The notes beneath the pieces are model-generated. The model saw nothing but the letters and a program-made list of their open reading frames with translations, did not search any database and was not told the origin of the DNA. This document shows positions 1 to 51,213 of a stretch of DNA of 51,213 bases, piece after piece. Origin of the DNA: Chloroflexota bacterium. GTDB taxonomy: Bacteria; Chloroflexota; Anaerolineae; Anaerolineales; Villigracilaceae. The stretch spans positions 1 through 51,213 of the forward strand of contig QMIW01000057.1 of assembly GCA_024434165.1 (NCBI GenBank), read 5' to 3'. Numbering within the stretch: position 1 is the first letter of the stretch; the number at the start of each line of letters is the position of its first letter. A program made the position numbers and the translations under genes.

Positions 1-98
1 TTTTTAGAAAACAAATTCCTGCTCATGCCGCCGTCCTCGGCGGCGGGGACGCCGCCGGGAGCGTATTTTTGTAAAATTTATTTCGACCGACTACTTAG
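1..98 (+). repeat. Palindromic MITE-like element, family A, copy 1 (left end outside window)
   Basis: GC-rich imperfect palindrome core flanked by AT-rich arms, ending in the terminal repeat GACCGACTACTTA. The first 97 bases are identical to the reverse complement of 12446-12542. The left terminal repeat, visible in the copy at 31873-31963, lies beyond the window edge. No protein is encoded. Confidence 0.85.
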
Positions 99-126
99 CA
101 CAACATTAATGTCGTGCTACTATAAT
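96..126 (+). promoter_or_regulatory. Candidate operator plus -10 box of the mobA operon
   Basis: Positions 96-119 form a 24-bp near-perfect palindrome (arms TAGCACAACATT and AATGTCGTGCTA, one mismatched pair). It lies directly before TATAAT at 121-126. The start codon follows six bases later, so the transcript may be leaderless. A protein bound to the palindrome would cover the -35 region. No known regulator is assigned. Confidence 0.5.
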
Positions 127-132
127 ATACCC

Positions 133-738
133 ATGTTAACGGTAGTAATTCAAGCCGGTGGGCAGTCCTCGCGCATGGGGCAGGACAAAGCCCTCAAACC
201 ATTTTTGGGAAAGCCTCTGATTCAGCGTGTGGTGGAGCGGCTTTCCCCGATTGCGGATGAATTAATTGTAACGACAAACCGCCCCGAAGACTATGCTTTC
301 CTTAATGCGCGCCTCGTCCCGGACCTGAAACCTGGGCGCGGCGCGCTGGGCGGACTCTACACCGCAGTCGCTTCGGCGGGTCACCCGCTGGTGGCGGTCG
401 CCGCGTGCGACATGCCGTTCGCCAGTAAAAACTTCTTCGTAAGCGCAGCCAGCCTCATGGTCAGCGAAGAGGCGGATGTGATCATCGCAAAGACCGACGA
501 AGGCTACGAGCCGTTCCATGCCCTCTATCGCCGCGAGACCTGTCTTCCCGCCATCGAAGCCGCCATCGAAGCCGACCAATGGAAGGTCATCGCCTGGTTC
601 CCACAGGTGAAGGTGCGGACGCTCTCGCCCGATGAAATCAAAGCCTTCGACCCATCCGGTTTGTGTTTTTGGAACGTCAACACGCCGGGGGAATTCGAAC
701 AGGCTGAACAAATCGCCCAAACCCAGGAGACCAAATGA
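133..738 (+). CDS. mobA: Molybdenum cofactor guanylyltransferase (MobA family)
   Basis: A 201-residue nucleotidyltransferase expected to attach GMP to molybdopterin in the cytoplasm, giving the dinucleotide cofactor. The N-terminal loop AGGQSSRMGQDKA (residues 8-20) binds the nucleotide and phosphate. GRGALGG (69-75) and the metal aspartate in ACDMPF (D93) follow, and NVNTPGEF near the end is typical. I chose ATG 133 rather than the in-frame ATG at 25, because residues before 133 would come from the repeat element and the family starts just before this loop. The stop overlaps the next start (ATGA, 735-738). A related cytidylyltransferase is a weaker alternative. Confidence 0.85.
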   Translation: MLTVVIQAGGQSSRMGQDKALKPFLGKPLIQRVVERLSPIADELIVTTNRPEDYAFLNARLVPDLKPGRGALGGLYTAVASAGHPLVAVAACDMPFASKNFFVSAASLMVSEEADVIIAKTDEGYEPFHALYRRETCLPAIEAAIEADQWKVIAWFPQVKVRTLSPDEIKAFDPSGLCFWNVNTPGEFEQAEQIAQTQETK

Positions 739-2018
739 CGCCCAACACTTCGACTTCACTCAGCGCAAGCCTCAACCGCATACGTCAGCAATTCCCCGCA
801 TTGAGCCGCCCCGTGATTTTCTTCGACAACCCCGGCGGCACGCAGATCGCCCAGCCCAGCATCGAACGCATCACAAAATATCTGGTCGAAAGCAACGCCA
901 ACCATGAGGGCGCTTTCGCCACCAGCATCGCCTCCGATGCCATCCTCGATGAAGCGCATCGCGCCATGGCGGATTTTTACAACGCCGCCTCGCCGGAGGA
1001 GATCGTCTTTGGCAACAACATGACCACGCTCACCCTGCACATCAGCCGTTCGATCTCGCGCGAATGGAAGGAAGGCGATGAAATTGTGATCACCCGCCTC
1101 GACCACGACGCCAACGTCACGCCCTGGGTGCTGGCAGCGCAGGATCGCGGTGTGAAAATCAACTGGGTGGACTTCGACGTGGAGGACGGCACGCTCAAAC
1201 TCGATGAATTACAAAAAGCGCTCGAACGCAAGCCGAAACTGGTGGCGGTGGGATATGCGTCCAACTCGCTTGGCACGATCAACCCGGTGACGAGGATCAC
1301 CCAAATGGCGCACGATGCGGGCGCGCAGGTTTACGTTGACGCGGTGCAATACGCGCCGCACGGTCCCATTGATGTTCAGGCAATCGGCTGTGATTATCTG
1401 GTTTCTTCGGCGTATAAATTTTTCGGTCCGCATGTCGGCATCCTTTATGGCAGGCGCGACCTGCTCGAAAAACTTTTCGCCTACAAAGTCCGCCCCGCCA
1501 CCAACCAACTGCCCGGCAAGTTCGAGACCGGCACACAGAACCACGAAGGCATCGCGGGCGTGCTCGGCGTGCTTGAATATTTCGAGTGGATCGGACGCGA
1601 GTTTGGCGGCGACTATGCCGAGGGTTTGCAGGAAAATGGATACAGCGGACGCCGTCTCGAATTGAAAAAAGCCATGACCGCCATCCGCGCCTACGAGTTT
1701 GAATTGAGCCGCGCGCTTCTTTCCGCGCTGGAGACGGTTCCCGGAATCCGCATCTTTGGTCTCACCGACAGCCGCCGTCTTGACGAACGGGTGGCAACTT
1801 TCTCTTTTCGATTGAAGGACATACCCCCCAGAGAGGTCGCAGAAAAACTCGCCGCAGAAAATATCTACGTCTGGGATGGCAACTACTATGCCATCAACGT
1901 CACCGAGCGGCTGGGCCTCGAAGACCAGGGCGGCATGGTGCGCGTCGGCGCGGCGCATTACAACACGCTGGACGAAGTGACACGGCTGGGAGAGGTTTTG
2001 AAGAAGATTGCAGGGTGA
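735..2018 (+). CDS. Cysteine desulfurase-like PLP aminotransferase (class V)
   Basis: A 427-residue fold-type I PLP enzyme of the cysteine desulfurase-like family. The PLP lysine is K228 in SSAYKFFGPH, and D202 in VDAVQ should contact the pyridine nitrogen. The active-site loop region ATNQLPGKFETGTQNHEG follows. It is translationally coupled to mobA by an ATGA overlap. Coupling suggests sulfur transfer for molybdenum cofactor maturation (inference), but a general sulfur donor or another class V reaction is possible. No rhodanese or MOSC domain is attached. Confidence 0.8.
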   Translation: MTPNTSTSLSASLNRIRQQFPALSRPVIFFDNPGGTQIAQPSIERITKYLVESNANHEGAFATSIASDAILDEAHRAMADFYNAASPEEIVFGNNMTTLTLHISRSISREWKEGDEIVITRLDHDANVTPWVLAAQDRGVKINWVDFDVEDGTLKLDELQKALERKPKLVAVGYASNSLGTINPVTRITQMAHDAGAQVYVDAVQYAPHGPIDVQAIGCDYLVSSAYKFFGPHVGILYGRRDLLEKLFAYKVRPATNQLPGKFETGTQNHEGIAGVLGVLEYFEWIGREFGGDYAEGLQENGYSGRRLELKKAMTAIRAYEFELSRALLSALETVPGIRIFGLTDSRRLDERVATFSFRLKDIPPREVAEKLAAENIYVWDGNYYAINVTERLGLEDQGGMVRVGAAHYNTLDEVTRLGEVLKKIAG

Positions 2019-2024
2019 TTGAAG

Positions 2025-2056
2025 AAAGAGGAAAGAAGGGGGGCTTTCCTCTTTTT
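2025..2056 (+). terminator. Rho-independent terminator after the mobA operon
   Basis: Eleven-base perfect stem AAAGAGGAAAG / CTTTCCTCTTT (2025-2035 and 2044-2054) with a G-rich loop and a short T run, six bases after the stop codon at 2018. Confidence 0.75.
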
Positions 2057-2078
2057 GTTGGGAAGTGGTTGTAAAATA

Positions 2079-2106
2079 GGTTGGAAGGTTGAAGATTGGC
2101 GAATGA
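2079..2106. repeat. Period-7 array in the leader of the STAND gene
   Basis: Four consecutive 7-base units of the type GGTTGGA / AGGTTGA, just before the start at 2122. It is short, so alone it is weak; it counts because of similar arrays elsewhere. Confidence 0.45.
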
Positions 2107-2121
2107 CAAGGGCAGGCTGGT

Positions 2122-5094
2122 ATGGCAGAGAACGCTTTCGTAAAAATCGGAACAGCGCTCCTCAAACATCAGGTGAAGAAACTGGTGGGCGAGGAGGCTT
2201 TCGGCGCCATCGGCGAAGAACTCGCCGAGGTTGGCGGGGACAAACTCGACGCGTGGCTGGGTGACAAATCTACAATCGCAGAAATCGAAAAAGCTGCAAC
2301 CACAGCGCGCGATCTATTTCGCGGCAAAGTCAATGATGATGAAGTGGAACAATGGATGGTCATGTTGCCCATCCATGATTTGCCTGCTGTTCTTTCCGCC
2401 ATAGAAGAATTACCGATATCCCCTGACGAATCCAAACTTGAAAACGCTCTTCGTGAATCCATTGCGCTGAACTGGAAGAAACTTTCGTCTGAGCAAGTGA
2501 ACAACGCGGTCAAAGCGTTCATGTCCTGCTTGCGGAGCGCGTTACTGCCTGTCCAAAAACATACGTTGACGGTGATTGGTCGCTCGGTACTGCGGACGGA
2601 AGACAAGGTGGATAAACTTCTTCAATTATTCGAGAAGTTCATCGCTGCGGGGAAATTTGGAACGACAGAGGAAGCCAAAGGGCAAATCAAAACAGGCTGG
2701 TTCTATGGTCATCGCTACGGAGACTTGGCAACATTCACGGGTCGCGCTGCTGAATTTCAAATGCTCGATGAGTGGATAAACAACAACAACGACAACCTGC
2801 TGGTACTTACTGCCTTCGGCGGATTTGGCAAATCGGCGTTGACGTGGCAGTGGTTCAACAACAAGGTGGATAAAACAAAATGGCAAACGGCGGTGTGGTG
2901 GTCGTTCTATGAGAAGGAGTCGGGGTTTGAGAGTTTTCTCGCGGAGACGCTGAATCATCTTGGTATAGAGGTCAAAGCGTCGTCACGGATGCAACTCAAC
3001 GATCTGCTGGAGGCGATGCGCGGGACGAATATCCTGATCGTGCTGGATGGCTTCGAGCGGTTGCTGCGTCAATATGGGAGGATGGATGCGGCGCTGCAAC
3101 CTGACGATGAGGATGCTGACGTTGACCCATCCCAACGCGATTGCTCCTCCCCGCTGACAGAAACCTTCCTGCGCGGCTTGAGCGGCGCGGGGATGAAGTC
3201 CAAAGTCTTGATGACCACGCGCCTGTGTCCGCGTGTGCTGGAGAGCGCCGACGGTAAACTGCTCAAAGGCTGTCGCGAAGAGCCGCTCGCCGCCTTCTCA
3301 CCCAAGGACGCGGTGACGTACTTCCATAACGAAGGGATTAAAGCCACGCGCGCGGAGATCATCGAAGTGTGTTCCGCGTACGGCTATCACCCGTTGAGTT
3401 TGAGCCTGCTGGTCGGTTTGATCAATTCAGGCCACGAACAGCGCGGCGATATTGCGGCGGTGAAGAACCTGGAAATCTTCGAGGATGTGAGAGCCAGACG
3501 ACATCACGTTTTGGAACGCGCGTATGAAAGTTTAGCCCCCGAGCGCAGGGATTTGCTGAGCAAGATCTCCTGCTTTCGCGGCTCGATGGAATACGCCGTG
3601 CTCAAAAAGGTCTTCCCCAGCGCCGACTTGGACAAAGCCCTGCTCGACCTGCGCAAGCGCGGACTGCTTCTCGTCGCGTCGTCCCATCCCCAATCTACCA
3701 ACTCCCAACCTGCTGACTCCCAATTTACCAATTCCCAATCTACCAGATTCGATATGCACCCGATTGTGCGGCATTATGCCTACGATCACTTCACGGATGA
3801 GAAGGGGCGCAAAGAGGCGCACGTTGAACTTGCCATGCACTTTATTGACGCCATGCCCGTGACGAACACGAACGTGAAAACGCTGGAAGACCTTGCGCCC
3901 GTTATCGAACTGTATCATCACATGGTGGGGGCGGGGAATTTGGATGAGGCATTGAAATTATTCATTGACCGATTGGCAAGGCAACTGCTATATCAATTTG
4001 GCGCATATCAACTATGCATTGAACTTTTACACGCTTTATTTCTCGACGGTGAAGACAAACCGCCGCGCTTGAAACGAGAAGACGACCAAGCATGGACTCT
4101 CAACGGACTCGCTGGCTCCTATGCCATGAGCGGACAGCCGCGCCGAGCCGTTCCGCTGGTTTTGATGAGTAATGAACCTGATGAAAAAAGGGGCAACAAG
4201 AAAGGTGTCGCCATCGGGCTGGGGAATGTGGCGACACAGCAACTGGCCATCGGCGCGCTTAGGGATGCGGAGCGCAATCTGCGTCGCTATATTGAACTCA
4301 GCCGTGAATTGGGAATTGAAACAGAGAATGCAGACGCTTGGAATGAAGTAGGAAATTTATTGTTGTATCGTGGCTTATGGAAAGAAGCAGAAGACGAATT
4401 TCAAACAAGTCAAAAGTTGTTTGAAAAAGTGCGCAATATTCAAGGTCAATCTGTTTTATGGTCATACCGCGCCCTACGTTTCCTGCTCATGGCAAGGGAA
4501 GAAGTGATACTCGATACTCGAAAATCGAATAACGAATATCGAATATCGGCTATTGAATCCGCCCAACGCTCGCTTGAACTGGCAGTTGAATGGCAAAAAG
4601 TAACTGGGCGTGCCAATCCCAACCCCAGAGATTACACTCGTGGTCTTTGGCTTCTGGGTTCAGCCTATCGCGCCAATAATGAATTAACTCTGGCAGAAGA
4701 AAACCTGTCCAAAGCGCTCAACCTCTGTCGGCAAATCAATTTAGTCGAAATAGAATCCGACATCCTGCTTGATGTTGCGCGGCTGCGTTACGCTCAAGGC
4801 GATTTCAAAGACGCGCTGGAAAAAGCGTCCGAGGCGCTGGTGATCACGGAGCGTAGCGGGTACGTGTTGCAGGGGGCGGATGTGAATTTGTTTTTGGCGG
4901 AACTTGCCCTCACCCCCCACCCCTCTCCCGCTGGGAGAGGGGAGTCCGAGCGTAGCGAGGACGGGGTGAGGGCGGCGCGGAAGTATGCCGAGGAGGCGAA
5001 GAGGCTCGCGTATTGCGATGGTCCGCCGTATTATTACAAGGTGGCTTATGAGGAGGCGGAGAGGATGTTGGAAAGGTTGAATGAGCGGGGCTAA
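2122..5094 (+). CDS. STAND NTPase: NB-ARC-like ATPase with TPR region
   Basis: A 990-residue signal-transduction ATPase. Residues 1-190 are a helical N-terminal region of unknown function in the effector position. The NTPase core shows Walker A AFGGFGKSAL (231-240), Walker B ILIVLDG (304-310), the sensor-like VLMTTR (362-367), EEPLAAFSPKDAV (386-398), and GYHPLSLSLL (421-430) in place of GLPLAL. A winged-helix-like stretch follows, then TPR-like helical repeats from about 620 to the end. Such proteins act as oligomerising switches in defence or regulation; the trigger here is unknown. The gene stands alone with its own terminators. Three repeat insertions lie in frame (residues about 522-541, 795-812 and 928-951). 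Confidence 0.8.
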   Translation: MAENAFVKIGTALLKHQVKKLVGEEAFGAIGEELAEVGGDKLDAWLGDKSTIAEIEKAATTARDLFRGKVNDDEVEQWMVMLPIHDLPAVLSAIEELPISPDESKLENALRESIALNWKKLSSEQVNNAVKAFMSCLRSALLPVQKHTLTVIGRSVLRTEDKVDKLLQLFEKFIAAGKFGTTEEAKGQIKTGWFYGHRYGDLATFTGRAAEFQMLDEWINNNNDNLLVLTAFGGFGKSALTWQWFNNKVDKTKWQTAVWWSFYEKESGFESFLAETLNHLGIEVKASSRMQLNDLLEAMRGTNILIVLDGFERLLRQYGRMDAALQPDDEDADVDPSQRDCSSPLTETFLRGLSGAGMKSKVLMTTRLCPRVLESADGKLLKGCREEPLAAFSPKDAVTYFHNEGIKATRAEIIEVCSAYGYHPLSLSLLVGLINSGHEQRGDIAAVKNLEIFEDVRARRHHVLERAYESLAPERRDLLSKISCFRGSMEYAVLKKVFPSADLDKALLDLRKRGLLLVASSHPQSTNSQPADSQFTNSQSTRFDMHPIVRHYAYDHFTDEKGRKEAHVELAMHFIDAMPVTNTNVKTLEDLAPVIELYHHMVGAGNLDEALKLFIDRLARQLLYQFGAYQLCIELLHALFLDGEDKPPRLKREDDQAWTLNGLAGSYAMSGQPRRAVPLVLMSNEPDEKRGNKKGVAIGLGNVATQQLAIGALRDAERNLRRYIELSRELGIETENADAWNEVGNLLLYRGLWKEAEDEFQTSQKLFEKVRNIQGQSVLWSYRALRFLLMAREEVILDTRKSNNEYRISAIESAQRSLELAVEWQKVTGRANPNPRDYTRGLWLLGSAYRANNELTLAEENLSKALNLCRQINLVEIESDILLDVARLRYAQGDFKDALEKASEALVITERSGYVLQGADVNLFLAELALTPHPSPAGRGESERSEDGVRAARKYAEEAKRLAYCDGPPYYYKVAYEEAERMLERLNERG
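3688..3746. repeat. Period-7/8 array inside the STAND gene
   Basis: Units such as CCCAATC and TACCAAC repeat every 7-8 bases. Translated, they give a Ser/Thr/Asn/Gln-rich linker (residues about 522-541) between the NTPase core and the helical region. Confidence 0.75.
4508..4556. repeat. Exact period-7 array inside the STAND gene
   Basis: Seven consecutive 7-base units, starting with two identical TACTCGA copies and then drifting (AAATCGA, ATATCGA). It is read through as a polar segment in the TPR region. The A+T content is well above the flanking coding DNA. Confidence 0.85.
4906..4973. repeat. Nested palindromic repeat inserted in the STAND coding region
   Basis: A 68-bp element with an outer stem GCCCTCACCCC / GGGGTGAGGGC, an inner stem CCCCTCTCCC / GGGAGAGGGG and a third small hairpin. 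It stays open in frame and encodes a Pro/Gly/Ser/Glu-rich loop between TPR helices. The inner hairpin resembles those at 39013-39035 and 51190-51213. Confidence 0.85.
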
Positions 5095-5236
5095 CCCACA
5101 GGGCGCTTCGCAGAGCCGCCTGCTCAGTCTATGGAAGCCACTTCGACAGGCTCAGTGCAACGCCTTCGGGCTGGCGCAACAGAGACGGCTTCCAGCCGAC
5201 TTTCATAAACTGAGGCAGGGCTTTAGCCCGCTGAAT

Positions 5237-5324
5237 AACTGATGTTACGCACCGTCCCGAAGGTTTGGCTGGAAACCTGGCTCAATTTGCGAGAGCCTTC
5301 GGGACGTTTTGCGTAAGGTGAGTT
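5237..5324. repeat. Palindromic element with AACTGATGTTACGC ends, family B, copy 1
   Basis: Arms AACTGATGTTACGC (5237-5250) and a diverged inverted copy at 5311-5324, with an inner perfect stem CGTCCCGAAGG / CCTTCGGGACG. The ends match those of the element at 12185-12320 and the right end at 9076-9089. Confidence 0.7.
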
Positions 5325-5337
5325 GAATAAGAAACAA

Positions 5338-5370
5338 AAAATGGACTCAACCAACAGTCGAGTCCATTTT
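5338..5370 (+). terminator. Terminator-like hairpin upstream of the thiolase-like operon
   Basis: Perfect 11-base stem AAAATGGACTC / GAGTCCATTTT with an 11-base loop, followed by GTTTA. It probably ends transcription from the STAND gene side. Confidence 0.65.
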
Positions 5371-5387
5371 GTTTACTAATTCCTGAC

Positions 5388-5444
5388 ATGTGTCACTAGT
5401 AACCGCCCTCACATTTTATATACAATGTTTTTAGTGTGACACAT
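5388..5444 (+). promoter_or_regulatory. Candidate operator/promoter of the thiolase-like cluster
   Basis: Nine-base inverted arms ATGTGTCAC (5388-5396) and GTGACACAT (5436-5444) flank an AT-rich stretch with TATACAATG-like sequence at 5419-5427. The start codon is at 5465, with a purine-rich ribosome site (CAAGGAG). A dimeric repressor or looping site is possible. Confidence 0.4.
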
Positions 5445-5464
5445 CCCTCAGGCAAGGAGCAGTC

Positions 5465-6616
5465 ATGAACGAGAGAGTTGCCATAGCAGGCTTGGGCTGG
5501 GCGGGATTTCGACCAAAGACTCCCGACGTATCGTACAAGGAAATGATCTACGAAGCCGCCGTGCGCGCCTACAACGACGCAGGCGTGGACCCGCGCAAGG
5601 ACATCGAGTCCTTCGTCACCGTCGCCGAGGACTTCCACGAAGGCACCAGCATCTTCGACGAATACACGCCCGACCAGCTCGGCGCGGCGATGAAGTCCAT
5701 GCACACCATCACAGGCGACGGGCTTCACGGACTCGCCACGGCGGTCATGCTCATCCGCACGGGGCAATTCGACATCGTCGCGCTCGAAGGTCACAGCAAA
5801 GCCTCCAACATCCTCACCCTCGACACCATCACCGCCTACGCACAAGACCCCGTCCTCAACCGTCCCTTGCGGCTCAACACGCACTTCGTCGCGGGGATGG
5901 AGATGAATCGCTACCTGCACGAAAGCGGCGCGGATGAAGACGCCTGCGCAGGAGTCGTCGTCAAGAATCGACGCAACGCCCTGAAGAATCCCCTCGCCTC
6001 ATTCGCCGCCTCGCTCTCTCTGGACGAGGTGCTTGCTTCTCCTCCCCTGGCTTTGCCCATCGGGACGGCTGAATCTGCCAAACCTGTGGACGGTGCGGTG
6101 GTAATGGTGCTGGCATCTGAAAAGGTCGCCGCAACTCTCACCGACAAACCGATCTGGATCGCGGGCATCGGCTGGTGCAGCGACTCGCCTTCGCTTGAAT
6201 CGCGCGCATGGGCAAGACTGCCCTACATCGAAAAAGCCGCGCGCATGGCGTATCGTCAGGCGGGAATCACCAATCCCTACCGCGAAATTCATTTCGCGGA
6301 AATAGACGATACCTATGCCTACAAAGAACTGCAATCGCTCGAAGCGCTCGGTGTGTGCGGCTTCGGTCAGGCGGGCGCGCTTCTCAAAGACGGCGCGCTC
6401 GACCCCGACGGTGAATTCCCTGTCAACGTATCGGGAGGCAGCCTGGGCGTGGGTCACCTGCTCGACGCGACGGGACTGCATCGGGCGTTGGAAACAGCCC
6501 TCCAGTTAAGAGGCGAAGCGGGCGCGCATCAATTGGAAGATGTCCACGTCGGTCTGGTCCAATCCTGGCGCGGAGTCCCCACCACCAGCGGCGCGGTCGC
6601 GGTGTTGATGAATTGA
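5465..6616 (+). CDS. Thiolase-fold protein lacking the catalytic cysteine (SCP2-thiolase-like A)
   Basis: A 383-residue protein of the archaeal/SCP2-like thiolase class. The C-terminal half keeps a glycine-rich block SGGSLGVGHLLDATG, with the His of the GHP motif but not its Pro. Where thiolases have the nucleophile cysteine, this one reads TITGDGLHG (about residues 81-89). Thiolytic acyl transfer is therefore unlikely. Members without Cys that pair with DUF35 proteins, such as the Ltp2/ChsH2 pair of steroid side-chain degradation, act as aldolases. It heads a co-directional cluster with a second such protein and two DUF35 partners. Substrate unknown. Confidence 0.8.
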   Translation: MNERVAIAGLGWAGFRPKTPDVSYKEMIYEAAVRAYNDAGVDPRKDIESFVTVAEDFHEGTSIFDEYTPDQLGAAMKSMHTITGDGLHGLATAVMLIRTGQFDIVALEGHSKASNILTLDTITAYAQDPVLNRPLRLNTHFVAGMEMNRYLHESGADEDACAGVVVKNRRNALKNPLASFAASLSLDEVLASPPLALPIGTAESAKPVDGAVVMVLASEKVAATLTDKPIWIAGIGWCSDSPSLESRAWARLPYIEKAARMAYRQAGITNPYREIHFAEIDDTYAYKELQSLEALGVCGFGQAGALLKDGALDPDGEFPVNVSGGSLGVGHLLDATGLHRALETALQLRGEAGAHQLEDVHVGLVQSWRGVPTTSGAVAVLMN

Positions 6617-6628
6617 GGATCGCGGAGG

Positions 6629-6673
6629 ACGCGGATGTAGAACAAGTCTATAGACTTGTTCCACGCAATCCGT
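6629..6673. repeat. Perfect palindrome between the two thiolase-like genes
   Basis: A 22-bp perfect inverted repeat (arms GAACAAGTCTA / TAGACTTGTTC, 6640-6661) sits inside outer arms containing GCGGAT and ATCCGT. It could be an mRNA-stabilising hairpin or another repeat family. Confidence 0.7.
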
Positions 6674-6688
6674 ATAAAGGAGTTGTCA

Positions 6689-7849
6689 ATGCGTAAAGTT
6701 GCAGTCATTGGCGCGGGGATGACCAAATTCGTCCGCCGCGCATTGGAGACGCCCAAGGAACTCTCGTGGCACGCCGCGAAGATGGCGCTCGACTCGTGCG
6801 AGTTGACCATGGACGACATCGAAGCCACCTGCTTTGGCACCGCGCCCGACGCCTTCGACGGAGTCCACATGAATGGCGAATACGCCAGCGACGGTGCAGG
6901 CGGATGGGGCAAGCCTTACATGCGTTCGTACGTCGGCGGCGGGACGGGCGTGTTCAATGCGGCTCAGGGCTGGTATCACGTCGCTTCGGGCATGTTCGAC
7001 GTGGTAATGGTGGTGGCGGAGGAAAAGATGTCTTCGTTCTATCCGCACGCCCAAGCCGCCTTCCTCACGATTTTTGACCACACCACCGAGCGCGCGCTGA
7101 AGCCCAACCTGTTGTGGATCTTCGCGCTCGAAATGAACCGTTACATGACCACATACGGGATCAAGAAGGAAGACATCGCCCGCGTCTCGGTGCAGCACAA
7201 ACGCAACGCCGCAAACCATCCCTGCGCGCTGCTCGGCGAACCGAACATCACCGTGGAAGATGTCTTGAACTCCGAAACGCTTGCCTGGCCCGTGCAGCGC
7301 TTCGACGTCTCGCCCGTGTCGGATGGCGCGGTGGCGATCATCCTCGCCGCCGAACACGTCGCCAAACGTCTGACCAGCAAACCCGTCTGGATCGAAGGCG
7401 TGGGCTGGCATCTCGATTCCGCATATTGGACGAACCGCGACCTGGTCTATCCGCGTTACGTCGAATACGCCGCGAAGATGGCGTATGACATGGCGGGCAT
7501 CAAGGAGCCGCGCAAGGAAATCCACATCGCCGAGCCGTACGATCCGTTCGATTACAAAGCCCTGCATCACCTCGAAGGTCTGCAACTCGCGGACCGCGGC
7601 AAGGCGGTGGAACTCTACATCAACGGCACGGCGGCACGCGACGGCAGCATGCCAATCTGTCCCTCTGGCGGATTGCTCGGCGTGGGCAACCCCATCGCCG
7701 CGGCGGGACTGATGAAGATTGCCGAACTGTTCTGGCAGTTGCGTGAAGAAGCGGGCGCGCGGCAGGTGCCTGGTCAACCCAGGCGCGGCGTCGCCCAAGC
7801 CTGGGGCGACCTCATGCAGGTCGGCACGGTGGTGGTCATGGGAAGGTAG
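6689..7849 (+). CDS. Thiolase-fold protein lacking the catalytic cysteine (SCP2-thiolase-like B)
   Basis: A 386-residue paralogue of the preceding gene. ATG 6689 follows a good ribosome site (AAAGGAG); the in-frame ATG at 6656 lies inside the palindrome. The nucleophile position reads YVGGGTGVF (81-89), so Cys is absent. The usual GHP motif is GNP in SGGLLGVGNPIAAAG, so the His is lost too. The SCP2-thiolase pattern AELFWQLREEAGARQVPG is well kept. Two non-identical, differently degenerate subunits suggest a heteromeric aldolase-like or CoA-binding complex with the DUF35 proteins rather than two thiolases. Confidence 0.8.
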   Translation: MRKVAVIGAGMTKFVRRALETPKELSWHAAKMALDSCELTMDDIEATCFGTAPDAFDGVHMNGEYASDGAGGWGKPYMRSYVGGGTGVFNAAQGWYHVASGMFDVVMVVAEEKMSSFYPHAQAAFLTIFDHTTERALKPNLLWIFALEMNRYMTTYGIKKEDIARVSVQHKRNAANHPCALLGEPNITVEDVLNSETLAWPVQRFDVSPVSDGAVAIILAAEHVAKRLTSKPVWIEGVGWHLDSAYWTNRDLVYPRYVEYAAKMAYDMAGIKEPRKEIHIAEPYDPFDYKALHHLEGLQLADRGKAVELYINGTAARDGSMPICPSGGLLGVGNPIAAAGLMKIAELFWQLREEAGARQVPGQPRRGVAQAWGDLMQVGTVVVMGR

Positions 7850-7890
7850 ACGATGGACGGTGGACGATAGACGATGGTCCATGGTCAATG
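7849..7890. repeat. Exact period-7 spacer array
   Basis: Six consecutive units (GACGATG, GACGGTG, then GACGATA, ending GTCCATG, GTCAATG) fill the space from the stop codon at 7849 to the ribosome site of the next gene. Confidence 0.85.
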
Positions 7891-7902
7891 CAAGGAGCGA
7901 AC

Positions 7903-8430
7903 ATGACATCAAGAATCAAACATTTCCCTGGCACATCCCTCCACGAGAGCGATTTCGACGAGGGCAAGGTGCTGTTCGTCCACGATGAACTGAAAGCCAA
8001 CTACGCCTGGGACGCGGGCATCGGCATTGGCTCGTATCTCGCAGGACTCAAGCGCGGCGTCATCCTCGGCTCATATTGCGCGCACTGCCGCAAAACCGTC
8101 GTCCCGCCGCGTGTAGTCTGCGAGTGGTGCTTCCATCCGATGAGCGAGTATGTCCCCGTGAAGGATACAGGCACGGTCAATACCTTTTCGCTCTGCTACG
8201 TGACCTGGGACGTACAGCGCATCACCGAGCCTGAGATTCCCGCCGTCATCATGCTCGACGGCGCGTCCGCGCTGAGCGAGTCGTCTGTGGTCATGGGCGG
8301 CATTCTGCATAAACTTGGCGAAGTGGATCCGCAGAAGGTTCACATTGGCATGCACGTGCAGGCGGTGTGGAAGCCCGAGTCCGAACGCGAAGGCGCGATC
8401 ACGGACATTCTTTACTTTAAACCGATTTAA
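7903..8430 (+). CDS. DUF35 zinc-ribbon/OB-fold protein, thiolase partner 1
   Basis: A 175-residue acyl-CoA-binding-type accessory protein. A zinc ribbon is formed by C59, C62, C73 and C76 (CAHC and CEWC), followed by the DUF35 OB-fold with its usual ending before ILYFKPI. I chose ATG 7903 because AAGGAG lies seven bases upstream; the in-frame ATG at 7888 falls inside the period-7 array. DUF35 proteins bridge thiolase-like subunits and bind the CoA moiety. The N-terminal 50 residues are an extra segment of unknown role. Confidence 0.8.
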   Translation: MTSRIKHFPGTSLHESDFDEGKVLFVHDELKANYAWDAGIGIGSYLAGLKRGVILGSYCAHCRKTVVPPRVVCEWCFHPMSEYVPVKDTGTVNTFSLCYVTWDVQRITEPEIPAVIMLDGASALSESSVVMGGILHKLGEVDPQKVHIGMHVQAVWKPESEREGAITDILYFKPI

Positions 8431-8492
8431 ACACAAAGGACACTAAGAACACAAAGGAAAACCTTTGTGTTCCTTCGTGGACTTCGTGTTTA
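8428..8492. repeat. Hairpin element with TAAACAC ends, family D
   Basis: Outer arms TAAACAC / GTGTTTA and a perfect inner stem AACACAAAGG / CCTTTGTGTT with an AAAA loop. It begins in the stop codon of the previous gene and ends at the ribosome site of the next. A second, longer member lies at 25190-25303. Confidence 0.8.
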
Positions 8493-8502
8493 GGAGAAAA
8501 TT

Positions 8503-8967
8503 ATGACCCTCCTCGAACGCGACAAACACGCCCCCGCCGCCTGGCACGGAAATCTCCCCGTCACCAGCCGTTACACCTACGGCATCGCTGGCGAAAAATT
8601 CTTCCGCGCGTTGAAAGACGAAGGCAGGATCATGGGGACGGTCTGCCCCAACTGCGGCTTGACCTACGTCCCCGCCGCCGCCTTCTGCGAACGCTGTCTC
8701 TCCGAACTGACTGAGTGGGTGGATGTCGGTCTCGTCGGCGAACTGCACACCTTCACCATCCTCTTCGTGGATTACGAGGGCAACCCGCTCGACGAGCCCG
8801 AACTGGTCGGCTTCGTCAAATTTGGCGATGGCGGCATCGTCCACAAACTGGAAGCCGAGCCTGACACACTGGCAATCGGCATGAAAATGGAAGCGGCGCT
8901 GAAACCCAAGTCCAAGCGTACAGGCTCGATTTTGGATATCGAACATTTCAAGCCAATCAAGACATAG
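8503..8967 (+). CDS. DUF35 zinc-ribbon/OB-fold protein, thiolase partner 2
   Basis: A 154-residue paralogue of the preceding gene. The zinc ribbon has C48, C51, C62 and C65 (CPNC and CERC), followed by the OB-fold (roughly 70-140) ending IEHFKPIKT. The ribosome site AGGAGA precedes ATG 8503. Two DUF35 genes after two thiolase-fold genes suggest matched pairs or one four-component complex. It is the last gene of the cluster; a hairpin terminator follows at 9094. Confidence 0.8.
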   Translation: MTLLERDKHAPAAWHGNLPVTSRYTYGIAGEKFFRALKDEGRIMGTVCPNCGLTYVPAAAFCERCLSELTEWVDVGLVGELHTFTILFVDYEGNPLDEPELVGFVKFGDGGIVHKLEAEPDTLAIGMKMEAALKPKSKRTGSILDIEHFKPIKT

Positions 8968-9089
8968 ATTGCAGTTTCGGCGCAGGGGCGGCTCGTTTGG
9001 GCAAAACAGGCAGCCACTCTGCAAGAAAGGGCCGCCCTGTGCCGGACATTTGGCAAAATATGTGTCGCCCCTGCCGCGTAACATGAGTT
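8968..9089. repeat. Palindromic element, family B, copy 2 (one end missing)
   Basis: Shares with 12185-12320 the right end GCGTAACATGAGTT (9076-9089), the internal AAGAAAGGG-CGCCCT motif and GCAGTTTC. The left inverted end is not visible next to the stop codon at 8967. Non-coding. Confidence 0.65.
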
Positions 9090-9093
9090 AACC

Positions 9094-9123
9094 AAAAAGA
9101 CGGCTTGTTCGAGCCGTCTTTCA
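9094..9123. terminator. Bidirectional terminator between convergent genes
   Basis: Ten-base perfect stem AAAGACGGCT / AGCCGTCTTT with A and T runs on either side. It can serve both the DUF35 gene (+) and the membrane gene ending at 9139 (-). Confidence 0.8.
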
Positions 9124-9138
9124 GTTCATAAAAGATGA

Positions 9139-9948
9139 TCACGGATAGGGAACCTTCAAGGCTCCCAACCGCTTCGCAAAATCCACTTTCAGTGACCGTA
9201 CCCGCAGCGGCGTCATGCCGATGACACATTCCTGCATGTCCGTGCCGCCGAATTCGAGCGGCAGTTTGTAGTAAAACATCGTATAACCGCCTTCATAATA
9301 GATGATGTCTCCGTTTTCAGGAGCGGCTGCGGCAGGGAGAAACTCCCAGGGTCGCGTGCCCGGCAGAATATCCTGGGAAATCAGGTTGAATCTTTGAAGA
9401 ACGAAAAGCGCAAAGTTGGGGGAATCGAAACCTTCTGCTTCCGAAAACCCGCCCGGATTCCAGGGGACGTCGCGGTATTGAATCTCCTGCAAATACAAAA
9501 GCATCTCGACTTGAACCGTGTAATCGCTCGAATATTCCTTCAAAACCGTTTCATCAATGCGGCATCCATATTCGGCGAACGCCTGCACCCGACTCAATTC
9601 CGACATGGCTTCCCCGATCTGCGCTGTGGCGGTCGCCAGTTGAGCGGTTGCCGTTGCCAGGGCTGAATTTGCCTGCGATACTTCAGTCTGCGCTGCTGCC
9701 AGCTCGGCTTGCGCCTGCGGCACCTCCGCTTGCAGGGCGGCAAAGTCCTGTTCCACTGCGGCAAGCTGACCGTTGGCGGCGGCGAGTTTCGCCTGCGCCT
9801 GGGCGATCTGCCAGGCGGTGTATGCCAGAAAAAGGAGGGCGAAGACGACGGGTATCCCGCTCAGCAACCAGGCCCGGCGGCGGGCGAGGCGCTCCCGTTC
9901 TTCGATCTTTTGGGATAGCGACTCCAGCTGTTCTTCTGAAAAACCCAT
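9139..9948 (-). CDS. Membrane-anchored coiled-coil protein with degenerate NlpC/P60-like domain
   Basis: A 269-residue protein with a short cytoplasmic N-terminus, one membrane helix (about 29-49), an Ala/Gln-rich coiled coil (about 50-118) and a C-terminal domain. The last domain recalls NlpC/P60: GFDSPNFALFVLQRF stands where a DCSGF motif is expected, and NGDIIYY where GDLVFF is expected. The catalytic Cys and His are not visible, so a non-enzymatic binding role is more likely. It follows the next gene by 12 bases, probably as one operon. The domain assignment is tentative. Confidence 0.6.
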   Translation of the reverse strand: MGFSEEQLESLSQKIEERERLARRRAWLLSGIPVVFALLFLAYTAWQIAQAQAKLAAANGQLAAVEQDFAALQAEVPQAQAELAAAQTEVSQANSALATATAQLATATAQIGEAMSELSRVQAFAEYGCRIDETVLKEYSSDYTVQVEMLLYLQEIQYRDVPWNPGGFSEAEGFDSPNFALFVLQRFNLISQDILPGTRPWEFLPAAAAPENGDIIYYEGGYTMFYYKLPLEFGGTDMQECVIGMTPLRVRSLKVDFAKRLGALKVPYP

Positions 9949-9960
9949 CTGCCACTCCTC

Positions 9961-10356
9961 TCAATTCAGGGCTGTTCGTTCGATGTATTTCCACATCAAC
10001 TCTTCGATTCGCTTTCGGGTGCGGATTTGTTCCGTTTTCGGAATCCCTTTCAGGTTTTTCAATTGCCCCCGAAGCGTCTCGAATCCCTGGATTTTTTCCT
10101 TGCGGTTGAGAATCTCCTTGATCTGAAACCCGCTCAACGACAGGACAAACGAACCGCCCACGCCGAACAGCCCTTTGAACACGTCGGGAAGGAGCGAAGC
10201 GCCGGGGGGCAGCCAGGCGGGGGAAAGAAATGCCAACGCAATAACGATCACCCCCAGGGTTACCAGCCCGGCGACAAAAAATACATAATATCGGATTGCC
10301 CTGCGTTGATTATGAATCAATTGATCCAGGAAATTCTCGCTGGTAAAAGCATCCAT
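9961..10356 (-). CDS. Small membrane protein with two membrane helices
   Basis: A 131-residue protein with two hydrophobic segments (about 21-45 and 55-80) and a basic C-terminal helical tail rich in Lys, Arg and Glu. No family recognised. I chose the start at 10356 because a sigma70-like promoter lies just upstream; the longer frame would run through that promoter. First gene of the two-gene operon with the coiled-coil protein. Confidence 0.65.
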   Translation of the reverse strand: MDAFTSENFLDQLIHNQRRAIRYYVFFVAGLVTLGVIVIALAFLSPAWLPPGASLLPDVFKGLFGVGGSFVLSLSGFQIKEILNRKEKIQGFETLRGQLKNLKGIPKTEQIRTRKRIEELMWKYIERTALN

Positions 10357-10375
10357 GGGGTAAAATCCTGTATTC

Positions 10376-10403
10376 AGTATAATCGTTACATAAAAAAAAT
10401 CAA
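10376..10403 (-). promoter_or_regulatory. Sigma70-like promoter of the minus-strand membrane operon
   Basis: On the minus strand TTGATT (10398-10403), 16 bases, TATACT (10376-10381), then 19 bases to the start codon at 10356. Confidence 0.6.
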
Positions 10404-10422
10404 CAGGATTTTTACCCGCGCC

Positions 10423-10471
10423 TTCCAATCCCCAATCCTCAACCTCCAGTCTCTAGTCTCCCATTTACCCT
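10423..10471. repeat. Exact period-7 array ending at the MCC beta start codon
   Basis: Seven consecutive units (TTCCAAT, CCCCAAT, then CTCCAGT, CTCTAGT) end one base before ATG 10473, leaving no recognisable ribosome site. Confidence 0.85.
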
Positions 10472-10472
10472 C

Positions 10473-12101
10473 ATGGAAACCCTTCCCACCTCCATCTCCC
10501 CCGACGACCCGCAATTTCTCGAAAACAAAAAACACAACCTTGCCCTCGTCCGCATCCTGCGCGAGCGGCTCGCCATCGCGCGGCAGGGCGGCGGGGAAAA
10601 ATACCGCAAACGTCACGAGGAGCAGGGCAAACTCTTCGTGCGCGAACGCATCGAACGCCTGCTCGACCCCGGCTCCCCCTTTCTCGAACTCTCGCCGCTT
10701 GCCGCGTTTGGCATGTACGACCTCGACGCACATTCCGCAGGCATCGTCACCGGCATCGGGCGCACCTCCAACCGCGAGGTGATGATCGTCGCCAACGACG
10801 CCACCGTCAAAGGCGGCTCGTATTTTCCCCTCACGGTCAAGAAACATTTGCGCGCCCAACAGATCGCCGAAGAGAATCATCTGCCCTGCTTGTATCTTGT
10901 GGATTCGGGCGGCGCGAACCTGCCGTTTCAGGATGAAGTCTTCCCGGACGCGCATCACTTCGGGCGCATCTTCTACAACCAGGCGCGCATGTCCGCAAAA
11001 AAAATTCCGCAGGTCGCAGCCGTCATGGGCAGCTGCACGGCGGGCGGCGCGTACGTTCCCGCCATGAGCGATGAGGCGGTCATTGTCAAAGGCGCAGGGA
11101 CGATCTTCCTGGGCGGACCTCCGCTGGTCAAAGCCGCCACCGGCGAGGATGTCACCGCCGAGGAACTTGGCGGCGCGGATGTCCACACGCGCAAATCGGG
11201 CGTGGCGGATCACTTCGCCGAGGATGATGACCATGCCATCGAAATCCTTCGTGCGATTGTGGAGGCCCTCCCGCGCGGGCACATGCGAACGCACTCGCAT
11301 CTTTCCGGACTGGAAGTTGCTCCACCCGAGGAGCCTTTGTACCCCGCCGACGAGTTGTACGGCATCCTGCCGCGCACCTTCAAAGAGACCTACGACGTCC
11401 GCGAGGTCATCGCCCGCATCGTGGATGGAAGCAAATTCCGCGAGTTCAAGTCGCGCTACGGCACGACGCTGGTCACCGGCTTCGCCCGCATTCACGGATA
11501 CCCCGTCGGCATCGTCGCCAACAACGGAGTCCTGTTCAGCGAGTCGGCGCTCAAAGGGACGCACTTCATCGAACTGTGCGACCAGCGCGGCATTCCCCTG
11601 CTCTTCCTGCAAAACATCACCGGCTTCATGGTCGGCAAGGACTACGAAAACAGCGGCATCGCCAAAGATGGCGCAAAGATGGTTCACGCCGTTGCCACCA
11701 CCCGCGTGCCGAAATTGACCCTCGTCATCGGCGGCTCGTTCGGCGCGGGCAACTACGCCATGGCGGGCCGCGCCTACGGCTCGCGTTTCCTGTGGATGTG
11801 GCCCAACGCCCGCATCTCCGTCATGGGCGGCGAACAAGCCGCGAACGTCCTGCTCACCATCAAGCAGGATCAACTCGCCCGCGAAGGCAAACCGCTCCTC
11901 ACCCCGGAAGAAGCGGAAGAGTTCAAACGCCCCCTGCTCGACAAATACGAACGCGAAGGCAGTCCCTACCACTCCACCGCCCGTCTCTGGGACGACGGCA
12001 TCATTGACCCGGCGGATACCCGGCAGGTTTTAGGTTTGGCGCTTTCGATTGTATTGAACGCGCCGAAGGAAGAAGGCGGGTTTGGGGTGTTTAGAATGTA
12101 G
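10473..12101 (+). CDS. mccB: Methylcrotonyl-CoA carboxylase beta (carboxyltransferase) subunit
   Basis: A 542-residue biotin-dependent carboxyltransferase, the length expected for the family. The signature blocks [47 protein letters not shown] and [19 protein letters not shown] match the methylcrotonyl-CoA type rather than propionyl- or acetyl-CoA types. It should transfer carboxyl from carboxybiotin to methylcrotonyl-CoA in leucine degradation. Geranyl-CoA carboxylase is a close alternative. The biotin carboxylase and carrier lie 2 kb downstream, separated by a broken gene and repeat elements. Confidence 0.9.
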
Positions 12102-12103
12102 AT

Positions 12104-12138
12104 GACGATAGAAAGTGGAAAGTAGAAAGTGAGATGAG
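12104..12138. repeat. Exact period-7 array between mccB and a broken gene
   Basis: Five consecutive units (GACGATA, GAAAGTG, GAAAGTA, GAAAGTG and a drifted one) start after the stop at 12101 and end at the ATG at 12139. Confidence 0.85.
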
Positions 12139-12452
12139 ATGAATTATCAGGAATGGCTGAAGACAGTATCAGAGGAAATTACCCAACTCATGTTACGCAA
12201 ATTCACCAAAGGGGCAGCCCGCCAAGGCTGGACGCAGTTTCAATCAACAAGAAAGGGTCGCCCTTTGCGAAGAGTTTTCTAAAGAATGCAGTTGGGGCGC
12301 CCTGCCGCGTAACATCAGTTACCCAAGACCCGCTTTGGGGATTGGATGTTCACCGACCTGACTTATTCATTGCAGATATTACCTGGGATGAATCTGAAGT
12401 CGTTTCACATCGTATGAAGGTTCTCACACAAATCATCAAAATTCTTAAGTAG
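12139..12452 (+). pseudogene. Broken small gene, probable four-helix-bundle protein, split by a palindromic element
   Basis: The frame from ATG 12139 (MNYQEWLKTVSEEIT) is cut after 15-16 codons by a 136-bp element. The sequence ttaccca(a) occurs on both sides (12179 and 12319). Removing 140 bp joins the frame exactly to DPLWGLDVHRPDLFIAD and on to the TAG at 12450-12452, giving a 57-residue product. The start and end resemble the ends of the four-helix-bundle (23S rRNA intervening sequence) proteins common in this group, with the middle missing. The TAG is provided by a family A element, so the tail is probably lost too. Confidence 0.6.
12185..12320. repeat. Palindromic element, family B, copy 3, with target duplication
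   Basis: Ends AACTCATGTTACGC (12185-12198) and GCGTAACATCAGTT (12307-12320) are inverted copies with one mismatch. Flanking TTACCCA copies at 12179-12185 and 12319-12325 look like a 7-8 bp target duplication. No transposase inside, so it would need to move in trans. Confidence 0.75.
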
Positions 12453-12545
12453 TCGGTCGAAATAAATTTTACAAAAATACGCTCCCGGCGGCGTCCCCGC
12501 CGCCGAGGACGGCGGCATGAGCAGGAATTTGTTTTCTAAAAATCC
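12445..12545 (-). repeat. Palindromic MITE-like element, family A, copy 2
   Basis: The reverse complement of 12446-12542 is identical to 1-97. The terminal repeat at 12445-12458 supplies the TAG that ends the broken gene. The other end stops just before the ATG at 12546, and the outer left terminal repeat seen at 31873 is absent. Confidence 0.85.
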
Positions 12546-13028
12546 ATGTCCCACAAATCCTCTTCCCCCCACCGCTTCCTCGCACAACTTGCCGGTCACT
12601 GGCAAGGCTCATCCAAACTCTGGCTCGAGCCCGGTAAACTCGCCGGGGAATCGCCCATTGCCGGAACGATCCAACTCATCCTCGATGGGCGCTTCGCCCT
12701 CCTCCTCTACGAATCCTCCATCGAAGGCGAACCCCAGCACGGCATGTTCACCTTCGGTTACAACACCCTGCTCGACCGCTTCGAAGCCTCCTGGCTGGAT
12801 TCCTTCCACAACAACACCGCCATCATGTTCTGCACAGGCAGCCCGAAAGACAACGGCTTCTACGTCACCGGCAGTTACCCCGACCCCGGCGGCGGACCCG
12901 ATTGGGGCTGGCGCACCGAGGTGGAACTGACCGACCCCGACCATCTCCGCATCACCGCCTACAATATCATGCCGGACGGCGCCGAAGCGAAGGCAACCGA
13001 AGCGCTTTTGACAAAGGTGAAACCATGA
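12546..13028 (+). CDS. DUF1579-family protein
   Basis: A 160-residue cytoplasmic protein of the DUF1579 type: LAGHWQGSSKLWLEPG near the start, then a beta-rich lipocalin-like pattern with GTIQLILDGRFALLLYES and GMFTFGYN. The function of the family is unknown. It starts right at the edge of a repeat element, so its original upstream region may have been replaced. Its stop overlaps the next start (ATGA, 13025-13028). Confidence 0.7.
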   Translation: MSHKSSSPHRFLAQLAGHWQGSSKLWLEPGKLAGESPIAGTIQLILDGRFALLLYESSIEGEPQHGMFTFGYNTLLDRFEASWLDSFHNNTAIMFCTGSPKDNGFYVTGSYPDPGGGPDWGWRTEVELTDPDHLRITAYNIMPDGAEAKATEALLTKVKP

Positions 13029-14014
13029 AGATTCTCATCATCGGCGGCACACGCTTCCTCGGGCGGCACATCGTCAATTCCGTCCGCGTGCGCGGGCACG
13101 ACCTCACCCTTTTCAATCGCGGACAGACCAATCCCAGCCTGTTCCGCAAGGTCAAACGCTACCAGGGAGACCGGGAACGGGACCTGGACCAACTGCCGGG
13201 TCAGTGGGATGCGGTCATTGACACCTGCGGCTACCTCCCGCGCATCGTCAAAATATCCGCCGAAGCGTTGAAGGACAAGGTCGAGAAATATGTTTTCATC
13301 TCCAGCATTTCGGTCTATGCCGATTTCAGCAGGTTCGGAATCAAGGAGAGCGACCCCGTTGGAAAACTCGAAGACGAAACGGTGGAAGAGATCACCGGCG
13401 GGACGTATGGTCCATTGAAGGCGTTGTGCGAAAAAACGGTGCAGGATGTGTACGGGGTCAACTCGCTCATCATCCGTCCCGGTCTGATCGTCGGTCCGCA
13501 CGATCCGACCGACCGCTTCACGTATTGGGTGATGCGCACAGCGCGCGGCGGCGAAGTGCTCGCGCCCGATAAACCCGAAGCGCTTACGCAGTTCATTGAC
13601 GCGCGCGACCTTGCCGATTTCATTATCAATTTGATCGCAAACGACATGTCGGGCGTCTTCAACGTCACCGGACCCGAAACGCCGCTTTCGTTCGGCGCGC
13701 TGCTCGATACCTGCAAAATGGTCAGCAGCAGCAATGCGAGGTTTGTCTGGGCGCCGCTCGAGTTTCTCCAACGAAACAACGTTGCGCCGTGGAGCGACAT
13801 GCCCGCCTGGATGCCCGATGCAGGCGAAGACGCCGGCTTTACGCGCGTGGATGTTTCCAAAGCCGTCAAAGCCGGGCTGACGTATTCGTCCCTTGCCACC
13901 ACCATCAGGGACACGCTCGAATGGGCGGGCGAGCGTCCCGCCGATTACGAAATGAAAGCGGGCTTGAAACCCGAACGCGAAAAAGAATTGCTGGAGCTGC
14001 TGCGTGTTCAATAA
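13025..14014 (+). CDS. NAD-dependent epimerase/dehydratase (extended SDR)
   Basis: A 329-residue Rossmann protein beginning KILIIGGTRFLGRH, with the GGTRFLG variant of the nucleotide loop. An active-site YGPLK (Y-x3-K) follows a serine-rich SSISVY. It resembles the SDR subgroup of plant CSP41-like and bacterial isoflavone-reductase-like epimerases; the substrate is unknown. Start chosen at 13025 from the ATGA overlap. Its end overlaps the biotin carboxylase start by 11 bases, so it sits in the carboxylase operon without an obvious role there. Confidence 0.8.
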   Translation: MKILIIGGTRFLGRHIVNSVRVRGHDLTLFNRGQTNPSLFRKVKRYQGDRERDLDQLPGQWDAVIDTCGYLPRIVKISAEALKDKVEKYVFISSISVYADFSRFGIKESDPVGKLEDETVEEITGGTYGPLKALCEKTVQDVYGVNSLIIRPGLIVGPHDPTDRFTYWVMRTARGGEVLAPDKPEALTQFIDARDLADFIINLIANDMSGVFNVTGPETPLSFGALLDTCKMVSSSNARFVWAPLEFLQRNNVAPWSDMPAWMPDAGEDAGFTRVDVSKAVKAGLTYSSLATTIRDTLEWAGERPADYEMKAGLKPEREKELLELLRVQ

Positions 14015-15524
14015 GGTCCTCATCGCCAACCGCGGCGAGATCGCCATCCGCATCATGCGCGCCTGCCGCGAACTCGGAATCAAAACCGTTGCCGTCTATT
14101 CCGCAGCGGATAAAGATTCACCCCACGTCCAGTTTGCGGATGAAGCCGTGTTCCTCGGCGATGCCGCGCCCGGAGAATCCTATTTGAACGTGGATAAACT
14201 CGTCCGCGCCGCGCTCGACTCCCAGGCAGACGCCGTCCATCCAGGCTATGGATTCCTCTCGGAGAACGCCTCATTCGCCGCCGCAGTGGAATCTGCCGGG
14301 CTGACCTTCATCGGTCCCTCCGCCGATTCCATCCGCGCCATGGGCGATAAAGCCGAAGCGAAGATTCTGATGAAAAAAGCCGGCGTGCCGACCGTTCCCG
14401 GTTTTGAAGGTTTGGATTCGCTCGACGATTTCAAAAACGCCGCAAAGGAAATCGGCTATCCCGTTCTGGTCAAAGCCGCGGCGGGCGGCGGCGGCAAAGG
14501 GATGCGAATCGTCCACGAAGAAAGCGGGCTGAGCGAAGCGATTGAACTCGCAAAGCGCGAAGCGCAAAACGCCTTCGGCGACTCGCGCCTGCTGATCGAA
14601 AAATATCTTGCCGAGGCGCATCATATCGAAATTCAGGTCTTTGGCGACAAGCACGGCAACCTTGTGCATCTCTTCGAGCGCGAATGTTCCGTCCAGCGCC
14701 GGCACCAAAAGATCATCGAAGAATCCCCTTCTTCATTGCTTAGCCCAGAACTCCGCGCCAAGATGGGCGAAGCGGCGGTCAATGCGGCGATGGCGGTCGG
14801 ATATTACAACGCCGGAACCGTTGAATTCATCTTCGACCCCCGACCTTCGACTTTTGACCTTCAACCCTCCTTTTACTTTCTCGAAATGAACACCCGCCTG
14901 CAGGTGGAGCACCCCGTCACCGAACTCGTCGCCGGGCTCGACCTCGTCCAGTGGCAGATTCGCATCGCGGCGGGAGAAAAATTTCCCTTTGCACAAAGCG
15001 ACTTTCACCAGCACGGACACGCCATCGAGTGCCGCGTCTACGCCGAGGACCCCGCCGCCGGGTTTCTCCCCAGCACGGGCAAACTCCTGCAATTCATCCC
15101 GCCGCACGGACCGGGCATCCGCGTGGATTCGGGTTTTACCGCCGGAAGCGAAGTGACGCATTTCTACGACCCCCTGCTGGCGAAGTTGATTGTCCATGCC
15201 GAAAACCGCGATGCGGCGATCCAACGGATGCAAACCGCCCTGCGCGATTTCATCGTGCATGGTGTGGCAACCAACATTGACTTCATGCGCGCCGTGCTGG
15301 AGACGGAAGACTTTAGGCAGGGCAAAGTCTCCACGCGGTGGGTGGAGAAAAATATGGAGTCGGGCAGCCTGCTGCCGAATCTTCAAAAACGATCCGATGT
15401 CCATGCGTTGATTGCCGCCGCACTGGCAGACGTGGTCTTCGTGAGCGGGAAGGCACAGCCGGCGGTATCGAACGAGACCGATCCATTCAGCCCGTGGAAG
15501 CAGACGAACAACTACAGAATATGA
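14004..15524 (+). CDS. accC: Biotin carboxylase subunit of an acyl-CoA carboxylase
   Basis: A 506-residue ATP-grasp enzyme that carboxylates biotin with bicarbonate and ATP. KVLIANRGEIAIR opens the chain; AAAGGGGKGMR is the glycine-rich ATP loop; FERECSVQRRHQKIIEE, LEMNTRLQVEHPVTE and ECRVYAEDP are active-site blocks. The start is GTG 14004. With mccB and the separate carrier it would form a methylcrotonyl-CoA carboxylase; alpha subunits are usually fused to the carrier. Residues about 276-287 (PRPSTFDLQPS region) come from a period-7 repeat inserted just before the conserved LEMNTR block. Ends in an ATGA overlap with the carrier. Confidence 0.9.
   Translation: MFNKVLIANRGEIAIRIMRACRELGIKTVAVYSAADKDSPHVQFADEAVFLGDAAPGESYLNVDKLVRAALDSQADAVHPGYGFLSENASFAAAVESAGLTFIGPSADSIRAMGDKAEAKILMKKAGVPTVPGFEGLDSLDDFKNAAKEIGYPVLVKAAAGGGGKGMRIVHEESGLSEAIELAKREAQNAFGDSRLLIEKYLAEAHHIEIQVFGDKHGNLVHLFERECSVQRRHQKIIEESPSSLLSPELRAKMGEAAVNAAMAVGYYNAGTVEFIFDPRPSTFDLQPSFYFLEMNTRLQVEHPVTELVAGLDLVQWQIRIAAGEKFPFAQSDFHQHGHAIECRVYAEDPAAGFLPSTGKLLQFIPPHGPGIRVDSGFTAGSEVTHFYDPLLAKLIVHAENRDAAIQRMQTALRDFIVHGVATNIDFMRAVLETEDFRQGKVSTRWVEKNMESGSLLPNLQKRSDVHALIAAALADVVFVSGKAQPAVSNETDPFSPWKQTNNYRI
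14831..14865. repeat. Exact period-7 array inside accC
   Basis: Five consecutive units (CTTCGAC, CCCCGAC, CTTCGAC, TTTTGAC, CTTCAAC), close to the spacer units at 16585-16605. Read through in frame as a short insertion in the biotin carboxylase. Confidence 0.85.
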
Positions 15525-15991
15525 AAACCACCTTTGGCACACAAACCATTGAGATTAACCCGTCGGGCGATAATTTTATTGCCGTGTTGGACGGAAAAAC
15601 CATTCCGGTTCAGGTCCTGCGCGCGGAAAACGGAAAAATGGATCTGCTGATTGACGGTCAGCGGGTGACGGCGTATGTTTCGTCTGACCTGGCGAAGCGC
15701 TGGGTGACGGTGGACGGACAAACCATCGTGCTCACGAAAACGTCGGGCGCGAAACTGGGCGTCCGCCACGAACATGCCGGAGGGTTGACTGCCCCGATGC
15801 CGGGTCAGGTAAGAAGCGTTTCCGTCGGCGCGAGCGATGTCGTAAAGAAAGGTCAAACCCTGCTCACGCTGGAAGCGATGAAGATGGAAATCCGCATTCA
15901 GGCGCTGCGCGACGGCAAAGTCAAATCCGTTTTTGTTTCGCAGGGGCAGACGGTGGAACGCGAACAGATTTTGATCGAGATGGAGGATTGA
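15521..15991 (+). CDS. Biotin carboxyl carrier protein
   Basis: A 156-residue carrier. The C-terminal biotinyl domain (about 85-156) has LTAPMPGQV and the biotin motif EAMKM, with K121 as the biotin site. The N-terminal half resembles the linker/BT region of acyl-CoA carboxylase alpha subunits. It is coupled to accC by an ATGA overlap (15521-15524). The split of the usual MCC alpha chain into two genes is notable. Its TGA (15989-15991) once overlapped the maoC ATG; a displaced copy of that start remains at 15991. Confidence 0.9.
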   Translation: MKTTFGTQTIEINPSGDNFIAVLDGKTIPVQVLRAENGKMDLLIDGQRVTAYVSSDLAKRWVTVDGQTIVLTKTSGAKLGVRHEHAGGLTAPMPGQVRSVSVGASDVVKKGQTLLTLEAMKMEIRIQALRDGKVKSVFVSQGQTVEREQILIEMED

Positions 15992-16108
15992 TGGCTGGAA
16001 AATATTTCTTCCCGCTCCCCGCGGCGTCTCGCCGCCGGGGAAAGTGCCAAAATGGGTACGGCGGCATGAGCATGAAGAAATGGAGGGCTGATGGCTGGAA
16101 AATATTTC
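15981..16108. repeat. Inserted palindrome between 28-bp direct copies of the maoC start
   Basis: 15981-16008 and 16081-16108 are the same 28 bases with two differences, exactly 100 bp apart; both contain ATGGCTGGAAAATATTTC. The 72 bases between (16009-16080) hold a GC-rich palindrome whose reverse complement resembles the family A core (CATGCTCATGCCGCCGT). The upstream ATG copy opens a frame of about 40 codons that ends out of frame in maoC. Confidence 0.85.
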
Positions 16109-16534
16109 GATGAACTGGAAGTAGGAATGAAGTTCAAACACGGCGGGCGCACGGTGACCGAGATGGATAACGTGCTGTTCTCCGCGCTGACGATGAACAC
16201 CCAACCGCTTCACCTCAACGAGGATTTTGCCTCCCGCACCGAGTTTGGCCGGCGGCTGGTGAACGGGATCTTCACCTTCGGCTTGGTCGTCGGTTTGACC
16301 GTCGCCGATCTGACCGAAGGCACCATCGTGGCAAACCTGAGTTACGATAAAATCAACCATCCCAACCCCGTCTTTCACGGCGATACGATCTATGCCGAAA
16401 GCGAGATCATCGAAAAACGCGAATCAAAGTCCAGACCGAATGCCGGGCTGGTGAAAATAAAATGCACAGGCAGGAAGCCGGATGGAACGGTGGTTGTGGA
16501 ATTTGAGAGAACTGCATTGTTTTTGAAAAAATAG
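16091..16534 (+). CDS. MaoC-like hot-dog hydratase
   Basis: A 147-residue single hot-dog domain. The hydratase motif reads LTMNTQPLHLNEDFA: His41 is kept, but Asn36 replaces the usual Asp. The same TMNTQPLH variant occurs, as I recall, in homologues next to citE. The context (MCC plus CitE) parallels Mycobacterium Rv2499c, so hydration of a methylglutaconyl- or itaconyl-type CoA ester is a reasonable guess. ATG 16091 is the downstream one of two duplicated starts. Confidence 0.8.
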   Translation: MAGKYFDELEVGMKFKHGGRTVTEMDNVLFSALTMNTQPLHLNEDFASRTEFGRRLVNGIFTFGLVVGLTVADLTEGTIVANLSYDKINHPNPVFHGDTIYAESEIIEKRESKSRPNAGLVKIKCTGRKPDGTVVVEFERTALFLKK

Positions 16535-16605
16535 CCACAGGTCAAAAGTCAAAGGTCAGAGATTTGTAACTTTCAACCTGCAACCTTCGACCTGTAACCT
16601 TCAAC
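16535..16605. repeat. Period-7 spacer array between maoC and citE
   Basis: Ten units, one of 8 bases. The first half is TCAAAAG, TCAAAGG type, the second CTTCGAC, CTGTAAC type, roughly complementary to the first. It fills the gap up to the ribosome site of citE. Confidence 0.85.
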
Positions 16606-16620
16606 CCGACAAGGAGCTTT

Positions 16621-17487
16621 ATGCGTTCCCGACGAGCCTTACTCTACATGCCCGGCGACAACTGGAAGATGATCACCAAAGCCGTCACCCTGGGCGTGGA
16701 TTCGATCTGCATGGACATGGAAGACGGCACCGCCGTCAACAAAAAAGCCGAAGCCCGCGCCACGATTGCGAAGGCATTGCAGGAACTGGATTTCGGCGCG
16801 AGCGAAAAACTGGCGCGCATCAACTCGGTCGGTTCGGGCTGGGAGCAGAACGACATCGAAGCCGTCCTGCCGTACCGCCCGGATGGGATCGTGATTCCCA
16901 AAGTGGAATCCTACGACCACGTCGAATGGGCAGGCAAAATCATCGAAGACGCCGAATTGAAATACGGCTGGCAGGTCAATTCGATTCGCATTTTGATCGG
17001 CGTGGAAACCGCGAAGGGGATTTTGAATTTGAAGGAGATCGCATCTCACCCGCGCCTGGATGCGATCATCTTCGGCGGCGAAGACTTTGCCGCTTCCATC
17101 GGCGCGGCGCGCACGAAGGACGCCGTCGAGTTGTTGTATGCGCGGCAGGCGGTCTTGGTCGCGTGTGCGGCAAACGACTTGCAGGCGATTGATATCGTCA
17201 CGATTGACTACAAGGATTTGGAATCCCTCCGCGTCGAAGCGGAGCAGGGAGCCGGGCTCGGCTTCAGCGGGAAACAGGTCATTCACCCGAACCAGGTCCC
17301 GGTGGTGCAGGAGGCGTTCACTCCGTCCGATGAAGCGGTTGCGTATGCAAAACGAATCGTCGAAACCTTCGAAGCCAGTCAGAAGGAAGGCAAAGGCGCG
17401 TACTCCCTGGACGGTAAAATGATAGACATGCCGCTGTTGAAAAACGCCCAGAAAGTTCTGACGCGCGCGAAAGCGGCGGGGAAGTAA
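16621..17487 (+). CDS. CitE-like acyl-CoA lyase (HpcH/HpaI aldolase family)
   Basis: A 288-residue TIM-barrel lyase. LYMPGDNWKM opens the chain; R66 (ARIN) and E129 (GVETAKG) match active-site residues, and D155 (GGEDFAASIG) is the second Mg2+ ligand. It cleaves beta-hydroxyacyl-CoA esters such as citramalyl-, malyl- or (R)-HMG-CoA. Next to MCC and a MaoC hydratase it parallels Mycobacterium Rv2498c, described as acting in leucine and itaconate breakdown. It is a stand-alone protein, not a citrate lyase subunit. Ribosome site AAGGAG precedes ATG. Confidence 0.85.
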   Translation: MRSRRALLYMPGDNWKMITKAVTLGVDSICMDMEDGTAVNKKAEARATIAKALQELDFGASEKLARINSVGSGWEQNDIEAVLPYRPDGIVIPKVESYDHVEWAGKIIEDAELKYGWQVNSIRILIGVETAKGILNLKEIASHPRLDAIIFGGEDFAASIGAARTKDAVELLYARQAVLVACAANDLQAIDIVTIDYKDLESLRVEAEQGAGLGFSGKQVIHPNQVPVVQEAFTPSDEAVAYAKRIVETFEASQKEGKGAYSLDGKMIDMPLLKNAQKVLTRAKAAGK

Positions 17488-17497
17488 GATCACAGAC

Positions 17498-18340
17498 ATG
17501 GCATCCATCATTTTCGGTCTCGCATCCGCGCTCAGTTGGGGCGCGGGTGATTTTACCGGCGGGCTCGCCGCGCGCCGTGTGGGCGCATACCGCTCGGTGT
17601 TCTATGCGGAAGTCGTCGGCATCCTCTTTCTTTTTTTGGTCATCGCGCTCATCGGCGAAGACCTGCCCGGCGTGCGGGTGATGCTGTTCTCCGCGCTGGC
17701 TGGCGCATTCGGCACGATCGGGTTGATGCTGCTCTATCATGCCATGGCGGTTGGAATGATGAGCATTGCCGCGCCGGTCTCCGCCCTGCTGGCGGCGGCG
17801 CTGCCGGTTGCAGTCGGCGTTTTCACCGAGGGCTTGCCGGATGTGCCGACCCTGATCGGATTCGGCTTCGCCCTCCTCGCAATCTGGATGATCTCTCAAA
17901 GCGGCGAAGGCGTGAAGGACATCCTTTCGCATCTTTCGGACTTGAAACTGCCCCTGCTCGCAGGCCTGGGATTTGGCTTTTACTTTGTCCTCGTACACGA
18001 AGCGACAGGCGGCGGAGCGGTCATCTGGCCCATGGTCTTCTCCCGCGCAGGCGGCATGACGCTCGTCACTGCCTACCTGCTCCTGACGCGCTCCACATGG
18101 AAGATCGAATGGAACGCCCTGCCGATCATTTCGCTCAACGGGATTCTCGATCTGGGCGGCAACTTCTTCTTCATCCTCGCCGGGCAGGCGGGCAGGCTGG
18201 ATGTAGCCTCGGTGCTGAGTTCGCTCTTCCCCGGCACAACCGTCATCCTGGCATGGATCTTCCTCAAAGAGCGCCTCAACCGCAGCCAGTGGGTCGGCGT
18301 CTTTGCGGCGCTGACCGCCATTGTGTTGATGACGATATAA
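17498..18340 (+). CDS. EamA/DMT-family transporter
   Basis: A 280-residue integral membrane protein with about ten hydrophobic helices in two EamA halves: GLASALSWGAGDFTGGLAARR at the start and the second repeat from about 150, ending VGVFAALTAIVLM. It exports or imports small metabolites; the substrate cannot be told. It follows citE by ten bases, so it may carry an intermediate of that pathway. Confidence 0.8.
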   Translation: MASIIFGLASALSWGAGDFTGGLAARRVGAYRSVFYAEVVGILFLFLVIALIGEDLPGVRVMLFSALAGAFGTIGLMLLYHAMAVGMMSIAAPVSALLAAALPVAVGVFTEGLPDVPTLIGFGFALLAIWMISQSGEGVKDILSHLSDLKLPLLAGLGFGFYFVLVHEATGGGAVIWPMVFSRAGGMTLVTAYLLLTRSTWKIEWNALPIISLNGILDLGGNFFFILAGQAGRLDVASVLSSLFPGTTVILAWIFLKERLNRSQWVGVFAALTAIVLMTI

Positions 18341-18381
18341 GACGATAGACCGTGACGGACTATCGTCCATCGTCCAAATCT
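18341..18381. repeat. Period-7 array with inverted halves
   Basis: Units GACGATA and GACCGTG are followed by complementary TATCGTC and CATCGTC, so the array can fold. It starts directly after the EamA stop codon. Confidence 0.8.
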
Positions 18382-18439
18382 GTGGTACACTCACGCCCGT
18401 TGTATTTCTGGGAATTTGTTTTGATCGCTCTGAGTAAGC

Positions 18440-18468
18440 AGCCCGAGGAAACTTCCCGGGCTTTTTTG
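18440..18468 (+). terminator. Rho-independent terminator
   Basis: Stem AGCCCGAGGAA / TTCCCGGGCT with one mismatch, followed by six T. It lies 100 bases after the EamA gene and 190 before the helicase gene; it could end the former or a short leader RNA of the latter. Confidence 0.75.
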
Positions 18469-18547
18469 TTGGGCGGGTCCTGCCTGCAAAGGCGGACCCT
18501 GTTGAGCAGGAAGATTATTGAAAGAGTCATCAGAACATCCCATATCA

Positions 18548-18637
18548 TGTCATTGCGAGCGGCGCTTTGCGCCACGAAGCAATCTACTCGTTGAACCGGG
18601 AGGCTGCTTCGGTCGCTATTGCTCCCTCGCAGCGACA
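18548..18637. repeat. Palindromic element with TGTCATTGCGAG ends, family E
   Basis: Ends TGTCATTGCGAG (18548-18559) and CTCGCAGCGACA (18626-18637) are inverted copies with two differences. The inner part has CGAAGCAATC-type sequence. Repeats of this look are widespread in environmental bacterial genomes. It occupies most of the helicase leader. Confidence 0.7.
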
Positions 18638-18654
18638 TTAAAAAAGGACAATTG

Positions 18655-20313
18655 ATGACAACCGATTTTTCCTCCCTCAACCTGCGCGATGAGATCACGC
18701 AGGCAATCACCGAACTCGGCTACTCCGAGCCCACACCCATCCAGGCGGGCATGATTCCCCTCATGCTTACCGGCGTGGACGTGATCGGTCAAGCCCAAAC
18801 CGGCACAGGCAAAACCGCCGCCTTTGCCCTCCCGATCCTCAACAACTTTCAACGTCAACGCCACCCGCAGGCATTGATCCTCGCGCCAACGCGCGAGCTT
18901 GCCCTGCAGGTCGCCGACTCGATGAACGAGTACGGCAAATATCTCAACGTGCGCGTGCTCGCCGTCTATGGCGGTCAGCCCTACGGACCGCAGATCAACA
19001 GCCTCAAGCGCGGCGTGGATATCGTCGTCGGCACGCCGGGGCGTTTGAACGACCTGCTCGAACGCAACGTCCTCGTGCTGGGCGAGGTTCGGACCGTCGT
19101 CCTCGATGAGGCGGATGAAATGCTCAACATGGGCTTCATCGAAGATGTGGAACTCATCCTCGCCTCGACCCCGGAAACCCGGCAGACTGCTCTCTTCAGC
19201 GCGACCATGCCCCCGCGCATCCGCGCCCTCGCCAACCGCTTCATGCGGGACCCGCAGTCTGTCACCGTGAAACGGAGCACGCTCACCGCCTCCGCCATCG
19301 AACAGCGTTATTACCTCGTCCATGAGAATCACAAAACCAACGCGCTCACCCGCCTCTTTGAAATGGAACCCATCCACAGCGCGTTGATCTTTACCCGTAC
19401 CCGCGCCGAGACCAGCACGCTCGCCAACGAACTGGTCGTGCGCGGAATCCCCGCCGAAGCCATCAGCGGCGACCTCGACCAGCAAGCCCGCGAACGTGTG
19501 CTGGGACGTTTCCGTGCCAACCAGTTGAAGGTGCTGGTCGCCACCGACGTTGCCGCGCGCGGTTTGGATATTGACGACATTTCCCACGTCTTCAACTACC
19601 ACCTGCCCGACGACGCCGAGGTGTATGTGCATCGCATCGGACGCACGGGTCGCGCAGGCAAAACGGGCGTCGCCATCACCCTGCTTTCCCCGAAGGAAAA
19701 ACGCCGTCTGCGCGAAGTGGAAGCGCTGACCAAACAGCCCATCGCCAAAATGGAACTTCCCACGCCGGAGGAGATCGCTAAACACCGTGAAACCCAAGTG
19801 GTGGAGAAACTTAAAGTCTGGCTGGGACGCGGACGGTTCAAGCGCGAGCTCGAAATGGTGCAGGAGTTGATCGCCGCCGGTCACGATCCGTTGAATATCG
19901 CCGCCGCCGCCATCAAGATTTCACGCGGCGATGAAAAACAACGTCCCATTGCCGAACTGGCGGAAGTGCGTGACGAACCTCGAACGAAAGGGGAAAGGGG
20001 AAAGCGGGAAACGTTCGGGCGCAGGGAAGGTCCCGGTCACAGCGACAGGCAAAGGGTCAAAGGGAGCCGCGCGCACGAGGAAGGGATGGTGAGGTTGAGA
20101 ATCAACAAGGGTAAACTGCACAACATCCGCCCAAGCGACATCGTCGGGCAGATCGCTTTCCATGCCAACATCCCCGGCTACACCATCGGCAAGATTCGCA
20201 TCGAAGAAAAGGTCTCGTTTGTGGACGTTCCCGAAGATGTGGTGAATCAGGTTCTCAAGCACAGCGGCAACTACCGCATCGGCAAGGACAAATTCAGCGT
20301 CGTGAAGGCGTAA
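18655..20313 (+). CDS. deaD: DEAD-box RNA helicase with DbpA-type RNA-binding domain
   Basis: A 552-residue ATP-dependent RNA helicase of the CsdA/DeaD class, acting in ribosome assembly or mRNA turnover. The Q motif (about 23-30), AQTGTGKT (47-54), TPTREL-like APTREL (78-82), DEAD (151-154), SAT, and HRIGRTGR are all present. A linker with a period-7 repeat (19981-20008) leads to the C-terminal DbpA-like RNA-binding domain (about 478-552). ATG 18655 follows AAAGGAC; the in-frame ATG at 18619 lies inside a repeat element. Leader 18341-18654 holds a terminator and a palindrome. Confidence 0.9.
   Translation: MTTDFSSLNLRDEITQAITELGYSEPTPIQAGMIPLMLTGVDVIGQAQTGTGKTAAFALPILNNFQRQRHPQALILAPTRELALQVADSMNEYGKYLNVRVLAVYGGQPYGPQINSLKRGVDIVVGTPGRLNDLLERNVLVLGEVRTVVLDEADEMLNMGFIEDVELILASTPETRQTALFSATMPPRIRALANRFMRDPQSVTVKRSTLTASAIEQRYYLVHENHKTNALTRLFEMEPIHSALIFTRTRAETSTLANELVVRGIPAEAISGDLDQQARERVLGRFRANQLKVLVATDVAARGLDIDDISHVFNYHLPDDAEVYVHRIGRTGRAGKTGVAITLLSPKEKRRLREVEALTKQPIAKMELPTPEEIAKHRETQVVEKLKVWLGRGRFKRELEMVQELIAAGHDPLNIAAAAIKISRGDEKQRPIAELAEVRDEPRTKGERGKRETFGRREGPGHSDRQRVKGSRAHEEGMVRLRINKGKLHNIRPSDIVGQIAFHANIPGYTIGKIRIEEKVSFVDVPEDVVNQVLKHSGNYRIGKDKFSVVKA
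19981..20008. repeat. Period-7 array in the helicase linker
   Basis: Four units (CGAACGA, AAGGGGA, AAGGGGA, AAGCGGG) encode part of the basic linker between the helicase core and the RNA-binding domain. Confidence 0.65.
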
Positions 20314-20803
20314 CCATGCGACCTCGTACCCAAACAACATGAAGATGCAGGGCAAAAGCGGTTGAAATTCTCGGCTTTTGTCCTTTCGCTTTTAAGTGAT
20401 TGGGGCGCTCGTATATCGAGGTCGTTGTAGCGCATGGAGCAAAAGCCGATGATGATTAGCCGCAGAGTACCATTGACGCGGATTGCATCCGGCGATAAAA
20501 ATGGCGCGTTAGAGTTCCACAAGTTTCATTGTGGGCGATTAATTACAGGTATCCCAAAAGCCGCAAATTAGATTCTTTCGTATCTTCGGGAATTTGCATT
20601 TCCCGCCGGATAGGAACGCCGCGCCTGGAAACGATTTTCAGGCGGCATGGAATCGCGCCCCGGTGCGGCAGGCATCCCGTCCCTTTAGCGATGGAACTTT
20701 TTTCATAAAAAATCGGTCAAGCACCATGTTGGATAAAACAGGCTGACGTTTTCGATACAGTCCTTCGTCCGACACGATTATTTCAATGCAGAAGGAAAAC
20801 AAA
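20314..20803 (+). other. Gene-free region: terminator plus long leader of the secreted-protein gene
   Basis: No coding region supported. After the terminator at 20351-20385 come about 400 bases with several possible hairpins, for example around 20609-20645 (CGCCTG / CAGGCG arms). This could be a structured 5' leader, but I do not recognise a riboswitch class. Confidence 0.45.
20351..20393 (+). terminator. Rho-independent terminator of the helicase gene
   Basis: Stem GGCAAAAGC / GCTTTTGTCC (20351-20359 and 20374-20383), then a T-rich tract to 20393. Confidence 0.75.
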
Positions 20804-23002
20804 ATGAAAAACAAAACTTCTTATCGCTGGCGGGCTGCGGCTTTGACCGCACTGCTGATCTTTTTCGCAAACGTGATCCCCGCAAAAGCCGCGCCAGCCC
20901 AGATTCCCTCCGCTTTCAGCAAGGTTTCCCCCGCAAACGGCGCAACGGGCATTACCGCATCCAGCGTTACCCTGTCGTGGGACATCTCTGCGCAAGCCAT
21001 TCTCTACGACGTATGCCTCTCCACTGATTCGGCGTTGGGCACTTGCGCCTATTCTGCAAACACAGGAGACAATTCCGTGACCTTTACGGGGCTGACAGCC
21101 GGCACAACGTATTACTGGCAGGTGGTAGCGGAAGATTGGGAAGGAACCCCTCGACCCGCGAGCGGCGGCATTTGGTCCTTCGTCACCGGGGCGCCTCCGG
21201 CGGCATTCTCGAAGACTTCTCCGGCGTATGGCGCAACCAACCAGCCGCTTTCGGGGAATAATTATCTGCAATGGGCGGCTTCGAGCGGCGCATCCTACTA
21301 TCAAATGTGCATATCCTCCACATCGGGCGAATGCTCGGCAGGCGGGGACGGCACCTGGCACGGAAACGCCACCGGCACCACCTGGATGATGAACAACCTG
21401 TCGCCGAATACCACCTACTACTGGCAGATACGGGCGGTTAACTCCTACGGCACCACGTATGCCAACAACGGCCTGGAATGGATTTTCACCACAAGAGCAA
21501 ATTCCGCTCCCACCTACATGTATCTCAACCCCGGCATGGTCACCGAAAATTCGTCCATTGGTTCCGAAGCCAGCGCCTTCGTTGTAAACGACCCGGATTC
21601 TGGCGATACATTCACGTTTGCCCTTGTATCCGGCGATGGAAGCACGGATAACGGCTCCTTCTCGATCAGCGGCAACAAATTGATCGTCCAAACCACCATT
21701 GATTTCGAGGTGAAGAACTCGTATTCCATCCGCGTCCGCGCGACGGATTCAGGCGGCGCAACCTACGAACGGGCGATGACCTTGATCGTCGCCAATGTCG
21801 CCGAATCCCTGCCTCATAATTTTTCCAAGACCTCGCCCGAAAACGGCGCAACGGGCCTGCCGCTTACGAACGTCTGGTTGAATTGGAATTCCACCACCGA
21901 AGCCGAGTATTACGGCTGGTGCTATTCCACGGTGGCGGGCGCTTGCACCAACGGCACCGCCACCTGGCACGGCGGACCGAGTTATTCCTCGCCGGGTCAT
22001 TCGCTGCCGACGCTCCAACCCAACACCACCTATTACTGGCAGGCGCGGGCTGGCAACTCGCTGGGATATACCTATGCAGATTCCGGCACGGAGTGGAGCT
22101 TTACCACCCGCGGCAACTCCGCCCCGACGAATATCACGCTTTCCAATTCCTCCATCGCAGAGAACACCCCGCCGGATACCAACATCGGTTTCTTCAGTGC
22201 AGCGGATAGCGACGCGAACGATTACCACAACTTCAGCCTGGTCAGCGGAGCAGGCGATACGGATAACGCTTTCTTCCTGATTGACGAAAATAACCTCTAC
22301 TCGCCGTATTCGTTCGATTACGAGACCAAGTCCAGCTACTCCATCCGTGTGCGCGTGACCGATTTGGGCGGCGCGACATTCGAAAAGGTCTTTATCGTCT
22401 CGGTTACAAACGTTGACGAGCCGGGCGATCCGGTCATTGTGAGGAAAACCTTTACCTCCGCGGCCTCTTATGACGGCTACGTTCTGGAAACCGCCGAAAC
22501 CACCAATACCGGCGGCGCACTTAACAGCAGCGGGAGGACGCTCCTCCTGGGAGATGATGCCTCCAACCGTCAGTACCGCGTCATTCTCTCGTTCGATACT
22601 TCGAGCCTGCCCGATAATGCCGTTATTACCTCGGTCACGCTCAAGTTCAAACATGCGGGCATTGCCGGCACAAATCCTCTCAACACGCATGGAAATATCC
22701 TGGTTGACATTCGCCGGGGCGCTTTCAGCAATAATCCCGCCCTTCAATCCGCCGACTTTAAAGTGAAGGCACACAGAAACGGCGCAATGTTCTTCGATGC
22801 GCCCCCTGTCAACCGCTGGTACGTAAAATCCTTGTACGGAGGGTATTTCCCGTTCATTCACAAGAGCGGCATTACCCAGTTCCGCCTGCGGTTTTCAAGG
22901 GACGACAACAACGATAACGGCGCAGACATTTTGAGGATATTCAGCGGCAGCGTGAGCGCATCGGCGCGTCCGCAACTGGTTATCGAATATTACATGCCAT
23001 AG
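20804..23002 (+). CDS. Secreted multidomain protein: Fn3-like and cadherin-like repeats, DNRLRE-type C-terminus
   Basis: A 732-residue exported protein. The signal peptide ends around AKA-A (residue 29-30). Three Fn3-like repeats each begin with F-S-K-x-S-P-x-x-G-A-T and contain TTYYWQ (about 38, 137 and 335). Two cadherin-like repeats contain FEVKNSYSIRVRATD and DYETKSSYSIRVRVTD. The last 190 residues (SYDGYVLETAETTNTGG, then an LLLGDD-RQYRVILSFD pattern) resemble DNRLRE/carbohydrate-binding domains. No enzyme domain, so adhesion or polysaccharide binding is likely. ATG 20804 has a ribosome site (GAAGGA); ATG 20786 is the alternative. Confidence 0.75.
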   Translation: MKNKTSYRWRAAALTALLIFFANVIPAKAAPAQIPSAFSKVSPANGATGITASSVTLSWDISAQAILYDVCLSTDSALGTCAYSANTGDNSVTFTGLTAGTTYYWQVVAEDWEGTPRPASGGIWSFVTGAPPAAFSKTSPAYGATNQPLSGNNYLQWAASSGASYYQMCISSTSGECSAGGDGTWHGNATGTTWMMNNLSPNTTYYWQIRAVNSYGTTYANNGLEWIFTTRANSAPTYMYLNPGMVTENSSIGSEASAFVVNDPDSGDTFTFALVSGDGSTDNGSFSISGNKLIVQTTIDFEVKNSYSIRVRATDSGGATYERAMTLIVANVAESLPHNFSKTSPENGATGLPLTNVWLNWNSTTEAEYYGWCYSTVAGACTNGTATWHGGPSYSSPGHSLPTLQPNTTYYWQARAGNSLGYTYADSGTEWSFTTRGNSAPTNITLSNSSIAENTPPDTNIGFFSAADSDANDYHNFSLVSGAGDTDNAFFLIDENNLYSPYSFDYETKSSYSIRVRVTDLGGATFEKVFIVSVTNVDEPGDPVIVRKTFTSAASYDGYVLETAETTNTGGALNSSGRTLLLGDDASNRQYRVILSFDTSSLPDNAVITSVTLKFKHAGIAGTNPLNTHGNILVDIRRGAFSNNPALQSADFKVKAHRNGAMFFDAPPVNRWYVKSLYGGYFPFIHKSGITQFRLRFSRDDNNDNGADILRIFSGSVSASARPQLVIEYYMP

Positions 23003-23063
23003 AATTCACCCTGGAGGGATGCCCGCAATCGAACGCCCCTGCATCCTCCCCGGCAAACAACCG

Positions 23064-23098
23064 CGCGGATGGGTTAAAATCCATCCGCGTTTTTTCTT
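23064..23098 (+). terminator. Rho-independent terminator of the secreted-protein gene
   Basis: Perfect stem CGCGGATGG / CCATCCGCG followed by six T, 62 bases after the stop codon. Confidence 0.9.
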
Positions 23099-23117
23099 TC
23101 ACGCAACACGAATCACC

Positions 23118-25178
23118 ATGTCCCTTATCTTCGTTTCCAACCTCACCAAATCCTACGGCGCGACCGACATCTTCGCCAACCTGACGCTTTCCATCGGGAA
23201 AGGCTCGCGGTTGGGGATCGTCGGTCCGAACGGCGTGGGCAAGACCACGCTGTTGCGAATCCTTGCCCGGGAGGATGAACCCAGCTCGGGCACAGTCACC
23301 CGCTCGCGGGGAGTCCGAAGCGGGTATCTCTCGCAGGAAGCCGATTTCAAAATGGAAGGCACGCTTTGGGAGGCGTGTCATTCCGTCTTCGCGGATCTCG
23401 TCAAACAACAACAGGAACTGCACCGTCTCGAAGAGTTGATGGCAACCCAGCCGGACGTGCTCGAGCCATACGGCAAATTGCAGGAGGATTTCGAACGGCG
23501 CGGCGGATATACGTTCGAGACGCGCATCAAGCAGGTGCTGACGGGTTTGGGATTCAGCGCCGGGGATTATGGACTCTCTTTGGATCATCTCTCCGGCGGA
23601 CAGCGCACCCGCGCCTTTTTAGCGCGCCTCCTGCTCTCGGACCCGGACCTGCTCCTGCTCGACGAGCCGACCAACCACCTCGATATTCGCGCCGTCGAGT
23701 GGCTGGAAGGATATTTGAACCAATGGGAAGGCGCGGCGGTGATCGTTTCGCATGACCGCTATTTTTTGGATAAGGTCAGCACCGAAATTCTGGAAATGCT
23801 GCCCGGCGCGTACGAGACGTACACCGGAAATTACACCGCATACCTGAAACAGCGCGAGGAGCGCATTGCCCGCAGGCAGGAAGTATTCGAAAGCGAAAAG
23901 GAAAAACTGCTCAAGGAGGTCGAATACATCAAGCGCAACATTTCCGGGCAGAATACCCTGCAAGCCAAAGGCAAGTTGAAGCGGCTTTCGCGTTTGGTGC
24001 AGGCGATTGAGCAGATCGGCTTCGAAGCCGCGTTGAATCAAAAATGGAGCGAAACTGCCGAAGAGGTCAGCGTGACCACATCTTCGTTCAGCGTGGAGGA
24101 AGCCGAACGCCGGGTGCGCGCGTTGAAGTCGCCCGTACGGACTCTTCCGCATTTGCATTTGCGGCTTGGCTCGGGAAAACGCTCCGGCGATCTGGTCATC
24201 CGCACGAAGGATTTACAGGTCGGTTTCCCCGATAAGTTCCTGTTCAAAGCGCCCGACATCGAGCTGCGCCGTCAGGACTGCGCCGCGCTGATCGGACCGA
24301 ACGGCGCGGGCAAATCCACGTTTCTGAAGACGATCCTCGGTCAACTCGAACCGCTGGCTGGGGAAGTCATTCTGGGCGCGAGTCTGCACATCGGTTATTT
24401 CGCGCAGGCGCATGAAGGGCTCGACCCGCAGAAAACGCTCTTGCAGGAGATCGATTCGGTCATGCCGAACTGGCTTCCGGGGCAGATCCGCGATTATCTC
24501 GGCAGGTACCTTTTCAGCGGCGACGACGTTTACAAGAAAGTCTCCATGCTCTCCGGCGGCGAACGCGGACGGCTGGCGCTGGCAAAACTCGCGCTGCAGG
24601 ATACAAACCTGTTGTTACTGGACGAACCGACCAACCACCTCGACATCCCTTCGCAGGAAGTGTTGGAGTCTGTGCTGGAGGATTACACCGGCACGATTTT
24701 GCTCATTTCACACGACCGTTATCTCGTGGATGCGCTGGCGACCCAGGTCTGGGAAATTGACCCCGATGAAAGAGAGTTGACCGCCTTCAAGGGTACGTAT
24801 TCGGAACTGCGCGCGGAACGGGAACGGAAGGAATATGAAGCGTTCATGGCGGCAAATCAGCCGAAGGTGACAGGTCAAAAGCCGAAAGTCGAAAATCAAA
24901 AATCAAAAACAAGCGCGAACGCGAAAACCCGCCCTGCCCGCGCCAGTGCCGCAGGCACAGGTGAGCAAAGTCGAAGGGAGGAAAGAAGAAGGGTCGCGCA
25001 GTTGCAGGAATTGGAGAACACGATTGCCGAACTCGAAGCGACTCTGGCGAATCTCGGCGCACAGTTGGAGAGTCCGATGGTCAAGCCGGATGAGGTGGTG
25101 AAGATCGGCAGGGAGTACGAGCGTGTGCAAAAGGAAATGGACGCCAAACTGACGGAGTGGGAACGGATGCAGGGATAG
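23118..25178 (+). CDS. ABC-F family ATPase (Uup/EttA type)
   Basis: A 686-residue soluble protein with two ATP-binding cassettes and no membrane helices, the ABC-F plan, acting on ribosomes. Walker A motifs GPNGVGKT (36-43) and GPNGAGKS (about 393-400), and signatures LSGGQRTRAFLARL and LSGGERGRLALAKL each with LLLLDEPTNHLD, are intact. The inter-domain linker is charged. The C-terminus carries a repeat-derived basic stretch (583-597) and a coiled coil, as in Uup. ATG 23118 opens with the usual SLIFVSNLTKSYG; upstream sequence is the terminator of the previous gene. Confidence 0.9.
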   Translation: MSLIFVSNLTKSYGATDIFANLTLSIGKGSRLGIVGPNGVGKTTLLRILAREDEPSSGTVTRSRGVRSGYLSQEADFKMEGTLWEACHSVFADLVKQQQELHRLEELMATQPDVLEPYGKLQEDFERRGGYTFETRIKQVLTGLGFSAGDYGLSLDHLSGGQRTRAFLARLLLSDPDLLLLDEPTNHLDIRAVEWLEGYLNQWEGAAVIVSHDRYFLDKVSTEILEMLPGAYETYTGNYTAYLKQREERIARRQEVFESEKEKLLKEVEYIKRNISGQNTLQAKGKLKRLSRLVQAIEQIGFEAALNQKWSETAEEVSVTTSSFSVEEAERRVRALKSPVRTLPHLHLRLGSGKRSGDLVIRTKDLQVGFPDKFLFKAPDIELRRQDCAALIGPNGAGKSTFLKTILGQLEPLAGEVILGASLHIGYFAQAHEGLDPQKTLLQEIDSVMPNWLPGQIRDYLGRYLFSGDDVYKKVSMLSGGERGRLALAKLALQDTNLLLLDEPTNHLDIPSQEVLESVLEDYTGTILLISHDRYLVDALATQVWEIDPDERELTAFKGTYSELRAERERKEYEAFMAANQPKVTGQKPKVENQKSKTSANAKTRPARASAAGTGEQSRREERRRVAQLQELENTIAELEATLANLGAQLESPMVKPDEVVKIGREYERVQKEMDAKLTEWERMQG
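24866..24908. repeat. Period-7 array in the ABC-F C-terminal linker
   Basis: Units GTCGAAA, ATCAAAA, ATCAAAA keep a 7-base step (one unit of 8). It encodes a Lys/Gln/Val-rich linker before the coiled coil. Confidence 0.75.
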
Positions 25179-25189
25179 CAGCATGTTTC

Positions 25190-25303
25190 AAACACAAAGT
25201 ACACGGCACTTGCCCCGGGTGCAAGTGCCGGGGAGGCCACGAAGGAAAACGCCCATAAAATAGCCGCCCTTCGCTTTTTGTGTATCTGGTGTCCTTCGTG
25301 TTT
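25190..25303. repeat. Hairpin element with AAACAC ends, family D, copy 2
   Basis: Outer arms AAACACAAAG and CCTTCGTGTTT resemble those at 8428-8492. A nested stem GGCACTTGC / GCAAGTGCC sits inside. Non-coding, in the 435-bp gap after the ABC-F gene. Confidence 0.65.
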
Positions 25304-25342
25304 AGGCTCTTTCCCATTAATTACGGAAGACCCAAATTTCTT

Positions 25343-25550
25343 TAGTATTCCACGATTCGCTTCAACGTATAAGTGCTCCCGCCGCAGTCCCCGGCGGCGG
25401 GGACGCCGCCTTGAGCAGGGTAAAAAAATGACTTTTGCAAGAAGTCTAGTATTCCACGATTCGCTTCAACGTATAAGTGCTCCCGCCGCAGTCCTCGGCG
25501 GCGGGGACGCCGCCTTGAGCAGGGTAAAAAAATGACTTTTGCAAGAAGTC
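25343..25550. repeat. Two tandem 104-bp units carrying a copied gene end plus a palindromic element
   Basis: Units 25343-25446 and 25447-25550 differ at about one position. Each begins with the last 24-25 bases of the adjacent gene (TAGTATTCCACGATTCGC...), present a third time in place at 25615. The remaining 79 bases are a GC-rich palindrome ending GACTTTTGCAAGAAGTC. The same element, without the copied gene end, lies at 51029-51110. Confidence 0.9.
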
Positions 25551-25616
25551 TAAGTGGTCGGCAGTCCTCGCCGCCGAGAGCATGTTTTTGTAAAATTTAT
25601 TTCGACCGACTACTTA
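25551..25616 (+). repeat. Palindromic MITE-like element, family A, copy 3 (shortened)
   Basis: Ends TAAGTGGTCGG (25551-25561) and GACCGACTACTTA (25604-25616), with the shared TTTTTGTAAAATTTATTTC arm. Its right end provides the stop codon of the gene at 25614-26018. Confidence 0.85.
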
Positions 25617-26018
25617 GTATTCCACGATTCGCTTCAACGATTTTGCAAATTTGATCCAGGCTTGCACCCGGCCCAGCCCCGGCAGCTGGTTGACAAGGTT
25701 CTTCTTCTCGTTGACTTTCGCCAGGGTCTCCAGCAGGGGCTTGGGCTGGCGGATGGAAAGTTCAGGGACTGTATCCACACCCGCAGCTTCGAGCAGGTCG
25801 GAATACTGCGCGCCAATGCCTTTCACGCGATATAAGTCCGCGCGGTTGACCCATTCAAGGATCGCCTTTGGAGTGGAGCCGATGGCTTTCGCCAGTTCCT
25901 GGCGTCCTTTTCGGGTGCAGCCGGCTTTCAAAAGCGCATCGGTGGAGCGAACGCCCGCCTTACGAAGTTGGGCGGCATGGACAGGACCGATCCCCTCGAT
26001 GTCTGATATGGCTGGCAT
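25614..26018 (-). CDS. DUF4332 helix-hairpin-helix protein
   Basis: A 134-residue protein with helix-hairpin-helix motifs: DIEGIGPVHAAQLRKAGV at the start, KGIGAQYSDLLEAAGVDTV in the middle and LPGLGRVQAWI near the end. DUF4332 proteins are presumed to bind DNA. The start at 26018 has a strong ribosome site (AAAGGAG); the longer upstream frame would cross the promoter. The stop codon TAA (25614-25616) comes from the terminal repeat of a family A element, so the original tail may be altered. Confidence 0.85.
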   Translation of the reverse strand: MPAISDIEGIGPVHAAQLRKAGVRSTDALLKAGCTRKGRQELAKAIGSTPKAILEWVNRADLYRVKGIGAQYSDLLEAAGVDTVPELSIRQPKPLLETLAKVNEKKNLVNQLPGLGRVQAWIKFAKSLKRIVEY

Positions 26019-26040
26019 GATACATTCTCCTTTTATGAAC

Positions 26041-26069
26041 AGTATAGCCATTTTGCCATGTGGAATCAA
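26041..26069 (-). promoter_or_regulatory. Sigma70-like promoter of the DUF4332 gene
   Basis: On the minus strand TTGATT (26064-26069), 17 bases, TATACT (26041-26046), then 22 bases to the start codon at 26018. Confidence 0.7.
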
Positions 26070-26182
26070 CATGACGCCGATTTGAATCGGTATTTGGAAA
26101 AGTGGAAGCCCGGCTTTGAAAGTGCTATACTGATTCAGGAAGACTGCAAGACTGAAAAGGTTGAACCTGACAGGAGGAAGGT

Positions 26183-27202
26183 ATGTCCTGGCAAACCCAA
26201 TTAAGGGGGGATTCTCTTGCGTGGTTGCTGGAACCCGATTCACCGGGGGTACGTTATCTGGCGCTGCGGGACCTGGTGGGGCTTTCTCATGAAGATGCAG
26301 AATTGAACTCCGCGCGGCGCAAGGCGCATAAAGAAGGACCCATCACGGAAGTTCTTGCTCACATGGAACACACGGGGTACTGGGTCAAGGCGGGACCCGG
26401 CTACAACCCGAAGTATCGTTCGACGGTCTGGGCAATCATCCTGCTCGCCCAGCTGGGCGCATCTGCCCAGGACGATAAACGCATCGAGCAGGCGTGCCGG
26501 TACTTGACGGAACACAACCTGACGGAAGGCGGTCAGTTTACCGCTCTTAACTCCGGCGCGCCCTCCGGTACGGTGGATTGTCTCCAGGGAAATTTGTGCT
26601 GGTCGCTGATGGAACTGGGTTACGATCATCCCCACCTGCGTTCCGCCTACGAATGGATGGCGCGAACGGTCACCGGCGACGGCATCGCGTCGAAGGAGGA
26701 AAGGGACGCTCCAATCCGTTACTACGCATATAAATGCGGGCCCGTCTTTGCCTGCGGGGTGAACGAGGGCTTATCGTGCGCATGGGGCGGATGCAAAGTC
26801 CTGCTGGCGTTCGGCAAATGGAACGCGAACCGGAGAACGCCGCTGATTCGAAAAGCCATCAAAATGGGCGTGGATTTCTTCTTCGGTATAGATCCCGTCA
26901 CCGCAGAATATCCCGGCGGAAATACAGGCAAGCCAAGCCCCAACTGGTGGAAATTCGGCTTCCCCGTTTTTTACGTATCGGACATTTTGCAGATTGCCGA
27001 AGCGCTCGCCGGTTTGGGATATGGCAGGGACAGGCGGCTGGGGAACACCATCGAGTTCATCCGCAGGAAACAGAATGAGCAGGGACGCTGGCTCCTGGAT
27101 TACGATTACAGCGGCAAAACCTGGGTGGATTTCGGCGCAAAGAAAACGCCCAACAAATGGGTGACACTGCGGGCGCTGCGGGTCTTGAAAGCCGCCGCCT
27201 GA
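26183..27202 (+). CDS. Squalene-cyclase/prenyltransferase-like alpha-toroid protein
   Basis: A 339-residue helical protein with repeats typical of the alpha/alpha-toroid of terpene cyclases and prenyltransferases: WAIILLAQLG, CLQGNLCWSLMELG, and RRKQNEQGRWLLDYDYSGKTWVDFG near the end. It lacks a DxDD cyclase motif, so it may not cyclise terpenes. Similar proteins carry a misleading nitrogen-fixation label in databases. Soluble, no signal peptide. AGGAGG precedes ATG by five bases. Confidence 0.65.
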   Translation: MSWQTQLRGDSLAWLLEPDSPGVRYLALRDLVGLSHEDAELNSARRKAHKEGPITEVLAHMEHTGYWVKAGPGYNPKYRSTVWAIILLAQLGASAQDDKRIEQACRYLTEHNLTEGGQFTALNSGAPSGTVDCLQGNLCWSLMELGYDHPHLRSAYEWMARTVTGDGIASKEERDAPIRYYAYKCGPVFACGVNEGLSCAWGGCKVLLAFGKWNANRRTPLIRKAIKMGVDFFFGIDPVTAEYPGGNTGKPSPNWWKFGFPVFYVSDILQIAEALAGLGYGRDRRLGNTIEFIRRKQNEQGRWLLDYDYSGKTWVDFGAKKTPNKWVTLRALRVLKAAA

Positions 27203-27496
27203 TGCTGCAATCCCGCCAGCCCGCAGTTTGAAGGTCACTCGAAGAGCATCGAGCAGCTGCGAGGTCTGGGTTTGGAGGCGGGGGTCAACATCCACTTTGG
27301 GGTGATGGCGAGCGGCGACGAGGATGTCATTGACATGGAACGCGGACGCGAACTTCACAGGCTGTCCGGCGCGCCGTATCTTGAACTGCGCGGCGCGACC
27401 GATACAGCCAATCACGAGGCGCCGGTGGTCTTCGACGAAAATCTGAAGATCGTCATGAAGAACATCGCGCACGTGCTCGTCAACTGGCTGGGCTGA
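27203..27496 (+). pseudogene. 3' remnant of a nucleoside phosphorylase/nucleosidase-like gene
   Basis: An open frame without a proper start follows the previous stop directly and in the same frame. It encodes SIEQLRGLGLEAGVNIHFG ... GAPYLELRGATDTANHEAP and ends VLVNWLG. GATDTANHEAP resembles the C-terminal end of MTA/SAH-nucleosidase and purine phosphorylase proteins. About 98 codons remain of a usual 230-260; the 5' part is missing. Family assignment tentative. Confidence 0.45.
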
Positions 27497-27567
27497 ATTC
27501 AAACCTTGAAGGACTCGGAGACCTTTGGGGTCTGCGTGTAAAATTGAAGGCGGACAAAGGAGCGCTC

Positions 27568-28047
27568 ATGCCCGCCATTATCTTCAACGGCAAGACCTAC
27601 AACCATCCCGATGAAATGCCCGCGCACGAGAGACAGGCGTACGAACAGATGATGCGCATCTTCGTGGACGAGAACGGCAACGGCATTCCCGATTTTCTGG
27701 AAGGCGACATGGTGCAGAACGTGCTCTCCGCCTATTCCACAAAAATGGACGCGAACGGGAAAACCATCCACACCCTCGACGACCTGCCCCCCGACCTGCG
27801 CCAGAGCGTGGATGCCGCCTTCAAACTGCTCTCCAATACGGGCATCCTGCCGGGGGACTTCGCCGCGCAAACTTCGCAAGCCAGCCGCGAACCGCAGTTC
27901 GAATCCAGACCTTTTGTGCCGCAGGGCTCTCCGGTTGTGCAGGAGGATCAGGGAGCGGGGATGTTCCTGTGGGTGATTCTTGGAATCGTATTGTGCTTTG
28001 CGCTGGCTGCCGCCGCCATCGCGGTGTTTTATTTCATGGGCAGATGA
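27568..28047 (+). CDS. Single-pass membrane protein with an EF-hand-like loop
   Basis: A 159-residue protein. FVDENGNGIPDFLEGD (about 32-47) fits a calcium-binding D-x-N-x-N-G-x-x-D loop. A Pro/Gln-rich linker and one C-terminal membrane helix (about 132-156) follow. No family recognised. ATG 27568 has ribosome site AAAGGAG. It overlaps the next gene by ATGA (28044-28047), so the two are probably translated together. Confidence 0.65.
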   Translation: MPAIIFNGKTYNHPDEMPAHERQAYEQMMRIFVDENGNGIPDFLEGDMVQNVLSAYSTKMDANGKTIHTLDDLPPDLRQSVDAAFKLLSNTGILPGDFAAQTSQASREPQFESRPFVPQGSPVVQEDQGAGMFLWVILGIVLCFALAAAAIAVFYFMGR

Positions 28048-28403
28048 AACTCATCCTGATCTATACGCTTATCGCTGGCGCAGTTTCCGCGCTCACCGCG
28101 CCCATTCCCGGCACATCCCTCCTGCTCACCGCGCTGGAAGTTTACATGATTGTGCATATCGCCAAAACGAACGGCGCGCGGCTGGAACTGAAGGAAATCG
28201 GTTATGCCGCCGTCGCGCTCTACGGACTTTCCACCATTCTGAAGGATGCCGCGCTCGAAATCCTTTTCTTCATTCCCGTCATCGGCTGGGGGGCGGAAGT
28301 CATCATCGCAATGGCGTTCGTCTTCTTCCTCGGAATGCTGGCAAATCTGTATTTCAGCAGACCGTCACGGCAGGGGCGGGACCTTGAGAAGCACGCCGAC
28401 TAA
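28044..28403 (+). CDS. Small integral membrane protein
   Basis: A 119-residue protein with about three hydrophobic segments (2-24, 51-68, 73-100): LILIYTLIAGAVSAL, then Gly-rich IPVIGWGAEVIIAMAF. This recalls small DUF697-like membrane domains, but I cannot assign it. Coupled to the previous gene. Its 3' end overlaps the convergent VIT gene by 39 bases. Confidence 0.6.
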   Translation: MKLILIYTLIAGAVSALTAPIPGTSLLLTALEVYMIVHIAKTNGARLELKEIGYAAVALYGLSTILKDAALEILFFIPVIGWGAEVIIAMAFVFFLGMLANLYFSRPSRQGRDLEKHAD

Positions 28404-29099
28404 ATAACCGGCAAGCGCGCTGATCGTTCCGATCAGCATCATTTCCATTCCGCTGCGCATGGGCTTGCCCACCGTCACGCGCGCCTTGTATGCGCCGATG
28501 GCAAACAAGACCAGCGCTGTCACCAATACAGACATCCACATGCTGGTGGAAATTGGCAGGAACATGAACGGCGCAATCGGCACAAGCGAGCCGACAATGG
28601 CGGAAAGCCCCACCACCCATGCCGCGCGCATCGCGGTCTTTCGATCCACCGGCGAGAGCTGGTGTTCCTCCGCCATCATCACCGCCACCCACACATTCTC
28701 GTTTGCCGTGATGGTTTCGACAATGCGGTCGAGCAGTTCTCCATTGAATCCTTTGCGTTCGTAGATATCGCGGATTTCCTTCGTCTCCAGTTTCGGCGCT
28801 TCGACGATGTGCCGGTACTCGCGTTCGCGCTCGCTCTGGTACAGATCCGCATCGGCGAGCGTGGTCGTAAACGCCACCGCGCCCATCGAAATGGATTCGG
28901 CGAAGGTGGTGGCAAGCCCCGCCACCAGCACCACGCGCGCATCGCTGGTCGCCGCGGCGATTCCCAGCACCACCCCCAGCACATTGACCAATCCGTCCTG
29001 CGCACCCAGAATGAAATCCGAAAGTCCCGAGCCGCGCCTGTGCGGGTCGGTGAGGTTATGATGGATCAACTCTTCATGAAGTGAACGTGGAGTATTCAT
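28365..29099 (-). CDS. VIT1/CCC1-family iron/manganese transporter
   Basis: A 244-residue membrane transporter. FILGAQDGLVNVLGVVLGIAAAT is the conserved first helix; FAESISMGAVAF is the second, with metal-site residues. A charged cytoplasmic loop (AKLET..., AEEHQLSP) has Glu residues that bind metal in VIT1, and three C-terminal helices follow. It exports Fe2+/Mn2+ from the cytosol. A TATGAT box ends six bases before the start, so it may be leaderless. Confidence 0.85.
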   Translation of the reverse strand: MNTPRSLHEELIHHNLTDPHRRGSGLSDFILGAQDGLVNVLGVVLGIAAATSDARVVLVAGLATTFAESISMGAVAFTTTLADADLYQSEREREYRHIVEAPKLETKEIRDIYERKGFNGELLDRIVETITANENVWVAVMMAEEHQLSPVDRKTAMRAAWVVGLSAIVGSLVPIAPFMFLPISTSMWMSVLVTALVLFAIGAYKARVTVGKPMRSGMEMMLIGTISALAGYLVGVLLKVPPLP

Positions 29100-29105
29100 G
29101 CCAAA

Positions 29106-29136
29106 ATCATAATCCCGTCGCAGAAAAATATATAAT
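29106..29136. promoter_or_regulatory. Divergent -10 boxes for the VIT and phosphodiesterase genes
   Basis: Minus strand: TATGAT at 29106-29111, six bases from the start at 29099. Plus strand: TATAAT at 29131-29136, six bases from ATG 29143. No good -35 boxes seen. Both fit leaderless transcription. Confidence 0.5.
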
Positions 29137-29142
29137 GGACGA

Positions 29143-30135
29143 ATGTCACGATTAAGAATCCTTTTCCCGGCGATTTTACTTTCGGTCCTTGCGTGTCAGT
29201 CCCAGGTCCCGCCGGAGGCGCCGACGGAAACGCCGACAGCGGCGCTCGCGGCGACCATCCCCCCCACAGCGACTCCCACCCTCGAGCCGACTCCCCCTCC
29301 GACGCCCGCGCCTCCTGCCCGCCGGGCTCTGATTCTGTCCATTGACGGTTTCCGCCCCGACGCCATTCCGCTTGCGCCCATGCCGAACCTGACCGCCCTG
29401 ATGCAGGCTTCCGCCTATTCACTCACCGCGCAGACGGTGTATCCCAGCGCCACGCTCCCGGCTCACACCTCCATGCTGAGCGGGCAATGCCCCGATAAGC
29501 ACGGCGTGGACTGGAACGATTACATTCCCGAAAATGGGTACGCCCCCGTCACCGACCTCTTCGACCTTGCCCATGCTGCCGGTCTGCAAACCGTGATGTA
29601 TGTGGGCAAGGAAAAACTGCGGCAGATCACCGAACCCGAAAGCACGGATATTTTTGAATACATCAACGACCGCGATTTGGTGATCACCGAAACGCTTATA
29701 CAAAACTTCCCCGCCGATTTCGGTTTGATGTTCGTCCACTTCCCAACCGCCGACTGGATGGGGCACGAGTACGGCTGGCTTTCGGGCGAGCAGTTGAGCG
29801 TGCTCTTCCGCGCGGACGAAGCCATTGCCAGCCTGCTGGCGGAACTCGACTCGCGCGGTATGCGGGATGAGACGCTCCTCATCATCACCGCCGACCATGG
29901 CGGACACGGCGCCGCGCACGGCTCCAGCCTGCCCGAAGACATGACGATTCCCTGGATCGCTTCGGGGGCGGGGATTCAACCTGCGGTTTTGGAAGCGCCC
30001 ATCACCACGGTGGATACCGCCGCCACCGCCGCCTTTGCGCTCGGCTTGCCCATCCCCGCCGAATGGGACGGCGTGCCGGTCTATGAGGCGTTCGGCTTGC
30101 CGGTGGAAAATGTGTCGGTGGGCTGCAGTAAATAG
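29143..30135 (+). CDS. Lipoprotein phosphodiesterase/alkaline phosphatase-superfamily protein
   Basis: A 330-residue type I phosphodiesterase (NPP-like). Lipobox LSVLAC (C18) is followed by a Thr/Pro linker (about 28-58). The metal-binding and catalytic set is visible: SIDGFRPD, nucleophile Thr in YPSATLPAHTSM, TADWMGHEYG, and TADHGGHGAAHG. It should hydrolyse phosphodiesters or nucleotides outside the cell. Shorter than eukaryotic NPPs. Starts six bases after TATAAT. Confidence 0.85.
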   Translation: MSRLRILFPAILLSVLACQSQVPPEAPTETPTAALAATIPPTATPTLEPTPPPTPAPPARRALILSIDGFRPDAIPLAPMPNLTALMQASAYSLTAQTVYPSATLPAHTSMLSGQCPDKHGVDWNDYIPENGYAPVTDLFDLAHAAGLQTVMYVGKEKLRQITEPESTDIFEYINDRDLVITETLIQNFPADFGLMFVHFPTADWMGHEYGWLSGEQLSVLFRADEAIASLLAELDSRGMRDETLLIITADHGGHGAAHGSSLPEDMTIPWIASGAGIQPAVLEAPITTVDTAATAAFALGLPIPAEWDGVPVYEAFGLPVENVSVGCSK

Positions 30136-30144
30136 CGCGGGTGG

Positions 30145-31716
30145 TTACGGATGCGGCGTCCACGGAATTTCGAGGGGACCGGTATAGCCGTGTTTTTCGA
30201 TGAGATAAAGCACGCCGCTCGAAGGTTCCGAACAACCCGCTTTATCCTTCACGCTGGCGCTCGTCTCCCAAACGAATACCGGGGTGAACGTCAATTTTCC
30301 ATCCCTGCACAGCCAGAGTTCCAACAGGAAGCGCGGGCTGTCTGGGCTTTCCAGATCCCCATCCGCCAGGGGGTGATCGCCGCCTTCCCAGTAGATATTG
30401 ATCGTGCCGCCATCCGCAGTGCGGGCGGTTTCAATGTTCGTTGGGGGCTGCCAAATGAAGGAAAGGGGCAGGCTCACTTTGCCGGGATAAACCGGTTCAA
30501 GAGAGGCGATCCCGCCGTCCAGTTCGATGTTTTTGAAATCCACCCAGCAGGGCTCTTTGTATCCGTCCGCCTGGACGTAGCCCCAGCCGGAGTTGACATC
30601 GCGCCCAAGCACTTCGAGTTTGATGTCCCTTCGCAGGGTCTCGTTATCGAGATAATAATCGCCCGGTCCATAGCGGCAGGCGGAGCGGTCGTTTGCGACC
30701 TTGCCTTTCAGGACCTGATACACAACCGGCACGGCGGAGGGCGTGAACGCCGGCTCGGGGGTAAAAGTATCTGTGGGAGCGGCAACGGTCGGGGAGGATG
30801 TCGCTGTCGCTTTTGCCGGGACGCTCTCGGCGGGGAGCGAGGCGGTGGGCGTCTCCGTAACGGGCGGGGCGGCGGAATTCCTCCCGGAGAAGAGCGCAAA
30901 TCCGAGCCCGATCAAAACGAGGAAGGCGAGGAAGATCGCAGCCTTTCCGATGACCGATGAGAAGAAAGCCGCAAACGGGCTTGCTACAGCAGCGGGCGCC
31001 AGCGTGCCCTGCGCAATGTGGACATAATGCTTGTCGCTTGTGATTTTCAGCCAGGCAATCCCCATCTCTTTGAAACGCGGATCGCTGTTCAGCGCCAGGG
31101 TCTTCAATTGGAAGGCGGCATCGGCGTCCATATCCACGAAGATATGCACGCTGCCCGCCGTCATGTTTGCGATGCTCAACCGCGATTGGTTTGCGCCGGT
31201 CAGGGTGGAGATGAAGGCGAGGAGCTGCTGTTGTTTTTCGGGCGTAAAGGAATTGAGGTCAACGCCCTGAATGACAAGCTCAACCTGCTTGTGAGATTCG
31301 TCACCCGCCGGTCTTATTTTTTTTAGATGCGCTTTCAGGGCGGAGAGCAGCTGGTTGACCGCCGCGTCGAAGCCCAGCATTTTCAAGTCAATGAACTGCA
31401 AGCCCGCCAGTGGATAGCGGATCTCAGCCGGGACCTTGACCGGCTCCAGCATGAGAATGAAGATGGTCTTCCCCGAATCCTGGGCAAGGATGACTTCCTT
31501 GTGGACGTTGACCGAAACGGCGGAATTTTCCGAAAGCATGAGGATGAACGCATCGCAGGCGTCTATGGCTTTGACGATCTGCACGCGCCATGAATTGCCC
31601 GCCATGATATCTTCGCGGTCGAGCCAGACTTCGACCCCCGCCTGACCGATGGCATTTACCACTCTGTCAACAATTTCTGAATCGCGCCGCGAATAACTTG
31701 TAAAGATGTGGCTCAT
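30145..31716 (-). CDS. TIR-domain transmembrane receptor with extracellular SH3b-like domain
   Basis: A 523-residue protein. Residues 1-135 are a TIR domain (HIFTSYSRRDSE, VWLDREDIMAGNSW, LMLSENS), with E74 in the region of the NADase glutamate. Residues 143-228 are a small alpha/beta domain with FTPEKQQQLLAFIS and AGSVHIFVDM, like effector-associated modules. A membrane helix (258-277), a Thr/Pro/Ser linker and an SH3b-like domain (about 340-410, with ACRYGPG) follow, then a beta-rich end. The topology puts TIR inside and SH3b outside. The start at 31716 has ribosome site AGGGAGA. Confidence 0.8.
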   Translation of the reverse strand: MSHIFTSYSRRDSEIVDRVVNAIGQAGVEVWLDREDIMAGNSWRVQIVKAIDACDAFILMLSENSAVSVNVHKEVILAQDSGKTIFILMLEPVKVPAEIRYPLAGLQFIDLKMLGFDAAVNQLLSALKAHLKKIRPAGDESHKQVELVIQGVDLNSFTPEKQQQLLAFISTLTGANQSRLSIANMTAGSVHIFVDMDADAAFQLKTLALNSDPRFKEMGIAWLKITSDKHYVHIAQGTLAPAAVASPFAAFFSSVIGKAAIFLAFLVLIGLGFALFSGRNSAAPPVTETPTASLPAESVPAKATATSSPTVAAPTDTFTPEPAFTPSAVPVVYQVLKGKVANDRSACRYGPGDYYLDNETLRRDIKLEVLGRDVNSGWGYVQADGYKEPCWVDFKNIELDGGIASLEPVYPGKVSLPLSFIWQPPTNIETARTADGGTINIYWEGGDHPLADGDLESPDSPRFLLELWLCRDGKLTFTPVFVWETSASVKDKAGCSEPSSGVLYLIEKHGYTGPLEIPWTPHP

Positions 31717-31872
31717 GGCGATCTCCCTGTTCGGGTTTTTATCATCATACGGGATTAACCCTCCCAAGTCAACAACGAACCCGGCTTCAGGCGCGGGTTT
31801 CACAAATTCATACGGATTAAAAGAGAGGTGATGGGTCAAAATAAATGATGTGAGCGAAATAGTATCTCGTAC

Positions 31873-31963
31873 TAAGTAGTCGGTCATAAGTTTTTAGAAA
31901 ACAAATTCCTGCTCATGCCGCCGGGAGCGTATTTTTGTAAAATTTATTTCGACCGACTACTTA
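31873..31963 (+). repeat. Palindromic MITE-like element, family A, copy 4 with both ends
   Basis: A 91-bp copy with perfect 13-bp terminal inverted repeats TAAGTAGTCGGTC and GACCGACTACTTA. It lacks about 24 bp of the GC-rich core present in copies 1 and 2. This copy defines the element ends. Confidence 0.9.
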
Positions 31964-31994
31964 CATTTACACACATCCACTACCAAAAGAGAGA

Positions 31995-32028
31995 CCTCCC
32001 TGCGGGAAGCCGTGTCTGCGCAGGGAGG
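31995..32028 (-). terminator. Terminator of the MFS operon
   Basis: Perfect stem CCTCCCTGCG / CGCAGGGAGG; on the minus strand it is followed by a TCTCTCTTTT tract. Confidence 0.75.
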
Positions 32029-32097
32029 CGGAAAAATCAAAGGGGAGGTCAATTTTTATTTGCCCGACCAACTTCCGGTCAGGAGGGATGCGGCAAT

Positions 32098-33420
32098 TTA
32101 CACATCCGGCAGTTCGTCTTCCACGTTGCGGATGCGCGAGTTGGCGAACACCAGCGCCGTGACGATCAGCGCGACCATGCCGGAGAGGATGAACATCAAG
32201 CCGATGCCGCGTCCCACGCCCGTGCCGAGGAGTTGACCGGCGAAGGTGTCCGCGAGCGCGCCGCCTTCCATCATAAGCGGCTCGAAGAATTTATCGGCGA
32301 GCGGACCGGCGGTGAGGAAGGCAAGCGGCATCATGGATTGCGAAATGGCGGAGCGGACGGAAAAGACGCGCCCCTGCACGTCGCGCGCAATCTTGGATTG
32401 AAAGATGACCTGGCTGTTGCCCGAGGCAAGCGGGATGAAGAACATGAGGACGAAGACTCCCGCGCCGATGAAGAAGGGATTGGGGCGCAGACCGGCAATG
32501 ATGAAGCCGCTCACAGCCAGGGCGATGAAGCCGATCACAACCGGGATGCGGCGTTTGGGTCCGCCCCATACGCTCATGATGATGCTGCCCGCCAGCATAC
32601 CCACACCCATCACGGTCTGGACGACGCCAAGCACATCCGCCGAAAAGTTGCTCAATACCATGGGAACCATCAGCACGGCAGACCAGTTCAGGAGGAAGTT
32701 GATCATTGCATAATACAGGAGCAGGCCGAACAAGCCGCTGCGTTCGCGCAGGTAACGCCAGCCAAAGGACATATCCTGCAAGAAGGTAAAGTCTTTGTGT
32801 TCCGGCGCGCGCGCGGGCTGGGGAATGCGGACGATCAACAGCGCGCCGACGGCAAAGAAGAAGGTGACGAAATCAATCATCAGGATGCCGTTGAAACCGA
32901 TGAAGACGAAGAGCGCGCCAGCCAGCACCGGGGTCAGCACGGAGGTGAGCGCCTGTCCCATTTGCACCATGCCGTTTGCGCTGCCAAGTTTCTCCTTCGG
33001 CACGATCATGGTAACGGACGCGCTGTATGCCGGTTCCTGGAAGGCGCTGAAAATGGAGCCAAGCACGGCGATGACGTAGATGTGCCACAGTTGCAGCCGG
33101 TCCGCACCGAGCAGAAGGAAAACAGCCAGGGTCAGGAGGGCGTTGAGCGTATCCGCGGCGATCATGATGATGCGGCGGTTGAAACGGTCTGCGATGGAGC
33201 CTGCAAAAGGCAGGAGCAAAATGCGCGGCAGGGAGCCAAGCAGGATGGTAACAGCGAACGGCGTGGCTTGTTTGCTCTGGTCGTAGATCCATACGCCCAG
33301 CGCAAAGTTCGTCAAGCCGGAGCCGAGCATCGAGATGAGCTGCCCAACCCAGATGGTAAAGAAGGTCTTCATGGTGTGCGGGGTTTCGATGGCGGATGTT
33401 TCCACAGCGGCGGATGTCAT
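32098..33420 (-). CDS. MFS exporter (MFS_3/enterobactin-exporter-like)
   Basis: A 440-residue transporter with about 12 membrane helices. FFTIWVGQLISMLGSGLTNFALGVWIYDQS, the loop ADRFNRRIIM, and VQGRVFSVRSAI near helix 10 are typical of the drug/siderophore exporter subgroup. It probably exports a toxic or secreted small molecule by proton antiport. Its start overlaps the stop of the upstream regulator (33417-33420), so the regulator likely controls it. Confidence 0.85.
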   Translation of the reverse strand: MTSAAVETSAIETPHTMKTFFTIWVGQLISMLGSGLTNFALGVWIYDQSKQATPFAVTILLGSLPRILLLPFAGSIADRFNRRIIMIAADTLNALLTLAVFLLLGADRLQLWHIYVIAVLGSIFSAFQEPAYSASVTMIVPKEKLGSANGMVQMGQALTSVLTPVLAGALFVFIGFNGILMIDFVTFFFAVGALLIVRIPQPARAPEHKDFTFLQDMSFGWRYLRERSGLFGLLLYYAMINFLLNWSAVLMVPMVLSNFSADVLGVVQTVMGVGMLAGSIIMSVWGGPKRRIPVVIGFIALAVSGFIIAGLRPNPFFIGAGVFVLMFFIPLASGNSQVIFQSKIARDVQGRVFSVRSAISQSMMPLAFLTAGPLADKFFEPLMMEGGALADTFAGQLLGTGVGRGIGLMFILSGMVALIVTALVFANSRIRNVEDELPDV

Positions 33421-34046
33421 TTCTTTTTTCCTTTCCTGACGGTCTTGTCGAAATAAAAACTCGGATAGAACGCAACGGTCAGCGCGTAGGGCTGGTCGGC
33501 GGGTTTGGAGGTTTTATCCTCCGTCTCGAATTCCTGAACAAGTTTGAGGAGGCGCTCCTGAAACTCCCCGATGCGTTTTTCGGACACACGGCTGACCACG
33601 CGGTTGATGATCATGCGCCGCTCCCTTTCCTCGGCGCCCTGTTCCAGTTGGAACTGGCGCGCCTGCAAACTGCGGATGATGTCTTCGCGCGTAGTGTCTA
33701 TGGTGGAGGCGAGCAGGATATTGAACGGTTCGTTGTCGCCTTCCTTCGAGAATTTGAACAGGGCGGGGTCAACATCCAATGCGTTGGCGGCGGAGATGTA
33801 GGTCTTTTCCACCATGTTGGCGACCATGCGCGTCTCGGCGACTTCGATCAGCCCCAGTTTCTCAAGCGTGCCGAAGTGGTAATACAGCTTGCCGGGAGCG
33901 AGACCGAGCTTCTCCGCCACCTGCTTGACGGTGAGCGCCTTACCCTCCAGCAGTTCGAGAATCTGGATGCGCAGGGGATCGGCGATGGCGCGCAGGGTTT
34001 CGAGGTCCGAAACGCGGAAGCGCCTGTCTGTTTTGTCATTTTTCAT
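33417..34046 (-). CDS. ArsR-like winged-helix regulator with C-terminal effector region
   Basis: A 209-residue regulator. The N-terminal winged helix (about 10-80) reads ETLRAIADPLRIQILELLEG, LTVKQVAEKLGLAPGKLYYH and TLEKLGLIEV. The remaining 125 residues resemble the extended C-terminal part of long ArsR-like repressors, probably a ligand domain. No Cys metal site is visible. ATG 34046 is preferred over a possible TTG at 34052. Same operon as the MFS gene, whose export substrate may be its ligand. Confidence 0.8.
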   Translation of the reverse strand: MKNDKTDRRFRVSDLETLRAIADPLRIQILELLEGKALTVKQVAEKLGLAPGKLYYHFGTLEKLGLIEVAETRMVANMVEKTYISAANALDVDPALFKFSKEGDNEPFNILLASTIDTTREDIIRSLQARQFQLEQGAEERERRMIINRVVSRVSEKRIGEFQERLLKLVQEFETEDKTSKPADQPYALTVAFYPSFYFDKTVRKGKKK

Positions 34047-34089
34047 TGGCAAACATCCTTCTATCGCTTAAATTATTTTAAATGATATG

Positions 34090-34104
34090 ACAGATTTTAT
34101 CTGT
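34090..34104 (-). promoter_or_regulatory. Candidate operator of the regulator-MFS operon
   Basis: Perfect palindrome ACAGAT-TTT-ATCTGT upstream of the regulator, next to an AT-rich stretch (34068-34090) that could hold the -10. Autoregulation is an inference. Confidence 0.35.
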
Positions 34105-34205
34105 GAAATGGATTTTGTCAAGGGGTTGGGAGGAATCAAATTCCCGCTTCGGACCACCCGTCAACTCCCCCGCCGCCGGGAACGGTTCAATCGCCTCAGG
34201 AAGCA

Positions 34206-34244
34206 AGCCATGCAGGACGGGACGACATCCCGTCCTGCATGGCT
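34206..34244. terminator. Strong hairpin between divergently oriented flanks (terminator-like)
   Basis: Perfect 17-base stem (arms starting AGCCATGCAGGACGGGA) with loop CGACA, 26 bases beyond the stop of the TPR gene on the minus strand. There is no T run, so it may instead be an mRNA-protecting hairpin. Confidence 0.6.
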
Positions 34245-34269
34245 GGATGGAGTTCTTACCGCCGGGCTG

Positions 34270-37245
34270 CTATTTCGAAACGCCCAGCGAACCGGACGTG
34301 GAAATCTGATCCACGGAACTTTTCTCGATCTCGATGCCTGCAAACTTGAGCCTGGAAATCTGCTGCAGATACGCTCCCGCCACGAAAAAGATGAGCGGGC
34401 CGAACGTGAACAAGGCGTAGAAACCCACGTCCACCTGCTGGAAGTCCAGCGCGGCAGGGACCGGTTCGATGTTCGCAACGAGCGTTCTGTGGATATCCAG
34501 AGTCATCGCGTCGCCGAACAACGCAGCGACGGCATCCAGAAGCTCCTTTTGCGAATCGAAACGTTCCGCCACGAGCGCTTCGGCGCCAAGCAGGAGTTCG
34601 TCCGGCACGCCAGCCGCCTGAAGCGCATCCACGCCTGCTTCGGTGAGCCGGAAGCCCGGCGGCACGCGGACGGGCTGCCCCCAAAAGAACATAAACTGCC
34701 CGACCAGGAAGGCAATGAAAGCGATCAGGATCACCCAGCCGCCGGCGCGCTGTTCGAGGTTGGAGGGGGAAAATGGGCGGAGTTTTTCGGTGATTTTCTT
34801 CGCCGAACGCTTCGCCTTCTGGTGGTTTTTATCCGTCGGCGGGATGGACTCGAAGTCGCGGCGGGCATCGCGCAAAATCCGTTCGTCCCGCTGCGTTTGC
34901 GACTCGAAGAGCATCACACGGGCGTATCCGCGCGCGTAGCGGATGGCGGCGATCTCCTGCGGCTTCAACACCTTCGAGGCGTCGTCGCTGTCCGCGAGGG
35001 AGAGCGCCTTCGAGTAACATTCGATGGCTTGCGTGTACATCTCCTCGGCATCTTCGGAGCGTTTGCCGTCCTTGGGGATGTCTCCAAGGGCGGCGAAGGT
35101 TTCCGCCAGCCCGATGATGGAATCGAGGTGGAACGGGGAGATTTTCAAGACCGTCTCGTATTGTTTTTGCGCCTCATCGAGCATCTCCGCTTTGAGATAC
35201 GCCTCGGCAAGATTGCTCAAATAGGCGAGATTGTCCGTGTCGTTTTCGATGGCAAGCCTGAAATTCTGTATGGCAGACTTGTAATCCTCGAGGCGCATAC
35301 AGATCACCCCCAGCGTGGAATACGCCTCGGCGTAACGGTCATCGCAGGCGACGGCTTTCTCGGCATCCTTTTTGGCGCCTGCATAACGCTCGATTGCGAT
35401 GTGCGCCTTGGCGCGGCTGAGGAAATACTGGGCTTTGATCTTCGCGTTCAACTTCTGCGCCTCCGCCGTCTCCAGCCTTTTATCGAGGACGCGGACGAGG
35501 TTCTGGAAGACCTGCATGCCCTGCCAGTTGATATCAATGCTCTTGCGGACCAGGGTCGAGTCGTCGCCGGTTTCAAGAATTGCGATGACCTGCGCCAGCC
35601 ATTTGTTCCGGGAATTCTGTTTTGCCCCGCCGTACTCCAACAGTTTCCGGCATTCCATGTAAAACTCAAGCAGGGCAAGCAGGAGACCGACATGCTCCGG
35701 GTCGTAAGTCAGACCCTGTTTGAAGAGCAGTTCGCACTTGAATGCCTTTTTCTGTTCATCGAACATCTGAAAGAATTCCCACGAGATCGCCCCGGCATAT
35801 TGATAAATATCCGGGTAGCGCAGGCGGGCGACGATGGGCTCGGCGGCAAGGTATTTCTCGTAGGTTTCCCGCCACTTCTTTTTTGCCTGCCTGTACCTCC
35901 CCTGCAGGTTCAGGAGGTCGGCAATGTTATGCGACGCGAACAGCGGATCGAAATCGAGGGCGCCATCCGGTTTCTTTGCCTGCGCTTTTTCGTACTCGGC
36001 AATGGCGTCGTCGTAACGTTTCAGGATGTTCAGCACATAGCCCATTCGGAAGAACGGAGCGGGGGCATCGGGCAGGTTGTCGGCGGCAAGGCGGTACTGC
36101 TCGAGCGCCTTTTCGTACTCCCCGATAAATTCAAAATGATACCCGTACTCGATGCGGAAGTTGTGGGCGTCGGGTCGCAGTTCCACCGCTTTTTGAATGT
36201 CCGTCATCGCCAGATCGTACTCGCCCCGGTCCTGCCGGACCCTTGCGCTGCCCATCAATCCCCAGCCGTACGGTTTGTATTTTTCCTCCGCGAGGGCAAA
36301 ATTCTCCAGGGCTTTTTCGTACTCGTTCCTGTAATAAAAAATCCACCCCAATTGACCGTACGCGGTCGCCAGGTTCCAGTCGTCCTGTTTGTCCTGGTTC
36401 TTTTCGATGAACTGGTTGTAATACGTCTCCGCCCTGGGGTAATTCCGCAGATTGTTGTAACAGTGACCGAGGAAAAGAAGCGGCTCGGTGTCTTCCGCGT
36501 TTTCGGCGAGCGCAGATTCATAGGCTTTGATCGCCTCGTCGTAGTATCCCTCCTCGCGGCAGGCATCGCCCAGTTTTTTGAACCCTTCCGCCTTCTGCGC
36601 CGCATCCTTCGCCGCATCAATCGCTTTCTGGTAGTTCGCAAGGGCTTCTTCGAGTTTGCCCGGCTTTCGAATCAACTCCGCCCCCCAATCCTGATAGACG
36701 AACCAATTCGTCTCGTCAATGGCGACGGCGGCGGCGTAGTGTTCCGCCGCTTCCTTGTCGAGCCCTTTCTTTCGAAGCGCGTTCCCCATCTGCACGTGGA
36801 ACTTCGCCTTATCTTTTTCGTCCGTCAGTTTTTTCAACGCTTCTTCACAAACGCGGACCGCTTCGTCCGGTTTTTCGAGTTTATCCATCAGCAAACGCGC
36901 CAGGTTGGAATACGCATAGACGTATTGGGGGTCCTGCTCCAGGGTTTTCCTGTACATTTCAATGGCGCGCGTAAATTCGCCCTGGTTTTCCAGCGCCACG
37001 CCCCAGGAATTATAGGCGTCGGGATAATGCTCCGAAACCTGCGCCGCTTTTTCGTACCATTTTTCCGCCTCGGAATAATTCCCAAGATAGGAGTTCGTAA
37101 TTCCCACGTCATACAACGCGACCGGGCTCTTGTCGTTCAACTTCACCGCAGACATGAACACGGCGAGCGCCTCGTCGTATTTCTTTGCGTCGAAAAGTTC
37201 CGTACCTTCCTTGAGCAGTTCATCGAACGATTTTTGCGGCTCCAT
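34270..37245 (-). CDS. Large TPR-repeat membrane protein
   Basis: A 991-residue protein made of about 18-20 TPR repeats (from about 10 to 810). Typical units read YDEALAVFMSAVKLNDKSP and YSEAEKWYEKAAQVSEHYP. Two C-terminal membrane helices follow (GWVILIAFIAFLVGQFMFF and FYALFTFGPLIFFVAGAYL), with a 90-residue loop between them. The large scaffold is probably cytoplasmic, tethered at the end. Likely a protein-interaction platform. The start at 37245 has ribosome site AGGAGA; longer frames would cross the promoter of the divergent gene. Confidence 0.8.
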   Translation of the reverse strand: MEPQKSFDELLKEGTELFDAKKYDEALAVFMSAVKLNDKSPVALYDVGITNSYLGNYSEAEKWYEKAAQVSEHYPDAYNSWGVALENQGEFTRAIEMYRKTLEQDPQYVYAYSNLARLLMDKLEKPDEAVRVCEEALKKLTDEKDKAKFHVQMGNALRKKGLDKEAAEHYAAAVAIDETNWFVYQDWGAELIRKPGKLEEALANYQKAIDAAKDAAQKAEGFKKLGDACREEGYYDEAIKAYESALAENAEDTEPLLFLGHCYNNLRNYPRAETYYNQFIEKNQDKQDDWNLATAYGQLGWIFYYRNEYEKALENFALAEEKYKPYGWGLMGSARVRQDRGEYDLAMTDIQKAVELRPDAHNFRIEYGYHFEFIGEYEKALEQYRLAADNLPDAPAPFFRMGYVLNILKRYDDAIAEYEKAQAKKPDGALDFDPLFASHNIADLLNLQGRYRQAKKKWRETYEKYLAAEPIVARLRYPDIYQYAGAISWEFFQMFDEQKKAFKCELLFKQGLTYDPEHVGLLLALLEFYMECRKLLEYGGAKQNSRNKWLAQVIAILETGDDSTLVRKSIDINWQGMQVFQNLVRVLDKRLETAEAQKLNAKIKAQYFLSRAKAHIAIERYAGAKKDAEKAVACDDRYAEAYSTLGVICMRLEDYKSAIQNFRLAIENDTDNLAYLSNLAEAYLKAEMLDEAQKQYETVLKISPFHLDSIIGLAETFAALGDIPKDGKRSEDAEEMYTQAIECYSKALSLADSDDASKVLKPQEIAAIRYARGYARVMLFESQTQRDERILRDARRDFESIPPTDKNHQKAKRSAKKITEKLRPFSPSNLEQRAGGWVILIAFIAFLVGQFMFFWGQPVRVPPGFRLTEAGVDALQAAGVPDELLLGAEALVAERFDSQKELLDAVAALFGDAMTLDIHRTLVANIEPVPAALDFQQVDVGFYALFTFGPLIFFVAGAYLQQISRLKFAGIEIEKSSVDQISTSGSLGVSK

Positions 37246-37428
37246 TGGCTTCTCCTCTCGCTGCCTATTATTGTATGGAAAACACGGCGCAAAATCAATA
37301 CGCGCTTTGGGGTTGGAGTCGGTTTGGGACTGGGGAGCAGCCGTCCGTTCGGGGTGAGGCGGGGCGGCAGCGGCAAAACCTGACAACCTTCCTCCAAAAC
37401 AATGACGCTCCGCCCAAATCGGAAAAGA

Positions 37429-37434
37429 TATAAT
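37429..37434 (+). promoter_or_regulatory. -10 box close to the SDR start
   Basis: TATAAT eight bases before ATG 37443, with no ribosome site between; fits a leaderless transcript. Confidence 0.45.
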
Positions 37435-37442
37435 CCACGATC

Positions 37443-38915
37443 ATGACCCCGGGTAAACTCATCCTTGTCACCGGCGCGACCGGATACGTAGGCGGGCGGC
37501 TTGTGCCGAAACTGCTCGAGGCGGGTTATCGCGTGCGCTGTCTCGCGCGCGACCCATCCCGCCTGCAGGGACGCAGCTGGTTCAACAACGTGGAAGTGGT
37601 TCGAGGCGACGCGCTCGATTCGGCTGAAATGACCGCCGCCATGAAAGGCGTTTCCGCCGCCTATTATCTGATTCACGGCAGGCAGGGCGGCAGAGACAGC
37701 GCCGAACGCGACCTGCAAGCCGCGCAAAATTTTGCACGCGCCGCCGAGGACGAGAGTATCGGGCAAATCGTCTACCTCGGCGAACTCGTTGACCCGACCG
37801 CAAACCTTTCCCCCTATCTGCGCTCGCGGCATGAGACGGGCTTCGTGCTTCGGCACGGTAAAACGCCCGTCACCGAACTGCGCGCCGGCATGATCATCGG
37901 CTCCGGCTCGGCTCTCTTTGAAATGATGCGCTACCTCGCCGAGCGCGAACCGGTCCTCATCTGTCCCGCCTGGTTTTTCTCGCGCGCCCAGCCCATCGCC
38001 ATTCGGGACGTGCTTGCTTATCTTGTGGATGCGCTCAAAACGCCGGATGCCCTCGGCAGGGTGATCGAAATTGGAGGACCCACCCGCCTCACCTACGCAG
38101 ACATGCTGCTGGGCTATGCCAAAGAGCGGAATCTCCGCCGATGGCTGATTCGCACTCCCTTCCACGCCCCGCGGCTCTCCGCCTACTGGGTGCACATGGT
38201 TACGCCGATTCACTGGCGGGTGGTTGCGCCGCTGATCGAGGGCTTGCGCGCCGAACTCATCGTCCGCGATGAGACGGCGAAGAAGTTGTTCCCGCACATT
38301 CAGCCGATTGATTACCAGACCGCCGTCCATCTCGCGCTTGGGCGCATCATGCGCGACAACGTGGAGACGAGCTGGTCCGACGCGCTGGTCACCGCCCAGG
38401 GAGATGTGAAGCCCTACAAATTCACGGTCGAAGAAGGGTTGTTCATCGAACGCCGCCAGGCAGTACTCGACCTGCCGCCGGAGACCATCTTCCGCTCCTA
38501 CACGGGCATCGGCGGCGGGCGCGGCTGGCTCTACATGGACTGGGCGTGGGGTTTACGAGGCTGGCTCGATAAAGCCATCGGCGGCGTGGGCTTGCGGCGC
38601 GGACGCCGCCACCCCGACGAGATTCACACCGGTGAAGCGCTGGATTTCTGGCGCGTGGAAGCCGTGGAGAAGAACCGTCTCCTGCGCCTGCGGGCGGAGA
38701 TGAAACTGCCGGGCAAGGCGTGGCTGCAATTCGAGTCCGTGCCCGCGCCGGAGGATGAAACGAAGACGCTGTTTACCGTCACCGCGTATTTTGCGCCTTA
38801 CGGGCTGTTCGGCTTTTTATACTGGTACGCCATGTGGCCCTTCCACAAGCCGCTCTTCGACGGTCTCGCTCGCAGGCTGGTCTCCCGCGCCAGGGTGCTG
38901 GGTCATGCGTATTGA
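37443..38915 (+). CDS. SDR-family NAD(P)-binding protein with DUF2867 domain
   Basis: A 490-residue fusion. Residues 1-310 form an NmrA/complex-I-NDUFA9-like Rossmann domain starting LILVTGATGYVGGRLVPKLL. The last 150 residues are a DUF2867/SRPBCC-like module with GGGRGWLYMDWAW and EALDFWRVEAVE. Such proteins occur in bacteria as putative oxidoreductases or lipid-related proteins, but the reaction is not known. It is transcribed divergently from the TPR gene. Confidence 0.8.
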   Translation: MTPGKLILVTGATGYVGGRLVPKLLEAGYRVRCLARDPSRLQGRSWFNNVEVVRGDALDSAEMTAAMKGVSAAYYLIHGRQGGRDSAERDLQAAQNFARAAEDESIGQIVYLGELVDPTANLSPYLRSRHETGFVLRHGKTPVTELRAGMIIGSGSALFEMMRYLAEREPVLICPAWFFSRAQPIAIRDVLAYLVDALKTPDALGRVIEIGGPTRLTYADMLLGYAKERNLRRWLIRTPFHAPRLSAYWVHMVTPIHWRVVAPLIEGLRAELIVRDETAKKLFPHIQPIDYQTAVHLALGRIMRDNVETSWSDALVTAQGDVKPYKFTVEEGLFIERRQAVLDLPPETIFRSYTGIGGGRGWLYMDWAWGLRGWLDKAIGGVGLRRGRRHPDEIHTGEALDFWRVEAVEKNRLLRLRAEMKLPGKAWLQFESVPAPEDETKTLFTVTAYFAPYGLFGFLYWYAMWPFHKPLFDGLARRLVSRARVLGHAY

Positions 38916-38919
38916 CCAC

Positions 38920-38954
38920 CTGACAACTGATTACTGGCTTCTGATCACTATTTA
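38920..38954. repeat. Exact period-7 array after the SDR gene
   Basis: Five consecutive units CTGACAA, CTGATTA, CTGGCTT, CTGATCA, CTATTTA, beginning four bases after the stop codon. Confidence 0.75.
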
Positions 38955-38999
38955 ACTCAAGTTGCCGCCTTCCAATAGATTTTCTAGGTTCCCCGCCCA

Positions 39000-39052
39000 A
39001 AGCCCTCACCCTGCCCTCTCCCATCGGGAGAGGGGGAAGTCATCCCAGAAGT
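39000..39052. repeat. Hairpin repeat, family C
   Basis: Contains TGCCCTCTCCCATCGGGAGA (perfect stem CCCTCTCCC / GGGAGAGGG) followed by GGGAAGTCATCCCAGAAG. About 40 bases reappear inverted at 51174-51213. The preceding AACTCAAGTTGCCGCCTT (38954 on) has a diverged direct copy at 51118. Confidence 0.8.
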
Positions 39053-39077
39053 GAATTACTTTTCCACTCATCGGGGT

Positions 39078-39083
39078 TATAAC
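39078..39083 (+). promoter_or_regulatory. -10 box close to the plsY-like start
   Basis: TATAAC four bases before ATG 39088; no ribosome site fits between, so the mRNA is probably leaderless. Confidence 0.4.
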
Positions 39084-39087
39084 GGAT

Positions 39088-39687
39088 ATGAATCTTCTCC
39101 TCCCCCTCCTCGGCTACCTGCTCGGTTCGCTCCCCTTTTCGATTTGGATCACGCGCCTCGTTAAAGGCGTGGACGTGCGCGATGCGGGATCGGGTCACGC
39201 CACCACGACGAACACCATCCGCCAAGCCGGATTCGGCTGGGGTGCGCTGGTGCTTCTCCTGGATATTGCCAAAGGATTCATCCCCACCCTCCTTGCCGTT
39301 CGATACTCCGGCGAGACCTGGGTCGTCGCGTTGACCGCCGCAGGTGCGGTGATCGGTCATTGTTGGACGCTGTTCGCCGGGTTCCGCGGCGGCATGGGGC
39401 TGGCGACCGCGGGCGGCGCGCTGCTGGCGGTTAACCCGCTGGCGTTTTTGATCTGTTTCGGTGTGCTGCTGATTCTTGTGCTGGGAATCCGTCACTCGGC
39501 GCGGGCAAGCGTGTTTGCGGGCATCTTGATCGCGCCGGTGTTGTGGTTGTTCAACATCCGCGATGCGGCGCTGTGGGCGGCGGCAGGCGCGGGCGCGGTG
39601 ATTGCCGTCCGCTTTTTGGTGGATTGGAATCGCAGGTATCGGGAACTGTGGCTGGACCGGGAGAGACCGGGAAAAACCAACGGGTAG
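39088..39687 (+). CDS. plsY: PlsY-like glycerol-3-phosphate acyltransferase
   Basis: A 199-residue membrane protein with five to six helices. GYLLGSLPFSIWITRLVKG opens it; GSGHATTTN stands for the usual GSGNxGATN acyl-phosphate motif; GHCWTLFAGFRGGMGLAT stands for GHxFxxFxxFKGGKGVAT. In the last, Met replaces the second conserved Lys. It should acylate glycerol-3-phosphate from acyl-phosphate in phospholipid synthesis, but the motif changes suggest a divergent member. Confidence 0.75.
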   Translation: MNLLLPLLGYLLGSLPFSIWITRLVKGVDVRDAGSGHATTTNTIRQAGFGWGALVLLLDIAKGFIPTLLAVRYSGETWVVALTAAGAVIGHCWTLFAGFRGGMGLATAGGALLAVNPLAFLICFGVLLILVLGIRHSARASVFAGILIAPVLWLFNIRDAALWAAAGAGAVIAVRFLVDWNRRYRELWLDRERPGKTNG

Positions 39688-39737
39688 GTTTGGCTTGCAA
39701 GCCGGGAGCAGGCGCGGGCGGGGAAAGAAGCGGGTTC

Positions 39738-40598
39738 TTATTCCCCAAACAACCACCCAAACAGGTTGCGCGGATTGGTCTCCTCCACCCTCGGCATCGC
39801 CAGCAAAACGACTGTAATGTTATCGTGTCCGCCGCGCTGATTGGCGAGATTCACCAGCGCTTCGGCGGCGGCTTTCAAATCCTTCTGCCCCCGAACGATC
39901 TTTTGGATTTCATCGTCCCAAACGAGGTCGGTCAGCCCGTCGGTGCACATCAGGATGGTGTCGCCGGGCTGGAGGTGGAAGCCCTGGTTGTTCATGGATT
40001 CTTCGTCGGTCTCTTCGTTGTCAATGCGCAGGCGGAAATCCACCTCGGGCAGTTTTAAGCCGCCCAAATGACGGCGGATGACGTGTACGTTGGGGTGATC
40101 GCGCATCTGCTCGGCGCTGATGATGCCTTTCTCATAGGCTTCCTGCACCCAGGTGTGGTCAATGGTCAGGCGCTGGATGTACTTGCCCCGCAAAAGATAA
40201 ATGCGCGAGTCGCCCACGTAGGCGGTGTAGAGTTTGTTTTCGATGATCCAGACGCAGGCGCAGGTGGCGCCCATGCCCTGCTCTTCATCCTTGCCCGCCG
40301 AATGCGAGGCGATTGCCTGGCTGGCGTCATGAATGGCGTTTTCAAGGATGCGTATGGGCTTTTTGGCGTTGCTCTCCGCCACATGCATGCTGATGTAGTT
40401 GACCGCCAGTTCCGCCGCCACTTCCCCGGCGCGATGCCCGCCAATGCCATCCGCCACCACGGCAAAGACCGAGGGGCGCGGGTCGTCCTTGCTCAACTGA
40501 AATGAAGAGACCGCATAACGGTCTTCATTATTTTTGCCGGACATGCCAGCGCTGCTGAGCGCGGCAACATGCACGTGTGCAAGCGTGGTTCGAATCAT
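39738..40598 (-). CDS. PP2C-type serine/threonine phosphatase
   Basis: A 286-residue soluble PPM-family phosphatase with the metal aspartates in NNEDRY, VADGIGGHRAGE, TDGLTDLV and GGHDNITVVL. It should dephosphorylate Ser/Thr residues. Start at 40598 chosen because ATGA (40595-40598) overlaps the stop of the FHA gene; longer frames run inside that gene. Coupling to an FHA protein, which reads phospho-threonine, points to one signalling unit; no kinase gene is in view. Confidence 0.9.
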   Translation of the reverse strand: MIRTTLAHVHVAALSSAGMSGKNNEDRYAVSSFQLSKDDPRPSVFAVVADGIGGHRAGEVAAELAVNYISMHVAESNAKKPIRILENAIHDASQAIASHSAGKDEEQGMGATCACVWIIENKLYTAYVGDSRIYLLRGKYIQRLTIDHTWVQEAYEKGIISAEQMRDHPNVHVIRRHLGGLKLPEVDFRLRIDNEETDEESMNNQGFHLQPGDTILMCTDGLTDLVWDDEIQKIVRGQKDLKAAAEALVNLANQRGGHDNITVVLLAMPRVEETNPRNLFGWLFGE

Positions 40599-42520
40599 TC
40601 GTCGGCGGGTTGAACGATAACTTTCGGGGAGGATTTCGGCGGAGGCGTTTTGAGCATAAAACGGTATGCCAATTGTCCAAAGTTTACCATATCCCCGTGC
40701 GCCAAACGATAGCCCTCCCGCTGCACCGGCTCGTAGTTGACCCACGTCCCGCCGATGGAATTGTTATCCAAAAGCAGGTAGCCGCCATCGTCCGTCTGCC
40801 GGATGCGCGCATGAACCGGCGAGAGCGAAGGGTCGTCGAGGATGAGGGTGCATTGCACCGGGTCGGTGCCGAGGACAATCTCCTTCTCAGCGAGGGGAAT
40901 TGGCGGGACAGCGGCAAACTGCCCGTCTGGGTTGAGGCGGATGAGGGAAGCCGCCGCCTCCACACCGGACTTTGAGTCTGCTCCTGTTTTCTTCGAGGGT
41001 GTGCGCCGCTTTTGGGTTTTCTTCTTCGCCTCGGGCGCGGTGATGGGCTCCTCCACTGCGGCGGGAATCGGCTGGGTGAGCGGGTCGTTCTGCGCGCGGC
41101 GTTCCTCGCGCACACGGCGCAGGGTGGGCAGGCGCACACGTCCGCTGAGGAGGATGAGGAAGAGCACCAATCCCGCCAAAATGATCGAGCCGAAGGTGAT
41201 GGGTGTGCGATATTTGGCGAGGAGCGCGGCGGGTCCGCTGGGCGGCTTGATGACCGTCACGGTGATGGGGACGGGCATGGAGGTCCTGCTCAAGCCGAGC
41301 GCGTCCACCGCCTCCACCACGACCTGGTGTTCCCCGCTGATGGAGTATGCCGTCAGGTCCCAGGTGAATTTGTCGAACGGCTCGCTCGTGTTTTCATCCG
41401 CGATGGCGCCGTCCACGTAGAGGGTGGTGCGTGTAAGCGCGCGCGGGTGTCCATCGGGGAATTCGACGATGATTTCCATCTCCAGCGTTTCCGGCAGGAG
41501 TATCTCGGTGTTGAAGGGGTCGTCTGCGGGAGCCTGGCGCGTCACCTGCAGCGCCGGCGCAACCAGGAAGGGGTTGGGCGGCTGGATATCCAGCGTGAAG
41601 CGCTGCTCGGCGGATGTGACCGCGCCGAGGGTTGGCAGGTTCGCCTGCACTGCCAGCGCATGTTCGCCGGAAGACGTCAGGCGCGAGGTGTAGGAGAGCA
41701 AATAGATTCGGCGCAAGCCGGAGAAATACGCCTCCGGGTCGGGAAAGCGTTCCACGCCCGAATACTGGAACATGCTCCCGCCGGTTTGGATGGCAAGGTT
41801 GTTGAAGATGGCGGCGCTGGTGTTGGTAAAGGTGGTGTTCGCATCCACGTACCAGACGAAGACGCGGATATTCCCCTGAATGGCGCGCTGGATCAATGGT
41901 TCGATGGAGGCGGCAAGGTTCGGGTCCTGCATTTGCGGCGTGATGAAGAGCACGGCGCGCTTCATGCCCAGGCGCGGAGTCTGCGCGCTGACCACATCCA
42001 GGGCGGTGGCGAGCGATTGCAGGTTGGGTGTGGCGGTACGCATGTCCGGCTGGAAGCCGTTCAGACCGACGATGAATTCCTCGGCTTTGGCGTGATTGAT
42101 GACCGGTCCCGCCTGGCTGACGAGGCTGAGATCGTCGGGCAGGTCTGGCGGGCGGCTTTGCGCCCACTGGACGATGACCTGCGCCACCCGCTGAAAACGG
42201 GAGATGCTGTTGGCGTCGCGCACGTCCAGCGCCTCGCCCTGGTTGACGGCGACCGCCAGCTGCAGGGGAACCGCCGTCTCGGTCAGCGAATCCACCGGCA
42301 GCGGCTGCCCGTTTTCGATGACGGAAACAGCCTCCGGCTTGAGTCCTGAGGCGAAGATCTTCTGGGGGTCGAACACATCCACCAGTCCGGTCACGGTCGG
42401 GAAGGCGGACGTATCCACGTTGTAGAGAATCACCGAAGCGGAGTTTTGCTGTGCCCGTGCAGGAACGACAAAACCCCAAATCAGACTTAATGCAAAAATG
42501 GAAAGGAAAAGTTTACGCAT
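40595..42520 (-). CDS. Membrane protein with vWA-like extracellular region and cytoplasmic FHA domain
   Basis: A 641-residue protein. A signal peptide ends at about 23 (VPARA-Q). A vWA-like region follows, with GMKRAVLFITPQMQDPN and IRVFVWYVDANTTF, then a Big/Fn-like beta domain with FTWDLTAYSISGEHQVVVEAVD. A membrane helix (about 437-458), a basic Lys/Arg-rich linker and a C-terminal FHA domain (about 545-625) complete it. The FHA domain keeps SPVHARIRQ and NNSIGGTWVN. It could link an outside signal to phospho-threonine recognition. First gene of the pair with PP2C. Confidence 0.8.
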   Translation of the reverse strand: MRKLFLSIFALSLIWGFVVPARAQQNSASVILYNVDTSAFPTVTGLVDVFDPQKIFASGLKPEAVSVIENGQPLPVDSLTETAVPLQLAVAVNQGEALDVRDANSISRFQRVAQVIVQWAQSRPPDLPDDLSLVSQAGPVINHAKAEEFIVGLNGFQPDMRTATPNLQSLATALDVVSAQTPRLGMKRAVLFITPQMQDPNLAASIEPLIQRAIQGNIRVFVWYVDANTTFTNTSAAIFNNLAIQTGGSMFQYSGVERFPDPEAYFSGLRRIYLLSYTSRLTSSGEHALAVQANLPTLGAVTSAEQRFTLDIQPPNPFLVAPALQVTRQAPADDPFNTEILLPETLEMEIIVEFPDGHPRALTRTTLYVDGAIADENTSEPFDKFTWDLTAYSISGEHQVVVEAVDALGLSRTSMPVPITVTVIKPPSGPAALLAKYRTPITFGSIILAGLVLFLILLSGRVRLPTLRRVREERRAQNDPLTQPIPAAVEEPITAPEAKKKTQKRRTPSKKTGADSKSGVEAAASLIRLNPDGQFAAVPPIPLAEKEIVLGTDPVQCTLILDDPSLSPVHARIRQTDDGGYLLLDNNSIGGTWVNYEPVQREGYRLAHGDMVNFGQLAYRFMLKTPPPKSSPKVIVQPADE

Positions 42521-42573
42521 TACCCGTAACGCGCACTATCATACCTTACCCGAAATAATCCGTCCACACAGGG

Positions 42574-43470
42574 TTAGCGCGAGGGCGCATCCATCCCTGC
42601 TGGTTCAGCCTGCGCATCCGCGCCGGATAAACGCAAATAGGATAATTGCAGCACGGCGGTCGCAAACGTGCCGGTGACGCCGGAGAGAAGCGCCAGGAGC
42701 GGAAAGAACAGGCAGGCGAACAGGAGGGCGGTCAGAGCGATGATCTCCCCGCTCATTTCCACGCCGGTTTCGATCATGATCGGGAACGCCATTGCAGGAA
42801 GCATAGCCGGGAAGACGATAACGCTGGAGACGGCGGAAGCGCCGAAGTATACGATCAGTGCAAGGATGACGAACTTCCAGAAGTGCGCGCGCACCACCTG
42901 GAGGCTGCGTTTGACCGCATCCACCGCGCCCAGGTCTTCGCCAGACACCGCCGCCAGCGCCCCATCCATCACGGCAATGACGAGAAACGAAAGCGGCGTC
43001 ATCAAAAGGATGACCGGCTGAAGGCAAATGCTTGCCATGCCGATCGTTACGAGAATGAGCAGGAAAGCAGCGAGGAAAAACGCGCTGATGACCAGCCCGA
43101 ACGTCATCTGGACGAGCACGATCACCCCAAGCGACCGCCAAAAATAGGGGAAGCCGTCCCGCAGCAGGTCCATGAACGCGGTCGAACCTCCGCCGCGTTC
43201 GACGCGGATGATCCCCAGCGTGAGCGAAGCGCTGCCCGCCGTTCCCAAAACAAAGTTTGCAATGAAGAAAAACGCAAGCCCCGCCAGCCAGACTGCGATA
43301 ACCAGCCCCATCAGGCTGCTGTCTTCTTCAAGGAAGAAAACGGGGGCGATGAAAAAGAAAAAACCGGCGAAGGAAACCAACATGGGAACGATGGAAAAAA
43401 GCCAGTAGGACTTATGCTTCCACGTGATTTGAAGGGAGCGGGTCAGGACGCTGCCGTAATCGAAGGTCAT
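42574..43470 (-). CDS. Integral membrane protein, paralogue 2 of a tandem pair
   Basis: A 298-residue protein with about six membrane helices. It begins MTFDYGSVLTRSLQITWKHKSYW, like its upstream neighbour. Shared blocks are GSASLTLGIIRVERG, FMDLLRDGFPYFWR, and MDGALAAVSGEDLGAVDAVKR. The pattern resembles the DUF7544/glycerophosphodiesterase membrane-domain group. Function unknown. Start at 43470 from the ATGA overlap with the preceding gene. Confidence 0.7.
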   Translation of the reverse strand: MTFDYGSVLTRSLQITWKHKSYWLFSIVPMLVSFAGFFFFIAPVFFLEEDSSLMGLVIAVWLAGLAFFFIANFVLGTAGSASLTLGIIRVERGGGSTAFMDLLRDGFPYFWRSLGVIVLVQMTFGLVISAFFLAAFLLILVTIGMASICLQPVILLMTPLSFLVIAVMDGALAAVSGEDLGAVDAVKRSLQVVRAHFWKFVILALIVYFGASAVSSVIVFPAMLPAMAFPIMIETGVEMSGEIIALTALLFACLFFPLLALLSGVTGTFATAVLQLSYLRLSGADAQAEPAGMDAPSR

Positions 43471-44363
43471 TGTCCCTCCGCCATCATCGGCGTGCTGCGG
43501 CTCAGGCGCAGATACAACGCCGCCCATGCCGCCCGGAAGAACGCCATAAGGATTCCCTGAACCGCGTAAATCACGACAACCATAAGCGGGAAAAACACCA
43601 GAAAGAAAACGAACATCATATTGCCGGGGTTGCCCTGCGAATTCAGCCCCAGCGGCAGCAGCATCATCGGGAACATCATGGGAAAGACGAACAGGCTGGA
43701 AAGCGTGGATAACCCAAAGTACAGGATCAGCATCAGGACGACCACGCCCAGCACATTCGCGCGGAAAAGCGCCCAGCCATGCGCAATGGCGTCCATCAGC
43801 GGCATGTCGTCCGCGACGATGGCAGCCTGCGCCAGTTCCAAAATGGAATATCCGACGAGAAAAACGGGAACGACCAGAAAGAATAGAGGCATAAAACATA
43901 ACGCCGCCAGCCCCATGGTCAGCATGGAGCCAGCCATAAAGACCGCCATAAACCCAACCCAGATGACCATCCAGCCGCCGGCGAAGATGGCGTACAACCC
44001 AAACACACGCCAGAAATACGGCAGGCTTTCGCGGAACAACTCCATGAAGGCGATCTTCTCTGCGCCTCTTTCAACCTTTACCGCACCGCAGGTCGTCGCC
44101 AGCTGCACGAGCACTTGCAGGAACATGGAAGGGATAACCAGCAGGAAGGTCATCCCCACAAAAGCGATCATGATCCATGGCTCATCTCCATATTGGTTGA
44201 ACGGCTCCGGCAAGAGCATCAGAAAACCGGGGTTGGCAAGGATAAAGACCGGCATGATCACAGCCATCAACACGCCGGGCAGCATCTGCCACAACCACAA
44301 CGTTTTATGATTCCAGCCGATCTTCCACATGCGGGTCAGGATTTCGCCAAGATCGAAGTTCAT
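43467..44363 (-). CDS. Integral membrane protein, paralogue 1 of a tandem pair
   Basis: A 298-residue Met/Phe-rich protein with about six membrane helices, the same length as its downstream paralogue. Start MNFDLGEILTRMWKIGWNHKTLW; shared GAVKVERGAEKIAFMELFRESLPYFWRV-type block. The two genes overlap by four bases and probably form a heteromer or a duplicated pair. No catalytic motif seen. Confidence 0.7.
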   Translation of the reverse strand: MNFDLGEILTRMWKIGWNHKTLWLWQMLPGVLMAVIMPVFILANPGFLMLLPEPFNQYGDEPWIMIAFVGMTFLLVIPSMFLQVLVQLATTCGAVKVERGAEKIAFMELFRESLPYFWRVFGLYAIFAGGWMVIWVGFMAVFMAGSMLTMGLAALCFMPLFFLVVPVFLVGYSILELAQAAIVADDMPLMDAIAHGWALFRANVLGVVVLMLILYFGLSTLSSLFVFPMMFPMMLLPLGLNSQGNPGNMMFVFFLVFFPLMVVVIYAVQGILMAFFRAAWAALYLRLSRSTPMMAEGQ

Positions 44364-44391
44364 TTCACTCTCCCAATCTCAATTCGTATTG

Positions 44392-45930
44392 TCACTCCCA
44401 TTCAATCGTCGCAGGAGGCTTGCTCGTTACATCATACACCACCCGGTTGACGCCTTCCACCTCATTGACAATGCGGCTGGAAACTTTCGCCAATAATTCA
44501 TACGGCAGGCGCGCCCAATCGGCGGTCATGAAATCGTCCGTGACCACCGCGCGAATCGCCGCCGCCTCCTGGTACGTGCGCTGGTCGCCCATTACCCCCA
44601 CCGAGCGGACGGGCAGCAGCACCACAAACGCCTGCGAAGTCTGCGCGCCCTTGCCCAGATAACCGGCTTTGGATAATTCCTCCAAAAGGATTGAATCCGC
44701 CGCCCGCAGGCGGGACAGGCGCTCCGGCGTACACTCCCCAAGACAGCGCACGGTCAACCCCGGACCGGGAAACGGCTGCCGCCACACCAAGCCTTGATTC
44801 AAGCCCAGGGCTTCGCCCACCAACCGTACTTCATCCTTGAACAAATAGCGCAGCGGTTCGACGAGCTCGAACTGCATGTCTTCGGGAAGCCCGCCCACGT
44901 TGTGATGCGTCTTGATCTTTTCGGCTTTGCTGCGATCCGGCGCGGACGATTCCACCACATCGGGATAGATCGTCCCCTGTACCAGAAACTTCGGCTGACC
45001 AAGCCGCTTTGCCTCGCGTTCGAAGATGCGGATGAACTTCTCGCCCACGATCTTCCGTTTTTGTTCAGGCTCCGTAATCCCCTTCAACATACCGAGGAAT
45101 TCCGCGCCGGCATCCACAGTCACGAGTTCCACGCCCAGACCTTCCCGAAACGCCGAAGCGACCTGCATCCCTTCGTTGGCGCGCAGCAAGCCCGTATCCA
45201 CGAACATGCAGACGAGCCGGTCGCCGACGGCTTTGTGCACCAGCGCGGCAGCCACCGATGAATCCACGCCGCCGGAGACCGCCGCGAGGACCCGCTCGTT
45301 TCCAACCTGTTCGCGGATCCGTTTGACGCTTTCTTCGATGATGTTGGCGGGAGTCCAATCGGGAGTCACGCCGCAAATATCCACGACGAAATGCTTGAGC
45401 AGTTCGCTCCCGTTCGGGGTGTGATGCACCTCCGGGTGGAATTGCACGCCAAAGTACTTCCTTCTCATATCGCCCATCGCCGCATAGGGGCTGTTTTCGC
45501 TTTTGGCAAGGGCAACGAACCCATCGGGCAGTTGGGTGACTTTATCGCCGTGAGACATCCAGACCGAGGAGAGACTAGAAATTAGAGAATTAGAGATTAG
45601 GGGTTGAATTTCGGCGTGACCGTACTCGCGCTGTGCGGCTGGGTCCACTTTGCCGCCGAGGGCGTGGGTCAGGGCTTGCATCCCGTAGCAAATGCCGAGG
45701 ATGGGCAATCCGCTTTCGAGGATGAATTTCTGGATGTAAGGCGCGTTTTCTTCGTACACAGACCGGGGTCCGCCGGACAAAATAAATCCCTTCGGGCGAA
45801 TCGAAAGGATCTTTTCCCTGGGCGCATCCCACGGGAACAACTCGCAATAGACCTGTGCCTCGCGCACGCGGCGGGCGATGATTTGAGCGTATTGAGAGCC
45901 GAAATCCAAAATTGCTATTGATTGGGTCAT
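44392..45930 (-). CDS. guaA: GMP synthase (glutamine-hydrolysing)
   Basis: A 512-residue two-domain enzyme converting XMP to GMP. The class I amidotransferase triad is C81 (GICYGMQ), H165 and E167 (FHPEVHHT). The ATP-pyrophosphatase loop is [14 protein letters not shown], and [15 protein letters not shown] and the C-terminal KPPATIEWE are conserved. Residues about 109-122 (a Leu/Ile/Ser-rich stretch) come from a period-7 repeat, just before VWMSHGD. Purine salvage continues with xpt 0.5 kb upstream on the same strand. Confidence 0.95.
45571..45599. repeat. Period-7 array inside guaA
   Basis: Units GAGACTA, GAAATTA, GAGAATTA, GAGATTA (one of 8 bases). The AT-rich patch stands out in a GC-rich gene and encodes the variable loop before VWMSHGD. 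Confidence 0.8.
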
Positions 45931-45941
45931 GTGACTATCCT

Positions 45942-46004
45942 GAGTCGAAGGTCGAAAGTCGTAGGTCGAAGGTCTGTTGACATTTGACCTTCGACCTTTG
46001 ACTC
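45942..46004. repeat. Exact period-7 array with inverted halves between hit and guaA
   Basis: Nine consecutive units. The first five are of AGGTCGA type, the last four of TTGACCT and TCGACCT type, their complement. It ends exactly at the stop codon of the HIT gene (46005) and can fold into one long hairpin. Confidence 0.9.
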
Positions 46005-46352
46005 TTATTTGTCTGAAATAAGATGAAAATGTAAATGCGGAAAGTCCTGATATTCGCCGCCGTTGACGATGAGCCGATAGGCTTTGAGGTCGAATTCTTT
46101 CACCAGGCTTTGCACGGTGGCATATAAATCCGTCAGGAAAGCGGTGTCTTGCGGGTCGAGGTCTGCCAGGGTTTGAACCTGTCGCTTCGGGACGAGGAGG
46201 ATGTGAACCTTATAGCTGGGAGAAGGATGATGGAAGGCGAGCAGATTTGTGGTCTCGCGGAGGCGTTTGACAGGGATGGCGAAGCTCATGTGTGTGAATA
46301 TCCAGCCGATGAGGAAGACAATAACTCGGAAGCGGAGAATTTTACGGAGCAT
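46005..46352 (-). CDS. HIT-family protein
   Basis: A 115-residue histidine-triad protein ending [10 protein letters not shown] (the H-x-H-x-H motif), with [31 protein letters not shown] before it. Members hydrolyse nucleotide conjugates such as AMP-lysine or Ap4A. The N-terminus has a short hydrophobic stretch ([11 protein letters not shown]) instead of the usual zinc cysteines. A shorter start at 46289 (MSFAIPV) is possible. Likely in one transcript with guaA. Confidence 0.75.
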
Positions 46353-46360
46353 GGTTTTTT

Positions 46361-46402
46361 ACGGATTACGCATCACGTATTACGTAATTCGTGATCCGTA
46401 AA
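46361..46402. repeat. Period-7 array between xpt and hit
   Basis: Units ACGGATT, ACGCATC, ACGTATT, ACGTAAT, then a complementary half (CGTGATC). It occupies the gap between the xpt stop (46405) and the HIT start (46352) and can form a hairpin. Confidence 0.8.
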
Positions 46403-46404
46403 GA

Positions 46405-46977
46405 TCAATCAACGAATGTAATCTTCCCATCATCCAGTGATTTGATGCAAGCAATCGATTCGATGGGTACACCGACGGACGACAACGCATCCCGTCCGCC
46501 TTCGAAGATCTTCTCGATGAGCGTGCCAATGCCCACGATCTTCGAGCCTGCCGCCTCCGCCAGCCGCACGAGACCAAGGATGGTCTGCCCGCTGGCAAGG
46601 AAATCGTCAATGACAAGAACCCGCTCACCGTTGGCAAGATATTCCGGCGAGACGATCAATTCCACCATGCGCCCTTTCGTATGCGACGGCGCGAGCGTGA
46701 GATAGACCTGGTCCGGCATGGTGATGGGTTTGGTCTTGCGGGCGTAAACGACAGGCAGCCCCATGTGAATGGCGGTGGCAAGCGCGGGCGCAATGCCGGA
46801 AATTTCAGCGGTGAGGATTTTGGTTGCGCCGAGGTTCGCAAAGCGCTTCGCAAATTCGCGTCCACAGGCATCCATGAGCGCGGGGTCCACTTGATGATTG
46901 ACGAAACTATCCACTTTGAGAATCCCGCCGCCGAGTACTTTCCCCTCCTTCAAAATGCGTTGTTGCAGTTCGTTCAT
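46405..46977 (-). CDS. xpt: Xanthine phosphoribosyltransferase
   Basis: A 190-residue type I phosphoribosyltransferase of the usual Xpt length, making XMP from xanthine and PRPP. MNELQQRILKEGKVLGGGIL is the family start. The PRPP loop is VLVIDDFLASGQT, and FVNHQVDP is conserved. Start at 46977 follows GGAGG. XMP feeds GuaA, encoded downstream on the same strand with hit between. I see no purine riboswitch in the leader, though Xpt genes often have one. Confidence 0.9.
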   Translation of the reverse strand: MNELQQRILKEGKVLGGGILKVDSFVNHQVDPALMDACGREFAKRFANLGATKILTAEISGIAPALATAIHMGLPVVYARKTKPITMPDQVYLTLAPSHTKGRMVELIVSPEYLANGERVLVIDDFLASGQTILGLVRLAEAAGSKIVGIGTLIEKIFEGGRDALSSVGVPIESIACIKSLDDGKITFVD

Positions 46978-47035
46978 CGCGCCTCCGATTGTCTGGACAG
47001 ATTTGTGGTCGGGAGGTATTTTACAACCGGATTGG

Positions 47036-47098
47036 GAAAGAAGAAAGAGGAAAGAATTCCCAATTACCCAATTACCAATCTCCCCCTCATTCCTCTTT
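47036..47098. repeat. Exact period-7 array between divergent xpt and maf
   Basis: Nine consecutive units: GAAAGAA, GAAAGAG, GAAAGAA, then TTCCCAA, TTACCCA, ATTACCA and CCTCTTT. Purine-rich units on the left face pyrimidine-rich units on the right. Confidence 0.9.
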
Positions 47099-47120
47099 AA
47101 GCCATGAAAAGGGACTGTGT

Positions 47121-47126
47121 TAGAAT
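47121..47126 (+). promoter_or_regulatory. -10 box close to the maf start
   Basis: TAGAAT (in TGTTAGAAT) ends seven bases before GTG 47134; no ribosome site is visible. Confidence 0.4.
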
Positions 47127-47133
47127 CTCGCGC

Positions 47134-47799
47134 GTGAATTGTAAATTGATACTCGCGTCCAATTCGCCGCGCAGACGCCAACTCTTCGCGCTCGGCGGCT
47201 GGGATTTCGATGTCATCGCCGCGGATGTGGATGAGACTCCGCTTCCAAACGAATCGCCGCGCGAGTACGTTCTCAGGCTGGCAAAAGCCAAAGCGCTGGC
47301 GGTTCAGCCCCGGGCGGAGTCTGATGCGGTCATCATCGGTTCGGATACCACCGTCGTGGATGGGAACGAAATCCTCGGCAAACCCGTTGATGAAGCGGAC
47401 GCCGAACGCATGTTGAAGCAGCTGCGCGGGCGCACGCATCAGGTCTACACGGGAATTGCCGCCTGCCGCGCGGGCGATTCCAAACTGACAACGGGGTTAT
47501 CCATCACCGACGTGCCGATGCGGAATTATTCCGACGAGGAAATCGCCGCGTACATCCGAACCGGCGACCCGATGGACAAGGCGGGCGCGTATGCTATTCA
47601 ACATGCAGGTTTTCAACCCGCCGCCTCGATGAGCGGCTGCTTCGCCAGCGTGATGGGATTGCCCCTGTGCCACATCCTGCGCGCGCTGCGGGAATTCGAC
47701 ATCGCACCCGCGGTGGACGTCCCTTCGGCGTGCCAGACCTTTTTGAAATATCAATGCCCGGTTTCGTCTGCGATTTTGCTCGGCGAGCTTGTCTCTTGA
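47134..47799 (+). CDS. maf: Maf-like nucleoside triphosphate pyrophosphatase
   Basis: A 221-residue dTTP/UTP pyrophosphatase-type protein. The phosphate loop ASNSPRRRQL (family S-x-SPRR), FDVIAADVDE, GSDTTVV and ILGKPVDEADA, and YAIQHAGFQPAASMSGCFASVMGLPL are family blocks. I prefer GTG 47134 (VNCKLILASNSPRR) because family members start a few residues before LILAS; ATG 47104 is the alternative and would put the -10 box inside the gene. It removes modified or non-canonical nucleotides. About 20 residues longer at the C-terminus than usual. Confidence 0.85.
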   Translation: MNCKLILASNSPRRRQLFALGGWDFDVIAADVDETPLPNESPREYVLRLAKAKALAVQPRAESDAVIIGSDTTVVDGNEILGKPVDEADAERMLKQLRGRTHQVYTGIAACRAGDSKLTTGLSITDVPMRNYSDEEIAAYIRTGDPMDKAGAYAIQHAGFQPAASMSGCFASVMGLPLCHILRALREFDIAPAVDVPSACQTFLKYQCPVSSAILLGELVS

Positions 47800-47809
47800 A
47801 AGGAAAGTA

Positions 47810-50038
47810 ATGAAGCCACTACGCCGGATTCAAATCCTCCTCTTGTTTCTGTTCGTTTCCGCCTGTTCCTCCAGCAGCGGCATTGCGGGAATCTTCGAGA
47901 CGCCCACCCCCCTGCCCACGGCGCAGGCTGGCATCACACCCGCGCCCGACGCGCAGGCGGCAGTGACCGAATTTTTGGAGGCTCTGCAGCGGGACGATTT
48001 CGAGATCATGTACAACATGCTTTCGCAAACCAGCCGCGAGGGAATCACGCTCGAGGATTTTTCCAAACGCTGGAACAACGCCCTGAACGAAATGAGCGCA
48101 TCGAGCCTCGACTTTGTGGTTTCGTCCTCGACCGTAAGCCCGCGCAACGCCGAAGTCGGATACAGCATCACGTACAAGACCACGCTGGCGGGCGACATTC
48201 AGCGCAATACCGTGATGCGGCTCGTGAACGAGGACAACGCCTGGAAAGTGCAATGGGACGATGCGCTGATCCTGCCGGAACTGGCGGGCGGCAACGAATT
48301 GAAAATGGAATACAGCATCCCGGCGCGCGGCGACATCTACGACCGCGAAGGTCTGCCGGTTGCGACCCAGTCGAAGGCGCTGGCTTTCGGCGTTTCCACA
48401 GGCGAAATTGACCCGGATCTGCGCGGCACGTTGACCACGGAACTGGGCCGCCTGTGCCGCATTGACCCGCTCGACATCGAAGATCAAATTGACGCTTCCG
48501 GTCCCGGCTGGTATCTGCCCATGTGCGAAGGCACGCGCGAAGATGCGCAGCGTTTGCTTTCCATCAATCCCGGCGGGCTGGTCATCAGTGAATACGAATC
48601 GCGTTACTACCACAAGGGCGGGCTTGCCCCCCAGGCGGTGGGATACACGCTGGCAATCTCGCCGGAACAATTGAATGAATACCGCCGCAAAGGCTACAGC
48701 GGCAGTGAGCGCATCGGGCAGGCAGGCATCGAGCAGTGGGCGGAGGATTACCTCGCCGGGAAGCACGGCGGTATTCTGCGCGTGGTCAGCCCCACCGGGC
48801 AGATTCTCTCCACGCTTGGGCAGAGCGCTCCCGAACCCGCCGATTCGGTCTACCTGACCATTGACAGCAACATGCAGAAATACGCGCAGGATGCCATTGC
48901 GTATTTCCGCGGGGCGGTGGTGGTGATGGAGGTGGATACGGGGCGCATCCTTGCGATGGCATCCGGTCCCAATTTCGACCCGAACTATTTCGAAGCCGAA
49001 AACCCGAACAACTCCGGTTTGGAAAACCTGATCAACGACAGCCGCACCCCGCTGCTCAACCGCGCGTCGCAGGGACAGTATCCGCTCGGTTCGGTCTTCA
49101 AGATCATCACCATGGCGGCAGGCTTGGAAAGCGGCTTATACCTGAAAGATTCTCCGTACGACTGTCAATATGAATTCACCGAACTGCCCGACCGCATCCT
49201 GTACGACTGGACGTACGAGTACTGCCAACAGGCAATTGCGCGCGGTGAAGCGTGCAACACGGTCACCACGCGCCCATGGGGGCTGCTCACCTTGCAGGAA
49301 GGGTTGATGCGTTCGTGCAACCCGTACTTCTGGCACATCGGCAACGACCTCTACAGCAATTGGGATCGTCCCAATGACATCGCCAACATGGCGCGCGGGT
49401 TCGGGCTTGGCTCCCCGACCGGCATCGAGCAGATTCCCGAAGCCAGCGGTCAGATCCTCGATCCTCAAAGCCAGGTGGATGCCGTCAACCAGGCCATTGG
49501 GCAGGGCGATGTGCAGGTCACTCCGCTGCAGGTGGCGCGCTTCATCGCCGCCATCGCCAACGGCGGGACGTTGTATCGCCCCCAACTTGTGGAGAAGATT
49601 CAACCGGTGGACGGCGACCCCGTGCTCGTGTTCAAACCGGAGGCGCAGGGCGTGCTGCCGGTGCGCGCCGAAAACCTGGATACCATCCGCGAAGCGATGT
49701 TCATGGTCACCGGTCCCGACGGCACTGCGCGCAGGGACATCCGCGGCTTGCAGTTTTCGGTGGCGGGCAAAACCGGCACAGCGGAATCCGGCAGCGGTTT
49801 GCCGCACGCCTGGTTTGCAGGCTTTACGAACAATGAAGAAAATACCGGCCTGCCCGATATTGCCATTGTCGTGATCGTGGAAAACATCGGTCAGGGTTCC
49901 GAGTATGGCGTGCCGATCTTCCGCGCCATGGTGGAGACGTATTACTACGGCAGCCCGCAGCGTCAGTTCTACGATTGGGGACAAATCGGGTATCCGCCGT
50001 ACACGCCCACCCCGGCTGGCGGCGGCGTGGTTCCTTAG
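47810..50038 (+). CDS. Penicillin-binding protein (class B-like transpeptidase) with MecA-type N-terminal domain
   Basis: A 742-residue lipoprotein (lipobox LFVSAC, C19) that cross-links peptidoglycan outside the membrane. An NTF2-like MecA N-terminal domain (about 45-155), a dimerisation domain from YSIPARGDIYDREG, and the transpeptidase follow. Active-site motifs: S428-V-F-K431, S502-C-N504 and K654-T-G-T. ATG 47810 gives a proper signal peptide; 47789 is in frame upstream. The domain set resembles MecA/PBP2a-like proteins, found widely outside Staphylococcus, and does not by itself imply beta-lactam resistance. Confidence 0.9.
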   Translation: MKPLRRIQILLLFLFVSACSSSSGIAGIFETPTPLPTAQAGITPAPDAQAAVTEFLEALQRDDFEIMYNMLSQTSREGITLEDFSKRWNNALNEMSASSLDFVVSSSTVSPRNAEVGYSITYKTTLAGDIQRNTVMRLVNEDNAWKVQWDDALILPELAGGNELKMEYSIPARGDIYDREGLPVATQSKALAFGVSTGEIDPDLRGTLTTELGRLCRIDPLDIEDQIDASGPGWYLPMCEGTREDAQRLLSINPGGLVISEYESRYYHKGGLAPQAVGYTLAISPEQLNEYRRKGYSGSERIGQAGIEQWAEDYLAGKHGGILRVVSPTGQILSTLGQSAPEPADSVYLTIDSNMQKYAQDAIAYFRGAVVVMEVDTGRILAMASGPNFDPNYFEAENPNNSGLENLINDSRTPLLNRASQGQYPLGSVFKIITMAAGLESGLYLKDSPYDCQYEFTELPDRILYDWTYEYCQQAIARGEACNTVTTRPWGLLTLQEGLMRSCNPYFWHIGNDLYSNWDRPNDIANMARGFGLGSPTGIEQIPEASGQILDPQSQVDAVNQAIGQGDVQVTPLQVARFIAAIANGGTLYRPQLVEKIQPVDGDPVLVFKPEAQGVLPVRAENLDTIREAMFMVTGPDGTARRDIRGLQFSVAGKTGTAESGSGLPHAWFAGFTNNEENTGLPDIAIVVIVENIGQGSEYGVPIFRAMVETYYYGSPQRQFYDWGQIGYPPYTPTPAGGGVVP

Positions 50039-50112
50039 AGACGATGGACCGTAGATGGTGGACGGTAAATAAGCCATCGTCTACGGACTACGGTCTGCGG
50101 TCTATCGTCCAA
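50039..50112. repeat. Exact period-7 array filling the pbp-rsgA gap
   Basis: Units run from the base after the stop codon (AGACGAT, GGACCGT, AGATGGT) to CTACGGA, CTACGGT, CTATCGT; the last, CCAAATG, contains the rsgA start codon. The second half is roughly complementary to the first. Confidence 0.9.
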
Positions 50113-51021
50113 ATGACGACCCACTTCGCCAAACGCGGTCTCATCATCAAAGCCCAATCCGGTTTCTTCTGGGTGGAAACCGGGGAGGGCGTTGTTGTTT
50201 GTCAACTGCGCGGCAAACTCAAAAAGGGAAAAGCCAAAGGCGACATCGCCGCTTTGGGAGACCGGGTCGAAATTTCGGTGTTGGGAGACGGCACCGGCGT
50301 GATCGAAGCCGTCGAAGCGCGGAACAAAGCCATCGTCCGGCTCGACCCGCGCCCGCAGGGCGAATATCAACAGGTGCTGCTGGCGAATCCAGACCAGGCG
50401 GTCTTCGTCTTCGCGTGCGCCAATCCAGCCCCAAGGCTGAAAATGCTCGACCGCTTCCTCGTCATCGCAGAGAAACAGAAAATCCCCGCCGTGATCGTCG
50501 CCAATAAAATTGACCTCGTGGACGACCCCCAAAAAATCTTCGGACTGTACGAGCCGCTCGGCTACCGCACGATTTACACGTCCATCGTCACCGGCGCAGG
50601 CTTGGATGAATTGAAGACGCAGCTGCAGGGAAAGGTCAGCGCGCTGGCGGGACCCAGCGGCGTGGGCAAATCCAGTTTGTTGAACGCGCTTCAACCCGGA
50701 CTTGGGCTGGCGGTGAACGAAGTGAGCGCGGCGGTGAACAAGGGGCGGCACACCACGGTCACGCGCCAGATGTTCGCGCTCGACGGCGGCGGATACGTGG
50801 CAGATACGCCCGGCTGGAAATCGCTCGCGTTGTGGGATACCGAACCCGAAGAGATGGATGCCTACTTCCCCGAATTGCGCGACCTCGTGGCGAAATGCCA
50901 GTTCAGCGATTGCACGCATCGTCATGAACCGGGCTGCGCCGTCCTCGCGGCATTGAAGGAAGGCAGGATTCACCCGGAGCGGTATGAGTCGTATGTAAGA
51001 CTGAGAACGGGAAAAGAATAA
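50113..51021 (+). CDS. rsgA: Ribosome small-subunit GTPase RsgA
   Basis: A 302-residue circularly permuted GTPase acting in late 30S assembly. The N-terminal OB-fold (about 1-75) precedes the permuted G motifs: G4 NKID (131-134), G1 GPSGVGKSS (180-188), G3 DTPG (231-234). The C-terminal zinc site has C262, C267, His269/271 and C275. ATG 50113 is part of the period-7 array, without a ribosome site; the GTPase reads normally from there. Confidence 0.95.
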   Translation: MTTHFAKRGLIIKAQSGFFWVETGEGVVVCQLRGKLKKGKAKGDIAALGDRVEISVLGDGTGVIEAVEARNKAIVRLDPRPQGEYQQVLLANPDQAVFVFACANPAPRLKMLDRFLVIAEKQKIPAVIVANKIDLVDDPQKIFGLYEPLGYRTIYTSIVTGAGLDELKTQLQGKVSALAGPSGVGKSSLLNALQPGLGLAVNEVSAAVNKGRHTTVTRQMFALDGGGYVADTPGWKSLALWDTEPEEMDAYFPELRDLVAKCQFSDCTHRHEPGCAVLAALKEGRIHPERYESYVRLRTGKE

Positions 51022-51028
51022 TTCACTC

Positions 51029-51110
51029 ACCTTATGCTCGCTCCCGCCGCCGAGGACTGCGGCGGGGATGCCGCCTTGAGCAAGGTAAAAAGTGACTTTT
51101 GCAAGAAGTC
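51029..51110. repeat. Palindromic element like those at 25368 and 25472
   Basis: Shares GCCGCCTTGAGCA, GGTAAAAA and the end GACTTTTGCAAGAAGTC with the tandem units at 25343-25550. Here no copied gene end is visible. Non-coding, just after rsgA. Confidence 0.8.
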
Positions 51111-51117
51111 GAATTTA

Positions 51118-51213
51118 ACCCGAGTTGCTGCCTTGGTTTCAAGAGGCTTCCCTCATCCCAAACAAGGTTATATCTTCTGGGATGACTTCCCCCTCTCCCG
51201 ATGGGAGAGGGCA
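51118..51213. repeat. Hairpin repeat, family C, second copy (runs off the window)
   Basis: 51174-51213 is the reverse complement of about 40 bases at 39013-39052 (stem CCCTCTCCC / GGGAGAGGG). 51118-51135 resembles 38955-38972 in direct orientation. Confidence 0.75.

Follow-up and report, generated by a model that had tools for sequence, protein, structure and literature searches.

Two Cys-less thiolase-fold proteins encoded with two DUF35 proteins: a candidate heteromeric aldolase-type enzyme

Four adjacent genes on the forward strand of the window (the whole 51,213-nucleotide Chloroflexota stretch analyzed here), between positions 5465 and 8967, encode two thiolase-fold proteins (A and B) and two zinc-ribbon/OB-fold DUF35 proteins (D1 and D2), and raise the question of which reaction such a set could carry out without a nucleophilic Cys. 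In the literature found, Cys-less thiolase-fold enzymes with DUF35 partners have been characterized in steroid side-chain degradation only. The gene content had been predicted from the sequence, and open reading frames and Pfam domains agree with it: A and B each match Thiolase_C_1 above cut-off, and D1 and D2 both exceed the cut-offs of zf-ChsH2 (PF12172) and OB_ChsH2_C (PF01796; DUF35), their four zinc Cys residues being conserved in 76–78 of 78 rows for D1 and in 72–75 of 75 for D2. For B, the mechanical open reading frame begins at TTG 6656, and the ATG preceded by a good ribosome site was taken as the start (Table 1). An alternative start of D1 is found at ATG 7888.

Table 1. Features of the four-gene module and of a lyase gene encoded further downstream.
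Feature	Position	Strand	Length	Description	Key residues	Shine-Dalgarno
A	5465..6616	+	383 aa	Thiolase-fold, Cys-less, degenerate active site; PRK06066-like; proposed partner subunit	Thr83 (nucleophile column); Asp281 (base-Tyr column); GHL331	AAGGAG 5454-5459
B	6689..7849	+	386 aa from ATG	Thiolase-fold, Cys-less, very conserved; PRK06065; proposed catalytic subunit	Gly84 (nucleophile column); Tyr284 of YDPF; Asn334 of GNP	AAAGGAG 6676-6682
D1	7903..8430	+	175 aa	zf-ChsH2 + OB_ChsH2_C	Zinc Cys 59, 62, 73, 76	AAGGAG 7892-7897
D2	8503..8967	+	154 aa	Second zinc-ribbon + OB-fold DUF35	Zinc Cys 48, 51, 62, 65	AGGAG 8492-8496
HpcH/HpaI (CitE-like) lyase	16621..17487	+		Outside core; possibly same pathway		

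The nucleophile column was located by aligning A and B with BbsB (7pxp) and a Cys-bearing thiolase (7yvy), and conservation was counted over family alignments of 74 rows for A and 81 for B, window included, and of 78 rows for D1 and 75 for D2. At the nucleophile column, A holds a Thr (TITGDGLHG) and B a Gly (YVGGGTGVF), the exact column in A being somewhat uncertain because its loop is three residues shorter; the predicted loss of the nucleophile from both proteins is thereby borne out. Gly84 of B is found in 81/81 rows, and Ltp2 likewise has a Gly there. The column of A is variable (27 Thr, 16 Pro, 13 Ala, 8 Ser, 5 Gly, 4 Cys, and one gap), the four Cys-bearing proteins being those of loci L027, L029, L043, and L079. 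A Cys supplied by another loop had been named as the finding that would speak against the original prediction, and no invariant Cys is present anywhere in the 74 A rows or the 81 B rows; the most conserved are Cys37 (78/81) and Cys324 (74/81) of B, and Cys161 of A (69/74). Assignment of A or B as a thiolase (EC 2.3.1.9/16) was rejected, as Thr83 and Gly84 stand in the window instead of the nucleophilic Cys of the N-terminal loop, and the HDAF/GHP His pair is missing, with Tyr284 and Asn334 in B, and Asp281 and the variable His331 in A.

Judged by their aligned residues, A and B are not equivalent, and an aldolase-like active site is predicted in B only. Tyr284 of B, in the same column as Tyr294 of TcLtp2, occurs in 81/81 rows, and no Tyr is found in A at this column, which holds Asp, Cys, Asn, or Ser instead. 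Asn334 of B, at the column of both the GHP His and Tyr344 of Ltp2, is also invariant (81/81), and Pro286, at the column of Cys304 in Sal, is Pro in 80/81 rows. A carries mostly His or Asn at the GHP/Tyr344 column (Tyr in 4/74); the GHL/GNP difference noticed at the outset is present in the window proteins, but His331 is kept in just 52/74 rows, so the His of GHL is not conserved across the A family. Identity to the window B ranges from 72 to 97% over 80 related loci, with the loops VGGGTG, EPYDPF.YK, and GVGNPI nearly unchanged, and B is more conserved than A in all 72 loci having both (median difference of 15.3 points). The resulting Gly/Tyr-Asp-Pro/Asn site of B matches none of the four aligned reference sites.

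Structure prediction, carried out on single chains, places both proteins by fold in the SCP2-thiolase/DUF35 branch: the predicted model of B reaches VIA Z scores of 42.7–50.4 for this group versus at most 35.2 for classical thiolases, and that of A 44.8–53.4 versus at most 38.2. The model of B is weakest at the active-site loops 82–84 and 331–335 (pLDDT below 50). The phylogeny with Ltp2, a check set beforehand, leaves A and B outside the Ltp2 clade in all three trees: the tree built from 17 rows of each family has a 100/99 branch that sets A, B, and an Actinobacterial pair against Ltp2, and the same split appears when either A or B is left out. The pairing of A- and B-type proteins may be older than the module, as this second Actinobacterial pair points to. 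Among family models, B scores 620.9 bits against NCBIfam NF004721 (PRK06065; cut-off 455), and A scores 491.8 bits against NF004722 (PRK06066), just below its cut-off of 516, which none of 301 Chloroflexota genomes passes, though eight match at E 2.3e-138 or better. Both models are named "thiolase domain-containing protein", a name alone with no assigned function; the novelty originally claimed needs qualifying, since the proteins lie in (B) or just below (A) existing families.

Of the 80 most closely related bacterial loci, 70 have the four genes in the colinear order A-B-D1-D2 (66 called by script, including a few in which A or D2 is truncated where the contig stops, such as L018 and L049, and four rejected by the script for overlapping pieces but with matches in order), and nine of the other ten are broken by contig ends. 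Because this order is kept in records from other phyla, chance is not an issue. A and B co-occur in the identical eight of 301 sampled Chloroflexota genomes and, among 14 named control genomes at the same thresholds, in Sulfolobus acidocaldarius only, where the pair is known from matches to PRK06065 and PRK06066, both above cut-off. Judging by these matches, the earlier statement that archaeal thiolase/DUF35 complexes keep their Cys is not general.

Acyl-CoA catabolism is suggested by neighboring genes for acyl-CoA dehydrogenase, glutaconate-type CoA-transferase, and CitE-like lyase, which share the strand of B and are no more than 6 kb from it in 22/80, 10/80 (subunit B), and 5/80 loci, respectively. 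In five Chloroflexota loci (L023, L032, L035, L041, and L042), the lyase homologue immediately precedes A. However, the CoA-transferase is present in only 27/43 module genomes (E 1e-20) and the neighbors vary by lineage, so no single pathway is fixed. In the Actinobacterial locus L087, the module is followed by a thiolase whose Pfam domains Thiolase_N and Thiolase_C are both complete, and by two acyl-CoA dehydrogenases.

The proposal that A, B, D1, and D2 form one heteromeric non-thiolase enzyme, with B as the catalytic, aldolase-type subunit and A as a decayed partner, is one in which our confidence and our doubt are evenly balanced. We infer that the four proteins associate physically and that the reaction, in type and direction, would be a retro-aldol (or aldol) conversion of a substrate of the 3-hydroxyacyl-CoA type. 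Lacking the Cys, B would form no acyl-Cys enzyme; Tyr284 would act as general base/acid on the β-oxygen of the CoA thioester, and Asn334, together with the Gly-rich loop found in place of the Cys loop, would stabilize the thioester enolate. A, whose own active site would have decayed, may play the part that PhlA plays beside PhlC, completing the complex and possibly the substrate cavity as well, and D1 and D2 would bind A and B and help to build the CoA/acyl site, probably in the catabolism of short or branched acyl-CoA. Because B lacks the acids of Ltp2 and Sal (Tyr344 and Cys304, replaced by Asn334 and Pro286), membership in the Ltp2 and Sal families fails and the aldolase reading is no more than plausible, as these residues alone do not prove B to be an aldolase. 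The unusual C–C lyase envisaged at the outset is favored by the doubled, conserved Cys-less set and by the base Tyr of B, and weakened by the replaced acids.

B might instead be a KSQ-like decarboxylase or starter enzyme acting on malonyl- or other β-carboxyacyl thioesters, perhaps for fatty acid synthesis, which we regard as unlikely. Enolate stabilization would be common to this and the aldolase reading, but no hydroxyl base would be needed, and the invariant Tyr at the aldolase base position would not be required. Asn334 stands at the position of the catalytic Asn of FabH, and the same-strand genes up to 6 kb from B include FabG in 18/80 and FabD in 8/80 loci (25 and 20 loci at larger distance, in the order FabD-FabG-Asp23-NusB-TatC). 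Nevertheless, all FabG-bearing loci (25/25) carry Chloroflexota-type titles and, as NusB, Asp23, and TatC are there too, this neighborhood may be a fixed chromosomal place. According to PMC12329534, the Cys-less relative TbSLP decarboxylates malonyl-CoA very slowly, whereas CtSal gave no such decarboxylation; moreover, A and B occur in S. acidocaldarius, although archaea are described in PMC6449355 as devoid of ACP genes. Quite improbable is a non-catalytic channel or scaffold, in which A and B would just bind acyl-CoA and pass it between adjoining enzymes: the absence of the Cys from both, the proposal of DUF35 as an acyl-CoA delivery module (PMC2954200), and the channeling described for the thiolase/HMG-CoA synthase complex (PMC12329534) would fit, but the near-constancy of the active-site loops of B at identities of at least 72% over 80 loci would be unnecessary for a scaffold, and no constant partner enzyme is encoded next to the module.

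Other non-covalent acyl-CoA chemistry at the same site, such as direct Claisen/acyl transfer without acyl-Cys, thioester hydrolysis, or hydration/isomerization, is likewise unlikely, though favored by the mismatch of the B site with all four references; with the thiolase and the two acyl-CoA dehydrogenases after the module in L087, the step missing there may be β-oxidation-like, other than thiolysis. Against it, both enzymes with a Tyr at the Tyr284 column that are known to be characterized, Ltp2 and Sal, are aldolases, while 4u4e and TbSLP, which share this Tyr, have no established function. That the module is an ordinary Ltp2/Sal steroid aldolase is hardly credible: it has the same fold, DUF35 partners, and base Tyr, and a Gly in the nucleophile column, but the acids are replaced, the three trees place it outside Ltp2, its scores are far under the cut-offs of lipid-transfer-protein models, and it holds stand-alone DUF35 genes and two thiolase-fold proteins, with an occurrence in Sulfolobus.

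More tentatively than the heteromeric aldolase-type enzyme itself, and with doubt prevailing, the module could represent a new class of thiolase-fold C–C lyases/aldolases with a Gly/Tyr/Asn site, found in Sulfolobus and scattered bacterial phyla, where a Cys-less catalytic subunit always requires its decayed relative and each of the two may have a DUF35 protein to itself, in an as yet undescribed general, non-steroid acyl-CoA pathway. If so, Cys-less thiolase-fold/DUF35 chemistry would reach general metabolism, with a distinct invariant active site in several bacterial phyla; one more example of a thiolase-fold partner that has decayed would be added, and two empty "thiolase domain-containing protein" annotations would gain content. 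Labeling A/B-type proteins as acetyl-CoA acetyltransferases is probably an error, with consequences for the reconstruction of pathways. S. acidocaldarius, which holds both large subunits, is a genetically tractable archaeon.

Among known systems, the PhlACB acyltransferase (PDB 5m3k) also joins two thiolase-superfamily subunits, one of them inert with Gly for Cys, through a DUF35 bridge; according to PMC6392133, PhlA is this inert partner within Phl(A2C2)2B4. Its gene arrangement, two thiolase-superfamily genes beside DUF35, is present in the module, with two DUF35 genes instead of one. However, PhlC keeps Cys88, and PhlA resembles HMG-CoA synthase/KASIII, whereas A and B are closely related to each other. 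Doubling with one Cys-less partner thus has a precedent. A PhlACB-type acyltransferase was rejected for the module, as both A and B of the window lack an acylatable Cys at the column. The thiolase/synthase complex with a DUF35 scaffold is the closest listed fold match (Z 50.4 for B and 53.4 for A), but holds thiolase Cys85 and synthase Cys114 and belongs to the mevalonate pathway. D1 and D2 both find their best solved-structure match in the DUF35 protein SSO2064 of Saccharolobus solfataricus (PDB 3irb), three locus numbers from SSO2061, which is listed as acetyl-CoA acetyltransferase. In mechanism, the nearest precedents are Ltp2-ChsH2 and Sal-Shy, where mutagenesis reported in PMC12329534 has identified Tyr294 of TcLtp2 and Tyr302 of CtSal as catalytic. 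Ltp2 and Sal work with ChsH1/ChsH2 and Shy, respectively, whereas no MaoC or enoyl-CoA hydratase is found among the annotated neighbors of the module, a part of all its neighbors. CtSal-Shy(DUF35) (PDB 9myr) shares the missing nucleophilic Cys, the base Tyr302 in the same motif, and the DUF35 partner, but has a single thiolase-fold protein in a bile acid pathway, with the catalytic Cys304 after Tyr-Asp; a Sal-type bile acid aldolase was rejected for B, which has Tyr-Asp-Pro instead of Tyr-Asp-Cys. TcLtp2-ChsH2 (PDB 6ok1) differs in its one thiolase-fold protein, its acid Tyr344, its separate clade, and a DUF35 domain held inside the hydratase subunit, and resembles the module in its thiolase fold, the Gly column, a DUF35 partner, and the YDxF base Tyr294, the counterpart of Tyr284 in B.

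The four-gene module A-B-D1-D2 encodes two thiolase-fold proteins without a nucleophilic Cys (A, 383 aa, and B, 386 aa) and two DUF35 proteins holding a zinc ribbon and an OB-fold (D1, 175 aa, and D2, 154 aa). The module is real and conserved, and its families are catalogued without a function. Its genes are separated by 72 (A/B), 53 (B/D1), and 72 (D1/D2) bases, and a Shine-Dalgarno sequence can be read 5–6 bases ahead of the ATG of each of them. The terminator scan found 7 terminator-like sites versus 4.4 by chance, and the genes next downstream of D2 (9139-10428) lie on the opposite strand. Pfam detects Thiolase_C_1 in A and B, with Thiolase_N also over the cut-off in B, and zf-ChsH2 plus OB_ChsH2_C in both D1 and D2. 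NCBIfam assigns B to PRK06065 (620.9 bits versus a cut-off of 455); A reaches 491.8 bits with PRK06066, below the cut-off of 516, and neither model carries a name beyond "thiolase domain-containing protein". No paper naming either model was found in a literature search with most subscription journals outside its coverage, where absence is not proven, and the titles and abstract starts covered by the same kind of search did not name the A/B pair. SSO2064 (3irb) is the best solved match of both D2 (E 2.5e-16) and D1 (E 1.8e-10), and since SSO2061 is entered as an acetyl-CoA acetyltransferase in PMC3518317, Saccharolobus is likely to hold a similar cluster.

Coordinates of the module, of nearby terminator-like repeats, and of a second gene pair from two Actinobacterial genomes
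Feature	Coordinates	Strand	Source
Module A-B-D1-D2, four genes	5465-8967	+	ORFs
Terminator-like inverted repeat, long, upstream of A (between the TPR gene and A)	5338-5370	scored on -	terminator scan
Terminator-like inverted repeat, long, between D1 and D2	8445-8474	scored on -	terminator scan
Second Actinobacterial pair, L097	1441-2583 and 251-1444	-	
Second Actinobacterial pair, L107	2658-3800 and 1468-2661	-	

Contig C135 of genome G000 (4.4 Mb in 173 contigs, 98% complete) makes up the window, and the nearest named loci belong, by title, to Chloroflexi/Anaerolineales metagenome-assembled genomes. Composition gives no sign of a recent foreign origin, with a G+C of 0.597 in the module versus a mean of 0.575 (sd 0.017) in 3.5 kb stretches of the window. 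A contig scan with B gave 208 relatives, the best 80 of which (L017-L096, 72–97% identity) were kept. The search peptide patterns excluded the active-site motifs, which were thus not selected for, yet only these best 80 of 208 were retained. Their record titles, which may be wrong for metagenome bins, include Chloroflexi, Actinobacteria, Symbiobacterium, Krumholzibacteria, Armatimonadetes, Acidobacteria, WOR-3, and others. The order A-B-D1-D2 on a single strand is found in 70 of these best 80, comprising 66 recognized by script, among them some in which a contig end truncates A or D2, and four (L037, L041, L042, and L043) that the script rejected over overlapping tblastn pieces, whose matches are nonetheless in that order. 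Nine others of the best 80 miss a module member at a contig end, and L050 is the sole one with no visible D2 despite a long enough contig. In some loci, other ORFs sit between A and B.

Conservation is higher for B than for A in all 72 of 72 loci, with a median difference of 15.3 points. In contrast to the strong sequence conservation of B, its distribution is patchy. A (E 1e-90) and B (E 1e-100) each occur in 8 of 301 sampled Chloroflexota genomes, the same eight, and when both genes were searched separately in 14 named controls, Sulfolobus acidocaldarius was the only one matched in each search, both times over the cut-off. B is over the cut-off in 26/296 genomes of the phylum sample of an Actinobacteria-titled genome (G063), and in one of 41 genomes of the genus and order of the window, namely its own. 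Another genus member (G017) holds the four-gene set at C1:422384-424851 (L006) with B split over two frames, either because the gene has decayed or because the assembly is faulty.

The active-site alignment set 17 proteins each of A and B against TcLtp2 (6ok1), BbsB (7pxp), 4u4e, a Cys thiolase (7yvy), and other thiolases; residues were counted in family alignments of 81 B and 74 A rows. The nucleophile column holds Gly in B, as in Ltp2, and Thr in the A of the window, whose loop is shorter there by three residues. Ltp2 Tyr294, which shares its column with the HDAF His of thiolases, aligns with Tyr284 of B and Asp281 of A, and Ltp2 Tyr344, in the column of the GHP His, aligns with Asn334 of B and His331 of A. 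Gly84, Tyr284, and Asn334 of B are each present in 81/81 rows, and Pro286 in 80/81. The corresponding positions of A are variable: T27 P16 A13 S8 G5 C4 and one gap at position 83, D64 C5 N3 S2 at position 281, and H52 N11 Y4 D3 F2 S1 R1 at position 331 (74 rows). The original prediction held that both proteins lack the nucleophilic Cys, a replacement from another loop having been set beforehand as the refuting test; neither family has an invariant Cys (74 A and 81 B rows), and the absence of the nucleophile is upheld.

A maximum-likelihood tree was built from 57 proteins, Ltp2, BbsB, and thiolases among them. Both A and B come out as monophyletic (100/100 each), and a 100/99 branch separates them and a second Actinobacterial pair (L097 and L107) from Ltp2, which is joined by 4u4e, and from the Cys thiolases, which are joined by BbsB. 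In the tree rebuilt without A, B is again placed away from Ltp2 and beside the Actinobacterial pair (99/97), adjoining one member of it (98/87); in the tree without B, A likewise stays with the pair (100/97) and away from Ltp2, adjoining the other member, though weakly (92/45). All three trees thus keep A and B apart from Ltp2, and this separation is firm. The full tree joins A and B as sisters (93/89, not starred), a join that the program flags, like that of Ltp2 and 4u4e, as a meeting of long branches. Due to this flag and to the placements in the two reduced trees, the sisterhood is unsure, and two ancient paired lineages would be equally possible. These leanings, of B towards one gene of the second pair and, weakly, of A towards its partner, look as if the pairing of thiolase-fold genes were old.

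AlphaFold models (mean pLDDT 82.9 for B and 89.9 for A) were used solely for fold comparison, the active-site loops of B being of low confidence (pLDDT <50 at 54-65, 82-84, 120-122, 126-139, and 331-335). They match first the SCP2-thiolase/DUF35 group (6esq, Z 50.4 for B and 53.4 for A; Ltp2, 43.6 and 46.8), ahead of classical thiolases, which reach at most Z 35.2 and 38.2, respectively.

The second pair, found in two Actinobacterial genomes, consists of related, neighbouring genes for Cys-less thiolase-fold proteins; it holds Glu or Gly at the nucleophile column, keeps the Tyr, and has Asn at the GHP position, and in L097 a DUF35 gene lies beside it (2587-3096). The doubled arrangement thus extends beyond the A-B-D1-D2 module. 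Another Cys-less kind is represented by thiolase-fold proteins from two other genomes (L098 and L101, from G049 and G051), in which the nucleophile column holds Asp (EAADASG) and HDAF is kept. The genome of the window itself encodes a Cys thiolase on contig C123 (L003) and a further Cys-less thiolase-like protein (C121:23936-25051, L004) with Gly at the column, HDAF kept, and GFP replacing GHP.

Elsewhere in the window, a 990 aa protein with TPR repeats according to Pfam (2122-5094) has a segment resembling a STAND-type NTPase by eye only, and a 580 aa protein (30145-31887, minus strand) has a TIR-domain-like part, also by eye only. The peptide PPGAYFCKIYFDRLL is common near the starts of the ORFs beginning at 25 and 31915, which suggests a short repeated DNA element.

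Genes on the same strand within 6 kb of the start of B were counted in the best 80 of 208 loci, and since 52 of these reach 6 kb downstream and 48 upstream, the counts are lower bounds. Acyl-CoA dehydrogenase is found in at least 22/80 loci, CoA-transferase subunits A and B in at least 9 and 10, and a CitE-like (HpcH) lyase in at least 5. A CitE-like lyase of the window, at 16621, is 79.5% identical to one in L017. In the Actinobacterial locus L087, two acyl-CoA dehydrogenases behind the set flank a thiolase for which Pfam gives full Thiolase_N and Thiolase_C matches. The CoA-transferase resembles glutaconate CoA-transferase (171 bits to 1poi chain B), one Glu of it aligns with the Glu in the ESG segment of 1poi, which is the catalytic one, and its subunit B is present in 27/43 module genomes at E 1e-20. 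No gene is common to all ten CoA-transferase stretches outside the module: acyl-CoA dehydrogenases adjoin in L132 and L133, and the Actinobacterial L134 and L135 share an acyl-CoA-ligase-like gene (27% identity) and a few unlabelled genes. ORFs of 526–593 aa behind D2 in four loci have no Pfam match and may be spurious.

A leucine-type pathway was considered from the CitE-like lyase and the genes of a biotin-dependent acyl-CoA carboxylase in the window (carboxyltransferase, biotin carboxylase, and biotin carrier, 10473-15991, with DUF1579 and epimerase-like genes between). None of the three has a blastp match at E 1e-10 among ORFs from the 80 loci, and the link, being local to the window, was dropped.

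Neighbouring FabG (at least 18/80 loci) and FabD (at least 8/80) prompted a rival reading linked to fatty acid synthesis, in which the site of B would act in decarboxylation; in FabH, a catalytic Asn takes the place of the GHP His. The preferred reading is a heteromeric acyl-CoA C–C lyase or aldolase. With no Cys in the site of B, thiolysis via an acyl-Cys enzyme is not possible, and since Tyr284 and Asn334 would suit base catalysis and enolate stabilisation, its chemistry would be aldol or retro-aldol. As for the acid, conserved Tyr289, His293, His294, or His177 of B could be guessed at.

PpATase, Phl(A2C2)2B4, already provides a case of a doubled thiolase-superfamily/DUF35 architecture in which one partner is inert: according to PMC6392133, PhlA has Gly in place of Cys and only PhlC residues are involved in the acyl transfer. 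By analogy with PhlA beside PhlC, B would be the catalytic subunit and A a decayed partner. PMC12329534 describes DUF35 proteins as keeping such complexes together, and also provides the acids of two Cys-less aldolases with DUF35 partners, from both of which B differs: Cys304 of Sal corresponds to Pro286, and Tyr344 of Ltp2 to Asn334.
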